Shown piece by piece: positions 1-64,000 of a stretch of 64,000 bases of DNA (position 1 is the first letter of the stretch; each line of letters opens with the position of its first letter). Below the pieces are notes generated by a model, which saw nothing but the letters and a program-made list of their open reading frames with translations, ran no database searches and was not told where the DNA came from. The DNA comes from Arthrobacter sp. Bi26. GTDB taxonomy: Bacteria; Actinomycetota; Actinomycetes; Actinomycetales; Micrococcaceae. Location: NCBI RefSeq assembly GCF_918697925.1, contig NZ_CAKKMF010000021.1:1-64000 (forward strand), written 5' to 3'. The translations under genes were made by a program, and so were the position numbers.

Positions 1-60
1 GGGAGGGGGCGGCCAAGGTGCCGTCCATAATTCATGATCCGAACTCATGGGAGAACCAGG

Positions 61-984
61 ATGAGCACGGCGGACCCGAGCGACGGCGCAACGGCCAGGC
101 TTGCCGAAAGACTGCTGGGGATGCGGGCCAACCGGGAGGTGATTCCGGAAGACCCCAACCATTCCGTCCGTTGGCACGAGCACGATTACCCCAGCCCGGT
201 TGCACGTTGGAACTACCATCCTGAATACGAACTGCACCTGATCCGGAAAGGCACCGGAAAGTTCATCGTGGGAGACCACATCGGCACTTTCGAGGCCGGA
301 CACCTCGCCCTGGTGGGTTCGGGGCTGCCGCACGACTGGGTCAGCGACCTCGAGCCCGGAGAAGTGCTTCAGGGCAGGGACGCCCTCATTCAGTTCGACG
401 GAAAATGGGTTGAGCAGGCTGCCTCGATTCTCCCGGAAATGGCCGAGGTCAAACCCCTGCTGGAACAGTCCTCGCGCGGCATCGAGTTCCTGGGGCGATC
501 AGCCACGGCCGCCGCGGCTTCCCTCGAAGCGATGGGAACTTCCACCGGGTTGCAGCGGCTTCACCATCTCTTTGACGTGTTGGCGATCCTTTCGCGCGCA
601 CCGCAGGAGGAACGGCGCTACCTCGCCGACGAATGGTTTCGGCCTCAGCTGGACGGCCAGGGCGCGGCCGTGGTGGACATAGTCCTCGAGTACGTGTTCA
701 GCAATCACGCCGGCAGCGTCAGGATGTCCGAAGCTGCGGCGCTGGTGGGAATGTCGGAGCCCACGTTTTCGAAGTATTTCAAGCGCGCAACCGGCCAGAA
801 TTTCAGCGACCTCGTGCGCAAACTTCGTCTGGCCCACGCCCGCCGCCTGCTGGAGCAGAGCGACAAATCCATCTCCGACATCTGCTACGAAGTGGGTTTC
901 ACGAACCTTTCCAATTTCAACCGGCATTTCCGCAACGACGCCGGCGAAACTCCCCGGGAGTATCGTCAGCGAGTACAGAACTGA
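61..984 (+). CDS. AraC-family transcriptional regulator
   Basis: A 307-residue cytoplasmic regulator. The N-terminal part (about residues 35-115) looks like a cupin-type effector domain. The last 100 residues carry two helix-turn-helix units ending in the AraC signature (SDICYEVGFTNLSNFNRHFR and then TPREYR). I chose ATG at 61 over the in-frame ATG at 34 because GGGAG sits 7 bases upstream. The effector is unknown. The next gene (DHFR-like, plus strand) starts 166 bases downstream and may or may not be co-transcribed. Family assignment is secure; the target is not. Confidence 0.9.
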   Translation: MSTADPSDGATARLAERLLGMRANREVIPEDPNHSVRWHEHDYPSPVARWNYHPEYELHLIRKGTGKFIVGDHIGTFEAGHLALVGSGLPHDWVSDLEPGEVLQGRDALIQFDGKWVEQAASILPEMAEVKPLLEQSSRGIEFLGRSATAAAASLEAMGTSTGLQRLHHLFDVLAILSRAPQEERRYLADEWFRPQLDGQGAAVVDIVLEYVFSNHAGSVRMSEAAALVGMSEPTFSKYFKRATGQNFSDLVRKLRLAHARRLLEQSDKSISDICYEVGFTNLSNFNRHFRNDAGETPREYRQRVQN

Positions 985-1149
985 CGGTCGCAGCACGGGG
1001 TTCTGCATGGTCACACCCCGGCGGGCGTGATCTGGACTCCCTGGCCCGGCGATGGGCATTGGCGGTAGATTGTGGCTGATAGTCGCTGCCGCCGGTTCGA
1101 CGACGGGTGCGGATAACAGCCAAGCGCCACCGACCTGAAGGAGATCTTC

Positions 1150-1689
1150 ATGGGCAAGCTCACTGTCACCGCTTTTACCACCCTGGACAACGTCGCCGAG
1201 GAACCCCAGCTCTGGACAGGCCCGTTCTTCAGCGACGCCACCGCGGCTTTCAATGAACAAGTGCTGGCCGCGGCGGACTCGATGTTGCTCGGCCGGGTCA
1301 CCTATGACGGATTCGCCGCCTCCTGGCCGTCGCGGTCGGGCGACTTCACCGCCGATAAGTTCAACGCCATGCCGAAGTATGTCGCGTCAACCACCATGGA
1401 CCACGCGGACTGGAACAACAGCACGATTATCGCCGGCGACATACCCGGCCGGGTCCGCGCGCTTCGCGAACAAGAGAACGTGATCGTTTGGGGAAGCCCG
1501 ACGCTCGTCAAGACGCTCATGAAGGAGAGCCTCGTCGACGAGTACATTCTGCTGGTCTCCCCCATCGTGCTCGGGCATGGCAAGAAGATGCTGCCGGAGG
1601 ACGGCACCCGGCACACTCTGCACATCGTCGAACTTGAGCTCCTCGAAGGCGGGATGCTGGCACTCCGGATGGCACCGGCAGCGGTCTGA
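1150..1689 (+). CDS. dihydrofolate reductase-like (RibD C-terminal domain) protein
   Basis: A 179-residue protein of the RibD_C/DHFR-like fold, which normally binds NADPH. Visible landmarks are the N-terminal strand KLTVTAFTTLD, the segment DSMLLGRVTYDGFA (about residues 42-55) and IVWGSPTLVKTLM (about 114-126), all typical of the stand-alone YyaP/YwjB-like group. The motif GAAGGAGA lies just upstream of the ATG. These stand-alone proteins are rarely true folate enzymes, so substrate and pathway cannot be given. Confidence 0.85.
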   Translation: MGKLTVTAFTTLDNVAEEPQLWTGPFFSDATAAFNEQVLAAADSMLLGRVTYDGFAASWPSRSGDFTADKFNAMPKYVASTTMDHADWNNSTIIAGDIPGRVRALREQENVIVWGSPTLVKTLMKESLVDEYILLVSPIVLGHGKKMLPEDGTRHTLHIVELELLEGGMLALRMAPAAV

Positions 1690-1714
1690 GTCCTGAGCCC
1701 ATCGGAAGATAGGC

Positions 1715-2023
1715 CTAGCTATCCAGTTTGGGTGCTGCGCGGACGTGGGCGCGTTGGCCTTGCCTTCCGATGAGGCCGAGGTATTCGACGGGACCGGCGC
1801 TGTGGAGCCGAACCAGCACCGCACCGCCTCCACAGGACACGGACATCACCCACCAGCCGAGGCGACAGCCACTCTCGCGGACATCACCCGGAGCCTGGAT
1901 TCGGCCGCATGGAGCATCAGGACTAGGGAGGAGATCACGCGCACACTCCTTGGTCCCGGTGGCCGAGCCATTCCGTTGCACGACGTCGTCGTGCAGGCCA
2001 CCCGACACCCCTGACCTGGCCAC
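1715..2023 (-). other. possible small ORF or gene remnant
   Basis: The 369 bases between the DHFR-like gene and the YqfO-like gene hold no convincing gene. The best candidate is this minus-strand frame of 102 codons. Its C-terminal half (from GWWVMSVSC to VEYLGLIGRQG) has protein-like composition, whereas its N-terminal half does not, so it may be a remnant. No family was recognised. Confidence 0.25.
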
Positions 2024-2058
2024 TCCGGCGTCGGGAGCCTCCTGTTCCGTCGGCGGCG

Positions 2059-2406
2059 TTAGTCCCCCGAGCCTGTACCGTCCGGCAGGCTGGCATCTAC
2101 CGGGAAGGTCATGAACGCCGGCGTCTCGTATGGATGCGCGGACAGCGCGGCGTCGACGACGGCGGCGCGCCGGGAGCGCGGGTAAATCGCCTCGATCCGG
2201 GTTTCCGGCACCTCCTCGGGCTCATTGACGGCGCCGATGGTCGGGGTCGCGCCCGGCAGCGGTGTGAAGCGCCCGGTGCCGTCGAGGCTGAACGAGCAGT
2301 GCGAGTAGTTGCCCAGCCTGCCCGCCCCGGCGTCGCCAATGGCCTGCCGGACCGCGTGCGCAGCTTCGGTGGGGACGTAGATGACCAGACAATCCATTGG
2401 CTCCAT
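2059..2406 (-). CDS. YqfO/NIF3-insert-like domain protein
   Basis: A 115-residue protein matching the free-standing form of the domain inserted in YqfO/NIF3 proteins (COG3323 type). It starts with a short strand (DCLVIYVP) and carries the characteristic GNYSHCSFSLDGTGRF segment (about residues 32-47). It ends with the HPYETPAF element that resembles the PII-like fold seen in these domains. Function in this family is not established. ATG at 2406 is used; an in-frame ATG lies 9 bases downstream. Confidence 0.8.
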   Translation of the reverse strand: MEPMDCLVIYVPTEAAHAVRQAIGDAGAGRLGNYSHCSFSLDGTGRFTPLPGATPTIGAVNEPEEVPETRIEAIYPRSRRAAVVDAALSAHPYETPAFMTFPVDASLPDGTGSGD

Positions 2407-2472
2407 GCCAGAAAGTCTGCCACCCCCGTAAAAGTCATGATTAAATTTTGCTGCGGTCTTTGGTGCTCAGGT

Positions 2473-3390
2473 TCAGTCCCGGGAGTCGCCATCTGGCGGG
2501 ATGATTGCTGCGGTCCGCGGATGGGCTGGAGCCGTTTCGATCGGACGCTTGTTGGTGGTACTCCAGCTGCTGAGGAAGTCGAGTTGCTCTTGGGCATGGC
2601 TTTCCGGTTCAGCAGTGTAGGCAATGAGAGTCAGACCCGTTCCCGGGAACTCCAACGAATCGCCTGTGAGTTCGATGTCCCCGATCAGTGGGTTGTGCAG
2701 TGTCTTGCGGGCTGAGCGGTGGAAGCGGACGTTGTGCCGTGCCCAGCGTGTCGAGAATTCCGTGCTTCCAGTGGCAAGGTCACCAATGAGGCTGTTCAAT
2801 GCCCTGTCGTGCGGGTTGCGTCCTGTTTCGGCGCGGAGGGCGGCGGCGAGATCATCTGCGATCGTGTCCCATTCGAGAAAGAATTCCTGGGAGCGCGGGT
2901 CGAGGAACATGAACCGTGCGAGGTTCAGCGGCAGGCTCTCGGGGCTGAGAATGCCGGCGTAGAGGGCGAAGCAGAGGCCGTTGGCGGCGAGGACATCCAT
3001 GCGTGAGTTGCGGACGTATGCGGGTGTGCCTGTCATGCCGGCCAGGATCCGTTGAACGCTGGGGCGCACTTCTGCACGTGCCCGGCGTGTTCGTGATGCC
3101 GGCGCCGGCGTGGCGGCCTTGGCCAGGTCGAGCAGGTGGGCTCGTTCAGCCTCGTCGAGGTGCAGGGCGCCTGCGAGTGACTCGAGGACACTCTCGGAGA
3201 CTCCCCGCAGGTTCCCCCGTTCGAGCCGGGCGTAGTATTCCGTGCTTACGCCGGTGAGCATGGCCACTTCCTCGCGCTTGAGGCCGGCCACCCTCCTTGT
3301 TCCGCCGTAGGCGGGCAGCCCGGCCTGGGCCGGAGTGATGCGCGACCGCCGGCTCATGAGGAACTCGCGGACGTCGTTGTTGTTCTCCAT
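2473..3390 (-). CDS. XRE-family regulator with MmyB-like ligand-binding domain
   Basis: A 305-residue regulator with an N-terminal helix-turn-helix (about residues 8-70; LKREEVAMLTGVSTEYYARLE) and a PAS-like MmyB ligand-binding domain (about 110-275). I chose ATG at 3390 because the longer reading (to 3456) adds a low-complexity extension and an AGAGG sits just before this ATG. It is divergent from the aldo/keto reductase at 3564 with a 173-base gap. Genes of this type usually repress the divergent oxidoreductase, so control of the aldo/keto reductase and flavodoxin is a reasonable inference. A related regulator is at 11974. Confidence 0.9.
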   Translation of the reverse strand: MENNNDVREFLMSRRSRITPAQAGLPAYGGTRRVAGLKREEVAMLTGVSTEYYARLERGNLRGVSESVLESLAGALHLDEAERAHLLDLAKAATPAPASRTRRARAEVRPSVQRILAGMTGTPAYVRNSRMDVLAANGLCFALYAGILSPESLPLNLARFMFLDPRSQEFFLEWDTIADDLAAALRAETGRNPHDRALNSLIGDLATGSTEFSTRWARHNVRFHRSARKTLHNPLIGDIELTGDSLEFPGTGLTLIAYTAEPESHAQEQLDFLSSWSTTNKRPIETAPAHPRTAAIIPPDGDSRD

Positions 3391-3488
3391 GGCCTCTACG
3401 CTACGACGCCCCGGCCCGGCCTGACAGGAACTGGCAGTACACCGCACAGCAGGCACTCCCGCGCGCAGGATATGGCTGGTTTTCTTGA

Positions 3489-4421
<933 letters not shown>

Positions 4422-5050
4422 CCAGAAAACCCGACCGGAAGACCCCTGATGACCACGAACCTACGGACCATGGGCCGGCGCTCCGTCCTGCGTTCGGCTG
4501 TCGCCGGTTTCGGTGCTGCCATGATCACCGCCGGAACGTCCGGCTGCGCCCCCAAAGAACGGAACATTCCCATGCCACAAAGCAGTCCAGGACCCCGCCC
4601 CGACGGCAGGCAGATCCTGCTCGCCTATTTCTCACGGGCCGGGGAGAACTACCACTACGGCGGCCGCACCGACCTCGACGTCGGCAACACCGAGGTCCTG
4701 GTCGGAATGATCCGCACGCGCATCACATGCGATGTCCACCGCATCGAAGCCGCCGACCCCTACGCCGCGGACTACGACGCAACCGTCGCTCGCAACGTCC
4801 GTGAACAGGACGGTGACGCCCGCCCGGCCATCGCCTCCCCGATGCCCTCGATCGACCAGTACGACACCGTGCTCCTGGCCAGCGGGATCTGGAACGTCCG
4901 GGCCCCGATGATCATGGCGACGTTCGCCGAGAGCTACGACTTCACCGGCAAGTCAGTCCATCCGGTTACCACCCACGCCATGAGCGGACTCGGCACCACC
5001 GAACGGGACTACGCGAGATCCTGCCCCGGGGCGACCATCGGCGAAGGACT

Positions 5051-5060
5051 GATATGTAGT
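5051..5060. repeat. left subterminal inverted repeat of the IS element
   Basis: GATATGTAGT here pairs with ACTTCATATC at 6354-6363, with one mismatch. This defines the left boundary at about 5050. Confidence 0.6.
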
Positions 5061-5350
5061 TCCGGTTGTCAAGTGGGCATGGATGAGCGGCTCCTGGGTT
5101 TTGGTTCCGGAGGCCGCTCATTGTGTGCCGCCGGGTCGTGGTGGGGGTGTGTTGGCGGGTCTTGTGTCGACTGCAGTGTCAGGCTGACATTCGCGGGTTG
5201 GTTACCGCATGACGATGTGTTCGGCGGGGAGCGTATCGGTGTCTAGCGTCGAGCGTCGACGGTTGGACCCGCCTGCTCATAGTCCAGCCTCGAGTTGGCT
5301 CCGGATGCTTGCCAGCGCATTTCCACCCCGTCCCGGGCGGCAGGTTCGGG
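5061..5350 (-). ncRNA. candidate bridge-RNA region of the IS1111-like element
   Basis: About 290 bases between the left inverted repeat and the transposase stop contain no supported ORF. In IS1111-group elements the long non-coding end lies downstream of the recombinase, and in IS110-family elements generally the non-coding end encodes the bridge RNA. Position and length fit this; an RNA fold was not computed. Strand is assumed to follow the transposase. Confidence 0.35.
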
Positions 5351-6070
5351 TCAGGCCGCGTTCATGCGTTCTCCTTGCTGGAGCGGGGCGGCCAGTGACC
5401 AGCACCAGCCGGCGAGCTCCCGGGCGATCGCGGTGTTGGCCTTGACCGGCATTTTGTGGCGTTCATCGAAGTGTTCCCATTTGCGGTGCAGCCGGTGGTT
5501 TCCTTCCAGGGCGCGGATGCGTGTTGCCGGGGCGACGAGCTCGAACTGGCGCAGCAGCCGTTCCCCGGGCCGGGCGTAGGGGCGCCGGTGCTGCCAGGCG
5601 GCTTCGATGAGGAGTTTGCGGGCGTAGGTGTGCCCGGCCTTGGTGATCGGGCCCTGGTGCCGGGACTGGCCGGAGGATTCCTCGCTGGGGACCATGCCGA
5701 GATAGGACCCGATGGTCGAGCCGGTGAAGCGGGTCCAGTCGCCGATCTCCACGGCCAGCCCGAACGCGGTCGTGATGTGGATGCCGCGCAGGCACATCAG
5801 CGCATCAATCACCGGGCCGTAACGGCACGCCGCGGCCGTCGCGGTGACCTGTTTGTCGATCCGTGCCAGCTGCGCGGTGAGCAGCTCGGCCTGCTCCACA
5901 TCGGCCTCGTAGGTGAACTGCAGCGCCTGCTGGTCAAAGTGCTGGCGGTGCAGCCACAGACGGTGTTCCTTCGTCCACCGGGTGTCTTGGGGGTAGCGGA
6001 TGCCATGGCGCAGCAGGATGGCGTTCACGTGCTGGCGGGCGTGCGCGAGGTCCTTGGCCGTGCCGGAGCG
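5351..6070 (-). pseudogene. IS110-family transposase, C-terminal two thirds
   Basis: The minus frame reads from RSGTAKDLAHARQ through WTKEHRLWLHRQHF to the transposase_20-type region. That region includes ALMCLRGIHITTAFGLAVEIGD, then GSYLGMVPSEESSG and ITKAGHTYARKLLIEAAW, where the conserved serine region lies. Upstream of codon RSGT the frame loses homology. The expected preceding part (the DRRDA block) lies immediately next door but on the opposite strand, so no full-length enzyme can be made. Confidence 0.85.
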
Positions 6071-6083
6071 CAGCCGGGACATG

Positions 6084-6285
6084 CTGCGTGCCCCCGGGGA
6101 CCGGGTGAAAACCGACCGGCGTGACGCCCGGGTGCTGGCCGAGATGCTCGCCGTCGGCTCGGTCATCGAGGTGCGGATCCCGGACCCGGAGGAAGAAGCG
6201 CTGCGGGACCCCGACCGGGTTTGTCCTGGCCCGGTACCTGCGGGCCGCGGGGATCAGCTGCGTCGTTGCGGCGTCCTCGAAGCTC
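6084..6285 (+). pseudogene. inverted N-terminal fragments of the IS110 transposase
   Basis: Two blocks read on the plus strand, opposite to the rest of the gene. Block A (6084-6209) reads PGDRVKTDRRDARVLAEML and ends in EEEALRD. Block B (6211-6285, another frame) reads TGFVLARYLRAAGISCVVAA and ends at SSKL. In IS110 transposases block B precedes block A, and both precede the RSGTAKD region. Here each block sits at its expected place for a minus-strand gene but is individually flipped. Confidence 0.8.
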
Positions 6286-6595
6286 ACATCAAGCAGGCGC
6301 TGCAGGACCGCCCCGGCGATAATGGCCGACCCGGACGGGCAGGGCCTGATCACACTTCATATCGTCTAGCCGTGCGGGGCGAGGAAGTCCGGGATGCCGG
6401 AGCCGCCGTCGAATCCTGGCTTCGCCGTACCAGGCTCCGCGAAAGATAGCTGTACGGGAGCGCACCGTTCTGTGGGCTTTGCGCGCGCGAGCACCACGAG
6501 CGGCGCGAAAAGAGGTGAGTGCTCCCGGCGCCCGGGCGCCAGCACCGGCCTATCATGGGGATCACGGAACCGAACGCAACCGGGGGCCGCTTAGC

Positions 6596-7420
6596 ATGAC
6601 CAACGAACGCGAACGCAATGAAGCGCCAACGGGAAACGTTGCGCTCGTGACCGGCGCAAGCCGAGGGGTAGGCCGTGGCATCGCGCGGGGCCTTCTGGCA
6701 GCGGGGTTTCGGGTTTACGGTACGGGCCGCTCGATCGACCAGGCGGACCTGCCGCAGGAGATACGGCGACTGCGCTGCGACCATCTCAACGACGAAGAGA
6801 CCGCGCGCGTGTTTGAAACGATCCGCTCCGAGAGCGGCCGCCTCGATCTCCTCGTCAATTGCGCCTGGGGCGGCTACGAGAAGATGGTGGAAGGTGGCGC
6901 GTTCACGTGGCCTGCGCCGTTTTGGGATCAACCGCCCCATCGCTGGACCGGCATGATGGACGCCGGCGTCCGCGCCGCATTTGTGTGTTCGGCGCACGCG
7001 GCCCGCATGATGACTCCGCGGCACCGCGGCTTGATCATCAACATCAGCTTCTGGTCGGCGCAGCGTCACCTCGGCAACACGATCTACGGCATCGCAAAAG
7101 CGGCGACAGACAAGATGACGTCCGACATGGCCGTCGAGCTGAAACCGTTCGCTGTTCCGGTAATCTCGCTCTACCCCGGACTGGTTCGAACCGAAGCGGT
7201 CGTGGCAGCGGCGAAAAGTGGCGCGTTCGATCTCTCGACCAGCGAAAGCCCAGAATTCATCGGCCGCGTGATCAACGCGCTGTTCCACGATCCGAACCTG
7301 ATGGCGCGGACCGGTCAGGTGCTTATCGCCGCCGCGGTTGCGAAGGAGTTCGGCGTACTGGACATCGACGGAAGTTCGCCGCCGGCGCTGACGCTTAAGG
7401 ACATTGGTTTGGAGGGGTAA
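6596..7420 (+). CDS. short-chain dehydrogenase/reductase (DHRS1-like)
   Basis: A 274-residue SDR. The Rossmann cofactor motif TGASRGVGRG is near residues 20-29. The acidic residue before the adenine pocket is in CDHLND, and NCAWGG replaces the usual NNAG. The active-site region is ISFWSAQ...YGIAKAATDKM. The C-terminal sequence resembles the DHRS1 type. I chose ATG at 6596 because frames further upstream read into the IS/flavodoxin flank. It begins 146 bases after the flavodoxin stop. The substrate is unknown; the cofactor is probably NADP(H). Confidence 0.85.
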   Translation: MTNERERNEAPTGNVALVTGASRGVGRGIARGLLAAGFRVYGTGRSIDQADLPQEIRRLRCDHLNDEETARVFETIRSESGRLDLLVNCAWGGYEKMVEGGAFTWPAPFWDQPPHRWTGMMDAGVRAAFVCSAHAARMMTPRHRGLIINISFWSAQRHLGNTIYGIAKAATDKMTSDMAVELKPFAVPVISLYPGLVRTEAVVAAAKSGAFDLSTSESPEFIGRVINALFHDPNLMARTGQVLIAAAVAKEFGVLDIDGSSPPALTLKDIGLEG

Positions 7421-7496
7421 GCCCCCGAGGATGTGGCACGGTTGGTAGTCTTAGCCGACTATCGCCTTCCACCGGACATCACTTGAGGTGCAATCC

Positions 7497-8417
7497 ATGA
7501 CCGCGACGACACCCCCTCCGGGCACCGTCCTTCTCGCCGGTGCCACCGGCGATCTCGGCGGACTTATCCTGCGGAATCTGGTCGTCCTCGGGGCCACCGT
7601 TCGGGTCCTGACACGACCGGAGACCAACACAGCGCGGATTGCACAGCTGCGCGCCCAGGGCGCCGAGGTGATCCAGGCGGATTACGACGATCCGGACGGC
7701 CTCCGAAGGGCGTGCACGGATGTTGATTGCGTGGTCTCCGCGATCAACGGCCTCGACAGCGCCATCTTGGATGGTCAATCGCGCTTGCTGGAGGCGGCGG
7801 CCGCGGTGGGTGTCCCCCGTTTCATCCCTTCCGATTTCTCCATCGATTACCGCGGTATCCGGCCCCGAAGCAACCGGAACTTGCAGCTCCGCAGAGACTT
7901 CGCACAGAGATTGGACGCAACCGAAATCCAGGCCACATCGATCCTCAACGGCGCCTTCACCGACATGCTCGCCGGGCAGGCGCCAATGATCCTGTTCTCA
8001 CGGCGCCGTGTGCTGTTCTGGTCCGACCCCGACCAGGTGCTCGACTTCACCACCAAAGACGACACTGCCACGTACACTGCAGCCGCCGCCCTCGACCAGC
8101 GGGCTCCCCGTGTCCTCCAGATCGCCGGGGACAAGGTCACGGCAAGGACCCTGGCATCCACCATGACCGACCTGACGGGTACACAATTCCGGCTCCTCTA
8201 CGCGGGCAGCGTTGGTTCCCTGACTGCTATGAGCAGGGCAGTTAGAGCCCTCATGCCGGCCTCCACCGAGCCGTTCCCGCCGTGGCAGGGCATGCAGTAC
8301 TTCGCCAGCATGTTCAGTGGCGACGCCAATCTGCGTTACGTCCACAACGACAGGTACGGCAGCCGGAAATGGACCACCGCCCGGGACGTCCTGGAGCAGC
8401 ACCGCCAGCAGAGCTGA
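7497..8417 (+). CDS. NmrA-like NAD(P)-binding protein (isoflavone reductase-like)
   Basis: A 306-residue protein with a Rossmann fold. The nucleotide-binding loop LLAGATGDLGG lies at residues 12-22, followed by RVLTRPE (phosphate-contact arginine). It also has the SDFSIDYRG segment typical of NmrA/isoflavone-reductase-like proteins. GAGG 10 bases before ATG 7497 supports this start over the GTG at 7488. Such proteins act either as reductases of small aromatics or as redox sensors; the sequence does not decide which. Confidence 0.85.
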   Translation: MTATTPPPGTVLLAGATGDLGGLILRNLVVLGATVRVLTRPETNTARIAQLRAQGAEVIQADYDDPDGLRRACTDVDCVVSAINGLDSAILDGQSRLLEAAAAVGVPRFIPSDFSIDYRGIRPRSNRNLQLRRDFAQRLDATEIQATSILNGAFTDMLAGQAPMILFSRRRVLFWSDPDQVLDFTTKDDTATYTAAAALDQRAPRVLQIAGDKVTARTLASTMTDLTGTQFRLLYAGSVGSLTAMSRAVRALMPASTEPFPPWQGMQYFASMFSGDANLRYVHNDRYGSRKWTTARDVLEQHRQQS

Positions 8418-8520
8418 CCGTGCGGCAAGGCCGAACGACTGCGCGGCGTACGCCAGATCCCACAGCCGTGTGCTGGGGCCGGCACCATCCCAATCGATGA
8501 AGACCCACCTGCTAGTTCTT
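8418..8520 (-). pseudogene. fragment of an APH-type phosphotransferase
   Basis: On the minus strand a short stretch reads WVFIDWDGAGPSTRLWDLAY, the Mg-binding DxD-like region and following helix of aminoglycoside phosphotransferase/kinase-like enzymes. Neither the N-terminal lobe nor the rest of the C-terminal lobe is present around it. The rest of the 228-base gap before the oxidoreductase (to 8645) holds nothing recognisable. Confidence 0.6.
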
Positions 8521-8645
8521 GCTCGTCCTCGATCATCCCTGCAGGCTACTGGAATGCCGTCCAACGCTGCTGGAAGACTCGACAAGGTCGAGCTGCCCCG
8601 GCCCCTCTCTGGCGTCGCCCAGCGTCCATCACACCGGCGAAGTTC

Positions 8646-10020
8646 CTAGGCGATCGGGCGGACGTTCTGATTTGATCGGAAGAGGTTGATTGGGTCGTAT
8701 GTGGCTTTGACGGCGGCCAGGCGATCGTAGTTGGCGCCGTAGGCTGCTCTCACGCGCTCCTCCCCCTCCTGGCCCAGGTCGTTGACGTATACCCCGCTCG
8801 CGGCAAAGGGCTGCATCGCTTCGAAGAAGGCGCGGGCCCAGCCGATGTGGCGCTCCGTCGCTGCCGGGTCCGACCACTGGGCCAGGATGAGGAGTTCGCT
8901 CTGGGACCGGCGATGGGGAAATGCCGTGGCTGCCGGGTCGACCCGGGCGGCCACACCGTGCAGTTGCTGCATTCCGATGCCACTCGCCGCCGAGGGCATC
9001 TCGGACGCAAACTGGAGCAGGACATCGACGGCGTCGGCGGTGAAGTCGGTGAAGAAGCTCGATTTCCAGTAGTGGTTCTGGCCCGACGGAAAGTCCGCGT
9101 CGTGAGCGCTCTGCAGAACGACGTAGTCCGTTGGGACCACCACATCCAGGGCTGGGCCGAGATCGCGCAGCGGTCGGAGAGCCTGCTCCGCCTCATCGTG
9201 CTCGCCGCTCCAGCAGACGCCGACGCCGAAGACAGGGCGCCCCGAGCCGTCGGGCCCCAGGCTGGCCGACATCGAGAGTTCGTCGGGACAAGAGGCGGCG
9301 AACCCGGGGTAGAACCGCAGGACCTCCCTCGTCCGTTCGGCCGGGAATGAGAGCGCCCCGGCAAGGACCGGCCCGACGGGATGCAAAACGATACGTGAAC
9401 GAAGTAACGACGCCGAAGTTGCCGCCGCCTCCCCGGATGGCCCAGTAAAGGTCTGCGTGTTCGCCGGGGCTCACCGTCAGGAGCCTGCCATCGGAAGTCA
9501 CGATGTCGGCGGCGAGCACGTTGTCGCAGGCGAGCCCGTGCTTGCCGTTGAGCCAGCCGATGCCACCGCCGAGGGTCAGGCCGGCGATGCCGGTAACCGA
9601 GACGACTCCGAGCGGCGTGGCTAGGCCGTATGCCTGAGTGGCGACGTCAAGGTCGGCCAGGAGCGCACCCGCTCCAGCCACGGCGACGCGCCGTTCGGCA
9701 TCGATCCGCACGTTCTTCATGCCAGAGCACTCCAGCATGAGCCCATGGGCGCCGACGGCGTTCCCTGCCACGTTGTGACCGCCGCCCTTGATGGAAACAG
9801 GGAGATCGTTTTCCCGGGCGAAGGTCACCGCGCGGCGGATATCTTCGGCGTCAGCAGGGCGGACAATCACGTCCGGACGGCGGTCAATCATCGCGTTGAA
9901 GACCTTCCGGGCTTCGTCGTAGCCGAATTCTCCGGGACGGAGCAGCCGGCCACGGAGAGCCGAACTCAAGTCCTCAACGACGGATGGGTCAAGCGACGGT
10001 GAGGGGGTCTTGATAGCCAC
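8646..10020 (-). pseudogene. BBE-type FAD-binding oxidoreductase with one-base frameshift
   Basis: A berberine-bridge-enzyme-like oxidase of about 457 residues in two frames. The first part (10020 to about 9389) holds the PCMH-type FAD domain with both covalent attachment residues, His82 (GGGHNVAG) and Cys165 (HGLACDNV), and SFTYRF at the break. The second part (about 9384-8646) continues LHPVGPVLAG and ends with YDPINLFRSNQNVRP, the canonical BBE C-terminus. Deleting one base from the AAAA run at 9385-9388 restores an uninterrupted frame. It could be a real mutation or a base-calling error. Confidence 0.85.
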
Positions 10021-10077
10021 GCCAAGGCACCTTTCTCGATCGAGACCGTCAAGAACGCGCCCCCGCCGGCGTCGTCC

Positions 10078-10515
10078 TCATTTGACGGTCAGCGAGCCGT
10101 GCATGTTGGAGTGGTACGTGCAGTGAAACGCGTATGTGCCCGGCACGGAAGGCGCCTTGAATGTGGCCGTACCGCCGTTTTCCTTGACCTCTACATCGAA
10201 GAGTGTCGCATCCTGGTCTGCGGTCACCGTGTGCTCGGCAGTGTCCATGTTCACCACCTTCACCTCAGCACCGGGCGCGACCGAGCCAGGGATCTCGTAG
10301 GCGAATTTGCTGATCGTGATTGTCGCGGCGGCGGCGTTTGCCGGCCCTGAAGCGGTAGATCCCGCCGGGGCGGACGGTTCCATCGACATACTGGGAGAGG
10401 TCCCGGCCGTCGTGGCAGGGGCCGACGCCGGTGTTCCGCCGCCTCCGGCACAGCCGCTCAGCCCGATCAGGACCGTGGCCAGCACAAGTGCAGTCCGTGT
10501 CTTATTGGTTGTCAT
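10078..10515 (-). CDS. cupredoxin (plastocyanin-like) lipoprotein
   Basis: A 145-residue exported blue-copper protein. The signal peptide has a lipobox (LIGLSGCAG), followed by a Ser/Pro/Ala-rich linker (about residues 25-65) and a cupredoxin domain. Copper ligands are visible: His in TAEHTV, then Cys, His and Met in FHCTYHSNMHG. ATG at 10515 has GAGGA upstream; the longer reading to 10590 lacks a plausible signal peptide. It probably works as an extracytoplasmic electron carrier or copper-binding protein. It sits 57 bases downstream of the broken FAD oxidoreductase on the same strand. Confidence 0.9.
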   Translation of the reverse strand: MTTNKTRTALVLATVLIGLSGCAGGGGTPASAPATTAGTSPSMSMEPSAPAGSTASGPANAAAATITISKFAYEIPGSVAPGAEVKVVNMDTAEHTVTADQDATLFDVEVKENGGTATFKAPSVPGTYAFHCTYHSNMHGSLTVK

Positions 10516-10663
10516 GATGTGCCGTCCTCGACGCTGGAGGGGGCTGGGAAACAGCCCGGCTTCTTTCCATTCTGCAACCACCACCATCAAAAAGCACCAT
10601 CAAAAAGCACCCGCCAAATTGCACCGCCAAACCACGGGCCAACAGCGGGACGTCGTCGCCCCC

Positions 10664-11854
10664 TCAGCCAATCTTTCCGGCGTCTGCCAGCCGGTTGTTG
10701 AGCCGGTCCACCTCGTCGAGGACTTCTGTCGCCGCCCAGGCACGGCTGCGCTTTGACTGCGTGACCGGGGTGATGACCCCAGCATTGGAGAGCCTCTGCA
10801 GCGCGGCGTAGACGGAGCTTTCGGCGACGCCGGCAATATGGGCAGCGCTGTGGGCCTCGAACACGGGCCGCTCCAGAAGCCACGGAATGATCTTCTCGTC
10901 CGCGGATCCCCTGCGTGGCCTGGCCAGCTCCAGCCACATCGCCGGCAGGGCATCGAGTGCGGCCACGGATTCCCGGGCGGCGTCCGAGGTGCGGACCGCG
11001 GAACGGGCCAGGTAGAGCACGAACGGATCGGCGTCACCGGAGCGGTAGTTGTTGACGAGGCTGAAATACGTGTCGACGTCGGCGACCATCGCCGACGCGA
11101 TCGGGGTGACCGTGTTCTTTGTGAGCCCGCGACGCCGGGAAATCGCGCCGATCAAGGCCCGGCCGATCCGGCCATTGCCATCGGTGAAGGGGTGGATGGA
11201 TTCGAAGTGGGCGTGCGCGATCGCCGCCTGCGCCATGATCGGTACATCGCGGCGGTTGCAGAAGACCATCAGGTCCTCCATCAGGGCCGGCACGAGCTCC
11301 GGCGGGGGCGGGACGTGGATGGCCCCGCGCGGCGAATGGTCGCTGCCGCCGATCCAGTTCTGAACGTCCCTGAATTTGCCGGCGTGTGGGCCGTCCATCG
11401 GGTCCTCTTTCATGAGCGTGTGATGGGCACCCAGCATTGCCTCCAGCCGGATCTCCCCGGTTCGCCCGGCGTCGTCGATCATCCCTTGTACGGCGTCGGC
11501 TGCCGCCACCATGGAGCGGGCGTCATCACTGGCCTTGAGCCCGATCATGGCCCGGGCGTAGTCGTCACGGTTGGCGTTGACGTGCTCGATTTTAGAGGAG
11601 GAAACGGCCTCACTGCGGAGAAGGAACCCGCTGATGGCGGCCATCCGGGTGCCGGCCGTGACGTCCAGGGACGCTATGGCAACGGCGGCCTCCTCAAGGG
11701 CGACAATGGTCTCGCGCCCCGGATCGAACCAGCTCCGGGCGATCATGGGTGGCAGCGAGACGACAACCTCGGTGAATTCCCGGTCTTCGCGCGGCGGCCG
11801 CCCCGACGACTTCCACGGCATCGTCTTGCTGCCGTGCGCGGGCCAACGGGTCAT
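10664..11854 (-). CDS. Fic family protein with C-terminal winged helix
   Basis: A 396-residue Fic (AMPylase/UMPylase-like) protein. The catalytic motif HPFTDGNGRIGR lies at residues 221-232 and is intact. A class II-like N-terminal inhibitory helix is present (SSSKIEHV, residues 85-92) with EH where EG or EN is usual. The last ~70 residues look like a winged helix (AHIAGVAESSVYAALQRL). ATG at 11854 follows GGAGGATCC. Long Fic-wHTH proteins often regulate their own promoter, and an inverted repeat over the promoter (11870-11893) fits. The target protein is unknown. Confidence 0.92.
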   Translation of the reverse strand: MTRWPAHGSKTMPWKSSGRPPREDREFTEVVVSLPPMIARSWFDPGRETIVALEEAAVAIASLDVTAGTRMAAISGFLLRSEAVSSSKIEHVNANRDDYARAMIGLKASDDARSMVAAADAVQGMIDDAGRTGEIRLEAMLGAHHTLMKEDPMDGPHAGKFRDVQNWIGGSDHSPRGAIHVPPPPELVPALMEDLMVFCNRRDVPIMAQAAIAHAHFESIHPFTDGNGRIGRALIGAISRRRGLTKNTVTPIASAMVADVDTYFSLVNNYRSGDADPFVLYLARSAVRTSDAARESVAALDALPAMWLELARPRRGSADEKIIPWLLERPVFEAHSAAHIAGVAESSVYAALQRLSNAGVITPVTQSKRSRAWAATEVLDEVDRLNNRLADAGKIG

Positions 11855-11869
11855 GGATCCTCCGGAAGT

Positions 11870-11907
11870 CTAAATAGTCACCCTACTATTTAGATTTTAG
11901 GGGTCAA
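11870..11907 (-). promoter_or_regulatory. promoter and operator-like inverted repeat of the Fic gene
   Basis: A perfect 9-bp inverted repeat, CTAAATAGT (11870-11878) and ACTATTTAG (11885-11893), separated by 6 bases, lies 16 bases before the Fic start. On the minus strand TTGACC (11902-11907) and TAGGGT (11880-11885) are spaced by 16 bases and look like -35/-10 boxes. The repeat therefore covers the -10 and spacer, where a repressor would act. Confidence 0.55.
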
Positions 11908-11973
11908 ACATGAATAGTGCGACGATATGCTGGGGAAACCGCCACCCGCGTCCCGCAACGCGGGATCTTTCCT

Positions 11974-12855
11974 TCAGCCGGAGTGGGAGGCGACGACGGG
12001 AATCTCGGCGGTGGACGTCGCAGCCCAGCTGGCCAGCAGTTTCAGGCGCTCCTCGGTCGCGGAGCCGGGTTCGGCGGTGTAAGCGAACATTGTCCAGCCG
12101 GGGTTGGCCGGCAGCTCCATCGCCTCGTACGTGAGTTCGAGATCGCCGACCACGGGGTGATGGATACGTTTGAAGCCGGTTCTGTGAAGCCGAACATTGT
12201 GGGCTGCCCAGCGGGTACGGAAGTCCTCGCTGCGCGTCGCAAGCTCCCCGACCAGATCCGAGAGTCCCTTGTCGTGCGGGTCCTGGCCCGCGGAGCTGCG
12301 CAGGACGGCGACGATATCGTTGGCGCTCCGCTCCCAGTCGGGAAAGAAGCTCCGGGCCTCCGGATAGAGGAACACGAAGCGGGCGCTGTTGGCGGGCCGG
12401 GCACTGCCGGTCAGCAGGGGCGCGTACAGTGCACGGCCGAGCGCGTTGGCGGTGATGAAGTCCATGCGTTCGTTGCGCACCCAGACGGGCGCACCAGTAA
12501 TGGAGTCCACGAACCGTTGCAGGCTGGGCCGCACCTCCTGCGGCTTCGCCGGACGCCGGCGGCGGGCCGGCCCGGGCTGCGCGGCACGGGCGAGAGCGAA
12601 CAGGTGCGCGGTCTCGGCTTCGTCCAGCCTCAAGGCGTGCGCAATGGATTCCAGTACTTCATCGGAGACCCCGCTGAGGTTTCCGCGTTCCAAACGCGCG
12701 TAGTAGTCGACGCTGACCGAGGCCAGGGTCGCCACCTCCTCGCGGCGCAGCCCCGGGACGCGGCGGTTGCTCCCGACGATCAGATTCACCTGTTCCGGTG
12801 TCACTTTCGCGCGGCGCGTGCGCAGGAACTCACTCACATCATTTCGGCTCTCCAT
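11974..12855 (-). CDS. XRE-family regulator with MmyB-like ligand-binding domain
   Basis: A 293-residue regulator closely similar in plan to the one at 2473. It has an N-terminal HTH (LRREEVATLASVSVDYYARLE, about residues 36-56) and an MmyB-like PAS domain (about 105-265). It is divergent from the MFS exporter at 13062 with a 206-base intergenic space. It is likely a ligand-responsive repressor of that exporter, inferred from orientation only. Confidence 0.9.
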   Translation of the reverse strand: MESRNDVSEFLRTRRAKVTPEQVNLIVGSNRRVPGLRREEVATLASVSVDYYARLERGNLSGVSDEVLESIAHALRLDEAETAHLFALARAAQPGPARRRRPAKPQEVRPSLQRFVDSITGAPVWVRNERMDFITANALGRALYAPLLTGSARPANSARFVFLYPEARSFFPDWERSANDIVAVLRSSAGQDPHDKGLSDLVGELATRSEDFRTRWAAHNVRLHRTGFKRIHHPVVGDLELTYEAMELPANPGWTMFAYTAEPGSATEERLKLLASWAATSTAEIPVVASHSG

Positions 12856-13061
12856 GCTTTCAGGCTACGGCCGGTGATGGAAGTGTGGGAGGGCCTGTCA
12901 GTACACCTCTCGGCGCGGGAACCGGGGCTGAAGGGTGGTCTGGGAGTGCGTGGACCAGCAGTGACTCCCGCTCCGTGGCTTTCTGCGGTGTTGTTGATAG
13001 TGCGGGCCGCCGCCTGACCGACTTTCAGAAACACCACACCATCCGACCACGAAGGACCACC

Positions 13062-14525
13062 GTGCCCGCCACCACAGCCGCGTCCGCCACCCGGGTCCGC
13101 CCGACGGCGATCCTGGCGATCATCCTTGTCAGCTACTTCATGATCATCCTGGACAACTCGATCATCTTCACAGGCCTGCCCAGAATCCAGGCTGAAATGG
13201 ACCTTTCGGCCACCGCACTGTCCTGGGTCCAGAACGCGTACACGCTGGTGTTCGGCGGACTGCTGCTGCTCGGGGCCCGCCTCGGCGACATTCTGGGCCG
13301 CCGTCGCGTGTTCATCGGCGCTCTCGCGGTCTTCGCCCTTGCGTCCCTTCTGGTCGCAGCCGCCCCCAGCGACGAGTGGCTGATTACTGCTCGGGCACTC
13401 CAGGGAATTGGCGCAGCAGTCGTGGCCCCCTCCTCGCTCTCTCTGCTGACGGCTACGTTCGCTGCCGGCCGGGAGCGCACCCGCGCCGTGGCATCCTACG
13501 GCGCCGTCGCGGGAATCGGGGCCAGCCTGGGCCTCGTCGTCGGCGGCGCGCTTGCCGAATGGGTTTCCTGGCGGGCGGGGTTCTACGTGAACGTGCCCAT
13601 CGGAATCGCCATGATCATCGCCGCGGTCAGGTTCATCCCGGAATCCCCGCGGGCCTCCGGCCGCTTCGATTTCACCGGCGCCGTGGCGTCGACCCTTGGC
13701 ATGGGCGCCCTCGTCTTCGCGATCGTCAACTCCGTCGACGCCGGCTGGGCGGCGCCCGAAACGGCCACGGCCCTGATCGTGGCAGCGTTGCTGCTAGGCC
13801 TGCTGGTCCTCAACGAATGGAAGGTCAAGCAGCCGATCATGCCGCTGCACCTCTTCGCCATCCGGGAACGGGCCGGCGCCTACTACACAGCGCGCCTCCT
13901 CTTCGCCGGCACTATGATCGGCTTCTTCTTCTTCACCACCCAGTTCCTGCAGGGCGTCTACGGCTACAACCCGCTCCAGGCCGGCGTCGCATTCCTCCCC
14001 ATGACGATCGTGAACTTCTTCGTCGCGCTGGGCGTCCCGCGGCTCACCCACCGGTTCGGCAACGCGATTCTGCTCGCTGCCGGGCTTGCCGTAACCCTTG
14101 GCGGCGTGTTCTGGCTGAGCAGGATCACCGCCGCGACCCCGTACCTCACCGGGGTTGCAATGCCGCTGGTGCTGATCGGAATCGGCCAGGGCCTCGCCTT
14201 CGCCCCGCTCACGGCCGCGGGGCTCGCGGGAGTCACCGCCAAGGACGCCGGAGCAGCCTCGGGGCTCGTCAACACTTCGCACCAGCTCGGCAGCGCCCTC
14301 GGCGTCGGTGTCCTCGTCGCGCTCTCGGCCAACGCCGGCTCGCTCGCCGCCAGCGCGGCGGTCGCCTACACGGGCGGTTCCGGCATGCTGGCAGCGGCCC
14401 TGGCGGCCGTCCTCATCCTCATCGTCCCGGCCGAGCGATCGGCCCGGCGCGCCGCCCGTGCCAGGTCCGCCCCTTCCAAGGGCCCCTTGCTGACACCCGT
14501 TCAATCAAACCGGAGCACACCATGA
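13062..14525 (+). CDS. MFS transporter, DHA2-type drug/proton antiporter
   Basis: A 487-residue integral membrane protein with about 14 predicted membrane segments. Motif A-like GARLGDILGRRR follows TM2. The TM1 signature (MIILDNSIIFTGLPRIQ) and TM5 motif-C-like glycine-rich segment (GAVAGIGASLGLVVGG) mark the EmrB/QacA-type exporters. GTG at 13062 is used because GAAGGA lies 6 bases upstream; the longer open frame upstream is not membrane-like. Its end overlaps the next gene by ATGA. The substrate is unknown. Confidence 0.9.
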   Translation: MPATTAASATRVRPTAILAIILVSYFMIILDNSIIFTGLPRIQAEMDLSATALSWVQNAYTLVFGGLLLLGARLGDILGRRRVFIGALAVFALASLLVAAAPSDEWLITARALQGIGAAVVAPSSLSLLTATFAAGRERTRAVASYGAVAGIGASLGLVVGGALAEWVSWRAGFYVNVPIGIAMIIAAVRFIPESPRASGRFDFTGAVASTLGMGALVFAIVNSVDAGWAAPETATALIVAALLLGLLVLNEWKVKQPIMPLHLFAIRERAGAYYTARLLFAGTMIGFFFFTTQFLQGVYGYNPLQAGVAFLPMTIVNFFVALGVPRLTHRFGNAILLAAGLAVTLGGVFWLSRITAATPYLTGVAMPLVLIGIGQGLAFAPLTAAGLAGVTAKDAGAASGLVNTSHQLGSALGVGVLVALSANAGSLAASAAVAYTGGSGMLAAALAAVLILIVPAERSARRAARARSAPSKGPLLTPVQSNRSTP

Positions 14526-14917
14526 CAAACGACACTGGCAACTACGAGCCTTCGGATGCCGCAGCGGCCATCAAGAAGGCCAACGCTGATCTGAACCGCT
14601 GGATGGTCCAGGGACGCACTGACCGGCTCGAGGAGTTGCTCGACGACGGCTTCGTCCTTGTACATATCACCGGGTACGTGCAGTCCAAGGCCGAGTGGCT
14701 GGCGCAGATTGACTCCGGCGAAATGACCTACCACGGCATCCGTGAGCAGTCGGTCAAGGTTGAGGTCCACGGCGATACGGCCGTCCTTGTCGCCAGAAAT
14801 CTCGTCGACGCAACGATCTGGGGGTCACGGGCGACGTGGCCCCTGGAAATGACGACGCCGTTCGCGAAGCAGGAAGGACGCTGGCGGCCGACGCGCTCCC
14901 GCGCCATCACCTACTAA
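14522..14917 (+). CDS. SnoaL/NTF2-like (DUF4440-type) protein
   Basis: A 131-residue protein of the NTF2-like fold. It has an N-terminal helix (AAIKKANADLNRWM), the LEELLDDGFVLVHITG strand region, and a final segment GRWRPTRSRAITY in place of the usual W..Y..R ending. Its ATG overlaps the MFS stop (ATGA), so it is translationally coupled to the exporter. The family covers small-molecule binding proteins and isomerases; no catalytic residues could be assigned. Confidence 0.8.
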   Translation: MTNDTGNYEPSDAAAAIKKANADLNRWMVQGRTDRLEELLDDGFVLVHITGYVQSKAEWLAQIDSGEMTYHGIREQSVKVEVHGDTAVLVARNLVDATIWGSRATWPLEMTTPFAKQEGRWRPTRSRAITY

Positions 14918-14992
14918 CGGTCGGCGCGTAGCGGCAGAAGGAAAGGCAGAAGCACGCCGTCGAGCGCGCCGGCCGCGTCCGCTTCCAGCCGC

Positions 14993-15385
14993 CTAGCGCT
15001 GAAAGGCTTCCCGAACGTCCGGCGGCGTAGCTTCCTGTATCACCCAGCGGTTGCCGTCCGGGTCGCTGAAGTAGGCGAAGGCGATTCCACCGATGTCTTG
15101 GACGTCGCTGATCTCTGCTCCCCGCCGGAGTAGCTCAGCCCGTGCCGATGCCATGTCGGGGACCACCAACTGCAGTCCTTCCAGGCTGCCCGGCGGCATG
15201 CTGGTCATTCCCGTGCCGATGACGATGGAGGCGGCGGAGCCGGGCGGCGTGAGTTGGACAACCCTCATGCCCGGTATGTATTCGACATCATGGTCCAGGG
15301 CGAACCCGAGCCGGTCTGTGTAGAACGACTTGGCCTTGTCCACATCACTGACGGGTACTTGCACGACCTCGAGGCGCATCTCCAT
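14993..15385 (-). CDS. VOC (glyoxalase/bleomycin-resistance fold) protein
   Basis: A 130-residue vicinal-oxygen-chelate protein with two beta-alpha-beta-beta-beta halves. The first is RLEVVQVPVSDVDKAKSFYTD and the second starts LEGLQLVVPDMASARAELL, ending in AYFSDPDGNRWVIQE. The final glutamate is the usual metal ligand position. ATG 15385 or the in-frame ATG at 15379 may be the start; neither has a strong Shine-Dalgarno. Substrate unknown. Confidence 0.85.
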   Translation of the reverse strand: MEMRLEVVQVPVSDVDKAKSFYTDRLGFALDHDVEYIPGMRVVQLTPPGSAASIVIGTGMTSMPPGSLEGLQLVVPDMASARAELLRRGAEISDVQDIGGIAFAYFSDPDGNRWVIQEATPPDVREAFQR

Positions 15386-15583
15386 GCGCCTTACAGTACC
15401 CCGGTTTGCACGTACGCACGGGGGCCGAGGATCAGTCGAGGAATTCGGGACGGCGTTCCTTCGATCTCGTGATGGGAGTGCTAGTTTTGCCGCAAGACGC
15501 GCTTCCCGGGACGAACCGGCAGTGACAGCCGTGTGCCCGCCGCTCGCGAGATTGCTTGGGACTGGACAGGGGACTGGTTTTTG

Positions 15584-15970
15584 ATGGCAGTTGATCAGCT
15601 TTTCGCAACACTCGCCTGCGCCCTTCTAGCCGGCTTGGCCATCTTCCAGGCCGCACTCATCGGTGGAGCTCCGCTCGGGAGGATGGCGTGGGGCGGACAA
15701 CACCGTATCCTGCCTGCCAAACTCAGAATCGGGAGCGCCCTGTCCATAGCTGCGTATGCCCTTTTCGCCTATGTAGCGCTGGCCAAGGCCGGCCTTGTCC
15801 TGCCGTTGGTCAGCGAAGCCTTTACTTCAATCACTGTGTGGGTGATGACGGCATACTTCGCGCTCGGCGTCGTCATGAACGGGATCTCCCGCAGCAAACC
15901 CGAACGCCTCGTCATGACCCCCACAGCGCTGGCCCTCGCAGCCACCTACCTGGTCCTTGCACTTCACTGA
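15584..15970 (+). CDS. small multi-pass membrane protein, function unknown
   Basis: A 128-residue hydrophobic protein with four likely membrane helices (about residues 5-27, 47-67, 76-96 and 106-126). AGGGGAC lies about 10 bases before the ATG. No family was recognised. The length and regular helices make it a convincing coding gene. Confidence 0.7.
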   Translation: MAVDQLFATLACALLAGLAIFQAALIGGAPLGRMAWGGQHRILPAKLRIGSALSIAAYALFAYVALAKAGLVLPLVSEAFTSITVWVMTAYFALGVVMNGISRSKPERLVMTPTALALAATYLVLALH

Positions 15971-16061
15971 GCTCCGGCCTGGGGCTGCGGGATCCCTTGA
16001 GGGGTGCCCTGCCGGTACACCTTTCACCAGGGTCTCCCACGTGGCCGCAACGGCAAGTTGA

Positions 16062-17096
<1,035 letters not shown>

Positions 17097-17132
17097 CACG
17101 GGCGAAAATGCGCCCTCAGGACGGCCGGCCGG

Positions 17133-17525
17133 TCAGGCCTGGCTCAGCGCCTTGGCCTTGACAGCGTCGAACTCGCTCTGGGTCAGCGTGCCGGCGTCGA
17201 GGAGCTCCTTGGCCTTGGCGATTTCCTGGGTGGGGGATGCTGTGGCGACGGAGCGGATGTACTCGTTAGTGGCGGCTTGGGCCTGTTGTGCACTCCTGGC
17301 CTGGCGCTCGGCCATGCTGCGGCCCCGCGCGATCAGGTACACAAGAACCGTGAGGAACGGCACGAAGACGAGGAAAATGATCCACACGGCCTTGAGCCAG
17401 CCGTTGAGCTCGTGGTCCCGGAAAATGTCGGTGATAACTGCAAACAGCGCGAAAAGGTAGGCGACGAACGCGAATCCCCAAAAGAACAGCCAAATGACGC
17501 TCCAGAATTGCTCCACGGGAGCCAT
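17133..17525 (-). CDS. PLDc_N/SHOCT-domain membrane protein
   Basis: About 130 residues from ATG 17525 (an ATG at 17555 adds 10 residues). It has two membrane helices (about residues 8-30 and 42-62), matching the PLDc_N-type arrangement. A short charged linker follows, then a C-terminal SHOCT motif (IAKAKELLDAGTLTQSEFDAVK). The SHOCT module is thought to mediate oligomerisation. A shortened relative is at 49851. Confidence 0.85.
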   Translation of the reverse strand: MAPVEQFWSVIWLFFWGFAFVAYLFALFAVITDIFRDHELNGWLKAVWIIFLVFVPFLTVLVYLIARGRSMAERQARSAQQAQAATNEYIRSVATASPTQEIAKAKELLDAGTLTQSEFDAVKAKALSQA

Positions 17526-17631
17526 CCTTTCGTTCTGAGGAAGCCCTGCTGGCATTCCTTACGCGCCAAGGTAGTCCGCCGGCATATCCGCTGTAAGGAC
17601 CATAAGGCCTGAATTTGCCGAGGTGGCGGGC

Positions 17632-17787
17632 CTAGAAGAAGTGCAGCTCACTGGCCGCGTCCGGGGAAGGATGCACCACGGGAGCTTGGCCCAGTTCGAG
17701 CAGGATGTCGTTAATGCTCAGCTGGCCGTCCAGCTGAGGATCCAGCTGCACCGGGACAACAGCCTCCGGAACGGCGTCGCTACTCAT
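17632..17787 (-). CDS. possible 51-residue small protein
   Basis: A short acidic frame from ATG 17787 (MSSDAVPEAVV...) to a stop at 17632. Its composition is protein-like and it has an amphipathic segment LSINDILLELG. No strong Shine-Dalgarno and no known family, so this is only a possibility. Confidence 0.35.
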   Translation of the reverse strand: MSSDAVPEAVVPVQLDPQLDGQLSINDILLELGQAPVVHPSPDAASELHFF

Positions 17788-17926
17788 GCCACGATCATAT
17801 GTGCGGACCGCCCCGGAGCCCGCGGGCCACGCCGACCGGGGGTCAGGGCGGGCCTGGCCCGGTCCGCCGCACCGGAATACGGCGCGGCGGACCAACCGGC
17901 GCCGGGCGCCGGGGGCATAAGTGGCG

Positions 17927-18403
17927 TCAGTCGCCGTCGTAAGCGGACTGAAGGGCGGCGATGTCCAGCTTGCGCATTCCGAGCATCGCCTGCATGGCGC
18001 GCTGGGCGCCGTCGGGGTCGGGGCCACCGATCAGTTGTCCCAGCACGGCCGGCACAACCTGCCACGAGACCCCGTACCGGTCCTTGAGCCAACCGCACTG
18101 GCTTTCCTGGCCGCCGTCGGTCAGGGCCGACCAGTACCGGTCCACTTCTTCCTGCGACGCGCAGTCGATGACAAAGGACACCGCCTCCGTGAAGGTGAAG
18201 GCCGGTCCCCCGTTCAATGCCGTGAAGGTACGCCCGTCAACCTGGAAACGGACGGTAATCGCCTGGCCGGCCGGCCCGGGACCGCCCTCGCCATACCGGG
18301 AGACGTCGAGGATTTTGCCGCCGTCGAAGACGGAGACGTAGTATTCGGCGGCTTCCTCGGCCTGGCTGTCGAACCACAGGCAGGTGGTGATTTTTTCGCT
18401 CAC
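17927..18403 (-). CDS. PhnB-like VOC family protein
   Basis: A 158-residue protein of the PhnB/3-demethylubiquinone methyltransferase-like VOC group. Typical segments are TTCLWFDSQAEEAAEYYVSVF at the N-terminus, CASQEEVDRYWSALTDGG, and GWLKDRYGVSWQVVP. The GTG start at 18403 has AGGGGAGC upstream. Despite the common database name, these proteins are not methyltransferases; their role is generally unknown. Confidence 0.9.
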   Translation of the reverse strand: MSEKITTCLWFDSQAEEAAEYYVSVFDGGKILDVSRYGEGGPGPAGQAITVRFQVDGRTFTALNGGPAFTFTEAVSFVIDCASQEEVDRYWSALTDGGQESQCGWLKDRYGVSWQVVPAVLGQLIGGPDPDGAQRAMQAMLGMRKLDIAALQSAYDGD

Positions 18404-18546
18404 AGCGCTCCCCTTGCGTTCGCCCGTGCCACCGGCTGGCTCCGGCGGCGATCAGCGGCATGGGACCGAGCCTAGCCCCACGGTGATTTCACGCACAACG
18501 ACTTCCGCCGGCCGGACGTCATCCGGACGGGACTAGGCTTGGTTGT

Positions 18547-18990
18547 ATGCCTTCTCCAACACCCAGACTCCCCCGTCCGTCCGCCCAGGATGCTTCCAGT
18601 ACGGGCCTTCGGCCCGCGCAGACAGCCGCACTGGCCGCCTCCGCTGATGCGCTCCTGATCCTGCTCTTCGCGGCGATTGGGCGCGACGCGCACCAGCGGG
18701 GGGAAATCATCACCGGCGTCTTTGCGACGGCGTGGCCGTTCCTGGTGGGCGCGGCACTGGCATGGCTCGCCCTCCGGCTGTGGCATGACCCCCTGCGGGT
18801 GTGGCCCGCCGGCGTCGCCGTCTGGCTCGGAACTGTCGGCGTCGGCATGATCCTGCGAGCCGTCACCGGGCAGACAGTGGTGCTGCCTTTCATCATCGTC
18901 GCCCTGGTGAGCCTGGGCGTTTTCCTCCTGGGTTACCGCCTTGTGGCCGCAGGGGTGCGGCGGTTGCGTTCACGCCGCCGCCAGGGCTGA
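18547..18990 (+). CDS. DUF3054 membrane protein
   Basis: A 147-residue protein with four predicted membrane helices and a positively charged C-terminus (RRLRSRRRQG). The sequence IGRDAHQRGEIITGVFATAWPF is the conserved DUF3054 region, found mainly in actinobacteria. Function unknown. Confidence 0.85.
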   Translation: MPSPTPRLPRPSAQDASSTGLRPAQTAALAASADALLILLFAAIGRDAHQRGEIITGVFATAWPFLVGAALAWLALRLWHDPLRVWPAGVAVWLGTVGVGMILRAVTGQTVVLPFIIVALVSLGVFLLGYRLVAAGVRRLRSRRRQG

Positions 18991-19078
18991 TGCACTAGGC
19001 TTGCAGAAGATGGCAGCGCCCGGACACGGGCCGCCGACAGGCCCGCAAACGGCGCAACCGATCCGGAAAGGCTCACAC

Positions 19079-19360
19079 GTGGTCACCGCATTCGTCCTGA
19101 TCAAGACAGACGCTTCACGCATCCCGGAGACCGCCGAGGAAATCTCCGCCATCGCCGGTATCAGCGAGGTCTATTCCGTCACGGGCGAGTGGGACCTGAT
19201 CGCCATCGCCCGGGTCGCCAAGCATGAAGACCTGGCAGAAGTCATCGCAGACAAGCTCTCGAAGGTCCGGGGCGTCGCCCACACCACCACGCAGATCGCC
19301 TTCCGCGCTTACTCACAGCACGACCTCGACGCCGCCTTTGCCCTCGGGTTCGAGCAGTAG
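19079..19360 (+). CDS. stand-alone Lrp/AsnC ligand-binding (RAM) domain protein
   Basis: A 93-residue protein consisting only of the alpha-beta RAM domain of Lrp/AsnC regulators (IAGISEVYSVTGEWDLIAI, then VRGVAHTTTQIAF), without a DNA-binding domain. GTG at 19079 follows GGAAAGG. These single-domain proteins form rings and may bind amino acids. It is convergent with trpD, with a strong hairpin between them. Confidence 0.88.
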   Translation: MVTAFVLIKTDASRIPETAEEISAIAGISEVYSVTGEWDLIAIARVAKHEDLAEVIADKLSKVRGVAHTTTQIAFRAYSQHDLDAAFALGFEQ

Positions 19361-19389
19361 CGGGCAACCAAGCAGCTTCAGCGCTACGC

Positions 19390-19424
19390 AGGACGGGCCC
19401 GGCATAATCTGCCGGGCCCGTCCT
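19390..19424. terminator. bidirectional terminator between the RAM protein and trpD
   Basis: A 15-bp perfect stem (AGGACGGGCCCGGCA with its complement) encloses the loop TAATC and is followed by TCTT. It separates convergent genes. Confidence 0.8.
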
Positions 19425-19460
19425 TCTTGGTCTGTGCCTTCTGTACCAGCCTGGCGGCGC

Positions 19461-20522
19461 CTAGGCGGTCTGCGACAGAGCGACCCACCTGTCCAGCACC
19501 GCGGCCGCGGCACCGGATTCAATGGACTGCTCGGCGCGTTTGAACGCCGCGGCCATCCGCTCCGCCAGCGGGCCCACGGCGTCGAGGTCGAACGCGACCA
19601 GCCCGGCCGCGGCGTTGAGCAGCGCAGCATCACGGGCCGGCCCCGGCGCACCGCCAAGGACAGCGCGGACGACGGCGGCATTGGCCACGGCGTCACCGCC
19701 GCGCAACTCCTCCAACGTGGCCGTCCGGATGCCGAGGTCGCGCGGATCAAACATCTCTTCCGTGACCTCGCCGTTGCGGATCTCCCACACGCGCGACGGG
19801 CCGGTGGTGGTGAGCTCATCCAGGCCGTCATTCCCTCGGAAAACCAGGCCGCGGCTGCCGCGCTTGGCCAGCACCCCGGCCACCAGGGGCGCCATCTGCT
19901 CATTGGCGACGCCCACGGCCGAGGCCTGGACATGTGCCGGGTTGATCATGGGGCCCAGGAAGTTGAACGCCGTCGGAACGCCGATTTCGCGGCGGGCGAC
20001 GGCAGCATGACGCATCGAGGGGTGGAACACCTGGGCGAAGCAAAACGTGATTCCCGCCTCTTCGGCGTTGAGCGCCACGCGGGGAATGGGAAGATCCAGC
20101 CTGACACCGAGGGCCTCCAGGACATCGGCGGATCCGGACGAGGACGACGACGCACGGTTGCCGTGCTTGACCACCCTGGCCCCCGCGCCGGCGGCGATAA
20201 GGGCGGCCATCGTGGAGATGTTGACGGTGTTCTGCTGGTCGCCACCTGTGCCGACGATGTCCAGCTTCTCACCGGCAATGTCAATGGGGTTGGCGTTGGC
20301 GATCATCGCCTCTACCAGGCCAGCCAGCTCATCCACGGTCTCGCCCTTGGAGCGCAGCGCCACCAGGAATCCCGCCACCTGGGCCGGCGTCGCCTCGCCG
20401 GACATGATGGAGTTCATGGCCCACTCAGTACTCCCGGCAGTAAGGTCTGCGCCGCTGATGAGCGCGTTGATGAGCCGCGGCCAGGTGTTGCCTGCCGCCT
20501 GTGCAGATGCCTGTGAAGTCAC
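19461..20522 (-). CDS. trpD: anthranilate phosphoribosyltransferase
   Basis: A 353-residue enzyme of tryptophan synthesis that joins anthranilate to PRPP. Signature segments are [16 protein letters not shown] (PRPP loop, about residues 88-103), [37 protein letters not shown] and [11 protein letters not shown]. Other trp genes are not adjacent. It is divergent from ctaE, with 148 bases between the two starts. Confidence 0.96.
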
Positions 20523-20634
20523 CTCCCGATGCTATCGAGGTCCGCCCCGCAAAGACCAATGTGAACCCCTCCGGGAACTTTTCCGCGCGAATTCGCGTCT
20601 TTGTAGAAAAAGTCCTCCGAAAACGCGGTTTGCG

Positions 20635-20670
20635 TTGGGCAGTACGGACTTTTATAGACATAATGTCTAT
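20635..20670 (+). promoter_or_regulatory. ctaE promoter with 17-bp palindrome at the start codon
   Basis: TTGGGC (20635-20640) and CATAAT (20659-20664) are spaced by 18 bases. A perfect palindrome, ATAGACATAATGTCTAT (20654-20670), overlaps the -10 box and abuts the GTG start at 20671. There is no Shine-Dalgarno, so the mRNA probably starts at or next to the GTG (leaderless). Confidence 0.6.
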
Positions 20671-21309
20671 GTGACATCTGCGACCCATGCCCCCAGTACC
20701 CCGGCGCACCCGACGCTGAACCGCCCGAACATGGTTTCTGTTGGAACCGTTGTGTGGCTGTCCAGTGAGTTGATGTTCTTCGCCGGTCTCTTCGCCATGT
20801 ACTTCACACTCCGTTCGACTTCCGGACTGATGTGGGCCGAAGAGACAGCCAAGCTCAACTTCCCGTTTGCGCTCGTTAATACGATCGTCCTCGTGGCAAG
20901 TTCCTTTACTTGCCAGATGGGCGTCTTCGCTGCCGAGCGGCTCCAGCCGCGCCGAACCGGCGGACGCTTCAGCTTTACCCAGTGGGGGATGAACGGATGG
21001 TTCATCCTGACGTTCCTCATGGGTTCCTTCTTCGTCGCCGGCCAGGCGACCGAGTACGCCATGCTCGTTTCCGAGCATGTCTCGCTGTCCTCCAACGCCT
21101 ACGGTTCAGCCTTCTACATAACGACGGGCTTCCACGGCCTGCACGTGATCGGCGGCCTGATTGCCTTCCTGCTCATCATTGGCCGCTCCTTCGCCGCGAA
21201 GAAGTTCGGACACTTTGAGGCAACCTCGGCGATTGTCACCTCGTACTACTGGCACTTCGTGGACGTCGTCTGGATTGGCCTCTTCCTGGTCATCTACGTC
21301 CTCAAGTAG
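20671..21309 (+). CDS. ctaE: cytochrome c oxidase subunit III
   Basis: A 212-residue inner-membrane subunit of aa3 cytochrome c oxidase with about five helices. Family motifs are [38 protein letters not shown] and [17 protein letters not shown] use GTG at 20671 because homologues begin with the same [10 protein letters not shown]-type segment and the frame upstream runs into the trpD region. It is first gene of ctaE-qcrC-qcrA-qcrB. ctaC, ctaD and ctaF, which complete the oxidase, are on the opposite strand at 26.7-29.7 kb. Confidence 0.95.
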
Positions 21310-21395
21310 TCAGACTTGACTCTTTTTCTACAAGAGGCAGAATTTCAAGAAGCGGCTCCCGGAGCCACCGCAGGATCGAATAAAGGAACCACCAC

Positions 21396-22184
21396 GTGAA
21401 GGCACTCTCGCAGAAGCGACGTCACCCACTGGCAGCAATTGCACTGCTGCTGATGGGCCTCTTGGTCACGGGTGGGCTGTACGCCGTTGCCACCACCGTC
21501 AACCAGGCCAAGGCCGACACCACCACCTACAGCGCAAGCGACGTAGAGGAAGGCGGCAAGCTCTTTGCCGCCAACTGCGCCACCTGCCACGGCATGGGTG
21601 CCAGCGGTTCGCAGGCCGGGCCGTCGCTTGTGGGCGTCGGCGCCGCCGCTGTTGACTTCCAGGTCGGCAGCGGCCGCATGCCCATGCAGATGAACGGCCC
21701 GCAGGCCTACAAGAAGCCCGCCCAGTTCAATGAGGAACAGACCAAGCAGCTGGCTGCTTACGTTGCCTCCCTCGGCCCCGGCCCGGCCATCCCCGAGGCC
21801 GGTGTGCTCGACGAAAAGGGCGATGCCGCCAACGGTGGGGAGCTCTTCCGCACCAACTGCGCCATGTGCCACAACGCTGCCGCCGCCGGCGGTGCACTTA
21901 CTCGGGGCAAGTTTGCCCCGGCCCTCGCAGGTGTCTCCGGGCAGCACATTTACGAGGCAATGGTCACCGGCCCCCAGAACATGCCGGTCTTCAGTGACGC
22001 GAACATCTCCCCCGAGGGAAAGCGCGACATCATCACCTACCTGAAGCAGATTGAGGCCAACGGTTCACCCGGCGGCGCCGATCTTGGTGCTTTGGGACCG
22101 GTCTCCGAAGGTCTCTTTGTCTGGATCGCCGGGCTGGGCGTCATCATCGCGTTCACCATTTGGCTGACATCCCGCACGTCATAG
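21396..22184 (+). CDS. qcrC: diheme cytochrome c subunit of the bc1 complex
   Basis: A 262-residue membrane-anchored cytochrome with two c-type heme sites, CATCH (61-65) and CAMCH (155-159). An N-terminal signal anchor (residues 10-33) and a C-terminal helix (about 238-258) flank the two cytochrome domains. It replaces a soluble cytochrome c and passes electrons from the bc1 complex straight to the aa3 oxidase. GTG at 21396 follows AAAGGAACC. Confidence 0.96.
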   Translation: MKALSQKRRHPLAAIALLLMGLLVTGGLYAVATTVNQAKADTTTYSASDVEEGGKLFAANCATCHGMGASGSQAGPSLVGVGAAAVDFQVGSGRMPMQMNGPQAYKKPAQFNEEQTKQLAAYVASLGPGPAIPEAGVLDEKGDAANGGELFRTNCAMCHNAAAAGGALTRGKFAPALAGVSGQHIYEAMVTGPQNMPVFSDANISPEGKRDIITYLKQIEANGSPGGADLGALGPVSEGLFVWIAGLGVIIAFTIWLTSRTS

Positions 22185-22210
22185 GCGGACCTTGCACCTG
22201 TAAGAATTTT

Positions 22211-22228
22211 CTGCTGACCCGTCAGCAG
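22211..22228. repeat. inverted repeat between qcrC and qcrA
   Basis: CTGCTGAC CC GTCAGCAG is a perfect 8-bp inverted repeat in the 100-base gap. It could be an mRNA hairpin that sets stability between the two cistrons or a protein-binding site; there is no T-run for a terminator. Confidence 0.5.
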
Positions 22229-22284
22229 TTTGAATTGAAACCTAACTCGGCACTCGCCGAGACGAGAGAAGGATGAGGCGAATT

Positions 22285-23358
22285 ATGGGCAACCATAGTG
22301 ACGGCGGTCCGAACGACTCGGGCACCGTAGCTACGGCTGGTCAGAATGAGGTGGAGAAGTTCCAGGATCCTGGAATTCCCCCGCACCGTTTGCGCCTGGC
22401 TGACACGGACCCGAAGGCCGCCAAGAAAGCAGAACGGCAGGTAGCCCTTCTGTTCGGCATCTCGGTCGTTGGCACCTTGATATTCCTGGTGGCGTATTTC
22501 GCGATCGATCTGGGGCACGACTCCCCGATCGCCACGATCCGTCTCCAGAATGCACTGCTGGGCATCGGCACCGCATTCGCGATGCTGGGCATCGGCACCG
22601 GTATCGTCCACTGGGCCAAGGCACTTATGCCGGACCACGAGGTCTCGGAAGAGCGCCACGCGATCCGCACCGAGGAAGACCGCCAGGCTGCCGTGCGCAT
22701 CGTCGATGACATCGTCGAGGAAACCGGTATCAAGCGCCGGCCACTGATCCGCAACACCCTGCTCGGCGCCGTCGCCCTCGCCCCCCTGCCGGCCCTGGCC
22801 ATCTTCGGTGACCTCGGCCCCCGGCCGGACGACAAGCTGGCCCACACCCTGTGGGCACCGGCCCCGGACGGCAGGCTCAAGCGGCTGGCCCGCGACCCCG
22901 ACGGCACACCCATCAAGGCCGCGGACGTCACCATGGGCTCTGCGTTCCACGTCATCCCTGAGGGGCTGAACGAACTGAGCGAGGGAAAGCTGAACGAGAA
23001 GGCCAAGTCGGTCGTCCTGCTCATGCGTCTGGACCCCGAGTTGCTCAATCCCTCCCCTGGCCGCGCAGATTGGGCCTACAACGGAATCGTTGCCTACTCG
23101 AAGATCTGCACCCACGTTGGTTGCCCTGTTGCCCTGTACGAACAGCAGACCCACCACCTGCTGTGCCCGTGCCACCAGTCAACCTTCGACCTGACTCAGC
23201 AGTGCAAGGTTATCTTCGGCCCTGCCAGCCGCCCTCTCCCCCAGCTGCCTATCGCAGTGGACTCCGAGGGCTACCTTGTCGCCACGAGCGACTTCCATGA
23301 ACCCGTCGGACCGACCTACTGGGAGCGTGAGCAGCATGTCCTCGAACGCAACGCCTGA
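22285..23358 (+). CDS. qcrA: Rieske iron-sulfur subunit of the bc1 complex
   Basis: A 357-residue actinobacterial Rieske protein with three N-terminal membrane helices (about residues 55-75, 90-110 and 155-175). The 2Fe-2S site is CTHVGCP and CPCHQS near residues 275-300. Start choice: ATG 22285, with GATGAGG six bases upstream; an ATG at 22273 would add four residues. It overlaps qcrB by 23 bases, indicating coupled translation. Confidence 0.95.
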   Translation: MGNHSDGGPNDSGTVATAGQNEVEKFQDPGIPPHRLRLADTDPKAAKKAERQVALLFGISVVGTLIFLVAYFAIDLGHDSPIATIRLQNALLGIGTAFAMLGIGTGIVHWAKALMPDHEVSEERHAIRTEEDRQAAVRIVDDIVEETGIKRRPLIRNTLLGAVALAPLPALAIFGDLGPRPDDKLAHTLWAPAPDGRLKRLARDPDGTPIKAADVTMGSAFHVIPEGLNELSEGKLNEKAKSVVLLMRLDPELLNPSPGRADWAYNGIVAYSKICTHVGCPVALYEQQTHHLLCPCHQSTFDLTQQCKVIFGPASRPLPQLPIAVDSEGYLVATSDFHEPVGPTYWEREQHVLERNA

Positions 23359-25015
23359 TGCCTCTGTCTTCGTCGCCAAGACGTCGGGCGGCCGCATCAC
23401 CGACTTCGTCGACCAGCGTGTTGGCGGCTCCGGAATCCTCCGCGAATTCGGCCGGAAGGTTTTCCCGGACCACTGGTCGTTCATGTTCGGCGAAGTGGCG
23501 CTCTATTCCTTCGTCATCCTGCTCCTCTCGGGCACGTTCCTGACGTTCTTCTTCGACCCGTCCATGGCGGAGACGCACTACGCGGGTTCGTACACACCGC
23601 TGAAGAACGTCGAAATGTCCGTGGCGTACAGTTCCTCCCTGAACATCTCCTTTGATGTCCGCGGTGGGATGTTCATGCGCCAGGTACACCACTGGGCAGC
23701 CCTGCTGTTCGTCGCGTCCGTGTCCGTGCACATGCTCCGTGTGTTCTTCACCGGCGCATTCCGTAAGCCCCGCGAACTGAACTGGGTGGTGGGCAGCGTC
23801 CTGCTCATCCTGTCCATGGCCGCAGGCTTCACCGGCTACTCACTCCCCGATGACCTGCTCTCCGGCAACGGCCTGCGCATCATCGACGGCGTCATCAAGT
23901 CCATCCCGGTCATCGGCACGTACACCTCGTTCTTCCTCTTCGGCGGCGAGTTCCCGGGCACCATGATCATCAGCCGCCTGTACATGCTCCACATCCTCCT
24001 GGTTCCCGCGCTCATCCTGCTGATGATCGTGATGCACCTCTTCATGGTGGTTGTGCACAAGCACACGCAGTACCCCGGCCCCGGCCGCAATGACGGCAAC
24101 GTCGTCGGTTACCCCCTGGGACCTGTTTACGCGGCGAAGGCCGGCGGCTTCTTCTTCATCGTGTTCGGTGTCGTTGCCATCATGGCGGCGTTCTTCACCA
24201 TCAACCCGATCTGGAACTACGGCCCGTACGACCCCTCCCCGGTTTCTGCAGGCACGCAGCCTGACTGGTACATCGGCTTCGTTGACGGCGCCCTGCGCCT
24301 GATGCCGGGCACGATCGGTGACTGGAAGGTCGAGCAGGTGTGGTTCGGCTACATGTTCACCTTCAACGTGCTGCTGCCGGCCCTCGTCCCCGCGGGCATC
24401 CTCTTCACCGTCATGTTCGCCTACCCGTGGATTGAACGCTGGATCACCAAGGACAACCGCGAGCACCACGTCCTGGACCGTCCCCGCAATGCTCCTACCC
24501 GTACGGCAATCGGCATGGCCGGTTTCGTTTGGTACTGCGTCATGTGGGCAGCCGCCGGCTCGGACCTCATCGCCACCCACTTCCACGTGGCCCTGAACGA
24601 TGTGACCTACTGGCTGCGCGCGCTGTTCTTCATCGGCCCGGTTATCGCCTTCATCGTCACGAAGCGCGTTGCCCTGGCGCTCCAGCGCAAGGACCGCGAG
24701 ATTGCCCTGCACGGCCGCGAAACCGGCCGCATCGTGCGCCTGCCGCACGGAGAGTTCATCGAGGTCCACGCCCCGCTGGATGAATACAAGCGCTACAAGC
24801 TGGTCGGCTTCGAGTCGCCGGCCCCGCTGCCCGCGGTGCCGAACGAGCACGGCGTCGTGGACCGCAAGGAAAAGCGCCGCGCGAAGCTATCACGCTGGTT
24901 CTTCGAAGACCGGGTTGCCCCGGCCACTCCCGCAGAACTGGAGGCCGCTCACGGCCACCACGGCGCCCACGAGGCCGTCGAGGCGGCAGAGTCTCAGAAG
25001 ACGCTGAGCCACTAA
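23336..25015 (+). CDS. qcrB: cytochrome b subunit of the bc1 complex
   Basis: A 559-residue membrane protein with the bis-heme four-helix bundle. MRQVHHWAALLF and SVSVHMLRVFFTGAFRKPRE carry heme-ligand histidines, with GYSLPDDLLSG after them. The quinol-site PDWY motif (TQPDWYIGF) is present. A long hydrophilic C-terminal tail (about the last 110 residues, ending His-rich) is typical of actinobacteria. ATG at 23336 lies within the end of qcrA. A strong terminator follows. Confidence 0.96.
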   Translation: MSSNATPDASVFVAKTSGGRITDFVDQRVGGSGILREFGRKVFPDHWSFMFGEVALYSFVILLLSGTFLTFFFDPSMAETHYAGSYTPLKNVEMSVAYSSSLNISFDVRGGMFMRQVHHWAALLFVASVSVHMLRVFFTGAFRKPRELNWVVGSVLLILSMAAGFTGYSLPDDLLSGNGLRIIDGVIKSIPVIGTYTSFFLFGGEFPGTMIISRLYMLHILLVPALILLMIVMHLFMVVVHKHTQYPGPGRNDGNVVGYPLGPVYAAKAGGFFFIVFGVVAIMAAFFTINPIWNYGPYDPSPVSAGTQPDWYIGFVDGALRLMPGTIGDWKVEQVWFGYMFTFNVLLPALVPAGILFTVMFAYPWIERWITKDNREHHVLDRPRNAPTRTAIGMAGFVWYCVMWAAAGSDLIATHFHVALNDVTYWLRALFFIGPVIAFIVTKRVALALQRKDREIALHGRETGRIVRLPHGEFIEVHAPLDEYKRYKLVGFESPAPLPAVPNEHGVVDRKEKRRAKLSRWFFEDRVAPATPAELEAAHGHHGAHEAVEAAESQKTLSH

Positions 25016-25040
25016 GCAGCACCAAGCAAGACAGCTAGAC

Positions 25041-25076
25041 AGGAAGGCCCGGTCCCCTTGGGGACCGGGCCTTCCT
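25041..25076 (+). terminator. terminator after qcrB
   Basis: AGGAAGGCCCGGTCCCC and its complement form a stem of about 17 bp with a 2-base apex, followed by TTGTTT. It ends the ctaE-qcrCAB operon and also lies at the 3' end of the convergent regulator gene. Confidence 0.85.
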
Positions 25077-25114
25077 TTGTTTCTGCTGCCTATCGAACAG
25101 CTGCGTTGTTGTGG

Positions 25115-25906
25115 CTACGGACGGTACCCCGAGGCGTAGTTGCGGGTGGGCCGGACGCCGGGGCGCTGCAGGGGCACCCAGAGCTTGTAGCGGTCAGCCC
25201 GGTAATAGGACACGGAGTAGTCCACCATGGCGCGGGCCACGAACGCATGGCGCTGGATCTTCAGCAGCGGAGTTCCAACCTCGACATTCAGGAGCCGGGC
25301 TGTCGACGGGGATGCGGCCGTCGCCTCGATCATGTCCTCCCCCCATTCCATCACCAGCCCGTAGCGTTCGCTCAGCACGTTGTAGAGGGATGTGGGCGGC
25401 TCGCCGTCGAGCAAGCCGGGGACCCGGTGGGCCGGGATGAAGTTCTCGTCCACGCTCATTGGCTCACTGTCGGCCAGCAGGAGGCGCCGGAACCGGACCA
25501 GGGGCGTCCCCTCCTCCAACTGCAGCTCCCGGGCCAGGAAGGCGCTGGCGCTAATCTGCTCAAAGCTCAGCACTTTGGCGGCCGGGACCATGCCGCGGCG
25601 CTGCATCTCTTCGCTGTAGGAGGTCAGCTTTACCTGGAGATCCAGTTTGGGTTTGCGCACGAACGTGCCCAGCCCAACGACGCGCTCGATGACTTCCTCG
25701 CCCACGAGGGCATCGATTGCCTGGCGGACGGTCATCCGGGCAAGGCCGAAGCGCTGGGCGAGGTCTCGTTCGGACGGCAGCGCGGATCCCGGCGGGCAGG
25801 CGGCAGCGATGTGCGCCCGCAGGATTTCCCGGAGTTGCACGTAGATCGGCACCCCGCTCTGACGGTCGATCTCGCCGATCATCTTGGATGCGTTAGAGGA
25901 CGCCAT
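25115..25906 (-). CDS. GntR/HutC-family regulator (DasR/NagR-like)
   Basis: A 263-residue repressor-type protein. The N-terminal winged helix (GVPIYVQLREIL; LPSERDLAQRFGLARMTVRQAID, about residues 43-66) is followed by a UTRA effector domain (about 90-250). The plan is that of DasR/NagR, which sense amino-sugar phosphates. A dre-like palindrome lies 69 bases upstream of its start, between it and HPr, so it probably regulates itself and/or HPr. The ligand is inferred from family only. Confidence 0.9.
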   Translation of the reverse strand: MASSNASKMIGEIDRQSGVPIYVQLREILRAHIAAACPPGSALPSERDLAQRFGLARMTVRQAIDALVGEEVIERVVGLGTFVRKPKLDLQVKLTSYSEEMQRRGMVPAAKVLSFEQISASAFLARELQLEEGTPLVRFRRLLLADSEPMSVDENFIPAHRVPGLLDGEPPTSLYNVLSERYGLVMEWGEDMIEATAASPSTARLLNVEVGTPLLKIQRHAFVARAMVDYSVSYYRADRYKLWVPLQRPGVRPTRNYASGYRP

Positions 25907-25974
25907 GGTTCAGCCTCCGATTGGGGCACGACGCGGGAAAAACACTCATATCTCAAGGGTAAGCCCGCGGCCCG

Positions 25975-25990
25975 GCAGGTCTAGACCACT
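25975..25990. promoter_or_regulatory. dre-like operator between the GntR regulator and HPr
   Basis: GCAGGTCTAGACCACT contains the perfect palindrome GGTCTAGACC (25978-25987). It differs at two positions from ACTGGTCTAGACCACT, the DasR operator described for Streptomyces. Confidence 0.6.
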
Positions 25991-26200
25991 GTCGACTCAA
26001 GTCGTGCGGGCCCCGCCCCCGCGGCTACCCTTGAAGTTGCAGACCGGAACCGGGGCAATGGCGCCCGCCCAGTCTGCTGGAACGCCAGTTCTGGGCACGC
26101 CTGCCTAACCGGACGCCTGCCGTAGGGAACAGCCCGTCCCGCAGCACCACCTATAGACCAGCACCACCTACTGAACCAACACCAGCATGAGGGAGTCCCG

Positions 26201-26494
26201 TTGCCAGTTCGCAAGGCAATTGTCACGGCCGCCATCGGCCTCCACGCCCGGCCGGCGGCAGTATTTGTCCGGGCCGTCACGGCCACCGGCCTCCCGGTGA
26301 CCATCAGCAAGGACGGCAGGCCCGGCGTCGACGCCCGCTCGCTGCTGGAGGTCATGACGGAAGACTTTGAGTGTGGCTGCGAAGTGGAACTGGCCGTCGC
26401 GGCGGAGGCCCTCCCGGCGTTCTGCAGCCTTTCGGAGGCCGAGGGTGCGCTGGAGGACCTCCGGATCCTCCTGGAGTCGGCAGCCGCAGCCTGA
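26201..26494 (+). CDS. ptsH: HPr phosphocarrier protein of the sugar PTS
   Basis: A 97-residue HPr. The phosphorylated histidine is His15 (AAIGLHARPAA), and Ser47 (DARSLLEVM) is at the regulatory serine position. The start is TTG at 26201 with GAGGGA seven bases upstream; there is no better in-frame start. HPr carries phosphate from enzyme I to sugar-specific EIIA domains in the cytoplasm. No enzyme I or EII gene is adjacent. Confidence 0.9.
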   Translation: MPVRKAIVTAAIGLHARPAAVFVRAVTATGLPVTISKDGRPGVDARSLLEVMTEDFECGCEVELAVAAEALPAFCSLSEAEGALEDLRILLESAAAA

Positions 26495-26596
26495 GCCTTC
26501 CAGACCCGCACCGCACCAGGCTCCCGCACAACACGCCCGCGCAGCAGGCGCACTAGACCCGCGCAGGCGCGCGCCGCACCCCGTACTGGGGCACAA

Positions 26597-26635
26597 ACGA
26601 CGGCGGGCCCCACCAATGGTGGGGCCCGCCGTCGT
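26597..26635. terminator. bidirectional terminator between HPr and ctaF
   Basis: An 18-bp perfect stem (ACGACGGCGGGCCCCACC and its complement) has the loop AAT. It separates convergent ptsH and ctaF. Confidence 0.8.
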
Positions 26636-26669
26636 GCAATCTGAATTTTAGTCCGGGTGGACGTGGACG

Positions 26670-27071
26670 CTAGTGCGCGTGGTCACCGCGGCTGTACTCG
26701 TAGACCCAGCCGACGAGAGCCACTACTGCCATTCCGCCGGCGATGAAGACGATCCACCAGCCCACGGCCAGGCCGAGGAACCCGGCGGCGCAGGACAGGC
26801 CGAGCATCAGCGGCCACCAGCTCCAGGGACTGAAGTGTCCCTGTTCGCCGGCGCCTTCGTGGATTTCAGCGTCGTTGCGGTCCTCGGGGCGCATGCCCAC
26901 GCGGCGGCCGGTGAAGCCCAGGTAGGCGCCGATCATGCCGGCGAGCCCGCCAACCAGCAGGATGGCCAGCGCGCCCACCCATTCGGTCCAGTTAGTCAGG
27001 TAACCGTAGATGAATGCCACCGGCACGAAGAAGAAGACGCCGTAGCCAAAGATCCTTGATTCGATTTTCAC
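26670..27071 (-). CDS. ctaF: cytochrome c oxidase subunit IV (actinobacterial)
   Basis: A 133-residue membrane protein with four helices, two at each end of a hydrophilic loop ([21 protein letters not shown]). FSPWSWWPL is a family hallmark. The GTG start overlaps the ctaD stop by four bases (GTGA). It is an accessory subunit of aa3 oxidase found only in actinobacteria. Confidence 0.93.
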
Positions 27072-28789
27072 TTGGCAGTGTCCTTCTGGTCGGCGTTACC
27101 GAGGGCCGCTGCTGCTGGAGCAGGTGAATCCGCGGTGTAGGACTGGGAGAGCTCCGGGTGGTGCAGGTCCAGGGCAGGACGCTCGGAGCGGATGCGGGGC
27201 AGGGACGTGAAGTTGTGGCGCGGCGGCGGGCAGGACGTGGCCCACTCGAGCGAGGCACCGAAGCCCCACGGGTCATCAACTTCCACGCGCTCGTTGCTGC
27301 GCCAGGTGATGTAGACGTTCCAGAAGAACGGAATCAGCGAGGCGCCGAGGACGAACGAGGCGATGGTGGAGAACTGGTTCATCCACGTGAAGTTGTCCTG
27401 CGGCATGTAATCGGCATAACGGCGGGGCATGCCCTCGACACCCAGCCAGTGCTGGATCAGGAAGGTGCCGTGGAAACCGAGGAACAGCATCCAGAAGTGG
27501 ATCTTGCCGAGGCGCTCGTTGAGCATCTTGCCGGTCCACTTGGGCCACCAGAAGTAGAAGCCGGCGAACATGGCGAACACGACAGTACCGAAGACCACGT
27601 AGTGGAAGTGCGCCACCACGAAGTAGGAGTCCGAGACGTGGAAGTCCAGCGGCGGCGAGGCCAGGATGATGCCGGTGAGCCCACCGAAGAGGAACGTCGC
27701 CAGGAAGCCGATGCTCCACAGCATGGGCGTCTCAAAGGTGATGGAACCGCGCCACATGGTGCCGATCCAGTTGAAGAACTTCACGCCGGTCGGAACGGCG
27801 ATGAGCATCGTCATGAAGGAGAAGAACGGCAGCAGGACCGAGCCGGTGACGTACATGTGGTGTGCCCACACGGTCACGGACAGCGCGGCGATGGAGATGG
27901 TCGCGTAGACCAAGCCCTTGTAGCCGAAGATCGGCTTGCGGCTGAAGACCGGGAAAATCTCAGAGACGATGCCGAAGAACGGCAGCGCGATGATGTAGAC
28001 CTCAGGGTGGCCGAAGAACCAGAAGAGGTGCTGCCAGAGGACGGCACCGCCGTTCTCAGGATCGAAGATGTGCGCACCAAAGCGGCGGTCGGCACCGAGG
28101 GCAAACAGCGCGGCGGCCAGCGGCGGGAAGGCCATCAGGACCAGGATGGAGGTCACAAGGGCGTTCCAGGTGAAGATCGGCATCCGCCACATGGTCATGC
28201 CCGGGGCGCGCATGCAGATGATGGTGGTGATGAAGTTGACCGCACCAAGGATGGTGCCGAAGCCGGAGAGCGCCAGGCCGAAGACCCAGAGGTCACCGCC
28301 CACGCCGGGGCTGAACGTCGTGTTGGACAGCGGCGCGTAAGCGAACCAGCCGAAGGACGCGGCACCCTGCGGGGTGATGAAGCCGGATACGGCGATCGTG
28401 GAGCCGAAGAGGAAGAACCAGAAGGCCAGTGCGTTCAGTCGCGGGAACGCGACGTCGGGGGCACCGATCTGCAGCGGCATGATGACGTTGGTGAAGCCGG
28501 CGAACAGCGGCGTCGCGAACATCAGGAGCATCACGGTGCCGTGCATGGTGAACAGCTGGTTGTACTGCTCTTTGGTCTGCAGGATCTGCATGCCGGGCTC
28601 GAAGAGCTCGGCACGGATCAGCAGCGCCATGATGCCGCCGAAGCAGAAGAAGATGAACGACGCGATCAGGTACATGTACCCGATCGTTTTGTGGTCGGTC
28701 GAGGTGATCCAGTTGACGACGATGCGTCCTTTGGACTTCGGTACAACGGGAGCCTCGAGGGTCCCGGCGGATTGAGTGTAAGTTGCCAC
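27068..28789 (-). CDS. ctaD: cytochrome c oxidase subunit I
   Basis: A 573-residue, 12-helix catalytic subunit. Heme a and CuB ligands are visible: His in [11 protein letters not shown], the [10 protein letters not shown] box with cross-linked His-Tyr, WAHHMYVTG, and [13 protein letters not shown] at 28789 follows AGGGGAGC; the longer frame to 28843 adds no conserved sequence. It is part of ctaC-ctaD-ctaF on the minus strand. Confidence 0.96.
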
Positions 28790-28799
28790 GTCGCTCCCC

Positions 28800-29672
28800 T
28801 TACTTGGTTTCGGTCGGGGCCGGGTTGCGGTCGTACTCTTCACCGAGCAGGCCGGTGTTCCCGTCCTGGCGCAGCTTGTTCATGTGCGCCTGGAACTCCG
28901 ACTCGGAGACAACCTTCACGCGGAACAGCATTTCGGAGTGGTACTCGCCACAAAGTTCGGCGCACTTGCCGTCGTAGGTGCCCTCCCGGGTGGGAGTCAA
29001 CCGGATGTAGTTGGTCTTGCCGGGAATCATGTCCCGCTTCTGCAGGAAGGCCGGCACCCAGAAGGAGTGGATGACGTCGCGTGCGTTGAGCTCGAGGTCA
29101 ACGGACTTGTTGACCGGCAGGTAAAGGGTGGGCAGCTTTTCCTTGTCCACGTCGTTACCGGTCAGGTGCGCCTGGACGCCTGCTTCGTGGACGTCCTCAG
29201 TGACGACGTCGCCCTTCAGGTAGTTGAAGTCCCATGCCCACTGCTTGCCGCGGACGTCGACGACGACGTCGGCCGGCTGTGAGCGGTCATCGATCGATGC
29301 CTGGTCGCGGTCGGTGAAGTAGAAGAACACCAGGACCATGAACAGCGGGATCGTCAGGTAGAACACTTCAAGCGGAAGGTTGAAGCTGTTCTGGCGGGGG
29401 AAGCCCACGGTGCCCTTGCGGCGGCGATAAGCGACGACGCACCAGATCATCAGGCCCCAGGTGATGATGCCGACGACCAGCGCGGCAATCCATGAGTTGA
29501 CCCAGAGGTCCATGATGAGGTCAGTGTGATTGGTGGTGCCACGCTCGGTGGGCAACCAGCCCTTCTGTACCTCTGGTGAACATCCAGTCAAAGCCAACGC
29601 GCCGGCTAGTGCCAAGCCAGTGATCGTAGTGATCTTTTTGCGTCGGCTGCCGGTTCGGTTCTGCGAACTCAC
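28800..29672 (-). CDS. ctaC: cytochrome c oxidase subunit II
   Basis: A 290-residue lipoprotein-type subunit. A signal with lipobox (LALTGCSP) is followed by two membrane helices (about residues 58-80 and 100-120). An extracellular cupredoxin domain carries the CuA site [12 protein letters not shown]. The GTG start has AGGAAGGG upstream. It accepts electrons from QcrC in the bc1-aa3 supercomplex. ctaD starts 10 bases after its stop. Confidence 0.95.
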
Positions 29673-29839
29673 AGACGGCCCTTCCTACTTGTTGCTGTTG
29701 CCCCGCAGATTACGGGCAGGGCAAACGAAAAGTTTTACTACTCGGTGTAGAGCTTACCGCTCTCCAGGAGTTTTCGCCCACATGTCCGCACCGTGCGTCG
29801 GGAGCTTTTTGCCGGTGCCGCTCGTTGAGGATCCTGCGG

Positions 29840-29872
29840 CACTGAGGCCGGGCAAAATGCCCGGCCTCAGTG
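29840..29872. terminator. terminator hairpin between erpA-like gene and ctaC
   Basis: CACTGAGGCCGGGCA and TGCCCGGCCTCAGTG form a perfect 15-bp stem around AAA. It lies just past the stop of the Fe-S carrier gene and upstream of the ctaC promoter region (29673-29839, which holds no gene). Confidence 0.75.
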
Positions 29873-29879
29873 GAAGGAA

Positions 29880-30269
29880 TTAGTGGAAAGAATCTCCGCA
29901 GGCGCAGGACCCGCCGGCATTGGGATTGTCGATCGTGAAGCCCTGCTTGGCGATGGTGTCCTCGAAATCGATGCTGGCACCGCTGAGGTAAGGAACACTC
30001 ATCTTGTCGACGACGACTTCAACGCCGTCGTAGTCGCGCACCGCGTCCCCGTCGAGCAGCCGCTCGTCGAAGTAGAGCTGGTAGATCAGGCCGGAGCAAC
30101 CGCCAGGCTGCACGGCAACGCGGAGGCGCAGATCGGTGCGGCCTTCCTGCTCCAGGAGGCTGCGGACCTTTCCGGCCGCGACGTCGGTCAGCTTGACCTC
30201 GTGCGTGGCCAGCTCGCCGGCCTGGGCGGCTGTGGTGTCGGCGCTGTTTTCATTGGTTGTAGTGCTCAT
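29880..30269 (-). CDS. erpA: A-type iron-sulfur carrier (HesB/ErpA-like)
   Basis: A 129-residue A-type carrier that delivers Fe-S clusters. The three ligand cysteines are in place: one in QPGGCSGLIY and two in the terminal GSCACGDSF. The first ~22 residues are a poorly conserved Thr/Ala-rich extension. AGAAGGTAGG lies before the ATG. Likely clients include the Rieske protein nearby. ErpA and IscA-like paralogues cannot be separated by sequence alone. Confidence 0.9.
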   Translation of the reverse strand: MSTTTNENSADTTAAQAGELATHEVKLTDVAAGKVRSLLEQEGRTDLRLRVAVQPGGCSGLIYQLYFDERLLDGDAVRDYDGVEVVVDKMSVPYLSGASIDFEDTIAKQGFTIDNPNAGGSCACGDSFH

Positions 30270-30440
30270 GGCCTACCTTCTTGCAACGGTGGTGGCGGCC
30301 CCGCTAGCACGGTGCCCGCCCCTACTTAAACGGTATGGGCTATAGCTACATGCTACTTCGCGCAGCCTTCTAGCTCTAACTTCTGACGTAACCGTGTGAG
30401 ACGGCTGGATGTTCCCCCGGGGGCCGGAGGGGCCGGGCGG

Positions 30441-31871
30441 CTAGAGCGCACCTTCGTCGTTGAGGCGCGCGAGCAGCAGGGCCTCGGCGACGATCGCGTT
30501 CCGGAAGTCGCCCAGGTGCAGCGATTCGTTGGCGCTGTGGGCCCGGGAATCGGGATCCTCGACGCCGGTGACCAGGATCTGCACGTCCGGGTAGAGCTCG
30601 GTCAGATCCGCGATGAACGGAATGGACCCGCCGATCCCCATTTCGACGGCGGGTACGCCCCAGGCCTCGCCCAGCGCCCACATGGCCACGGACGCGGCCT
30701 TCGAGCTGGTGTCCGTCAGGAAGGAGCTGCCGCTCTCCCCCGGGGTGAACACCACCTGCGCGCCGAACGGCGCGTTCTCCTCGACGTGCTTGCGGACAGC
30801 ATCCATGGCGGCTGCGGGGTCCTGCCCGGGGGCCAGGCGCAGGCTGAACTTGGCCCGGGCCCGCGGCAGCAGGGTGTTGGAGGCTACGTCCACGGCCGGG
30901 GCGTCAAAACCGATGATGGACAAGGCCGGCTTGGTCCACATGCGCGAGGCAATGCTCCCGGTCCCGGCGAGCTTCACGCCGTCGAGCACGGAGGCATCGG
31001 CGCGGTACTCCTCCTCGGTGAGGTCGACCACCACGTCGTCGCGGCTCACCAGGCCCTTGATCGCGACGCTGCCCTCGTCGTCGTGGAGGGTCGCGATCAG
31101 GCGGGCCAGCAGGGTCGGCGCGTCCAGCACCGGGCCGCCGAACATGCCCGAGTGCACCGCGTGGTCCAGGACCTTGACCTCGATGGTGCCGTCCACCAGG
31201 CCGCGCAGGCTGGTGGTCAGGGCAGGAATGCCCACCTTCCAGTTGCTGGAGTCGGCCACGACGATCACGTCGGAGCGGAGAAGCTCGCGGTGCGTCTCGA
31301 GGAACTGCCGGAACGTTGGCGAGCCGGCCTCTTCTTCGCCCTCGAAGAAGAACGTCACGCCGAGGCCCAGCTCGTCTCCGAGCACGCGCGTCACGGCCGA
31401 GTAGGCGGCGATGTGGGCGAGGATGCCGGCCTTGTCATCGGCGGCACCGCGGCCGAAGAGCCGCCCGTCGCGTTCGACGGCGGTGAAGGGGTCGGTTTCC
31501 CATAGCGCCAGATCACCCGTGGGCTGGACGTCGTGGTGGGCGTAGAGCAGAACTGTCGGCTTGCCCTCGGCAGCTGGACGGCGCGCGACGACGGCGGGGC
31601 CGCCGGGTGTCCCGTCTTCCTTGTCGCAGCGCAGGATCCGCACGTCGTCGAAACCGCTGGCCCGCACGAGGGCGGCGACGGCGTCGGCGCTGCGGTTCAG
31701 CGGGGCAGGATCAAAGCTTGGCCAGGCGATGCCCGGAATGGCAACAAGGTCCGTCAGCTGGCCGATCGTTTCGTCGAACGATTCGGCAACGGCCTGGCGG
31801 AGGGCCTCGGCATCGATGGTGCCGTCGTGGTCCATAGTGGTCAGCGGGTTCCCCGCGGTTGATGAAGTCAT
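30441..31871 (-). CDS. M20-family dipeptidase
   Basis: A 476-residue zinc aminoacylase/carboxypeptidase-fold enzyme. Metal and catalytic residues are seen in LLYAHHDVQP, GRGAADDKAG, FEGEEEAGSP and SNESLHLGD. A dimerisation lid domain sits between (about residues 210-330). ATG at 31871 was chosen because the longer frame to 32243 covers the divergent DUF3043 gene. It hydrolyses dipeptides in the cytoplasm by family inference. Confidence 0.93.
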   Translation of the reverse strand: MTSSTAGNPLTTMDHDGTIDAEALRQAVAESFDETIGQLTDLVAIPGIAWPSFDPAPLNRSADAVAALVRASGFDDVRILRCDKEDGTPGGPAVVARRPAAEGKPTVLLYAHHDVQPTGDLALWETDPFTAVERDGRLFGRGAADDKAGILAHIAAYSAVTRVLGDELGLGVTFFFEGEEEAGSPTFRQFLETHRELLRSDVIVVADSSNWKVGIPALTTSLRGLVDGTIEVKVLDHAVHSGMFGGPVLDAPTLLARLIATLHDDEGSVAIKGLVSRDDVVVDLTEEEYRADASVLDGVKLAGTGSIASRMWTKPALSIIGFDAPAVDVASNTLLPRARAKFSLRLAPGQDPAAAMDAVRKHVEENAPFGAQVVFTPGESGSSFLTDTSSKAASVAMWALGEAWGVPAVEMGIGGSIPFIADLTELYPDVQILVTGVEDPDSRAHSANESLHLGDFRNAIVAEALLLARLNDEGAL

Positions 31872-31977
31872 GGCCAAAAGACTACCCGTGCGCTGGATCA
31901 CGACAAACAGCATCGTCGCCGGGCCTGCGCCGTGTGGGCTGGGTCTCGGACCCGTGTCTGCGGGGTATTCTTTAGGG

Positions 31978-32577
31978 GTGTTTGGACGTAAAAAGGAAGC
32001 GCCATCGGCGCAGGAAATAGTTGACCAGCAGGCAGCCGAGGCAGCAGCCCGGGGCACCGTGACCGGCAAGGGCGCACCCACGCCCAAGCGCAGCGCCCAG
32101 GTAGCGGCCCGCAAGCGGCCCCTCGTGCCGGAGGACCGCAAGGCCTCCAAGGCGGCCGAGCGCGCCGCCGTCGCGGAGCAGCGGCTCAAGATGCGGCAAG
32201 CCATGGACAGCGGTGACGAGAAGTTCCTGCCCTTGCGCGACAAGGGTCCGCAGAAGCGTTTCGCCCGTGATTACGTCGATGCACGCTTCAGCCTGGGCGA
32301 GTACCTCATGTTCGGTGCCCTGCTCTTCGTCATCATCTCGCTGCTCGTGCCGGCCTCCAGCGCGCAGATGGTCTACGTCCTGGGCGGCTTCTGGGTCATG
32401 TTCCTCGCGGTCTTCGTGGACGTCTTCATCCTCTCCCGCAAACTCAAGAAGCGTCTTGGCGAAAAGTTCGGCGACGTCGAGCGCGGCACCGTCTGGTACG
32501 GCTCCATGCGCTCCCTTCAGTTCCGCCGCCTGCGCCTGCCCAAGCCCCAGGTCAACCGCGGCCAGTTCCCCGTCTGA
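31978..32577 (+). CDS. DUF3043 membrane protein
   Basis: A 199-residue protein. The N-terminal half is charged and low in complexity (TGKGAPTPKRSAQVAARKRPL), followed by RDYVDARFSLGEYL, two membrane helices (about residues 112-130 and 137-155), and a basic tail. This is the DUF3043 plan of actinobacteria. A TATTCT box six bases before the GTG suggests a leaderless message. Function unknown. Confidence 0.9.
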   Translation: MFGRKKEAPSAQEIVDQQAAEAAARGTVTGKGAPTPKRSAQVAARKRPLVPEDRKASKAAERAAVAEQRLKMRQAMDSGDEKFLPLRDKGPQKRFARDYVDARFSLGEYLMFGALLFVIISLLVPASSAQMVYVLGGFWVMFLAVFVDVFILSRKLKKRLGEKFGDVERGTVWYGSMRSLQFRRLRLPKPQVNRGQFPV

Positions 32578-32598
32578 CATTCCCTCCCAGTCGTCTTC

Positions 32599-32642
32599 AA
32601 ACGAGAAGCCCCCGGCAGTCATCTGCCGGGGGCTTCTCGTTT
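32599..32642. terminator. terminator between DUF3043 and pyrD
   Basis: A 20-bp perfect stem (AAACGAGAAGCCCCCGGCAG and complement) with loop TCAT lies between two convergent genes. Confidence 0.85.
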
Positions 32643-32679
32643 GCTGCGATCTGTCCGGGGCCTGATCGCCCCGTGATGC

Positions 32680-33753
32680 CTAGCGCCGGCTCGGGTGCAT
32701 GGCCAGCAGCCGGTTGATCCGGGCGGCCCAGAAGGGTCCCTCGTAGAGGAATGCCGTGTAGCCCTGGACGAGGGTGGCGCCGGCGTCCAGCCGTTCCTGC
32801 ACATCCTGCGCGGTTTCGACACCGCCCACTGAGACGAGCGTCAGCGCTCCGCCCGTCACGGACTTGAGCCGGGCCAGGACATCCAGGGACCGTTGCTTGA
32901 GGGGCGCGCCGGAAAGGCCACCGGCCCCGCACGCTTCAACCTTGTCCGGGCTGGAGACGAGCCCGGTGCGGGCGATCGTGGTGTTGGTTGCGATAATGCC
33001 GTCCAGCTTGAGGTCCAGCGCCAGGCGCGCGACGTCGTCGATGTCCTCATCGCTGAGGTCAGGCGCGATCTTGACCAGGAGGGGAACGTGGCGGCCGGCG
33101 GCCTTGTCCGCTTCCTCGCCCACTGCGGTCAGCAGCGGGCGCAGCGTCTCCACGTCCTGAAGCAGCCGGAGGCCGGGCGTGTTGGGCGAGCTGACGTTCA
33201 CCACCAGATAGTCGGCGGCCGGGGCCAGGCTGCGCGCACTGATGAGGTAATCGGACACCGCATCTTCGAGCCCAACCACCTTGCTCTTGCCGATGTTCAC
33301 CCCGATCACGGGCCGCACGCCGGGCTGGTGGCGCTGCAGGGCGGCGCGGGCGGACTTCAGGCGCGGGGCCACCGCCGCGGCGCCGTCGTTATTGAACCCC
33401 ATCCGGTTGACGACGGCCCTGTCCTCCACGAGGCGGAACAGCCGCGGCGCCGGGTTCCCGGGCTGGGCCTGACCGGTGATCGTGCCGACTTCCACATGGC
33501 CGAAGCCGAGCTCGGTCAGCGCCTCGATGCCGTGGCCTTCCTTGTCGAAGCCGGCAGCGAGTCCGAACGGGGAGGGGAAGGTCAGGCCGAACGCCTGGGT
33601 CTGCAGGGATGCTGCGGGGGCCGTGACCTTCTGCAGCAGCCGCCCGGCGCCGCAACTGTGGGCGAGCCGGATGGCCTTGAAACCGATCTTATGGGCGCGT
33701 TCGGCGTCCATCCATGAGAAGGCCAGCCGGAAGAATGTGGGATATACGCGCAT
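32680..33753 (-). CDS. pyrD: quinone-dependent dihydroorotate dehydrogenase
   Basis: A 357-residue class 2 enzyme of pyrimidine synthesis. The N-terminal membrane-associating extension ([21 protein letters not shown]) and the FMN barrel are both present. [34 protein letters not shown] with the catalytic Ser, and [12 protein letters not shown] are diagnostic. It acts at the membrane with menaquinone as electron acceptor. It is not in a pyr operon here. Confidence 0.96.
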
Positions 33754-33810
33754 GCCTCTAGTTTTCCGGTTCGGGCCGCGCAGACCAAACCAGCGCTCGG
33801 GCGGACGCCC

Positions 33811-33858
33811 GTTGTGACTGCGGTTGTGACTGTCGGTGTGACTGCGGTTGTGACTGCG
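33811..33858. repeat. four-copy ~12-bp tandem repeat
   Basis: GTTGTGACTGCG, GTTGTGACTGTCG, GTGTGACTGCG and GTTGTGACTGCG follow one another in the gap between pyrD and the divergent flavoprotein gene. Confidence 0.8.
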
Positions 33859-33916
33859 GCGCCCAGCGCCGTGGACCCGGCGGCCGAACAGCGCCGGGGA
33901 GAGTTAGCATGAAGCC

Positions 33917-35611
33917 ATGACCAGCAATGATGGTGTCGGAACGGACGGCCGCGGGGCGCCGGCGCGCGGGATCGAGGCCGATGTCGTGGTGGTCGGGGCG
34001 GGCCTGGCCGGGCTCGTCGCGGCGGCCCAGGCCTATGCCGCCGGCCGGCGGGTGGCCGTGCTCGATCAGGAACCCGAGGCCTCCGTCGGCGGCCAGGCGC
34101 ACTGGTCCTTCGGCGGCCTCTTCCTGGTCAACTCCCCGGAACAGCGGCGGCTCGGGGTGCGGGACAGCGAAGAACTGGCCCTCACCGACTGGCATGCGTC
34201 CGCAGGATTCGACAGGCCGGCGGACGCGCTGGCGAAGGAGTGGGCGGCGGCGTACGTGAACTTTGCCGCCGGGGAGAAACGTGCGTGGCTCGCGTCGCTG
34301 GGCGTCCGGCTGTTTCCCTTGGTGCAGTGGGCCGAACGCGGCGGCTACGGCCCGGACGGCCACGGCAACACTGTCCCGCGCTTCCATGTCACATGGGGCA
34401 CGGGACCTGCCCTGGTGGCTCCCTTCCTTGCCAAACTGCGCGAGGGCGAAGCCGCCGGGCGCGTGTCCTTTCATTTCCGACACCGCGCCACTGAGCTTGT
34501 GAAAACCGCGGGCCGGGTGAGCGGCGTGCGCGGCGAACTGCTCGAGGCCAGCAGCGCGGGGCGGGGCGAAAGATCCTCAAGGCGCCCGGCAGGCAGTTTC
34601 GAGGCCGTGGCCGCGGCGGTGGTGGTGACGAGCGGCGGGATCGGCGGCAACCACGATTCGGTCCGCAGGCAGTGGCCCGGCGGCGTTGCGCCGGAGCGGA
34701 TGCTGAGCGGCGTACCCGCTTCCGTGGACGGGGACTTCCTGCCGGCCGTAGGTCGGGCCGGCGGGAACCTCATCAATGGCGACCGGATGTGGCACTACCC
34801 GGAGGGCATCCACAACCATGCCCCGGTCTGGCCGCGGCACGGCATCCGGATCCTGCCCGGGCCGTCGGCCCTGTGGCTGGATGCTACGGGGCGGGCCCTC
34901 CCCCCTCCCCTGTTTCCCGGATTCGATTCCCTCGGCGCCCTCCGCCACATTCTGGCCACCGGACATGCCCATTCCTGGTTTGTCCTCAACAGGACCATCG
35001 CCCTGAAGGAGTTCGCCCTGTCCGGATCAGAGCAGAACCCGGATGTCACGGGCAAGGATGTCCGCCTGCTGGCCGCCAGGCTGAAGCCCGGCAGCGACAC
35101 GCCGCTGCAGCGTTTCCTGGACCGCGGAGTCGACTTCCTGCAGGCGGACAGCCCCGCCGGACTGGCCTGCCAAATGAACGAATTGACGGGCGGACAGCTC
35201 ATTGACCCCGGGGCCCTGGACCAGCTGATCCGCGACCGGGACCGGCAGTTTTCCAGCGGGCTTGGCAAGGATCCGCAGCTGGCGGCCATTCGGGCCGCGC
35301 GCCGTTTCGCCACCGACAAGATCATGCGGGTGGCGCCACCGCACCGGCTGCTGGATCCGCGCCACGGTCCGTTGCTTGCCGTCCGGCTCTCCGTCCTGAC
35401 ACGCAAGAGCCTCGGCGGCCTGCACACGGATCTGCAGTCGCGGGTCCTGGACGTGACCGGGCAGCCCGTACCCGGGCTGTTCGCCGCCGGAGAAGCCGCA
35501 GGGTTCGGCGGCGGCGGAATTCACGGCTACCGGGCCCTCGAGGGGACATTCCTGGGCGGGTGCCTCTTCTCCGGACGTTCGGCCGGCCGCTCCGCGGCGT
35601 CCGCAGCATAG
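33917..35611 (+). CDS. FAD-binding dehydrogenase (fumarate reductase/KstD-like)
   Basis: A 564-residue flavoprotein. The dinucleotide-binding motif VVVGAGLAGLVAAAQAYAAG lies at about residues 24-43. HWSFGGLFLV follows, and the C-terminal FAD segment is GLFAAGEAAGFGGGGIHGYR. Succinate/fumarate-type active-site residues are not obvious. It matches the actinobacterial group annotated as FAD-binding dehydrogenase, sometimes compared with 3-ketosteroid dehydrogenase. The next hydrolase gene follows by 35 bases on the same strand. Confidence 0.9.
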   Translation: MTSNDGVGTDGRGAPARGIEADVVVVGAGLAGLVAAAQAYAAGRRVAVLDQEPEASVGGQAHWSFGGLFLVNSPEQRRLGVRDSEELALTDWHASAGFDRPADALAKEWAAAYVNFAAGEKRAWLASLGVRLFPLVQWAERGGYGPDGHGNTVPRFHVTWGTGPALVAPFLAKLREGEAAGRVSFHFRHRATELVKTAGRVSGVRGELLEASSAGRGERSSRRPAGSFEAVAAAVVVTSGGIGGNHDSVRRQWPGGVAPERMLSGVPASVDGDFLPAVGRAGGNLINGDRMWHYPEGIHNHAPVWPRHGIRILPGPSALWLDATGRALPPPLFPGFDSLGALRHILATGHAHSWFVLNRTIALKEFALSGSEQNPDVTGKDVRLLAARLKPGSDTPLQRFLDRGVDFLQADSPAGLACQMNELTGGQLIDPGALDQLIRDRDRQFSSGLGKDPQLAAIRAARRFATDKIMRVAPPHRLLDPRHGPLLAVRLSVLTRKSLGGLHTDLQSRVLDVTGQPVPGLFAAGEAAGFGGGGIHGYRALEGTFLGGCLFSGRSAGRSAASAA

Positions 35612-35646
35612 TCAGCGGCGCAGGCAACGGCGCAGGAGGAAAGTCG

Positions 35647-36618
35647 ATGCAGTGGCGGACCGACATACTGGGGGATGATTTCCAGGCGTGCGCCTTCGAG
35701 GCCACCGGACCTGACGGCGTGCTGCGCACGGCCACCCTGGTCCGCCATACCCCGCTGGGACCGGCACCATCTGCCCTGCCGGCCCGGGCCGTGCTGTTCC
35801 TGCACGGCTGGAGTGACTACTTCTTCAACGAGGAACTCGCGGAATTCTGGGCCCGGCAGGGATTTGAGTTCTTCGCCCTCGACATGCACAACCACGGCCG
35901 CAGCCTGCGGCCGGGCACCCACGGCGGCTACGTCGCGGACCTGGACAACTACGACGCCGAAATCACAGCAGCGATCGGCATCATCGGCTCGCTCCGGCCG
36001 GCCGGCGCGGCGCCGCGGCTGATACTCATGGGCCACTCCACCGGCGGCCTCATCGCGGCGCTGTGGGCCGACCGGCACCCGGGGGTGGCATCGCAGCTGG
36101 TTCTGGACAGCCCGTGGCTGGAGGTCCACGGCAGCCCCGCCCTGCGCCGGGCCGCGCGGACCATGGTGGAGCCGTTCGCCCGGTTCTGGCCAGAGTCGGT
36201 GATCCGGCTGCCAGAGCGTGCCTTCTACTGGCGCAGCATCAGCAGCGCGGCGGAGGGCGAATGGGCGCTGGACGATGCCTACCGTCCGCCGCATGCCTTT
36301 CCGGTCCGTGCCGGCTGGCTCAGCGCCGTGCTGAGCGGTCAGTCCAAGGTGGCGCGCGGCCTGAACATCGATGTGCCCATCCTCGTGCTGATTTCGGGCG
36401 CCAGCGCCAACGGGATGTTCTGGAAGGAGTCCATGCGCCGCACCGACGCGGTCCTCGACGTGAACACGATCGCCCTACGAGCGCTTAGCCTGGGCCGGAC
36501 CGTCACGCTGGAGCGGATTGACGGGGCCCTGCATGACGTCTTCCTCTCCGCACCCCGGGTCCGCGCGGACGCCTATGCCCGGCTGTCCCGGTGGCTCAGG
36601 GCGTACGTATTCGGCTGA
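35647..36618 (+). CDS. alpha/beta hydrolase (S33 serine aminopeptidase-like)
   Basis: A 323-residue hydrolase. The oxyanion-hole segment is FLHGWSDYF, the nucleophile is Ser131 in GHSTGG, and the catalytic His is probably in GALHDVF near the end. The acid residue is not clear; RRTDAVLDV is the nearest candidate. AGGAGGAAA precedes the ATG. It may be co-transcribed with the upstream flavoprotein. Likely a lysophospholipase or monoacylglycerol lipase-like esterase; substrate unknown. Confidence 0.88.
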   Translation: MQWRTDILGDDFQACAFEATGPDGVLRTATLVRHTPLGPAPSALPARAVLFLHGWSDYFFNEELAEFWARQGFEFFALDMHNHGRSLRPGTHGGYVADLDNYDAEITAAIGIIGSLRPAGAAPRLILMGHSTGGLIAALWADRHPGVASQLVLDSPWLEVHGSPALRRAARTMVEPFARFWPESVIRLPERAFYWRSISSAAEGEWALDDAYRPPHAFPVRAGWLSAVLSGQSKVARGLNIDVPILVLISGASANGMFWKESMRRTDAVLDVNTIALRALSLGRTVTLERIDGALHDVFLSAPRVRADAYARLSRWLRAYVFG

Positions 36619-36683
36619 CGCGAACTAGGCGCCGGCGGCAGCGGCCCGCCTCCGGCAGGCAGAGGCCCGGTCCGGCCGGCCGG

Positions 36684-37553
36684 TCAGGTGCCCTGATTGC
36701 CTGCGACGGGAGCGGCGTCGACCGCTCCTCCGTAGCGGCGGTCCCGCTGGGCATAGATCTCGACGGCGTCCCACAGCGTCCGGCGGTCCACGTCCGGCCA
36801 CAGGGTGTCCATGAACACGAACTCGGCGTAGGCCGACTGCCACAGCATGAAATTGGACAGCCGCTGCTCGCCGGAGCTGCGCAGGAACAGGTCAACGTCG
36901 GGCAAGTCCGGCTCGTCCAGGAACTTTTGGATGGTCCGTTCGGTGATGGCGCCCGGTTTGAGCCGGCCCTGCGCCACTTCCTCCGCGATCGCGGCGACGG
37001 CGTCGGCGATCTCGGCGCGTCCGCCATAGTTGACACACATGTTCAAGGTGCAGGTGCTGTTGCCGCGGGTGTAGTCCTCGGCCTCTTCGAGTTCGCGGAT
37101 CACCGAGCCCCACAGTTTCGGACGCCTCCCGGACCAGCGGATCCGGACCCCCCAGTCATCGAGCTGGTTCCGTTGACGGCGCAGCACGTCCTTGTTGAAG
37201 CCCATCAGGAAGCGCACCTCCTCGGGGGACCGCCGCCAGTTCTCGGTGGAGAAGGCGTATACGCTGACGTGCTCGATTCCCAGCTCGATCGCGCCGGCCA
37301 TGACGTCCAGCAGGGCGGGCTCCCCCGCCTTGTGGCCCTCGATCCTCGGCAGGCCGCGCTGGTTCGCCCAGCGTCCGTTGCCGTCCATGACGATCGCTAC
37401 ATGCCTCGGAATGAGCTCCGCGGGAATCGCGGGCGGAACAGCGCCGGATGGATGCGGATAGGGAGCCACCACCGGGGCGGTCCGCCGCCGGACGGTGGCC
37501 TGCTTCCCCTGGCTCTTCTCCAGGTTTCTTCCCAAGCTTCTTCCCAATGCCAC
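36684..37553 (-). CDS. uppS: isoprenyl (undecaprenyl-type) diphosphate synthase
   Basis: A 289-residue cis-prenyltransferase that makes the polyprenyl carrier for cell-wall synthesis. The catalytic Asp57 lies in [24 protein letters not shown] and the C-terminal [20 protein letters not shown] signature are complete. The GTG start is two bases after the recO stop, so the genes are coupled. Confidence 0.95.
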
Positions 37554-37555
37554 TT

Positions 37556-38308
37556 TTACGTTCGCTCCACATGTTTGAGGGATTTGAGGACTCGCTCCAG
37601 GTGCCACTGAAGGTAGCTGGCCACCAGGCCGGCCGCTTCCCGGCGGTGAACGGATTCGGAGGCATCCGCCGTCGTCCAGTTCCCGGTGAGCAGGGCACCA
37701 AGCAGGACCACGGTTTCCGGGGCAGGCGCCGGGGACCCCGGCGGCCGGCACTCGGGGCAGACCATGCCGCCCAGCGGCACGGAAAAGGCCGTGTGCGGCC
37801 CGGGCGCACCGCACCGGGCGCAGTCGGTAAAGCTCGGCGCCCAGCCGCCGGTCGCAAGGGCGCGGAGCAGGTACGAATCCAGGATCAGTTCGGAGGCGTG
37901 GTCACCCCGGCTCAGGGACGCGAGTGCACCAACCAGCAGGTTGTACTGGGCGGTTCCGGCTTCGCCGTCGACGTCCGTGAGCTTCTCTGCTGTCTCGGTC
38001 ATGGCGGCCGCCACCGTGTAGCGGCCATAGTCCGCCGCGATGTTTCCGCCGTAGGCGCCTTTGGCCACGGCTTGCGTGACGACGTCCAGGGTGCGCCCGG
38101 AAATCAGCTGGAGATCGGCCACCATGAACGGTTCCAGCCTGGCGCCGAATCGGCTGCTGGTGCGTCGGACGCCCTTCGCCACCGCTCGCACCTGGCCGTG
38201 GTGCTTTGTCAGCAGGGTGATGATCCGGTCGGCCTCGCCCAGCTTGTGGGTGCGCAGTACGACGGCGTCATCACGGTAGGCGCGCGCTGCGAAGGATTGT
38301 TGGGCCAC
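37556..38308 (-). CDS. recO: DNA repair protein RecO
   Basis: A 250-residue RecFOR-pathway protein. The N-terminal OB fold ([23 protein letters not shown]) is followed by a helical domain with a zinc site (CARCG and CPECR). GTG at 38308 is used because homologues begin near [11 protein letters not shown]; an ATG five codons upstream is possible. It loads RecA on SSB-coated DNA. Confidence 0.93.
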
Positions 38309-38369
38309 AGTTAATCTTCGCACTGTCTTTACGGAATCACGGCATGGGCAGCACCGCCGAGGTAAAACA

Positions 38370-38399
38370 CTGCGCCGCCGGAGTGTTCCGGCGGCGCAG
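38370..38399 (-). terminator. hairpin downstream of leuA
   Basis: CTGCGCCGCCGGA and TCCGGCGGCGCAG form a perfect 13-bp stem with a 4-base loop, about 85 bases past the leuA stop. No clear T-run. Confidence 0.55.
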
Positions 38400-38482
38400 G
38401 GTGTGTCAGGTCAGTGTCTTCCGTGCCTGTGTCTGCCGTCCTGGCGGACACCGTGCCGGAGCATGCCGTGCCGGCGGACGGA

Positions 38483-40359
<1,877 letters not shown>

Positions 40360-40475
40360 AATTTCACAGTAACACGGGTGCGTAAGATGAAGGAGCCAGA
40401 CCACCGTAACGTCCACCATGCAGACTGTGCGCCGACAAACGCTCCGGCGCCGGACTGCCTCTCAAAGGAGCATCC

Positions 40476-42428
40476 GTGCCACTTTCGGGAATCGACCTGT
40501 CCACCATCGACGCCAACGTCCGTCCTCAGGATGACCTGTACCAGCACGTGAATGGCGGCTGGCTCGACAGCACGGTCATTCCGGACGACCGGCCCCTGGA
40601 GGGCACGTTTACTGCGCTGCGCGACGCTTCGGAGCTCGCCGTGAAGGAAATTATCGAGCGGGCCGCCGCGCGTGGTTCCGAGGCTACCGGCATCGAGCGG
40701 AAGATCGGGGACCTGTACAACAGCTTCATGGACGAGGCGGCGGTGGAAGCCAAGGGCCTGGACCCGCTCCGCGCGCGGCTGGCGGAGGTTTTTGCCACGA
40801 CGTCGGTGCCCGCACTCGTGACGCTGGCCGGACGCCTGTTCCGCGCCGATGTCTCGGGGCTTTTCTATATCTACCCCGCCCCGGACGCCGGAAACCCGGA
40901 CCGGGTGCTGCTCTACACCGGCCAAGGCGGCCTCGGCCTGCCGGATGAGTCCTATTACCGGGAAGAGAAGTTCGCCCCGATGGTCCGGGCCTACCGGGAA
41001 CACGTTCAGGCCATTCTGGGCCTCGCCGATGTGGCGGACGCGGAGGGCGCGGCCGGACGCGTGGTGGCGCTGGAAACTTCGCTCGCCTCGCACCACTGGG
41101 ACAACGTGACTTTGCGGAATCCGCAAAAGACGTACAACCTGAAGTCAGCCGGTGAGGCCGCGGAGCTGTTCCCCCTGCTGGCCGACTGGTTCGACGCCGC
41201 CGGCATCGAGCCGGACAAGCGCGCCGAACTCGTGATGAGCACCCCAGATTTCTTCTCCGGCGCGGCCTCCCTGCTGGCCACCGAACCGCTGGCCACATGG
41301 CAGGAATGGCTCGCCATGCGCGTGGTCAGCGCGGCCGCCCCCTACCTGTCCGCGGCGTTCGTGGACGCGAACTTCGCGTTCTATGGCACCACCCTGAGCG
41401 GTACGCCGCGGATCAAAGACCGCTGGAAGCGCGGCGTCGCGGTGGTCGAGGCGGGCCTCGGTGAGGCGGTCGGCCAGATCTACGTGGCCGAACATTTCCC
41501 GGAAGGCAACAAGGCACGCATGCAGACCCTTGTCACCAACCTCATCGCGGCGTACCGGGACTCCATCCTGGGACTGGACTGGATGGGCGAGGCAACGAAG
41601 CTCGAGGCCCTGAAGAAACTGGACACCTTCCGCGCCAAAATCGGCTACCCGGACAAGTGGATCGACTACTCCGCCGTGGAGGTCGATCCCGCCGATCTGC
41701 TGGGGAACGTGGAGCGCGCGCACAGCGCCGACGTCGACCGCCACCTCGACGAGGTCGGCAAGCCCGTGGACCGCGAGAAGTGGCTCATGACCCCGCAGAC
41801 GGTCAACGCCTACTACCACCCACTGCTGAACGAGATCGTTTTTCCCGCCGCCATCCTGCAGCCTCCGTTCTTCACCGCCGACGCCGATGACGCCGTCAAC
41901 TACGGCGGCATCGGTGCCGTGATCGGCCACGAAATCGGCCACGGCTTCGATGACCAGGGCTCGCAGTATGACGGCAACGGCCTGCTCCGCAACTGGTGGA
42001 CCGAGGACGACCGCACCGCCTTCGAGGCGCTGACCTCCCGGCTGGTGGCGCAGTTTGACGCGCTCTCCCCCACGGCCGCCCCCGGCCACAACGTCAACGG
42101 CAAGCTGACCCTGGGCGAGAACATCGGCGACCTCGGCGGCCTCACAATCGCCTACAAGGCCTACCTGATCAGCCTCGACGGGAAGGAGCCCCCGGTGCTC
42201 GACGGCCTGACCGGGGTCCAGCGCTTCTTCGCGTCCTGGGCCGCGGGGTGGCGGCAGGTCATCCGGACTGAAGAGGCCGTCCGCCGGCTGGCGACGGACC
42301 CGCACTCCCCCAACGAGTTCCGCACCAACTCGATCGCCAAGAACCTCGATGCCTTCCACGAAGCGTTCGACGTCACCGATCAGGACGGCATGTGGATGCC
42401 ACCGCAGGAGCGCGTCAGCATCTGGTGA
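40476..42428 (+). CDS. M13-family zinc metallopeptidase (neprilysin-like)
   Basis: A 650-residue peptidase without signal peptide. The zinc site is HEIGH at residues 485-489 with the downstream glutamate in GENIGDLGG. NAYYHPLLNEIVFPAAILQ carries the substrate-binding NAYY motif. GTG at 40476 follows AAAGGAGC. It resembles bacterial PepO enzymes that degrade oligopeptides. It is divergent from the leuA leader. Confidence 0.94.
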   Translation: MPLSGIDLSTIDANVRPQDDLYQHVNGGWLDSTVIPDDRPLEGTFTALRDASELAVKEIIERAAARGSEATGIERKIGDLYNSFMDEAAVEAKGLDPLRARLAEVFATTSVPALVTLAGRLFRADVSGLFYIYPAPDAGNPDRVLLYTGQGGLGLPDESYYREEKFAPMVRAYREHVQAILGLADVADAEGAAGRVVALETSLASHHWDNVTLRNPQKTYNLKSAGEAAELFPLLADWFDAAGIEPDKRAELVMSTPDFFSGAASLLATEPLATWQEWLAMRVVSAAAPYLSAAFVDANFAFYGTTLSGTPRIKDRWKRGVAVVEAGLGEAVGQIYVAEHFPEGNKARMQTLVTNLIAAYRDSILGLDWMGEATKLEALKKLDTFRAKIGYPDKWIDYSAVEVDPADLLGNVERAHSADVDRHLDEVGKPVDREKWLMTPQTVNAYYHPLLNEIVFPAAILQPPFFTADADDAVNYGGIGAVIGHEIGHGFDDQGSQYDGNGLLRNWWTEDDRTAFEALTSRLVAQFDALSPTAAPGHNVNGKLTLGENIGDLGGLTIAYKAYLISLDGKEPPVLDGLTGVQRFFASWAAGWRQVIRTEEAVRRLATDPHSPNEFRTNSIAKNLDAFHEAFDVTDQDGMWMPPQERVSIW

Positions 42429-42449
42429 CCGGCGGCTGTCAAAGCTAAA

Positions 42450-42482
42450 AGGGCCGGCCACGGGGTTTCCCGGGCCGGCCCT
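42450..42482. terminator. terminator between the M13 peptidase and LCP genes
   Basis: AGGGCCGGCC and GGCCGGCCCT form a 10-bp stem extended by CCCGG-type pairing around ACGGGGTTTCCCG. It lies between convergent genes. Confidence 0.7.
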
Positions 42483-42550
42483 CCGTCGTTGGCGCCAGTT
42501 TGTCGCCGCAGGTTTCAGTCACTGCCGGGACCCTGCGCTTCAGCGCATAG

Positions 42551-44113
42551 TCAGCCGGTGATCAGCGCCGGGTTCGCCTGCTGGCAGACGGTGTCGCCGG
42601 CTGTCTGGTTGACGATGTCCGCCGGCAATTGCGGCGTGGTGTCTGCGGTCGGTGTCCCGTTCGCGAAATCGCTGCCCAGGTAAACCTGGACTCCCGCAAC
42701 TCCGGCGGCCGGGAGCACCCGGCCCGGCGCCACACCCAGCGCCGCCGCGACGTCCGCGGCCACGTCAGCGTAGTCCGCACCGTAGTACACAGCCGTCGCC
42801 GCGACGGGCGGAGCCGTCAACTGTCCCACCTGTGTGAAGCCGGCGCCCTTGATGGCCTGCATGATCTCCTGGGTCCGGGCCGGAACGCCCGAGCCGTTGG
42901 CCACAGTGACGGGCTGCAGCGTCTTGTCGTAGGCCGGTACCGTGGCGCTGGGCGTCGGCGTGGCGCTGGCACTCGGGGAAGCGCTCGGCGTTGCGGTGGG
43001 ATCCGTCAGGTCGACGTCGTTGCGCATGGCATTGAACAGCTGGGATGCCGCGGGCTCGGCCAGCTGCAGCCGGTTGGGGTCCGCTTCGGCCGGGACGGTG
43101 GGCGTGGCCACGAAAGCCACCTTGCCAACGTCGATGTTTTTGAGCCGGTTGCCCACGGTCAGCAGCGTCGGCACCGAGGCCAGACCGTCGTCGATGGTCA
43201 GGTTCTTCGTGATCGCGTCCGCGATGCCGAGCATCCGGGCCGGGTTGGTGAGGGTGCCGTCGTCCTTGATTTTCCTGGTCAGGGAGGACAGGAAGCCCTG
43301 CTGGGCCTTGATGCGGCCGAGGTCGCCGCCGTCGCCGAAGGCGTGCCGGGTGCGGACGAAGGACAGTGCCTGCTCGCCCTGGACGGTGGACGTGCCCTTG
43401 GGCAGCCGCAGCTTCGAGTCGGGGTCGTACACGGCGTCGCTGACACACACAGACACACCGCCGACGGCGTTGGAGAGTTCCTTGACGGCGTTGAAGTCGG
43501 CCATCATGAAGTGGTCGATTTCCAGGCCGGTGAGCTTGTTGACGGTGTCCACGGCGCAGCCGATGCCGGCCTCGGACATGGCCGAGTTGATCATGACACC
43601 CGTCTGGGCCGGGTACTCCTTGTTGGTTTTCGGATCCTTGCACTTGGGAATGTCGACCAGCAGGTCCCGGGGGAAGCTGACCACATTGACCCGCTTGTTG
43701 TCCGCGGAGATGTCCATCAGCATCATCACATCCGAGTGCCCATAGCCGGTCGCGTCATCGCTGGTTCCGTACTGCGCATTCTTCCCGTCGCGCGTGTCCG
43801 AACCAAGGACCAGGATCTGCATCCGGTCCGTCGAATCGTTCACGGCGTTCTCGGTCTTGGTGCTGCCGGCGCTCAGCGGGGCCTTGGTGAGGTTGCCCTG
43901 GAGCCGGAGGGCCCAGTAGGCGCCGAAAGCGATCACGCCGACCAGGAGCACGGCCACCACGCCCGTGAAGACTTTCAGCCAGGTGGGGGTCCGGCGGGCA
44001 GCGCCGAGGTGGCGGGCCGGACCAACGGCGGGATCGGCCGTGTGCCGGGCAGCGGCGGTTGACCGAGCCGGCGGGGCGGATCCGTCGGCACGGTTGTCAC
44101 GGGGTCGAACCAC
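42551..44113 (-). CDS. LytR-CpsA-Psr (LCP) family glycopolymer ligase
   Basis: A 520-residue type II membrane protein. A cytoplasmic Pro/Ala-rich tail is followed by one membrane helix (about residues 47-67), an LCP domain (about 95-290) and a Ser/Pro/Thr-rich linker. A C-terminal LytR_C domain follows. LCP landmarks are LVLGSDTRDG, SFPRDLLVDIP and FVRTRHAFGDGGDLGR. The family transfers wall polymers from the lipid carrier to peptidoglycan outside the membrane. The GTG start at 44113 has no strong Shine-Dalgarno. Confidence 0.92.
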   Translation of the reverse strand: MVRPRDNRADGSAPPARSTAAARHTADPAVGPARHLGAARRTPTWLKVFTGVVAVLLVGVIAFGAYWALRLQGNLTKAPLSAGSTKTENAVNDSTDRMQILVLGSDTRDGKNAQYGTSDDATGYGHSDVMMLMDISADNKRVNVVSFPRDLLVDIPKCKDPKTNKEYPAQTGVMINSAMSEAGIGCAVDTVNKLTGLEIDHFMMADFNAVKELSNAVGGVSVCVSDAVYDPDSKLRLPKGTSTVQGEQALSFVRTRHAFGDGGDLGRIKAQQGFLSSLTRKIKDDGTLTNPARMLGIADAITKNLTIDDGLASVPTLLTVGNRLKNIDVGKVAFVATPTVPAEADPNRLQLAEPAASQLFNAMRNDVDLTDPTATPSASPSASATPTPSATVPAYDKTLQPVTVANGSGVPARTQEIMQAIKGAGFTQVGQLTAPPVAATAVYYGADYADVAADVAAALGVAPGRVLPAAGVAGVQVYLGSDFANGTPTADTTPQLPADIVNQTAGDTVCQQANPALITG

Positions 44114-44245
44114 TTGTTGAGCCTTCCTAAACGAACGGGGAGTCAGCCCATTTTAGAGTCCGAATCTGAGAAAACGCCGATGGGCCCCGCCTTGGGAGCG
44201 GCGGAGCCTGCCGACGGCCGAAATAGGGCCTAAACGGGACCCGGC

Positions 44246-45205
44246 TCAGAAGCCCAGTTTGACGAGCTGCTTCGGGTCCCGCTGCCAGTCCTTGGCGACT
44301 TTCACATGCAGGTCGAGGTAGATCCGGGCACCGAGCAGCGCCTCAATCGCCTTGCGCGCGTTGGTCCCGACCTCGCGGAGCCGGGCGCCGCCCTTGCCGA
44401 TGATGATGGCTTTCTGGGAGGGCCGCTCAACGTAGAGATTGACGCGGACGTCCAGGAACGGCCGGTCTTCGGGCCGGCCTTCCCGCGGAACGATTTCGTC
44501 GACGACGACGGCCAAGGAGTGCGGCAATTCGTCGCGGACGCCTTCGAGGGCGGCTTCCCGGATGAGTTCGGCGATCATCACCGCTTCGGGTTCGTCCGTC
44601 AGGTGCCCGTCCGGGTACAGCGGCGGCGACGCCGGCATGTGGCTGATCAGCACGTCGGCAAGGGTTTCGACCTGGAAGCCGTCGGTGGCGGAGACCGGGA
44701 CGATGTCCTTCCAGCCGTCCTCGCCGAGGACCTCGCGGCCCAGGGCGGCGACGGCGAGCAGCTGCTCGGTGAGGCCCTGGCGGTCCACGGTGTCGGCCTT
44801 GGTCACGATCGCAATGATCGGCTTGTTGCCGAGGGCGGCGAGCTGGGCGGCGATGAACTTGTCTCCCGGGCCGATCTTCTCGTTGGCCGGCAGGCAGAAA
44901 CCGATCGCGTCAACCTCGGCGAGGGTGTCGGCGACGAGTTCGTTCAGCCGCTTCCCCAGCAGCGTGCGCGGGCGGTGCAGGCCCGGGGTGTCCACGAGGA
45001 TCAGCTGGGCGTCATCCCGGTGCACGATGCCACGGATCGTGTGCCGGGTGGTCTGCGGCTTGGCCGAGGTGATCGCGACCTTTTGGCCGACCAGGGCGTT
45101 GGTGAGGGTGGACTTGCCCGCGTTGGGCCGCCCCACCAGCACCGAGAACCCGGCCCGGTAGCCGCCGTAGGCTGCTTCGCCGTCGGACTTATTCTGCTTG
45201 CTCAC
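44246..45205 (-). CDS. era: GTPase Era
   Basis: A 319-residue ribosome-assembly GTPase. G-box motifs are GRPNAGKST (G1), DTPG (G3) and TKAD (G4), and a C-terminal KH domain (IIIGKGGARLREVG) binds 16S rRNA. GTG at 45205 follows GGGAGT and lies inside the end of the preceding corC-like gene (17-base overlap), so it is translationally coupled. Confidence 0.95.
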   Translation of the reverse strand: MSKQNKSDGEAAYGGYRAGFSVLVGRPNAGKSTLTNALVGQKVAITSAKPQTTRHTIRGIVHRDDAQLILVDTPGLHRPRTLLGKRLNELVADTLAEVDAIGFCLPANEKIGPGDKFIAAQLAALGNKPIIAIVTKADTVDRQGLTEQLLAVAALGREVLGEDGWKDIVPVSATDGFQVETLADVLISHMPASPPLYPDGHLTDEPEAVMIAELIREAALEGVRDELPHSLAVVVDEIVPREGRPEDRPFLDVRVNLYVERPSQKAIIIGKGGARLREVGTNARKAIEALLGARIYLDLHVKVAKDWQRDPKQLVKLGF

Positions 45206-46520
45206 GTGAGACTCCCTGTTGGATTGGTGCGGCCTCGTCGAGAAGGTCTTCAAGGTCAGTTTGTTCTTTTGCTACGGCGGCCGCAATGATGTGGCTGACG
45301 CGGTTCCGCCGGCCCTCGAGCCGGTCGGCGCGGAGGGACAGCCCGTGGACCTGGACGGCGCTGCCGACAATCGGCACCCGCCCGAGGGCCTTGGCGAGCA
45401 GGCCGCCCACGGTGTCCACTTCGTCGTCGTCGAGCTCGAGGTCGAAGAGCTCTCCGAGGTCATCGATGCTCATCCGGGCGCTGACCCGGTAGCTTCCGTC
45501 GCCCAGGGCCACGGCCTCGGCGCTTTCGGTGTCGTATTCGTCCACGATCTCGCCGACGATCTCCTCGATGAGGTCCTCAAGCGTGACCAGCCCTGCCGTT
45601 CCGCCGTATTCGTCGATGACGATCGCAACGTGCGTGGATTCCTTCTGGAGTTCGCGGAGCAGGTCGCTGACAAGCTTCGAGTCCGGCACGTAGCGGACCT
45701 CGCGGGCGAGTTCGTCCACCGCCGGCGGGTCCTCGTCCGGGCCGAGGTTGTGGAGGCAGGCGGCGACGTCTTTGAGGTACACAATGCCCAGGATCTGGTC
45801 CGTGTTTTCGCCGATGACCGGGATCCGCGAGTACCCGGAGCGCAGGAACAACGACATCGCACGCCGCAGGCTGGACCCGGAGTCGATCGTGAGGATGTCG
45901 GTCCGCGGCACCATGACTGAGCGGACCAGGGTGTCCCCGAAATCGAAGACCGACTGAATCAGCTCGGCCTCGTTGTCCTCGATCACGTCGGACTCGGTGG
46001 CCCGGTCCACAAGTTCGCGGAATTCCTCTTCGCTGAAAAACGCCTCGCTGTCGGCCGGCGCGCCGGGGGCGACGACGCTGCCAAGCCGCACCAGCCAGCC
46101 CGGGATCGGGCCGAGCACGGCGTAGAGGGACCGGACCAGCGGGGCGCTGAACCGGACCAGGGCGGCTGAGTGGACCCGGCCGAGCTGCCGCGGGGACACC
46201 CCCACGATCACGAAGCCGACCACCGCCATGATGCCGGTGGCCGCCAGGCCGGCGAGCCAGACGTTGTCCAGCATGCTGTAGAGGAGGACGGTCACGGCGA
46301 CGGCGGCTGCCATCTCGAACCAGACCCGCCAGAACCGGAGGGCGCGCATGTGCCCCACGGGCTGCGCCAGGATGCGTTTGAGCGACGTGCCCCTGCTGTG
46401 CAGGACCGCCTGCTCGGCATCATGCCGGGGCAGGAAGTTGAAAGCGGACTCGGCAGCGGTGAGCACCGCGGCAAAGCTAAGGAACACCAGCGCCATGCCG
46501 GCCAGGATCAGTGGGGTCAC
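45189..46520 (-). CDS. CNNM/CorC-type hemolysin-family membrane protein
   Basis: A 443-residue protein. An N-terminal DUF21 membrane domain has three to four helices (to about residue 150). A CBS pair (about 200-325; VMVPRTDILTID, FLRSGYSRIPVIGE and IVIDEYGGTAGLVTLEDL) and a CorC_HlyC domain follow. The family is linked to magnesium export. Its GTG start overlaps the ybeY stop (GTGA). Confidence 0.93.
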   Translation of the reverse strand: MTPLILAGMALVFLSFAAVLTAAESAFNFLPRHDAEQAVLHSRGTSLKRILAQPVGHMRALRFWRVWFEMAAAVAVTVLLYSMLDNVWLAGLAATGIMAVVGFVIVGVSPRQLGRVHSAALVRFSAPLVRSLYAVLGPIPGWLVRLGSVVAPGAPADSEAFFSEEEFRELVDRATESDVIEDNEAELIQSVFDFGDTLVRSVMVPRTDILTIDSGSSLRRAMSLFLRSGYSRIPVIGENTDQILGIVYLKDVAACLHNLGPDEDPPAVDELAREVRYVPDSKLVSDLLRELQKESTHVAIVIDEYGGTAGLVTLEDLIEEIVGEIVDEYDTESAEAVALGDGSYRVSARMSIDDLGELFDLELDDDEVDTVGGLLAKALGRVPIVGSAVQVHGLSLRADRLEGRRNRVSHIIAAAVAKEQTDLEDLLDEAAPIQQGVSREQAE

Positions 46521-46990
46521 TGAACCGTCTCGGACGGGGCCGCTTTGCCGGTGAAGGCGGTCAGCAGTTCGCGCTGCAGCCCGAACATCTCTTCCTTCTC
46601 TTCCGGCTCCGCGTGGTCATAGCCCAGCAGGTGCAGGATGCCGTGCGTGGTCAGCAGCAGCATCTCGTCCTGGGTGGAGTGGCCGGCGTTGCGGGCCTGG
46701 ACCTCGGCCACCTGGGGGCAGATGGCGATGTCGCCGAGCATGCCCTGGGGCGTCGGCTTGTCCGGCGTGCCCGGGGTGAGCTCGTCCATAGGCACGGAAA
46801 GGACATCGGTGGAGCCGGGTTCGTCCATCAGTTCAAGGTGGAGCTTTTCCATGGCCGGTTCGTCCACCAGCAGGATGGACAGTTCCGCCTGCGGGTGGAT
46901 GTAGAGGCTTTCGAAGATGAAACGCGACAGAGCCACGAGCTCCGACTCGTCCACGACGACGCCGGATTCGTTGTTGACCTCAATGCTCAT
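46517..46990 (-). CDS. ybeY: rRNA maturation endoribonuclease YbeY
   Basis: A 157-residue zinc RNase with the three-histidine site in HGILHLLGYDH (about residues 116-126). STDVLSVPMDE and LGDIAICP are conserved. It matures 16S rRNA 3' ends. Its ATG overlaps the phoH stop by four bases. Confidence 0.95.
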   Translation of the reverse strand: MSIEVNNESGVVVDESELVALSRFIFESLYIHPQAELSILLVDEPAMEKLHLELMDEPGSTDVLSVPMDELTPGTPDKPTPQGMLGDIAICPQVAEVQARNAGHSTQDEMLLLTTHGILHLLGYDHAEPEEKEEMFGLQRELLTAFTGKAAPSETVQ

Positions 46991-48075
46991 GCGTGTTCTC
47001 CCCGCGTTTCCCGGGCAACGGAGTGCTTGACCCGGTTCCTTTGGACTTCGTCCCAGATGCTGTAGGCGTTGACGATATCCCCGACCAGGCGGTGCCGGAC
47101 GACGTCGGAGGCATCCAGGATCGAGAAGTTGACGTCCTCGATCCCCTGCAGGATCTCCTCGACGATCCTGAGCCCCGAGCGGGTGCCGAAGGGCAGGTCC
47201 ACCTGGGTGATGTCCCCGGTGACCACCATCTTGGAGCCGAAGCCCAGACGGGTCAGGAACATCTTCATCTGTTCCGGCGTGGTGTTCTGGGCCTCATCGA
47301 GGATGATGAAGGCGTCGTTCAGCGTCCGGCCGCGCATGTAGGCCAGCGGGGCGACTTCGATGGTGCCGGCGGCCATGAGGCGCGGAATGGATTCGGGGTC
47401 CATCATGTCGTGCAGGGCGTCGTACAAGGGCCGCAGGTAGGGGTCGATCTTGTCGCTCAGGGTGCCCGGCAGGAAGCCTAGCCGCTCCCCCGCCTCGACG
47501 GCGGGACGGGTCAGGATGATGCGGCTGACTTCCTTCTGCTGCAGGGCCTGGACCGCCTTGGCCATCGCCAGGTAGGTCTTGCCGGTACCGGCCGGCCCGA
47601 TCCCAAAGATCACCGTGTTCGCGTCGATCGCGTCCACATAGTTCTTCTGGTTCAGCGTCTTGGGCCGGATGGTCTTCCCGCGGGTGGAGAGGATGTTGGT
47701 GGTCAACACTTCCACGGGGTTCTGCAGTGACTGGCTGCGGAGCAGGGAGACGAGCTGCTGCAGGACGGCCGGGGTGATGACGGTGCCCCTGGCCACCAGC
47801 CCGCGCACCTCGTTGAGCAGGCGCATGATGCGCGGCACGTCGGCGGCAGGACCGCTGATGGCAAGCTCATTCCCGCGGACATGGAAATCGACGGCGGGGA
47901 ACTGGTTTTCGATGAACCTTAAGGCTTCGTCATGGCTGCCCAGCGACTGGACCATCTGTTCTGAGTCGTCGAACACGACCACCTCCGTCCGCAGCCCTGG
48001 TAGGGAGTGGGGGAATTCCCCTGCGGTGCGTTCTCGGGCGCTGAACCGGGCCTTGCCGTTCGCTGCTTCAGTCAT
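46987..48075 (-). CDS. phoH: PhoH-like ATPase
   Basis: A 362-residue P-loop ATPase. Walker A is GIGPAGTGKTYLA and Walker B is DAFIILDEAQNTTPEQ. The N-terminal ~110 residues contain a KH-like segment. ATG at 48075 is used since the upstream extension to 48330 has no conserved sequence. It is the first gene of phoH-ybeY-corC-era, and links to RNA metabolism are inferred from this context. The 129 bases from 48076 to 48204 hold no gene. Confidence 0.93.
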   Translation of the reverse strand: MTEAANGKARFSARERTAGEFPHSLPGLRTEVVVFDDSEQMVQSLGSHDEALRFIENQFPAVDFHVRGNELAISGPAADVPRIMRLLNEVRGLVARGTVITPAVLQQLVSLLRSQSLQNPVEVLTTNILSTRGKTIRPKTLNQKNYVDAIDANTVIFGIGPAGTGKTYLAMAKAVQALQQKEVSRIILTRPAVEAGERLGFLPGTLSDKIDPYLRPLYDALHDMMDPESIPRLMAAGTIEVAPLAYMRGRTLNDAFIILDEAQNTTPEQMKMFLTRLGFGSKMVVTGDITQVDLPFGTRSGLRIVEEILQGIEDVNFSILDASDVVRHRLVGDIVNAYSIWDEVQRNRVKHSVARETRGEHA

Positions 48076-48204
48076 GGTGTTGGCCCGCGGGCCTCTGGTC
48101 CCCTCCAGTATGAATATGGTCGGTCGCCGTGATCCGTACCGACGGCGGTTCGCACCGCCCGCGGCCCGGGTCAACGGGTGCTTCCATCTTACGCCAGCGC
48201 GGCG

Positions 48205-48238
48205 CGCCCGACGCCGTACGGGGAACCGGCGTCGGGCG
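48205..48238 (-). terminator. terminator after the flavin reductase/small ORF pair
   Basis: CGCCCGACGCCG and CGGCGTCGGGCG form a perfect 12-bp stem with a 10-base loop, starting directly after the stop codon of the small ORF. Confidence 0.65.
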
Positions 48239-48415
48239 TTACACGTCGGTGTTTCCGAAGCCGACCCACCCATCCAGCCAGTGGGCGCCGGTAACCGGGA
48301 ACGGCTGTACAGCGCTCCCCCGCTCCGCATCGTCCCCGCGGCCGGGCCGAGCCGGCCGTGCCGCCGTCAAGGCCCAGGCTGCCCACAAGCGGGACAGCGA
48401 CTGCAGCATGGTCAT
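48239..48415 (-). CDS. small ORF translationally coupled to the flavin reductase
   Basis: A 58-codon frame whose ATG overlaps the flavin reductase TGA (ATGA). It begins MTMLQSLSRLWAAWALTAAR, probably one amphipathic helix, and ends WLDGWVGFGNTDV. The stop abuts a terminator hairpin, as expected for the last cistron of a two-gene operon. No known family. Confidence 0.5.
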   Translation of the reverse strand: MTMLQSLSRLWAAWALTAARPARPGRGDDAERGSAVQPFPVTGAHWLDGWVGFGNTDV

Positions 48416-48927
48416 GCCACGCTCTCCAGCGCGCCGGCGCCGGACCGGACACCGACGTAGTCTCCCTTGTAGAAGAGCAGGGGCTCGGCGCCGGGTCGTG
48501 CGCCCAGGGCGCGGACGGCGCCGACGACGATCGTGTGGTCCCCGCCGTCGTACTCCTGGTGCAGTTCGCAATCCACCCAGGCCAGTGCCTGGTCCAGGAC
48601 GGGGTTGCCCAAGGGCGAGGGCGAGTGCTCAACGCCGGCGAACTTCTCCGTTCCCGACCGGGCGAACTGCCCCGCGAGATGCTGATGTTCTGCGGGCAGG
48701 ATGTTCACGGTAAACCGGCCCGCCTCACGCAGCAGCGGCCAGGTGGTGGACGTCCGTGCCGGGCTGAAGGTGACAAGGGCCGGCTCCAGGGACAGGGAGG
48801 AGAAGGACTGGCACGTGAACCCGGCCGGCCCGTGCTTCGTTGCTGCCGTGATCACCGTCAGGCCGGTGGCGAAGTGTCCGAGAATGTGGCGGAGTGTCCT
48901 CGGGCTGAGATCAGTTTGTTCCGTCAT
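48412..48927 (-). CDS. flavin reductase family protein
   Basis: A 171-residue FMN/FAD-binding split-barrel protein of the HpaC/flavin-reductase-like family. HFATGLTVITAA is the N-terminal signature. GFTCQSFSSLSLEPALVTFSP contacts the flavin, and DHTIVVGAVRAL lies near the end. ATG at 48927 follows AAAGGA. Such enzymes supply reduced flavin to two-component monooxygenases; no monooxygenase gene is next to it. Confidence 0.9.
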   Translation of the reverse strand: MTEQTDLSPRTLRHILGHFATGLTVITAATKHGPAGFTCQSFSSLSLEPALVTFSPARTSTTWPLLREAGRFTVNILPAEHQHLAGQFARSGTEKFAGVEHSPSPLGNPVLDQALAWVDCELHQEYDGGDHTIVVGAVRALGARPGAEPLLFYKGDYVGVRSGAGALESVA

Positions 48928-49156
48928 GGCGGGTCCTTTCGACGCTGGAAACCCCAATCAACCACCGCGGACCCGGCTTCCCAAGCCCGGCTGCAACGCA
49001 CAGTCGCGCAGCGACACAGCGCGTCACGGACCCGTTGCATGACGTAAAAATTCGGCACCGCCTGGGAACCTTGCGGACCGTAGGGACCTGGACCGCGGGC
49101 TGCCGGCGGCATCCGGGTAACTGGGGTTCGCCGGCCATGGCCGCTAGGCTCGGTCG

Positions 49157-49703
49157 ATGCCAAACTCCGAGAACCTGTTGGACGTCAGATCCGCGTATGA
49201 CACAGTTGATCGACGTCGGATGCGGTGCCGGACGAATGACCAGCTACCTCAGCCACGCCGGGCTGAACGTCAGCGGCGTCGACCTGTCGCCCGAAATGGT
49301 CCGGGTCGGGCAGCAGCTGCATCCCGAGCTGTCGTTCGAAGTCGGAGAGCTGACTGACCTGCCGGCAGCCGACGCCGCTGCAGACGGCATCCTGGCCTGG
49401 TATTCGATCATCCACTCTCCCCCGACGGCCCTGCCGGCGATCGCGCGCGAGTTCTGGAGAACGCTCCGCCCAGGCGGCTCGGCCCTCATCGGATTCCACG
49501 CCGGCAGCGGCCACCGCACTATTGACCGTGCCTACGGACACGACGTCCAACTCCGTGCAGAACGGCACGCCCCCGACGACGTGGCGCTGCGGTTCACCGA
49601 GCAAGGTTTTGTGATGCGCGCCCAGCTTGTGCGTTCGCCGAGAGCCATGGAGAAAGACCCTCAGGCCGCCATCCTCGTCGACAAGCCCTCCGTCCCCTCG
49701 TAG
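49157..49703 (+). pseudogene. SAM-dependent methyltransferase with internal deletion
   Basis: The start reads NSENLLDVRSAYDTV, the N-terminus of a class I methyltransferase family. It then jumps, in another frame, directly to the SAM-binding motif LIDVGCGAGRMTSYL. About 45-60 residues normally lie between them. The rest (LSPEMVRVGQQLHP, ILAWYSIIHSPP) is intact to the stop. A translation from the in-frame ATG near the GxGxG motif would lack the N-terminal helices, so loss of function is likely. Confidence 0.75.
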
Positions 49704-49850
49704 GGATTTCACCCGCAGCGGGTGAGGCCCATGCCACGCATGACGCCAACAATAGTCATACCTTCCACTGGCAGGGCTGAAGGACGGACCGTCCCGGAAA
49801 CGAGAAGGCGTCGCACCGAGACGCCGCAACTTTGAGAGCAGGAATCACAA

Positions 49851-50057
49851 ATGATTCTCCCGGGAAACTTTTGGGATATTTTCTGGTGGTTCCTCACAGC
49901 GTCCGTATTCTTTGCCTGCCTGTTTGGTGTTTTTGCGCTCATCGGTGACCTCTTTCGCGCTCAGGAATTGAACCATTCCAAAGCCAAGGAACTCCTGGAC
50001 GCTGGAACCGGCAGCGCTGAAGAGTTAGAAAGAATCAAGAACCGTGTGCTCGTCTGA
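49851..50057 (+). CDS. shortened SHOCT-domain membrane protein
   Basis: A 68-residue protein with one membrane helix (FWDIFWWFLTASVFFACLFG) and then a SHOCT-type tail (SKAKELLDAGTGSAEELERI). It parallels the protein at 17133 at both ends but lacks its second membrane helix and linker (about 55-60 residues), an in-frame internal deletion. AGCAGGA precedes the ATG. It may still be made. Confidence 0.65.
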   Translation: MILPGNFWDIFWWFLTASVFFACLFGVFALIGDLFRAQELNHSKAKELLDAGTGSAEELERIKNRVLV

Positions 50058-50092
50058 CGGCGTTCGCGGCATCGAAGAACGTTGAGGCAGCA

Positions 50093-51559
50093 GTGCGCGG
50101 ATTCTTCCAGGATATTGAAACGTTCGCCTTGCTCCTGCTGGCGGCCCACATACTGCTCGTGACCGTCGCAACTGTCCTCGTGTCGATGAATCGCCGTCCA
50201 TCCTCTGCTATTGCCTGGGTGCTCGCCATAATCTTCATACCGATCCTTGGTGCAATCGCGTTTTTCTTTGTCGGTTACTCGAAACTGCCCAAGGCGCGCC
50301 GGGACAAACAGCGCGAAGTCAACAATCTGGTCCTGGCGCGGACTGAAGGCAGCCCGCTGGTTAGCCGCGGCCTTGACTGGCCGGAGTGGCTGCATTCTGC
50401 GGTGGTATTGAACAGCAACCTTGGGGCGCTCCCTATGGTGTCGGGCAATAGTGCGACCCTATTGGGCGACTACAACGGCACTTTCGATGCCATGATCGCT
50501 GAGATTGATTCGGCCACCAGTTACGTGCACGTGGAGTTTTACATCCTGGTGCTGGACGCAACGACGACGCCGTATTTTCAAGCGTTGGCCCGGGCAAGAC
50601 GACGCGGCGTCGACGTCCGGGTTCTGTCCGATCATTTGGCTGGCCTGAAGTTCCCCGGCCGGAAAGAAACCCTGGACTTCTTCCAGGAGATAGGGGCGGA
50701 ATATCGCCCCATGCTGCCGGTGCGGCCATGGCGCGGCGAATGGCAGAGGCCTGACCTGCGCAATCACCGGAAGATCTTGGTCGTCGATGGCCGCGTGGGA
50801 TTCACTGGATCCCAGAACGTCATCGACGCGAGCTACGACACGAAGGCCAACCTGAAGCGCGGGCTCCAGTGGCACGAGCTGATGATGCGCGTTGAGGGAC
50901 CTGTGGTCCGGGAACTGGATGCGGTCTTCGCGACGGACTGGTACAGCGAAACGGATGTGATACTGCCACTGGATTCAAGCCCCATAGGCGCCAGCCACGG
51001 TTCTGCACTCATTGACGCACAAGTCCTGCCCAGCGGTCCCAGCTTCGACAACGACAACAATTTGAAGCTCTACGCGACGCTCATCCACAAAGCTGAGCGG
51101 CGTGTCAGCATCACCAGTCCATACTTTGTCCCGGACGAATCCATCCTGATGGCTATTGTCACGGCAGCCGCGCGGGGGCTAAGCGTCGAGCTCTTTGTTT
51201 CCGAGGTCGGAGACCAGAGCATGGTCTACCATGCTCAGCGTTCCTACTACGAGGCACTGCTCCGCGCCGGCGTCAGGATCTACCTATACCGGTCGCCCAA
51301 GGTGCTGCACTCGAAGCACTTCACCATCGATGAGGAGGTTGCGGTAATTGGGTCCAGCAACATGGATGTCCGTTCCTTCAGCCTCAACATGGAGGTATCC
51401 GTACTTGTGCACGGGCGCGGTTTTGTGGACGCAATTCGAGGGATCGAAGACGGGTACCGCGTGGAAAGCCGTGAGCTGCAGCTCGCGGACTGGCTCCGGC
51501 GGCCCATAGCCCAAAAAGTATTCGACAACCTGGCGCGCCTGACAGCCTCCCTCCAATAA
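50093..51559 (+). CDS. cls: cardiolipin synthase
   Basis: A 488-residue phospholipase-D superfamily enzyme that condenses phosphatidylglycerol into cardiolipin at the membrane. Two N-terminal helices (PLDc_N; about residues 9-30 and 40-60) are followed by two HKD motifs, NHRKILVVDGRVGFTGSQN and LHSKHFTIDEEVAVIGSSN. The GTG start is 36 bases after the small SHOCT gene, which shares the PLDc_N-like membrane type, so the two may be co-expressed. Confidence 0.93.
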   Translation: MRGFFQDIETFALLLLAAHILLVTVATVLVSMNRRPSSAIAWVLAIIFIPILGAIAFFFVGYSKLPKARRDKQREVNNLVLARTEGSPLVSRGLDWPEWLHSAVVLNSNLGALPMVSGNSATLLGDYNGTFDAMIAEIDSATSYVHVEFYILVLDATTTPYFQALARARRRGVDVRVLSDHLAGLKFPGRKETLDFFQEIGAEYRPMLPVRPWRGEWQRPDLRNHRKILVVDGRVGFTGSQNVIDASYDTKANLKRGLQWHELMMRVEGPVVRELDAVFATDWYSETDVILPLDSSPIGASHGSALIDAQVLPSGPSFDNDNNLKLYATLIHKAERRVSITSPYFVPDESILMAIVTAAARGLSVELFVSEVGDQSMVYHAQRSYYEALLRAGVRIYLYRSPKVLHSKHFTIDEEVAVIGSSNMDVRSFSLNMEVSVLVHGRGFVDAIRGIEDGYRVESRELQLADWLRRPIAQKVFDNLARLTASLQ

Positions 51560-51685
51560 GGAATTGGCGAACCCTTTGGAGGGGTCCTTGCTTCCAGGAA
51601 GACGAAGGCGCCGGCTACGGAGTGCTAGCTGATGCCCAAACCGGCTGGCTACCTTCCTTGACACTCGGCTGGCAGGTGCCCGGCC

Positions 51686-52042
51686 TCACGCCGTTCGCGA
51701 GATGTCCGCAACTACCTGATCGATTTGATACCTGGAAACCCGCGCAAGGGCCGGGTTGGTGTGGACATAGTAGGGATAGGTGATGATTCCAATCGACAGT
51801 GCCCAAGCGCGGCCGCGTTCCCACGTCGTCTGGTCAACGCCTACTGCATCGCGAAATGCGGCGCGTCCTTTATCCTCGAGCAGGTTCCAGGCGACGATGA
51901 GGTCGACCGCCGGATCGCCAATGGCCTCCCCAGTCGAGGACACCGGCGAGCCGCGCGTCGGCAATCATAAGGTTTCCTGGTTGCAAGTCCGTGTGAATCC
52001 AGACCTGCTCCCCTTCAGCGAGGCCGATGCGTCGGCTACGGC
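51686..52042 (-). pseudogene. truncated, frameshifted APH-type phosphotransferase
   Basis: The minus strand reads VWIHTDLQPGNLMIADARL and GVLDWG (catalytic loop and start of the DFG-like region). It then shifts frame to AIGDPAVDLIVAWNLLED and continues to ITYPYYVHTNPALARV at the stop. The whole N-terminal lobe is missing, cut off where the GNAT gene begins at 52054. It is therefore a 5'-truncated and frameshifted remnant. Confidence 0.75.
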
Positions 52043-52053
52043 ATGATGAAGAC

Positions 52054-52565
52054 ATGGAATTGCAGACTGAGCGTCTCCTGCTGCGCGAGTACACGATGGA
52101 TGATTTCGCAGCGGTACATTCGTTCGCTTCTGATGTGAGAATCGCCGATTTCGTGGACTGGGGACCGAATACAACCGGCGAAACTCAGGAATTCCTCGAA
52201 ATGTGCGTGGGGGCGCAACGCGGCGCGAGCCGGACAAACTTCACTCTCGCTGTCACCTTTCCGGGTGGCTACCCTTTTGGTTCTGTCGGGCTCGCCGTTG
52301 ATCAGGGCCGGGGCGAACTCGGGTACGTGATTGATGCTGACCACTGGTGCCGCGGGTATGCCACTGAGGCCGCAGCCTCCCTCCTCAGATTCGGCAAAGA
52401 AACCCTCAGACTGCGGGACGTTACCGCAACCTGCAGACCACCGCTTCGGCGAGGGTGCTGGAAAAGATGGGTATGGTCCAGGTCGGATTGCGGAGGGCGG
52501 ACAAAATCATTCGTGGGCATTGGCGGGATTCTCTCGTCTTTTCAGCGGTCAACACCACCTGGTAA
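52054..52565 (+). pseudogene. GNAT acetyltransferase with frameshift
   Basis: A RimJ/RimL-like GNAT begins MELQTERLLLREYTMDDFAAV and runs through GELGYVIDADHWCRGYATEAA to ATCRP. The normal continuation NxASARVLEKMGMVQVG is found in a different frame from about 52442 (ASARVLEKMGM) and ends at TAA 52563-52565. A small deletion near 52437-52442 explains this. The frame actually read gives an unrelated tail to 52584. Confidence 0.75.
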
Positions 52566-52618
52566 CGCACGGGACGGCGGGTGACCTCAGTTGAAGCCCA
52601 GCGTGGCACGTTGCCCGG

Positions 52619-53116
52619 TTATATGTCAGACCGGACCATCCGTATCTCAGGTAGTTCCTCCCAGTCGGGTGAAAGCAACTTGCGTTTCCCATCGGGCCTA
52701 AAACCGTTCTTGGCATAGAAGGCCCGGGCGCGGGCGTTGGCCTCGAGCACCCACAGATAGGCGGGTAAATCGCCGAGTGCGGCCTTCAGCAGCGCGACAC
52801 CGAGCCCAGTGCCATGCGTGCGCCTCAGAGTGTAGATGGAGTAAAGCTCAAATTCTCCGGGCAAGTCATGGTCACGTCCCGTACCTGCGTCGGCAAATCC
52901 AACGATTTCATCGCTCGCGTCCAAGGCGATGATTCGAGGCTGAGCGCTGTCCAGATACGCTCGACGTTTTTCCACGCGCTCCGGGATGCTGGCACGGCGC
53001 GCATCGAAGAATTCCGAGGGCAAAAGGTGCCCCTAGCATTCCTCATGGGCCAGGGTGTGCATCCGAACTACGGCATCAGCATCCTCAACCGCGGCCTGGC
53101 GGATCTGGTATTCCAT
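52619..53116 (-). pseudogene. GNAT acetyltransferase with internal stop
   Basis: From ATG 53116 the frame reads MEYQIRQAAVEDADAVVRM and on to HEEC, then a TAG at 53033-53035, then GHLLPSEFFDARR and a complete GNAT body. The body includes LYSIYTLRRTHGTGLGVALL (acetyl-CoA loop) and ANARARAFYAKNGF. Without the stop it is a normal 165-residue GNAT. A restart at the downstream ATG (53023) would miss strand 1 and helix 1. Confidence 0.75.
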
Positions 53117-53217
53117 CTGCCCAGCCTAGCTTTGACCCTGTTGTTCCGTGGCCGGGACCCGCAGTAAAAGTAGGGCCGCGAGGGAAGCCACTTTACGAGC
53201 AATGCCATACTGACGCC

Positions 53218-53439
53218 ATGGCCATCCGGCTTTGCTTCTACGCCGGATATGCGGTTGCGTTGATGATCGACGTGGCGTCGATATTTTCGTCGTCGGAACC
53301 CGCAGCAGATTCAGGCTTCGCCATTCTGGCCGCCGTCTTCCAAACTCCATTGGTCCTCATCGCATCTGCCGGCGCAGTCGCAGCCATTGTTCTTCGGAAA
53401 GACGCGCCTCCCAGAACCGGGGCTACCCAGGCCCCCTGA
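53218..53439 (+). CDS. possible small membrane protein
   Basis: A 73-residue frame with two hydrophobic segments (about residues 4-22 and 33-58) and a polar tail. No family and no clear ribosome-binding site. Confidence 0.4.
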   Translation: MAIRLCFYAGYAVALMIDVASIFSSSEPAADSGFAILAAVFQTPLVLIASAGAVAAIVLRKDAPPRTGATQAP

Positions 53440-53557
53440 ACATTCTTGCGGATCGTCTCTGTGCCGGCTGCCGCGAAAGTGATCCATTCGCCCGGGCCTT
53501 CGAGGGCTGCTCAAGCCAGACAGAGCACATCTCCGTCCCTCCGAGCTCCACGACGCT

Positions 53558-54652
53558 TTGACCATCCGCGATCTTTCAGATCCGGACGGCCGGCCCCATG
53601 CGATGCAGCCGCTGTTGCAGGGCATCATCGACGCTCTCTGCCATGAATGGGCAGTGCCAGGACGAATCGTCCGCCACAGCCCCCTCGTGAGTGTGGCCGA
53701 CAATTACGATCGTTTGGGGTTCAACGCATCGGACGTCACGCGGGACCAAAGGTACTCCCGCTACCTCAGTCCAACGGTCATGCTCCGCAGCCACACGTCG
53801 GCATCCATCCCGTCGCAGCTGCGGGCACTGGACGACGACGCATCCACGGACGAACTCTGGGCCGTCCCCGGTCTGGTCTATCGACGCGACTGCGTCGACC
53901 GCACCCACGTGGGAACTCCCCACCAGGTCGACCTGTGGCGCGTCAGCTCGCTAGAAAGACTCGACGCAGAGAACCTGCAGGACATGATCGGATCGCTGGT
54001 GAAGGCGGTGCTTCCAGGGGCACGATGGCGCGCAGTTCCAGCCGTTCATCCCTACACCAGAGAAGGCTTGCAGGTCGATGTCCTCATGGAGGGAGAGTGG
54101 CTCGAACTCGCAGAATGCGGGCTCATGGCACCTCATCTGTTCTCCGAAGCCGGCCTGGATCCCACAAGGTGGTCTGGCCTGGCTCTTGGGATGGGTTTGG
54201 ACCGGGCCCTGATGCTCCGCAAAGGCATCCCCGACATCAGGTTGCTTAGGTCGACGGACGAGAGAATCGAACAGCAGATGCTGGACCTGTCCCGGTGGAA
54301 ACCGGTCTCCCAGATGCCATCCATCCGCAGGGACATCTCCATCGTGGTTCCCGCGGACATGGATACCGAAGTGCTCGGTGACCGAGTGCGAACAGCATTA
54401 GGCGAAAAGGCCGAGGACCTGGAAAGCGTCGAACTCTTGGCCCTAACTTCGTATGGAGACCTTCCGGTAAAAGCGCAGGAACGACTTCGCATCTGCGATG
54501 GGCAGGCCAACGCACTAATACGTCTGGTGCTGCGTCCCCTCGCTCGGACCATGACGGATGCAGAGGCGAATCAGATCCGGGACGATGTTTATCTGGCCCT
54601 GCACGAGGGGCCAGTCCGGGAGCTCATTGCAGGACAGAACCGAACGAATTAG
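53558..54652 (+). CDS. PheRS-like stand-alone ligase with FDX-ACB domain (SrmL-like)
   Basis: About 364 residues from TTG 53558. The first ~250 residues are a class II aminoacyl-tRNA synthetase core related to PheS: THVGTPHQVDLWRV resembles motif 2 and GLALGMGLDRALMLRKGIPDIRLLR is motif 3. The last ~100 residues (MPSIRRDISIVVPADMD onward) are a ferredoxin-fold anticodon-binding domain like that of PheT. This PheS-core plus FDX-ACB plan is that of mitochondrial PheRS and of the actinobacterial 'mystery ligase' SrmL. The open frame continues upstream to about 53482 with protein-like sequence (RPSELHDALTIRD) but no good start, so the 5' end may be damaged or use an unusual codon. Confidence 0.75.
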   Translation: MTIRDLSDPDGRPHAMQPLLQGIIDALCHEWAVPGRIVRHSPLVSVADNYDRLGFNASDVTRDQRYSRYLSPTVMLRSHTSASIPSQLRALDDDASTDELWAVPGLVYRRDCVDRTHVGTPHQVDLWRVSSLERLDAENLQDMIGSLVKAVLPGARWRAVPAVHPYTREGLQVDVLMEGEWLELAECGLMAPHLFSEAGLDPTRWSGLALGMGLDRALMLRKGIPDIRLLRSTDERIEQQMLDLSRWKPVSQMPSIRRDISIVVPADMDTEVLGDRVRTALGEKAEDLESVELLALTSYGDLPVKAQERLRICDGQANALIRLVLRPLARTMTDAEANQIRDDVYLALHEGPVRELIAGQNRTN

Positions 54653-54903
54653 GTATCAACTTTGTATCGGCCTCATATCGTTCCCGTTGCAGTTCCGGCG
54701 CCGGGACCGAAACCCGGCTGTCGCGCCGTGCCGGTGTGCCATGCTGGAATCCGGCTGTCCCAGGATCGCCGGGCTGCTCTCCGGCAGGTGAAGGATGGGG
54801 CGGTCACGAGCGGTCTACGACGGCTACAACGGATCATCGCCGCGGAACGCGGGGCATAAGAAGGGACAGCGGCATCAGGAAGCGTGAAGTTCAGCACTCA
54901 TCG

Positions 54904-55830
54904 GTGGGGCGCGTCCGCCGCGCCGCGCTGGCGCTGGCGCTGCCCGCCGCCCTCCTCCTGTCCGGCTGCGTGGCAACGCCGCAGAGCGGCATCACGAACT
55001 CCAGCAGCCCGTCGGAGCTCATTCCCGTCCCGGCGTCGGGTGTGCCCACCACCAGCGCTCCGCTCGAAACAGCCCAGACGTCGAACAAGGCTCCGGTGTA
55101 CTGGATCGGCCGGAGCAATGACAACGCGTTCCTCTACCGCGAGTTCCGTGACGTCCCTGACCAGGACAACCCCGTCACCCGCGCCCTGCGGGTGATGATG
55201 TCCCAGAAGCCGCTGGACCCGGATTTCTTCACGCCCTGGCAAAACCCGAAGAAGCTCGCGACGTCGATTTCCGGCAAGAATGTCATCACGGTGGATGTCT
55301 CGGCGGATGCCTTCAACAGCAACGTGGATGCGGCCATGGCCGAGCGCGCCATCCAGCAGCTCGTCTACACGGCGACGGCTGCCGCGGCCAGCGCAGGCCT
55401 TATCGATGCCGGACAGCAGATCCAGGTGGTTGTGCTGGTTGACGGTCACACGGACTACGTGGCCTTCAACCATGTCCGGCTGGGCGAGCCGACGTCCCGC
55501 AGCGCCGGGATGGTGGCACCTGTGTGGATCATTGATCCGCAGGAAGGCACCTCCGTGGCTGACGGTTCGGTCAAGATCAGCGGCCGGAGCACCGTCCAGG
55601 GCGGGAAGCTCCGCTGGGCGATCCTCAAAGTCGACGGTGACGGCGACAACGACAAGACGGCCTATCTCAACGGCAACGCCACGGCCTCGGCCGACTCCGT
55701 CAAGTCCGGGCTGTTTACCTTGTCCGTGAACCTCGGCCCGGGCCGTTACGAGGTCCGGGTGTCCCAGGTGGACGCGTCGGACAGCGCCAAGGAAGTGTTC
55801 CAGGACACCCGCGGCTTCACGGTTAAATAG
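54904..55830 (+). CDS. GerMN/Gmad2-domain lipoprotein
   Basis: About 308 residues from GTG 54904, chosen because it gives a normal lipoprotein signal (VRRAALALALPAALLLSGC). A GerMN domain follows (about residues 75-185; NPVTRALRVMM, ITVDVSADAF), then a C-terminal Gmad2 immunoglobulin-like domain (PVWIIDPQEGTSV... to the end). It is probably anchored outside the membrane. The pairing resembles part of LpqB-type proteins. The true start could lie further upstream. Function unknown. Confidence 0.8.
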   Translation: MGRVRRAALALALPAALLLSGCVATPQSGITNSSSPSELIPVPASGVPTTSAPLETAQTSNKAPVYWIGRSNDNAFLYREFRDVPDQDNPVTRALRVMMSQKPLDPDFFTPWQNPKKLATSISGKNVITVDVSADAFNSNVDAAMAERAIQQLVYTATAAAASAGLIDAGQQIQVVVLVDGHTDYVAFNHVRLGEPTSRSAGMVAPVWIIDPQEGTSVADGSVKISGRSTVQGGKLRWAILKVDGDGDNDKTAYLNGNATASADSVKSGLFTLSVNLGPGRYEVRVSQVDASDSAKEVFQDTRGFTVK

Positions 55831-55883
55831 TCTTTCGCGTCAAATGGTCTTGCGCGTCAAGAAGCGACGACGCCGGCCGCCGG

Positions 55884-56657
55884 TTACCAGCGGCCGAGGA
55901 TGTCGCTGGCCAGTACGGTGGCGGCGGGCCCCGCGGTGGACGAGCGCAGCACATGGTGGCCCAACAGGGCCGTGACCGCCCCCGCGTCGCACAACCGGGT
56001 CACCTCCCGCGGGCTGATGCCGCCTTCAGGGCCCACGATCAGCAGCACTTCACGGGACCCGCTGTCGCCGGGCTGCGCGGTTGCCAGCCATGATTCGAGT
56101 ACGTGCCGCAGCGGTCGGACGGCATCTTCGTGCAGGATGACCGCGAGATCTGCGGCCGCCACGGCCGCCTGCAGACCGGCGCCGTCCACTGCCGCCCGGA
56201 CCTCCGGTATCCAGGCCCTGCGCGCCTGCTTGGCTGCTGCTGTCACCACCGACTGCCATTTGGCGTGCGCCTTCGCGGCCCGTTCAGCCTTCCACCGCAC
56301 AATGGACCGCTCCGCCTGCCAGGGAATGACGGCGTCGATGCCCAGCTCGGTGGCCGTTTCGGCCGCAAGTTCGTCACGGTCGCCTTTGGCGAGGGCCTGG
56401 ACCAGGACCAGCCGGGTCCCGGGCCGCGGCTCGTTGGCAACCTCGAGGCACTCGACGGTCAGCTCGCCGGGCAGGGCGGCGGTCACCGTGCCGGTCAGCC
56501 GCTTGCCCGCGCCGTCGGCGATGTCGACGGCCTCGCCGACGGCGATCCGCTTGACGGTGACGGCGTGGCGGGCCTCAGGGCCCTCCAGGACGAAGGCGGA
56601 GCCGGGGACCTGCTGGTCCAAGGTGCCGGGGGCGGTGAAGAAGACCGGGTTACTCAC
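55884..56657 (-). CDS. rsmE: 16S rRNA (uracil1498-N3)-methyltransferase
   Basis: A 257-residue SPOUT (trefoil-knot) methyltransferase. An N-terminal PUA-like domain (to about residue 75) is followed by a knot with the SAM loop LLIVGPEGGISPREV and the C-terminal HHVLRSSTAGPAAT. The GTG start is two bases after the dnaJ stop, so it is coupled to dnaJ-hrcA. Confidence 0.95.
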   Translation of the reverse strand: MSNPVFFTAPGTLDQQVPGSAFVLEGPEARHAVTVKRIAVGEAVDIADGAGKRLTGTVTAALPGELTVECLEVANEPRPGTRLVLVQALAKGDRDELAAETATELGIDAVIPWQAERSIVRWKAERAAKAHAKWQSVVTAAAKQARRAWIPEVRAAVDGAGLQAAVAAADLAVILHEDAVRPLRHVLESWLATAQPGDSGSREVLLIVGPEGGISPREVTRLCDAGAVTALLGHHVLRSSTAGPAATVLASDILGRW

Positions 56658-56659
56658 CG

Positions 56660-57790
56660 CTACAGGTTACCGAGCCTGTCCCGGAGTTTAGCGAAGACGC
56701 CGCCGCTGGCCGCGAGCTTTCCGGCCGTGAAGTGCTCGCCGCGCAGCTTGGCCAGCTGGCGGAGCAGGTCTTCCTGGGCGGCGTCGAGCTTGCCCGGTGT
56801 TTCGACCTGCAGGTGCACTTTCAGGTCACCGCGCCCGTGGCCTCGCAGGTGGGTGACACCAAGGCCGCGCAGTGTGATGATCTCGCCCGACTGGGTGCCG
56901 GCCCTGACGTCGATCTCCTGCTGCCCGTCGAAGGTGTCGAGGCTAATTTCGGTGCCGAGTGCGGCGGCCGTCATGGGGATGTTGAGGCTCGCGTGCAGGT
57001 CGTCGCCGTCGCGGACGTACGTGGCGTCGTTGTTGACCCGGATCTCCACGTACAGGTCCCCCGCCGGACCGCCGGCGGGCCCTGCCTCGCCCTGGCCGGA
57101 CAGCTGGATGCGGGTGCCGGTGCCGACGCCGGCCGGTACCTTGACGGTCAGCGAGCGGCGGCTGCGGATCCGGCCCTGGCCGCTGCATTCGTTGCAGGGG
57201 TCCTTGATGACGGTGCCGAAGCCCTCACAGGACCCGCAGGGCGCCGAGGTCATGACCTGGCCCAGGATGGAGCGCACAGCGCGCTGGACCTGGCCACTGC
57301 CGCCACAGATGTCGCAGCGCACCGGGTGGGTGCCCTCGCGGCAGCAGGAGCCTTCGCAGGTGGGGCAGACGACAGCCGTGTCGACCTCAAGCTTCTTGTT
57401 CACGCCGAACACCGCGTCGCGCAGGTCAATCCGGACGCTGATCAGCGCATCCTGGCCGCGGCGGACACGGGACGCCGGGCCGCCCTGGCCGCCGCCCGCC
57501 CCGAAGAAGGTCTCGAAGATGTCTTGGAAGGCGAAGCCCTGGCCTGAGTAGCTGCCGCCACCGAAGCCGTTGTCGGTGCCGTTCTCGTTGCCGGTGGTGT
57601 CATACACCCGGCGTTTCTGCGGATCGGAGAGGACCTCATAGGCGTGGGTGACGGCCTTGAACCGGTCCGAGGCGTCTTCTCCTGGGTTCACGTCCGGGTG
57701 CAGGGTCCGGGCCAGTTTCCGGTAGGCCTTCTTGATCTCCTCCCCCGTTGCGTCGCGGGAGACTCCAAGAACGTCATAGTGGCTGCTCAA
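56660..57790 (-). CDS. dnaJ: chaperone DnaJ (second copy type)
   Basis: A 376-residue DnaJ. The J domain carries HPD (about residues 33-35), then a Gly/Phe-rich region. Four zinc repeats follow (CPTCEGSC, CDICGGSG, CGSCEGFG, CNECSGQG); the first ends in Cys instead of Gly. Two beta-barrel substrate domains complete it. The TTG start at 57790 follows AAGGAAGAG. Position after hrcA marks it as the HrcA-controlled DnaJ2. Confidence 0.95.
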   Translation of the reverse strand: MSSHYDVLGVSRDATGEEIKKAYRKLARTLHPDVNPGEDASDRFKAVTHAYEVLSDPQKRRVYDTTGNENGTDNGFGGGSYSGQGFAFQDIFETFFGAGGGQGGPASRVRRGQDALISVRIDLRDAVFGVNKKLEVDTAVVCPTCEGSCCREGTHPVRCDICGGSGQVQRAVRSILGQVMTSAPCGSCEGFGTVIKDPCNECSGQGRIRSRRSLTVKVPAGVGTGTRIQLSGQGEAGPAGGPAGDLYVEIRVNNDATYVRDGDDLHASLNIPMTAAALGTEISLDTFDGQQEIDVRAGTQSGEIITLRGLGVTHLRGHGRGDLKVHLQVETPGKLDAAQEDLLRQLAKLRGEHFTAGKLAASGGVFAKLRDRLGNL

Positions 57791-57868
57791 AGTGTGTATC
57801 TCTTCCTTTTCATACTGCCGGTGGGGCACTGCCTGTGGGGCAAGAAGTCGCGTTCGGTCCCGGGCCCG

Positions 57869-58882
57869 TCAGGGCCCCAGGATCCTCGAAAGGTAACGGG
57901 CCACCGCGCGGACGGCGGCCATGGTGGTGGGATAGTCCATCCGGGTGGGTCCAAGGACGCCGACCTTGGCCGTGGCGTCCGGCCCGTAGGCAGTGGCCAC
58001 GACCGAGGCCTCGGCAAGACCGACGTACGGATTCTCCCGGCCGATGCTGACGGTTACGCCGCGCGGGTCTTCGGCCATTTCGCTGAGCAGGCGGAGCATG
58101 ACCACCTGCTCCTCGAGCGCCTCCAGCACGGGGCCGATGCTGAGCGGGAAGTCCACATTGGAGCGTGCCAGATTCGCGGTACCGGCCATGACCATCCGCT
58201 CTTCGCGACTGCTCGTGGCCAGGGCTTCAACGCCGCGGGCCAGGGCCTGGGCCGCTCCGCGGCTCACCGGCGCGCCACTGGCGACGACCGTGGGCAGAAG
58301 CTGGGGCAGCAGGCTCAACGGCGTTCCGGAGAGGCTCGCCAGGAACCGTGTACGCAGCTCCGCCAGGGCGTCGTCGGGAAGGTCCTGCCCGACGTCGATG
58401 ACGCGCTGCTCCACTTTGCCGGTGTCCGCTATGAGGACAATCAGCACCTTCCGGGGGGCCAGCAGCACGAATTCTATGTGCCGCACCTTGGCTCGGCTGA
58501 GCAGCGGATACTGCACGACGGCGACCTGGTTGGTCAGGTGGGAGAGGAGCCTCACGGTCCGGTCGAGGATGTCGTCGAGGTCCTCGGATCCTTCCAGCAA
58601 CGCCTGGATGGCCCGGCGCTCGGCCGAAGACAATGGCTTCACCGCTGAAATCTGGTCAACGAAAAGCCGGTAGCCCTTGTCGGTGGGGATCCGGCCTGCG
58701 CTAGTGTGCGGTGCCGTGATCAGGCCTTCGTCCTCCAGCGCCGCCATGTCATTTCGGATCGTGGCGCTGGACACGCCAAGATGGTGCCGCTCAACGAGCG
58801 CTTTGGAACCAACGGGCTCACGCGAATGGACGTAGTCCTCCACGATGGCGCGCAGCACTTCGAGTTTGCGCGGTTCGCTCAC
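57869..58882 (-). CDS. hrcA: heat-inducible repressor HrcA
   Basis: A 337-residue repressor. The N-terminal winged helix (VSSATIRNDMAALEDEGLI, HTSAGRIPTDKGYR) is followed by the HrcA GAF-like domain and dimerisation segment. GTG at 58882 follows GGAGGTGGA. It represses the operon through CIRCE at 58993 and normally needs GroEL to fold. Confidence 0.95.
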   Translation of the reverse strand: MSEPRKLEVLRAIVEDYVHSREPVGSKALVERHHLGVSSATIRNDMAALEDEGLITAPHTSAGRIPTDKGYRLFVDQISAVKPLSSAERRAIQALLEGSEDLDDILDRTVRLLSHLTNQVAVVQYPLLSRAKVRHIEFVLLAPRKVLIVLIADTGKVEQRVIDVGQDLPDDALAELRTRFLASLSGTPLSLLPQLLPTVVASGAPVSRGAAQALARGVEALATSSREERMVMAGTANLARSNVDFPLSIGPVLEALEEQVVMLRLLSEMAEDPRGVTVSIGRENPYVGLAEASVVATAYGPDATAKVGVLGPTRMDYPTTMAAVRAVARYLSRILGP

Positions 58883-58992
58883 GCTCCACCTCCAATCGAC
58901 TGTCCCGCAGTCGGTGCCGCCCGCGTTGTCCGGTTCGCGCCCAGAAGCAGTACCCAGAAGTAATACTGAGACGGCCCTCTTCGGGACAAGGG

Positions 58993-59019
58993 TTAGCACT
59001 CGACATGCCTAAGTGCTAA
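58993..59019. promoter_or_regulatory. CIRCE operator upstream of hrcA
   Basis: TTAGCACTC, nine bases, then AAGTGCTAA. The CIRCE consensus is TTAGCACTC-N9-GAGTGCTAA, so there is one mismatch, in the right arm. It lies 111 bases before the hrcA start and 194 before DUF3097, in the divergent intergenic region. Confidence 0.93.
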
Positions 59020-59212
59020 CCAGTCTAATATGAGTCGCCGCGTTGTTAGCATTGGATTCGCTCCAGGCGTGGCCCTCGCGATCGCGATTCCCGTCACGTC
59101 GGTGCCGAGACCGTGGCAGCCGCTGCCGTTGCCGCGCCGTCGCGGTCCGGTTCCGGCCCCGGAGAGTTCCACCGACCGCCGTACATTCCGAGTGCAAAGT
59201 AAGCGTGTAGAG

Positions 59213-60064
59213 ATGTCGTACCAGAACTGGGGACCCCAGGACCTGTCCGCCCCCGCCAAGACCCAGTTGCCGGAAGTCCCGGTGGAACGCGGGATGGTCC
59301 TCGAGGAGGTCCAGTCCGGCTGGGTGGGTGCCGTGACCCGGGTGGAAAAATCCGGCGGCATGCACGTGGTGGCGTTGGAGGACCGGCGGGGCAAGTCCCG
59401 TTCCTTCCGCCTCGGCTTTGGCTTCCTGTTGGACGGCCAGCCGATCCGGCTGATGCCGCCGGCCCCGAAGAAGGCGGCGCCGGCCGCCGGTGCCGGCCGC
59501 ACGGCGTCGGGTTCGGTGCGGGTGGCGGGGCACCGCGCACAGGTGGCCAAGGCCAGCCGCATCTGGGTGGAAGGAAAGCACGACGCCGAACTGGTGGAGA
59601 AGGTCTGGGGCGATGACCTCCGTGTGGAGGGCATCGTCGTCGAACCGCTGCACGGCATTGACGACCTCGCGGCCGCCGTGGCGGAGTTCGGGCCGGGCCC
59701 GGGCCGCCGCCTCGGCGTGCTCGTTGACCACTTGGTGGCCGACTCCAAGGAGTCACGGATCGCCGACGCCGTCATGGCGTCACCGGGCGCCGCCGGCAAC
59801 GTCCTGATTGTGGGCCACCCCTACGTCGACGTGTGGCAGGCCATCCGGCCCGCGGTCCTGGGTATTGAGCAGTGGCCCGTGATCCCGCGCGGCGTCGACT
59901 GGAAGACCGGCATCCTCATGGCATTCGGGTGGCCACACTCCACGAAGGAGGACATCGGCCTCGGCTGGCAGAAACTTCTGGGGGCTGTCCGCAGCTATGC
60001 GGATCTGGAGGCGTCCCTGCTGGGCCGCGTGGAAGAGGTCATTGACTTCCTCACCGTGCCCTAG
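59213..60064 (+). CDS. DUF3097 protein
   Basis: A 283-residue actinobacterial protein. SRIWVEGKHDAELVEKVWGDDLR and RLGVLVDHLVADSKESRIAD resemble the metal-binding acidic core of a TOPRIM-like domain. ATG at 59213 begins MSYQNWGPQDL. No experimental role is known to me. It is conserved next to hrcA. Confidence 0.9.
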   Translation: MSYQNWGPQDLSAPAKTQLPEVPVERGMVLEEVQSGWVGAVTRVEKSGGMHVVALEDRRGKSRSFRLGFGFLLDGQPIRLMPPAPKKAAPAAGAGRTASGSVRVAGHRAQVAKASRIWVEGKHDAELVEKVWGDDLRVEGIVVEPLHGIDDLAAAVAEFGPGPGRRLGVLVDHLVADSKESRIADAVMASPGAAGNVLIVGHPYVDVWQAIRPAVLGIEQWPVIPRGVDWKTGILMAFGWPHSTKEDIGLGWQKLLGAVRSYADLEASLLGRVEEVIDFLTVP

Positions 60065-60208
60065 TCCGCCGCGGCGGACACTCCCTGATCTCCATTTCCG
60101 CGCCCGAGCAAGTATTCTTGGAACGGCGGCCGCGCACCCAGCGCGGTTCCGGCTATTCCAGGCACAACCCAGGCAGCAACGCATCACCGCAATCCGAAGG
60201 GCTATACC

Positions 60209-60628
60209 GTGGCAGATAACGCACGCGAACACACGGGCAACCAGGCCGGCCAAGGTCAGCCCCCGTACCATGGCGTTCCGGCAAATGCGCTGCCGCTGAC
60301 GGCCAGCGAGGACCGGCAATGGGCCACGCTGGCCCACTTCGGCGGCATCCTAGGCTGCGTTCCGTCGCTGCTGATCTACCTCATCTTCAAGGACCGCGGC
60401 CCGTTCACGGCGCAGGAATCCAAGGAAGCCCTCAATTTCACGTTGCCGCCGACCATCGCCGCGGTGCTCGCCAATCTGCTGGTGTTCATTCCCGTGGTGG
60501 GCAACCTCTTCGCCGTGCTCGCCACCGTGATCTGGATCGCCGTGACGTGCTTCTCGGTGGCGGCAGGCATCCACGTCAACCGTGGCCAGCCGCACCGGTA
60601 CGAGTTCAACCTGCGCTGGATCAAATAG
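60209..60628 (+). CDS. DUF4870 membrane protein
   Basis: A 139-residue protein with a polar N-terminus and three membrane helices. RQWATLAHFGGILGCVPSLLIYLI starts the domain and VQSKEALNFT-type sequence (AQESKEALNFTLPP) follows. The GTG start at 60209 follows CCGAAGG. Function unknown. Confidence 0.9.
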   Translation: MADNAREHTGNQAGQGQPPYHGVPANALPLTASEDRQWATLAHFGGILGCVPSLLIYLIFKDRGPFTAQESKEALNFTLPPTIAAVLANLLVFIPVVGNLFAVLATVIWIAVTCFSVAAGIHVNRGQPHRYEFNLRWIK

Positions 60629-60645
60629 CCCAGCCCGGACCCAAG

Positions 60646-60694
60646 CAAGAAGAGCCGGCCGCTTCCCACCAGGGGTAGCGGCCGGCTCTTCTTG
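60646..60694. terminator. terminator between DUF4870 and hemW
   Basis: CAAGAAGAGCCGGCCGCT and its complement form an 18-bp stem around a 13-base loop, between convergent genes. Confidence 0.85.
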
Positions 60695-60752
60695 TGCGGC
60701 TTCATCGTTGTGTGCGGCAGCTTAGTCGGGCCGCACGGTTAGGTGCGGCCGT

Positions 60753-61991
60753 TCAGTCCGGCAGGATCCTGCGGACCACGGCGTCGGCCAGCAGCCGGCC
60801 CTTGAGCGTAAGGATGAGCCGGCCCTTGAAAGCGGCCGCGGGGTCCACGAGGCCGTCGGCAATCAGCCCCGCGACGGCGTGCCTGCCCGTGTCCCCGAGG
60901 CCGCCGAGGCTGGGGATGTCGAGTCCGGAGTTCAGCCGGGCCTCGAGCATGACGCGTTCCACGTTGCGGGTTTCGGGGTCCAGCGTTTCGCGTCCGGCGG
61001 CGGGCGAGACCCCGGCGCCGAGGCGGTTGGCGTAGGCGGTGGGGTGCTTGACGTTCCACCACCGCACGCCTCCGACGTGGGAGTGCGCCCCGGGTCCGAT
61101 GCCCCACCAGTCGTCCCCCCGCCAGTAGGCGAGGTTGTGCCGGCAGGCCTGTTCGGGGGTGCGGGACCAGTTGCTGACCTCGTACCAGGCGAGCCCGGCC
61201 GCGGAAATCAGCTCGTCGGCGAGTTCGTACTTGGCCGCGTGGTCGTCGTCGTCGATTTCCGGCACTTCGCCGCGGCGGATCTGCGCCGCAAGTTTGGTGC
61301 CGTCCTCCACAATCAGGGCATAGGCGCTGATGTGGTCGGGGGCGTAGGACAGTGCAGTCTCCAGTGAGAAGCGCCAGTCATCCAGCGACTCCCCCGGCGT
61401 CCCATAAATGAGGTCGAGGCTGACCGCGAGCCCCGCGTCCCGCGCCCACCGCACCACTTCGGGCACCCTGCTGGGCGTGTGGGTGCGGTCCAGGACCTTC
61501 AGGACGTGCGGCACGGCCGACTGCATACCAAAGGACACCCGGGTGAACCCGGCGTCGGCGAGCAGTTGCAGTGACTCGGGCGTGACGGAATCCGGGTTTG
61601 CCTCGGTGGAAACCTCGGCGCCGGGCTGCAGGCCCCAGGCGCCGATCGCGGCCGTGAGTATGCGCGCCAGATCCTCGGCCGGCAGCAGCGTGGGCGTGCC
61701 GCCGCCGAAAAAGACCGTGCTGAGGGGGCGCGCGGGCAATCCGCTGCGATTCAGGGCCTCGGCGGCGAATTCCACTTCCGCGACCGCCGTGGCGGCGTAG
61801 GCGTCCTGGGAGGCGCCGCCGCCCAACTCGGTGGCGGTGTAGGTGTTGAAGTCGCAGTACCCGCAGCGGACCGCGCAGAACGGGATGTGCACGTACAGCC
61901 CGAAGGCACGCTGATCGGCGCCCTGGCACGCCTGGGCGGGCAGGAGCCCGTCCGGCGGCGCCGGGTCGCCCAGGGGAAGAACGCTAGGCAC
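60753..61991 (-). CDS. hemW: radical SAM heme chaperone HemW
   Basis: A 412-residue protein of the HemN-like radical SAM group. The 4Fe-4S motif is CAVRCGYC, after YVHIPF. VFFGGGTPTLLP and LDLIYGTPGESLDDW are conserved, and a C-terminal HemN domain is present. The CxxxCxxC cluster lacks the extra cysteine of true HemN, so it is probably the heme chaperone. The GTG start lies 45 bases after the lepA stop. Confidence 0.94.
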   Translation of the reverse strand: MPSVLPLGDPAPPDGLLPAQACQGADQRAFGLYVHIPFCAVRCGYCDFNTYTATELGGGASQDAYAATAVAEVEFAAEALNRSGLPARPLSTVFFGGGTPTLLPAEDLARILTAAIGAWGLQPGAEVSTEANPDSVTPESLQLLADAGFTRVSFGMQSAVPHVLKVLDRTHTPSRVPEVVRWARDAGLAVSLDLIYGTPGESLDDWRFSLETALSYAPDHISAYALIVEDGTKLAAQIRRGEVPEIDDDDHAAKYELADELISAAGLAWYEVSNWSRTPEQACRHNLAYWRGDDWWGIGPGAHSHVGGVRWWNVKHPTAYANRLGAGVSPAAGRETLDPETRNVERVMLEARLNSGLDIPSLGGLGDTGRHAVAGLIADGLVDPAAAFKGRLILTLKGRLLADAVVRRILPD

Positions 61992-62036
61992 GGGCCCGGC
62001 CTGCCGTCACTGCAGCAACAGTCATTACCAGCACCG

Positions 62037-63890
62037 CTACTTCTTGGCCTTGTCCTTGGACTCGTCCGTCGTGAGCGCGGCGATGAAGGCTTCCTGCGGT
62101 ACTTCGACGCGGCCCACCATCTTCATGCGCTTCTTGCCTTCCTTCTGCTTTTCCAGCAGTTTGCGCTTTCGGGTGATGTCACCGCCGTAGCACTTGGCAA
62201 GGACGTCCTTGCGGATGGCGCGGATGCTTTCGCGGGCGATGATCCTGGAACCGATGGCGGCCTGGATGGGCACCTCGAACTGCTGGCGGGGAATGAGTTC
62301 GCGCAGTTTGCCGGTCATCATCACGCCGTAGGCGTAGGCCTTGTCGCGGTGCGTGATGGCGGAGAAGGCATCAACCTGCTCGCCCTGGAGCATGATGTCC
62401 ACCTTGACGAGGTCGGCCACCTGCTCGCCGTCGGCCTTCCAGTCCAGCGACCCGTAGCCGCGGGTCTTGGACTTGAGGATGTCGAAGAAGTCGAAGACGA
62501 TTTCGGCCAGCGGCAGGCGGTAACGGATTTCCACCCGGTCCTCGGAGAGGTAGTCCATGCCGCCCATGACGCCGCGCCGGCTCTGGCACAATTCCATGAT
62601 GGCGCCGACAAACTCGTTCGGCGCCAGGATGGTGGCGGACACCATCGGCTCGCGGACTTCGGCGATTTTTCCGGTGGGGTATTCGCTGGGGTTCGTGACG
62701 TGGACAATCTTCTTGTCCTCCAGCGTCACCTCGTATTCCACGTTGGGGGCGGTGGAAATCAGGTCCAGGTTGTATTCGCGTTCGAGCCGTTCGCGGGTGA
62801 TTTCCAGGTGCAGCAGGCCCAGGAATCCCACCCGGAAGCCGAATCCCAGCGCGGCGGACGTCTCGGGCTCGTACACCAGCGCGGCATCGTTGAGCATCAG
62901 CTTCTCCAGCGCATCGCGGAGCACCGGATAGTCGGTGCCGTCCAGCGGGTACAGGCCGGAGAAGACCATCGGCTTGGCGTCCGCATAGCCGGGGAGGGAT
63001 TCGGTGGCCGGCTTGGCAAGGTTGGTGACGGTGTCGCCCACCTTGGACAGGCGGACGTCCTTCACGCCGGTGATGAGGTAGCCGACTTCGCCGACACCGA
63101 GGCCCTTGGAGGGGGTGGGCTCCGGGGAGCTCACCCCGATCTCCAGGAGCTCATGCGTGGCACGGGTGGACATCATCTGGATGCGTTCGCGGGGGTGCAG
63201 CATGCCGTCGACCACGCGGACGTACGTGACCACACCGCGGTACGTGTCGTAGACCGAGTCGAAGATCATGGCCCGGGCCGGGGCGTTCGGGTCGCCCACG
63301 GGTGCCGGCAGGTCGCGGACGATCTTGTCCAGCAGGACCTCGACGCCCATGCCTGTCTTGCCAGAGACACGGAGCACGTCGTCGGGGTCGCCGCCGATCA
63401 GGTTGGCGAGTTCCGCCGCGTACTTCTCCGGCTGGGCCGCCGGGAGGTCGATCTTGTTCAGGACCGGGATGATCGTGAGGTTGTTTTCCATCGCCAGGTA
63501 GAGGTTGGCGAGGGTCTGGGCCTCGATGCCCTGGGCCGCGTCCACCAGCAGGATCGCGCCCTCGCAGGCCGCGAGCGAGCGGGAGACCTCGTACGTGAAG
63601 TCAACGTGCCCGGGGGTGTCGATCATGTTCAGCGCGTAGCTGGTGCCGTCGAGTTCCCAGGGCATGCGGACGGCCTGGGATTTGATGGTGATGCCGCGTT
63701 CGCGCTCAATGTCCATGCGGTCCAGGTACTGGGCCTTCATGTCACGGGACTGGACGACGCCGGTGAATTGAAGCATCCGGTCGGCCAGTGTGGATTTGCC
63801 GTGGTCAATGTGCGCAATGATGCAGAAGTTCCGGATGATGGCCGGATCTGTTGCGGCGGGCACCGGGGCGGTGCGGGCCATGGGAGACAC
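62037..63890 (-). CDS. lepA: elongation factor 4
   Basis: A 617-residue translational GTPase. G1 is [10 protein letters not shown]3 DTPGHVD and G4 NKIDLP. The EF4-specific C-terminal domain ([35 protein letters not shown]) confirms LepA rather than EF-G. GTG 63890 or ATG 63881 may start it. It back-translocates stalled ribosomes. The last 110 bases of the window (63891-64000) are its upstream region with no gene seen. Confidence 0.96.
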
Positions 63891-64000
63891 GCAGGGTCCT
63901 TACTGTTGGCATTAAGGTTGGCTGTCCACGGATCGGCGCGGATGCTGGTTTCCCATCCTGCGACGTGGCGCATTTGTCGTTCCTAATAGTCTCCCACGTC

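Follow-up and report, generated by a model that had tools for sequence, protein, structure and literature searches.

SrmL of Arthrobacter, a PheS-related ligase with the build of mitochondrial PheRS: leaders of its relatives suggest a spare phenylalanyl-tRNA synthetase

The window analysed here (the whole stretch of 64,000 nucleotides from an Arthrobacter sp. Bi26 contig) contains a SrmL gene which is real, with the features listed in Table 1. Counted from the first possible start codon, TTG 53558, the open frame 53483-54652 gives a protein of 364 residues, which is a member of the NCBIfam family NF051887 by its curated cut-off (53558-54652; 531 bits against 300) and covers the profile completely (349/349 positions); the name SrmL given in the initial annotation is borne out. 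Pfam recognises the class II core (PF01409) with 112 bits, and an FDX-ACB domain (PF03147) in the same chain is matched weakly, with 29.8 bits, just below the Pfam cut-off of 31.1. The curated cut-offs of the models for true PheRS are not reached, neither that of TIGR00469 (mitochondrial PheRS; 134 bits against 258) nor that of TIGR00468 (pheS; 98.6 bits against 237). The sole other PheS-type gene of the genome, the usual pheS, lies on another contig (C34), and SrmL is separate from pheST.

An AlphaFold2 model of SrmL, built from 62 sequences, has a mean pLDDT of 92.9. Its best structural matches, over the whole chain, are entries of human mitochondrial PheRS (8P8X against model residues 1–355: Z 33.2, 329 residues, 2.3 Å, identity about 28%), followed behind PheRS by PylRS and SepRS with Z 18–20. 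SrmL resembles mitochondrial PheRS (FARS2; 3CMQ, 8P8X) in being a single chain of PheS core and FDX-ACB in which no editing domain is seen, whereas it differs in its low sequence identity, in missing the TIGR00469 cut-off and in having other pocket residues. The predicted fold and the domain matches agree with the initial annotation on the union of the two parts in one chain, on the likeness to the mitochondrial enzyme and on the position of the gene outside pheST.

Alignment with the genome's own PheS places the two class II motifs (Table 1). In motif 2, R109, D111, D114, H117, H122 and Q123 are the same in both proteins and R110 differs; the motif 3 arginine, R216, is common to both. The arginines of motifs 2 and 3 and the HQ pair are kept, and the lack of motif 2/3 catalytic residues, which the initial annotation had named as refuting its reading, does not apply. 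The amino-acid pocket departs from that of the own PheS in two signatures (Table 1), as well as at residue 125 (Asp in SrmL, Glu in PheS) and residue 121 (Pro in SrmL, Phe in PheS), and H164, Y166, T167, E186, D125 and P121 are invariant in the 62 SrmL sequences. The two pocket stretches read NPYT and GNSG in the human cytosolic enzyme, which is a true PheRS; since it varies at the same places, the changes in the SrmL pocket neither exclude nor prove Phe as the substrate.

Table 1. Positions of the SrmL gene remnant and of its recognisable parts in the window
Feature	Position	Strand	Basis
Foreign sequence	53483..53528	.	At this place four orthologous loci carry the end of the leader, the Shine-Dalgarno sequence and the start codon
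Remaining SrmL coding sequence	53529..54652	+	Homology to orthologues from 53529; stop TAG 54650-54652; first candidate start TTG 53558
Class II aminoacyl-tRNA synthetase core, PheS type, residues 46-240	53693..54277	+	PF01409; structural match
Motif 2 region YRRDCVDRTHVGTPHQ, residues 108-123	53881..53928	+	Alignment with the genome's own PheS
Pocket signature HPYT, residues 164-167	54047..54058	+	Own PheS has FPFT
Pocket signature ECG, residues 186-188	54113..54121	+	GCG in the own PheS; identical across 62 SrmL sequences
Motif 3 region LALGMGLDRA, residues 208-217	54179..54208	+	Alignment with the genome's own PheS
FDX-ACB (ferredoxin-fold anticodon-binding), residues 251-349	54308..54604	+	PF03147 below cut-off; structural alignment to residue 355

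The start at 53482 given by the initial annotation is merely the edge of the open frame, 53483 being the first base after a stop codon, and it hides the loss of the true start. From 53529 (53526 for L061) to 64000 the window is collinear with four orthologous loci, L052, L053, L059 and L061; the breakpoint at 53529 corresponds to L052:9972, ten bases inside the L052 gene (ATG at L052:9962). Because homology to these loci begins only there, the window is without the start codon, the Shine-Dalgarno sequence, the leader and the first codons of the gene. Relatives (22 inspected) start mostly with ATG, one with GTG, 45 nt ahead of the profile match and behind an AAGGACC-like Shine-Dalgarno sequence, while TTG 53558 is the earliest in-frame ATG, GTG or TTG in the window. 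The leader with a Phe codon that precedes SrmL in most relatives (see below) is likewise absent: the leader model R1 finds no convincing leader in the window, the best match having an E-value of 0.15 and lying on the opposite strand (52714-52784). The promoter is lost too, together with leader, Shine-Dalgarno sequence and start codon. At the other end of the gene, the TAG of L005, the nearest of the compared relatives, is CAG in the window, and the frame extends by about 5–6 residues to its present stop.

The description of the surroundings as an accessory island holds for the patchwork upstream of 53529 and not for 53529-64000, which is collinear with the four loci. The patchwork (46000-53528) comprises a flavin reductase, a methyltransferase, a cardiolipin synthase and two GNAT genes, with parts that match L052, L053 and L061 and gaps in between; a 92-aa ORF within it (51686-51964) has only a weak likeness (E 0.008) to the terminal part of an APH phosphotransferase. 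A Germane-domain lipoprotein gene (54736-55830), common to L052, L053, L059 and L061, adjoins SrmL, and beyond it begins the conserved RsmE/DnaJ/HrcA/LepA side of the locus (these four named by eye).

The remaining coding body has dN/dS values of 0.135 against L052, 0.110 against L053 and 0.162 against L061, comparable to the 0.131–0.175 found among those relatives themselves, and carries one change at positions invariant across nine relatives, both of which indicate that the loss of the 5′ end is recent. Lacking leader, Shine-Dalgarno sequence and start, the window copy is probably either silent or dependent on a foreign start for its expression. Considered alone, it is somewhat more likely than not to be a functionless accessory gene in ordinary decay, irrespective of what the family does: its start, Shine-Dalgarno sequence and leader are gone and its stop codon is altered, the genus holds further broken copies (G021, G031 and G089, split or cut), and an N-terminally cut copy in G024 is likewise without a leader. 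Against decay stand the constraint on the coding body, at the level of intact relatives (dN/dS 0.11–0.16), and the single change at invariant positions.

SrmL is patchily distributed. It is found above the cut-off in 33 of the 101 genomes of our genus sample, including the copy of G089, which passes though split; further genomes of the genus contain broken pieces (G021, G031) or small fragments (G058, G080, G084, G099), and these remnants, with the split copy, suggest repeated gain and loss. In a phylum sample SrmL exceeds the cut-off in 2 of 396 genomes (G000, G477), the window's genome among them. A scan of GTDB genome contigs gave 165 confirmed stretches, the best 80 of which were kept for study. 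Three plasmid records, one of them from Azotobacter, have a SrmL match at E ≤ 1e-30. In Glutamicibacter pGnB68 the gene lies behind a Cmx-type chloramphenicol efflux gene, with tet(33) about 8 kb further, and the C. diphtheriae plasmid OV884290.1 has a SrmL-like fragment (L135:8001-8657; query residues 139–357) between erm(X) and tet(65), where the PLSDB table annotates no gene. Phage copies occur in LR745206 and in five IMG/VR contigs. Scores of 387–524 bits put six phage and two plasmid SrmL proteins above the cut-off of NF051887.

In 79 of 83 loci SrmL is preceded by a short ORF, the leader, that contains a Phe codon (for example one encoding MLSTRRFTCPRPVSGREGSEARA up to its stop codon), these loci being the best 80 of the 165 GTDB stretches, phage L132 and two plasmid loci; L113 was assigned by hand. 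It was not found in L058, L063, L087 (where the contig has 74 nt upstream) and L132, which has a different leader of its own. The leader Phe codon is TTT in 77 leaders and TTC in 2, whereas among the 11,412 Phe codons of the ORFs called at the 80 GTDB loci TTT has a share of 0.109; together with the preceding codon it reads CGATTT (71 leaders), TCCTTT (4), or CGATTC, CGGTTT, TCATTT and TCCTTC (one each). Since the search pattern demanded a Phe codon, its invariance is no unbiased count; the codon bias and the surrounding alignment remain unbiased measures. A stem motif, CC[CT]CG, begins 6 nt past the Phe codon in 75 of the 79 leaders, and the residues before Phe vary freely, with Arg replaced by Ser in six leaders and Phe retained. 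Of 77 leaders, 68 have a TANNNT box ending 3–11 nt ahead of their start; the count falls to 3 when the position is shifted by 30 nt and to none at four larger shifts. With such a box just before its start the leader ORF is very probably leaderless.

Leader and gene travel together within the genus. A covariance model of the leader has a single match (E ≤ 1e-4) in each of 33 genomes out of the 101; of these matches, 32 lie directly upstream of SrmL, 30 of these genes being above the cut-off and two broken (G021, G031). The remaining match, in G027, is on another contig, and the SrmL gene of that genome begins 63 bases from a contig end. The above-cut-off copies without a leader are those of the window and of G024, both cut at the 5′ end. 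No match was obtained in the 396 genomes of the phylum sample, a result which is uninformative because SrmL is above the cut-off in only two of them and the filters were strict; two distant SrmL loci, L023 and L024, gave no R1 match at E ≤ 1. An Rfam search of the regions upstream of SrmL in 20 loci returned one ordinary tRNA only, the leader being absent at gathering score. Upstream of the genome's own pheS, a short inspection revealed pieces of the preceding coding region and no clear Phe-rich leader.

A consensus fold of 55 leaders (RNAalifold) shows a C-rich segment just past the Phe codon, the first half of which pairs with a distant G-rich segment and the second half locally. Pairing is kept in 98.9% of cells; cells with a double change number 37 against 13.3 in shuffled data, and the covariation score is 0.216 against 0.124 (each reached by 0/500 shuffles, with relatedness uncontrolled). 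At two single pairs both sides are changed, in 17 and 18 sequences, respectively. The numbers of pairs with a double change (3 against 2.2 shuffled; 105/500) and of further pair types (6 against 6.2; 500/500) are not better than in shuffles. The anti-Shine-Dalgarno segment fits the Shine-Dalgarno sequence of its own gene over those of others (mean stem 6.55 against 5.03); the self-complementarity of anti-SD:SD, of A:D and of A:B was each reached by 0/2000 permutations, with relatedness uncontrolled, whereas that of the control pair B:SD was reached by 1732/2000. In a folding scan, a ribosome placed at the Phe codon did not open the Shine-Dalgarno sequence (mean unpaired 0.326, against 0.307 without ribosome), the highest value, 0.481, being reached with the ribosome at the leader stop codon. 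A simple switch by ribosome masking, as it had been stated, is rejected, for accessibility barely shifts at the Phe codon. In Actinobacteria the switch would instead consist of a helix which is melted by the passage of the ribosome and stays intact while the ribosome waits; the position usually given for the helicase would make the spacing between Phe codon and helix fit this melting version.

Two phages have leaders of other kinds. In L132 the gap before SrmL encodes MNTNTTFNFFFSHKMV, ending in a stop codon, and contains a terminator; four Phe within five residues were seen in 9/5000 shuffles, and GTCTGAG, which overlaps the leader stop, is a 7-nt complement to the 5′ arm of the terminator (16/2000 shuffles). 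The leader of L157, MNMLNKNNFSFFMFDFFGTQARGAILLKE up to its stop codon, is also followed by a terminator and has six Phe within nine residues (20/5000 shuffles). Both are unrelated to the Actinobacterial leader, and both combine a Phe-rich leader with an intrinsic terminator. Between the leader's terminator and SrmL, L157 has a second hairpin (L157:3944-3966) with a TCTCCT arm that could pair with the Shine-Dalgarno sequence. No Phe-rich leader precedes SrmL in phages L136–L139. On the Azotobacter plasmid, SrmL is preceded by an RF leader and, by inspection, by a terminator in which the 5′ arm is a repeat of the leader's C-rich segment.

The phage genes also lie among translation genes. Huge phages with up to 15 synthetases have been described (PMC7162821). 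In L137 the nearest tRNA on either side of SrmL is tRNA-Phe, and in L139 tRNA-Phe is the second nearest tRNA upstream; none was found near SrmL in L132, L136, L138 and L157. One stretch of L136 contains a SerRS gene (440.5 bits, above cut-off), a short HisRS-like gene and SrmL; the HisRS-like protein, encoded directly before SrmL (L136:3348-3983; 211 residues), matches the N-terminal part of hisS only. SrmL is the strong PheS-type match in each of five phage records, two others being weak (21.1 and 18.2 bits), and no PheT B5 domain was found in six phage records. In the SrmL proteins of L137 and L139 Pfam finds no FDX-ACB at E ≤ 0.001, yet NF051887 is covered in full length.

Among the bacterial loci the neighbourhood is not conserved. 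The ORF calls on the 80 loci were clustered, and 114 next-door proteins (drawn from 60 loci, with 18 near-duplicates and two loci without a called SrmL left out) were scanned with Pfam. Neighbour families are not shared across clades, and no Pfam family occurs in more than 5 of the 114 proteins, so guilt by association yields no partner gene. Near SrmL at 84 loci (80 from genomes, 3 from plasmids and that of phage L132) no dedicated novel tRNA was seen; tRNA-Phe, too, is missing there, and the few tRNAs present are ordinary. The lipid or metabolite role considered in the initial annotation finds no support, as no neighbour family is common across clades and the conserved leaders carry Phe codons, which point to tRNA-Phe.

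With three kinds of Phe-codon leader ahead of an enzyme folded like mitochondrial PheRS, induction of a single-chain PheRS is the likeliest reading. We consider it probable that SrmL is a second, single-chain PheRS of mitochondrial build, which is induced when Phe-tRNA is scarce and charges tRNA-Phe; the leaders of the relatives, which seemingly sense a shortage of Phe-tRNA, suggest a spare enzyme of this type. What we infer is Phe as the substrate, tRNA-Phe as the acceptor, the natural stress and which way the switch works. The promoter of an intact Actinobacterial locus would lie directly upstream of the leaderless leader ORF, and the ribosome translating it would reach the Phe codon (nearly always UUU, usually behind the rare CGA) at a fixed distance before the RNA helix. 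With Phe-tRNA plentiful, the ribosome would proceed and disrupt the helix, leaving the srmL Shine-Dalgarno sequence paired with the anti-Shine-Dalgarno segment; with the ribosome waiting for Phe-tRNA, the helix would survive, the Shine-Dalgarno sequence would be open and SrmL would be made. The enzyme would then charge tRNA-Phe and bridge a failure of the housekeeping PheST. Huge phages would use the same enzyme within tRNA/synthetase islands, two of them with a Phe-rich leader and a terminator ahead of it. Several results weigh against this reading: the altered pocket, the scores short of the curated PheRS cut-offs, the folding scan, the two covariation counts no better than shuffles, the missing R1 match in L023 and L024, and the four phage loci with no tRNA-Phe near SrmL.

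The full picture that can be drawn from this is more tentative, and we hold it to be possible rather than probable: SrmL may be an emergency, proofreading-free single-chain PheRS and a horizontally spread resistance gene that counters natural PheRS inhibitors or a Phe-tRNA shortage of other cause, switched on by one ribosome waiting at the single UUU of a leaderless leader that directly abuts an RNA helix, and serving huge phages as their own PheRS. The putative resistance role against PheRS inhibitors fits the patchy, plasmid-borne spread, and with chloramphenicol efflux, erm(X) and tet(65) as plasmid neighbours a role in antibiotic resistance is possible.

Several other readings would account for part of these data. 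SrmL might recognise tRNA-Phe and load another amino acid (a Phe analogue, Tyr or a polar residue), like PylRS and SepRS, which derive from the same ancestral fold. The pocket residues H164, Y166, E186, D125 and P121, invariant in 62 SrmL sequences and unlike those of PheS, speak for such an enzyme, as does the rank of PylRS and SepRS just behind PheRS among structural matches; however, human cytosolic PheRS varies in the same pocket stretches while being a true PheRS, leaders in several lineages carry Phe codons and no dedicated new tRNA lies near the 84 loci, so we regard this reading as unlikely. About equally unlikely, in our view, is a leader acting as an antibiotic-arrest peptide, at which a ribosome-targeting drug would halt translation at Arg-Phe and turn on SrmL as a resistance gene. 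The layout with an anti-Shine-Dalgarno segment is that of translation attenuation, and one plasmid copy adjoins a Cmx efflux gene while one plasmid fragment lies between erm(X) and tet(65), but the residues ahead of Phe are free to vary, with Ser in place of Arg in six leaders while Phe stays, and the phage leaders, being Phe runs with terminators, are unlike drug-arrest leaders.

A ligase that is independent of tRNA or diverts it, aminoacylating a lipid, a metabolite or an antibiotic and merely tuned by the Phe supply, would be compatible with the patchy distribution of a stand-alone gene. The retained FDX-ACB domain, the lack of shared partner genes and the phage copies within islands of tRNA and synthetase genes leave this the least probable of the readings, and very improbable in itself.

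The inducible single-chain PheRS favoured here has precedents in regulation. In E. coli, the pheST operon is controlled by an attenuator with the pheM leader, and a leader with Phe codons ahead of a gene for a Phe synthetase is the arrangement proposed for SrmL, too. Phages L132 and L157 have the classical layout of the pheST attenuator, terminator included; Actinobacterial SrmL differs: its leader is leaderless with a single Phe codon, and an anti-Shine-Dalgarno segment takes the place of the terminator. Work by Canestrari et al. in 2020 is said to deal with the leaderless cysteine uORF attenuators of mycobacteria. As in such attenuators, a short leaderless ORF precedes a gene that deals with the corresponding amino acid, again in Actinobacteria; they differ in their runs of Cys codons and in belonging to sulfur operons; leaderless Cys-rich uORFs in mycobacteria are treated in PMC4633059. 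Attenuation of pheST is mentioned in PMC1262725, and the Actinobacterial attenuators listed in that source belong to genes for Trp, Cys and Leu, with no Phe gene among them.

As an enzyme, SrmL is comparable to the inhibitor-insensitive second synthetases (e.g. MupA IleRS2), which are likewise patchy, mobile and additional to the housekeeping enzyme; to our knowledge, there is no PheRS example among them. The protein family had already been named: the NCBI entry NF051887 calls it a mystery ligase and gives no substrate, and a search of the open PMC literature found no paper on SrmL or its leader. The Phe-codon leader, the proposed RNA switch and the phage copies come from the present analysis.

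If the leader does sense Phe-tRNA, the substrate of this 'mystery ligase' family would become directly testable. Single-chain PheRS would then exist beyond mitochondria, attenuation by one codon in Actinobacteria and a use of the enzyme by phages would be added, and there would be a hint of natural PheRS inhibitors against which bacteria may keep a spare enzyme.
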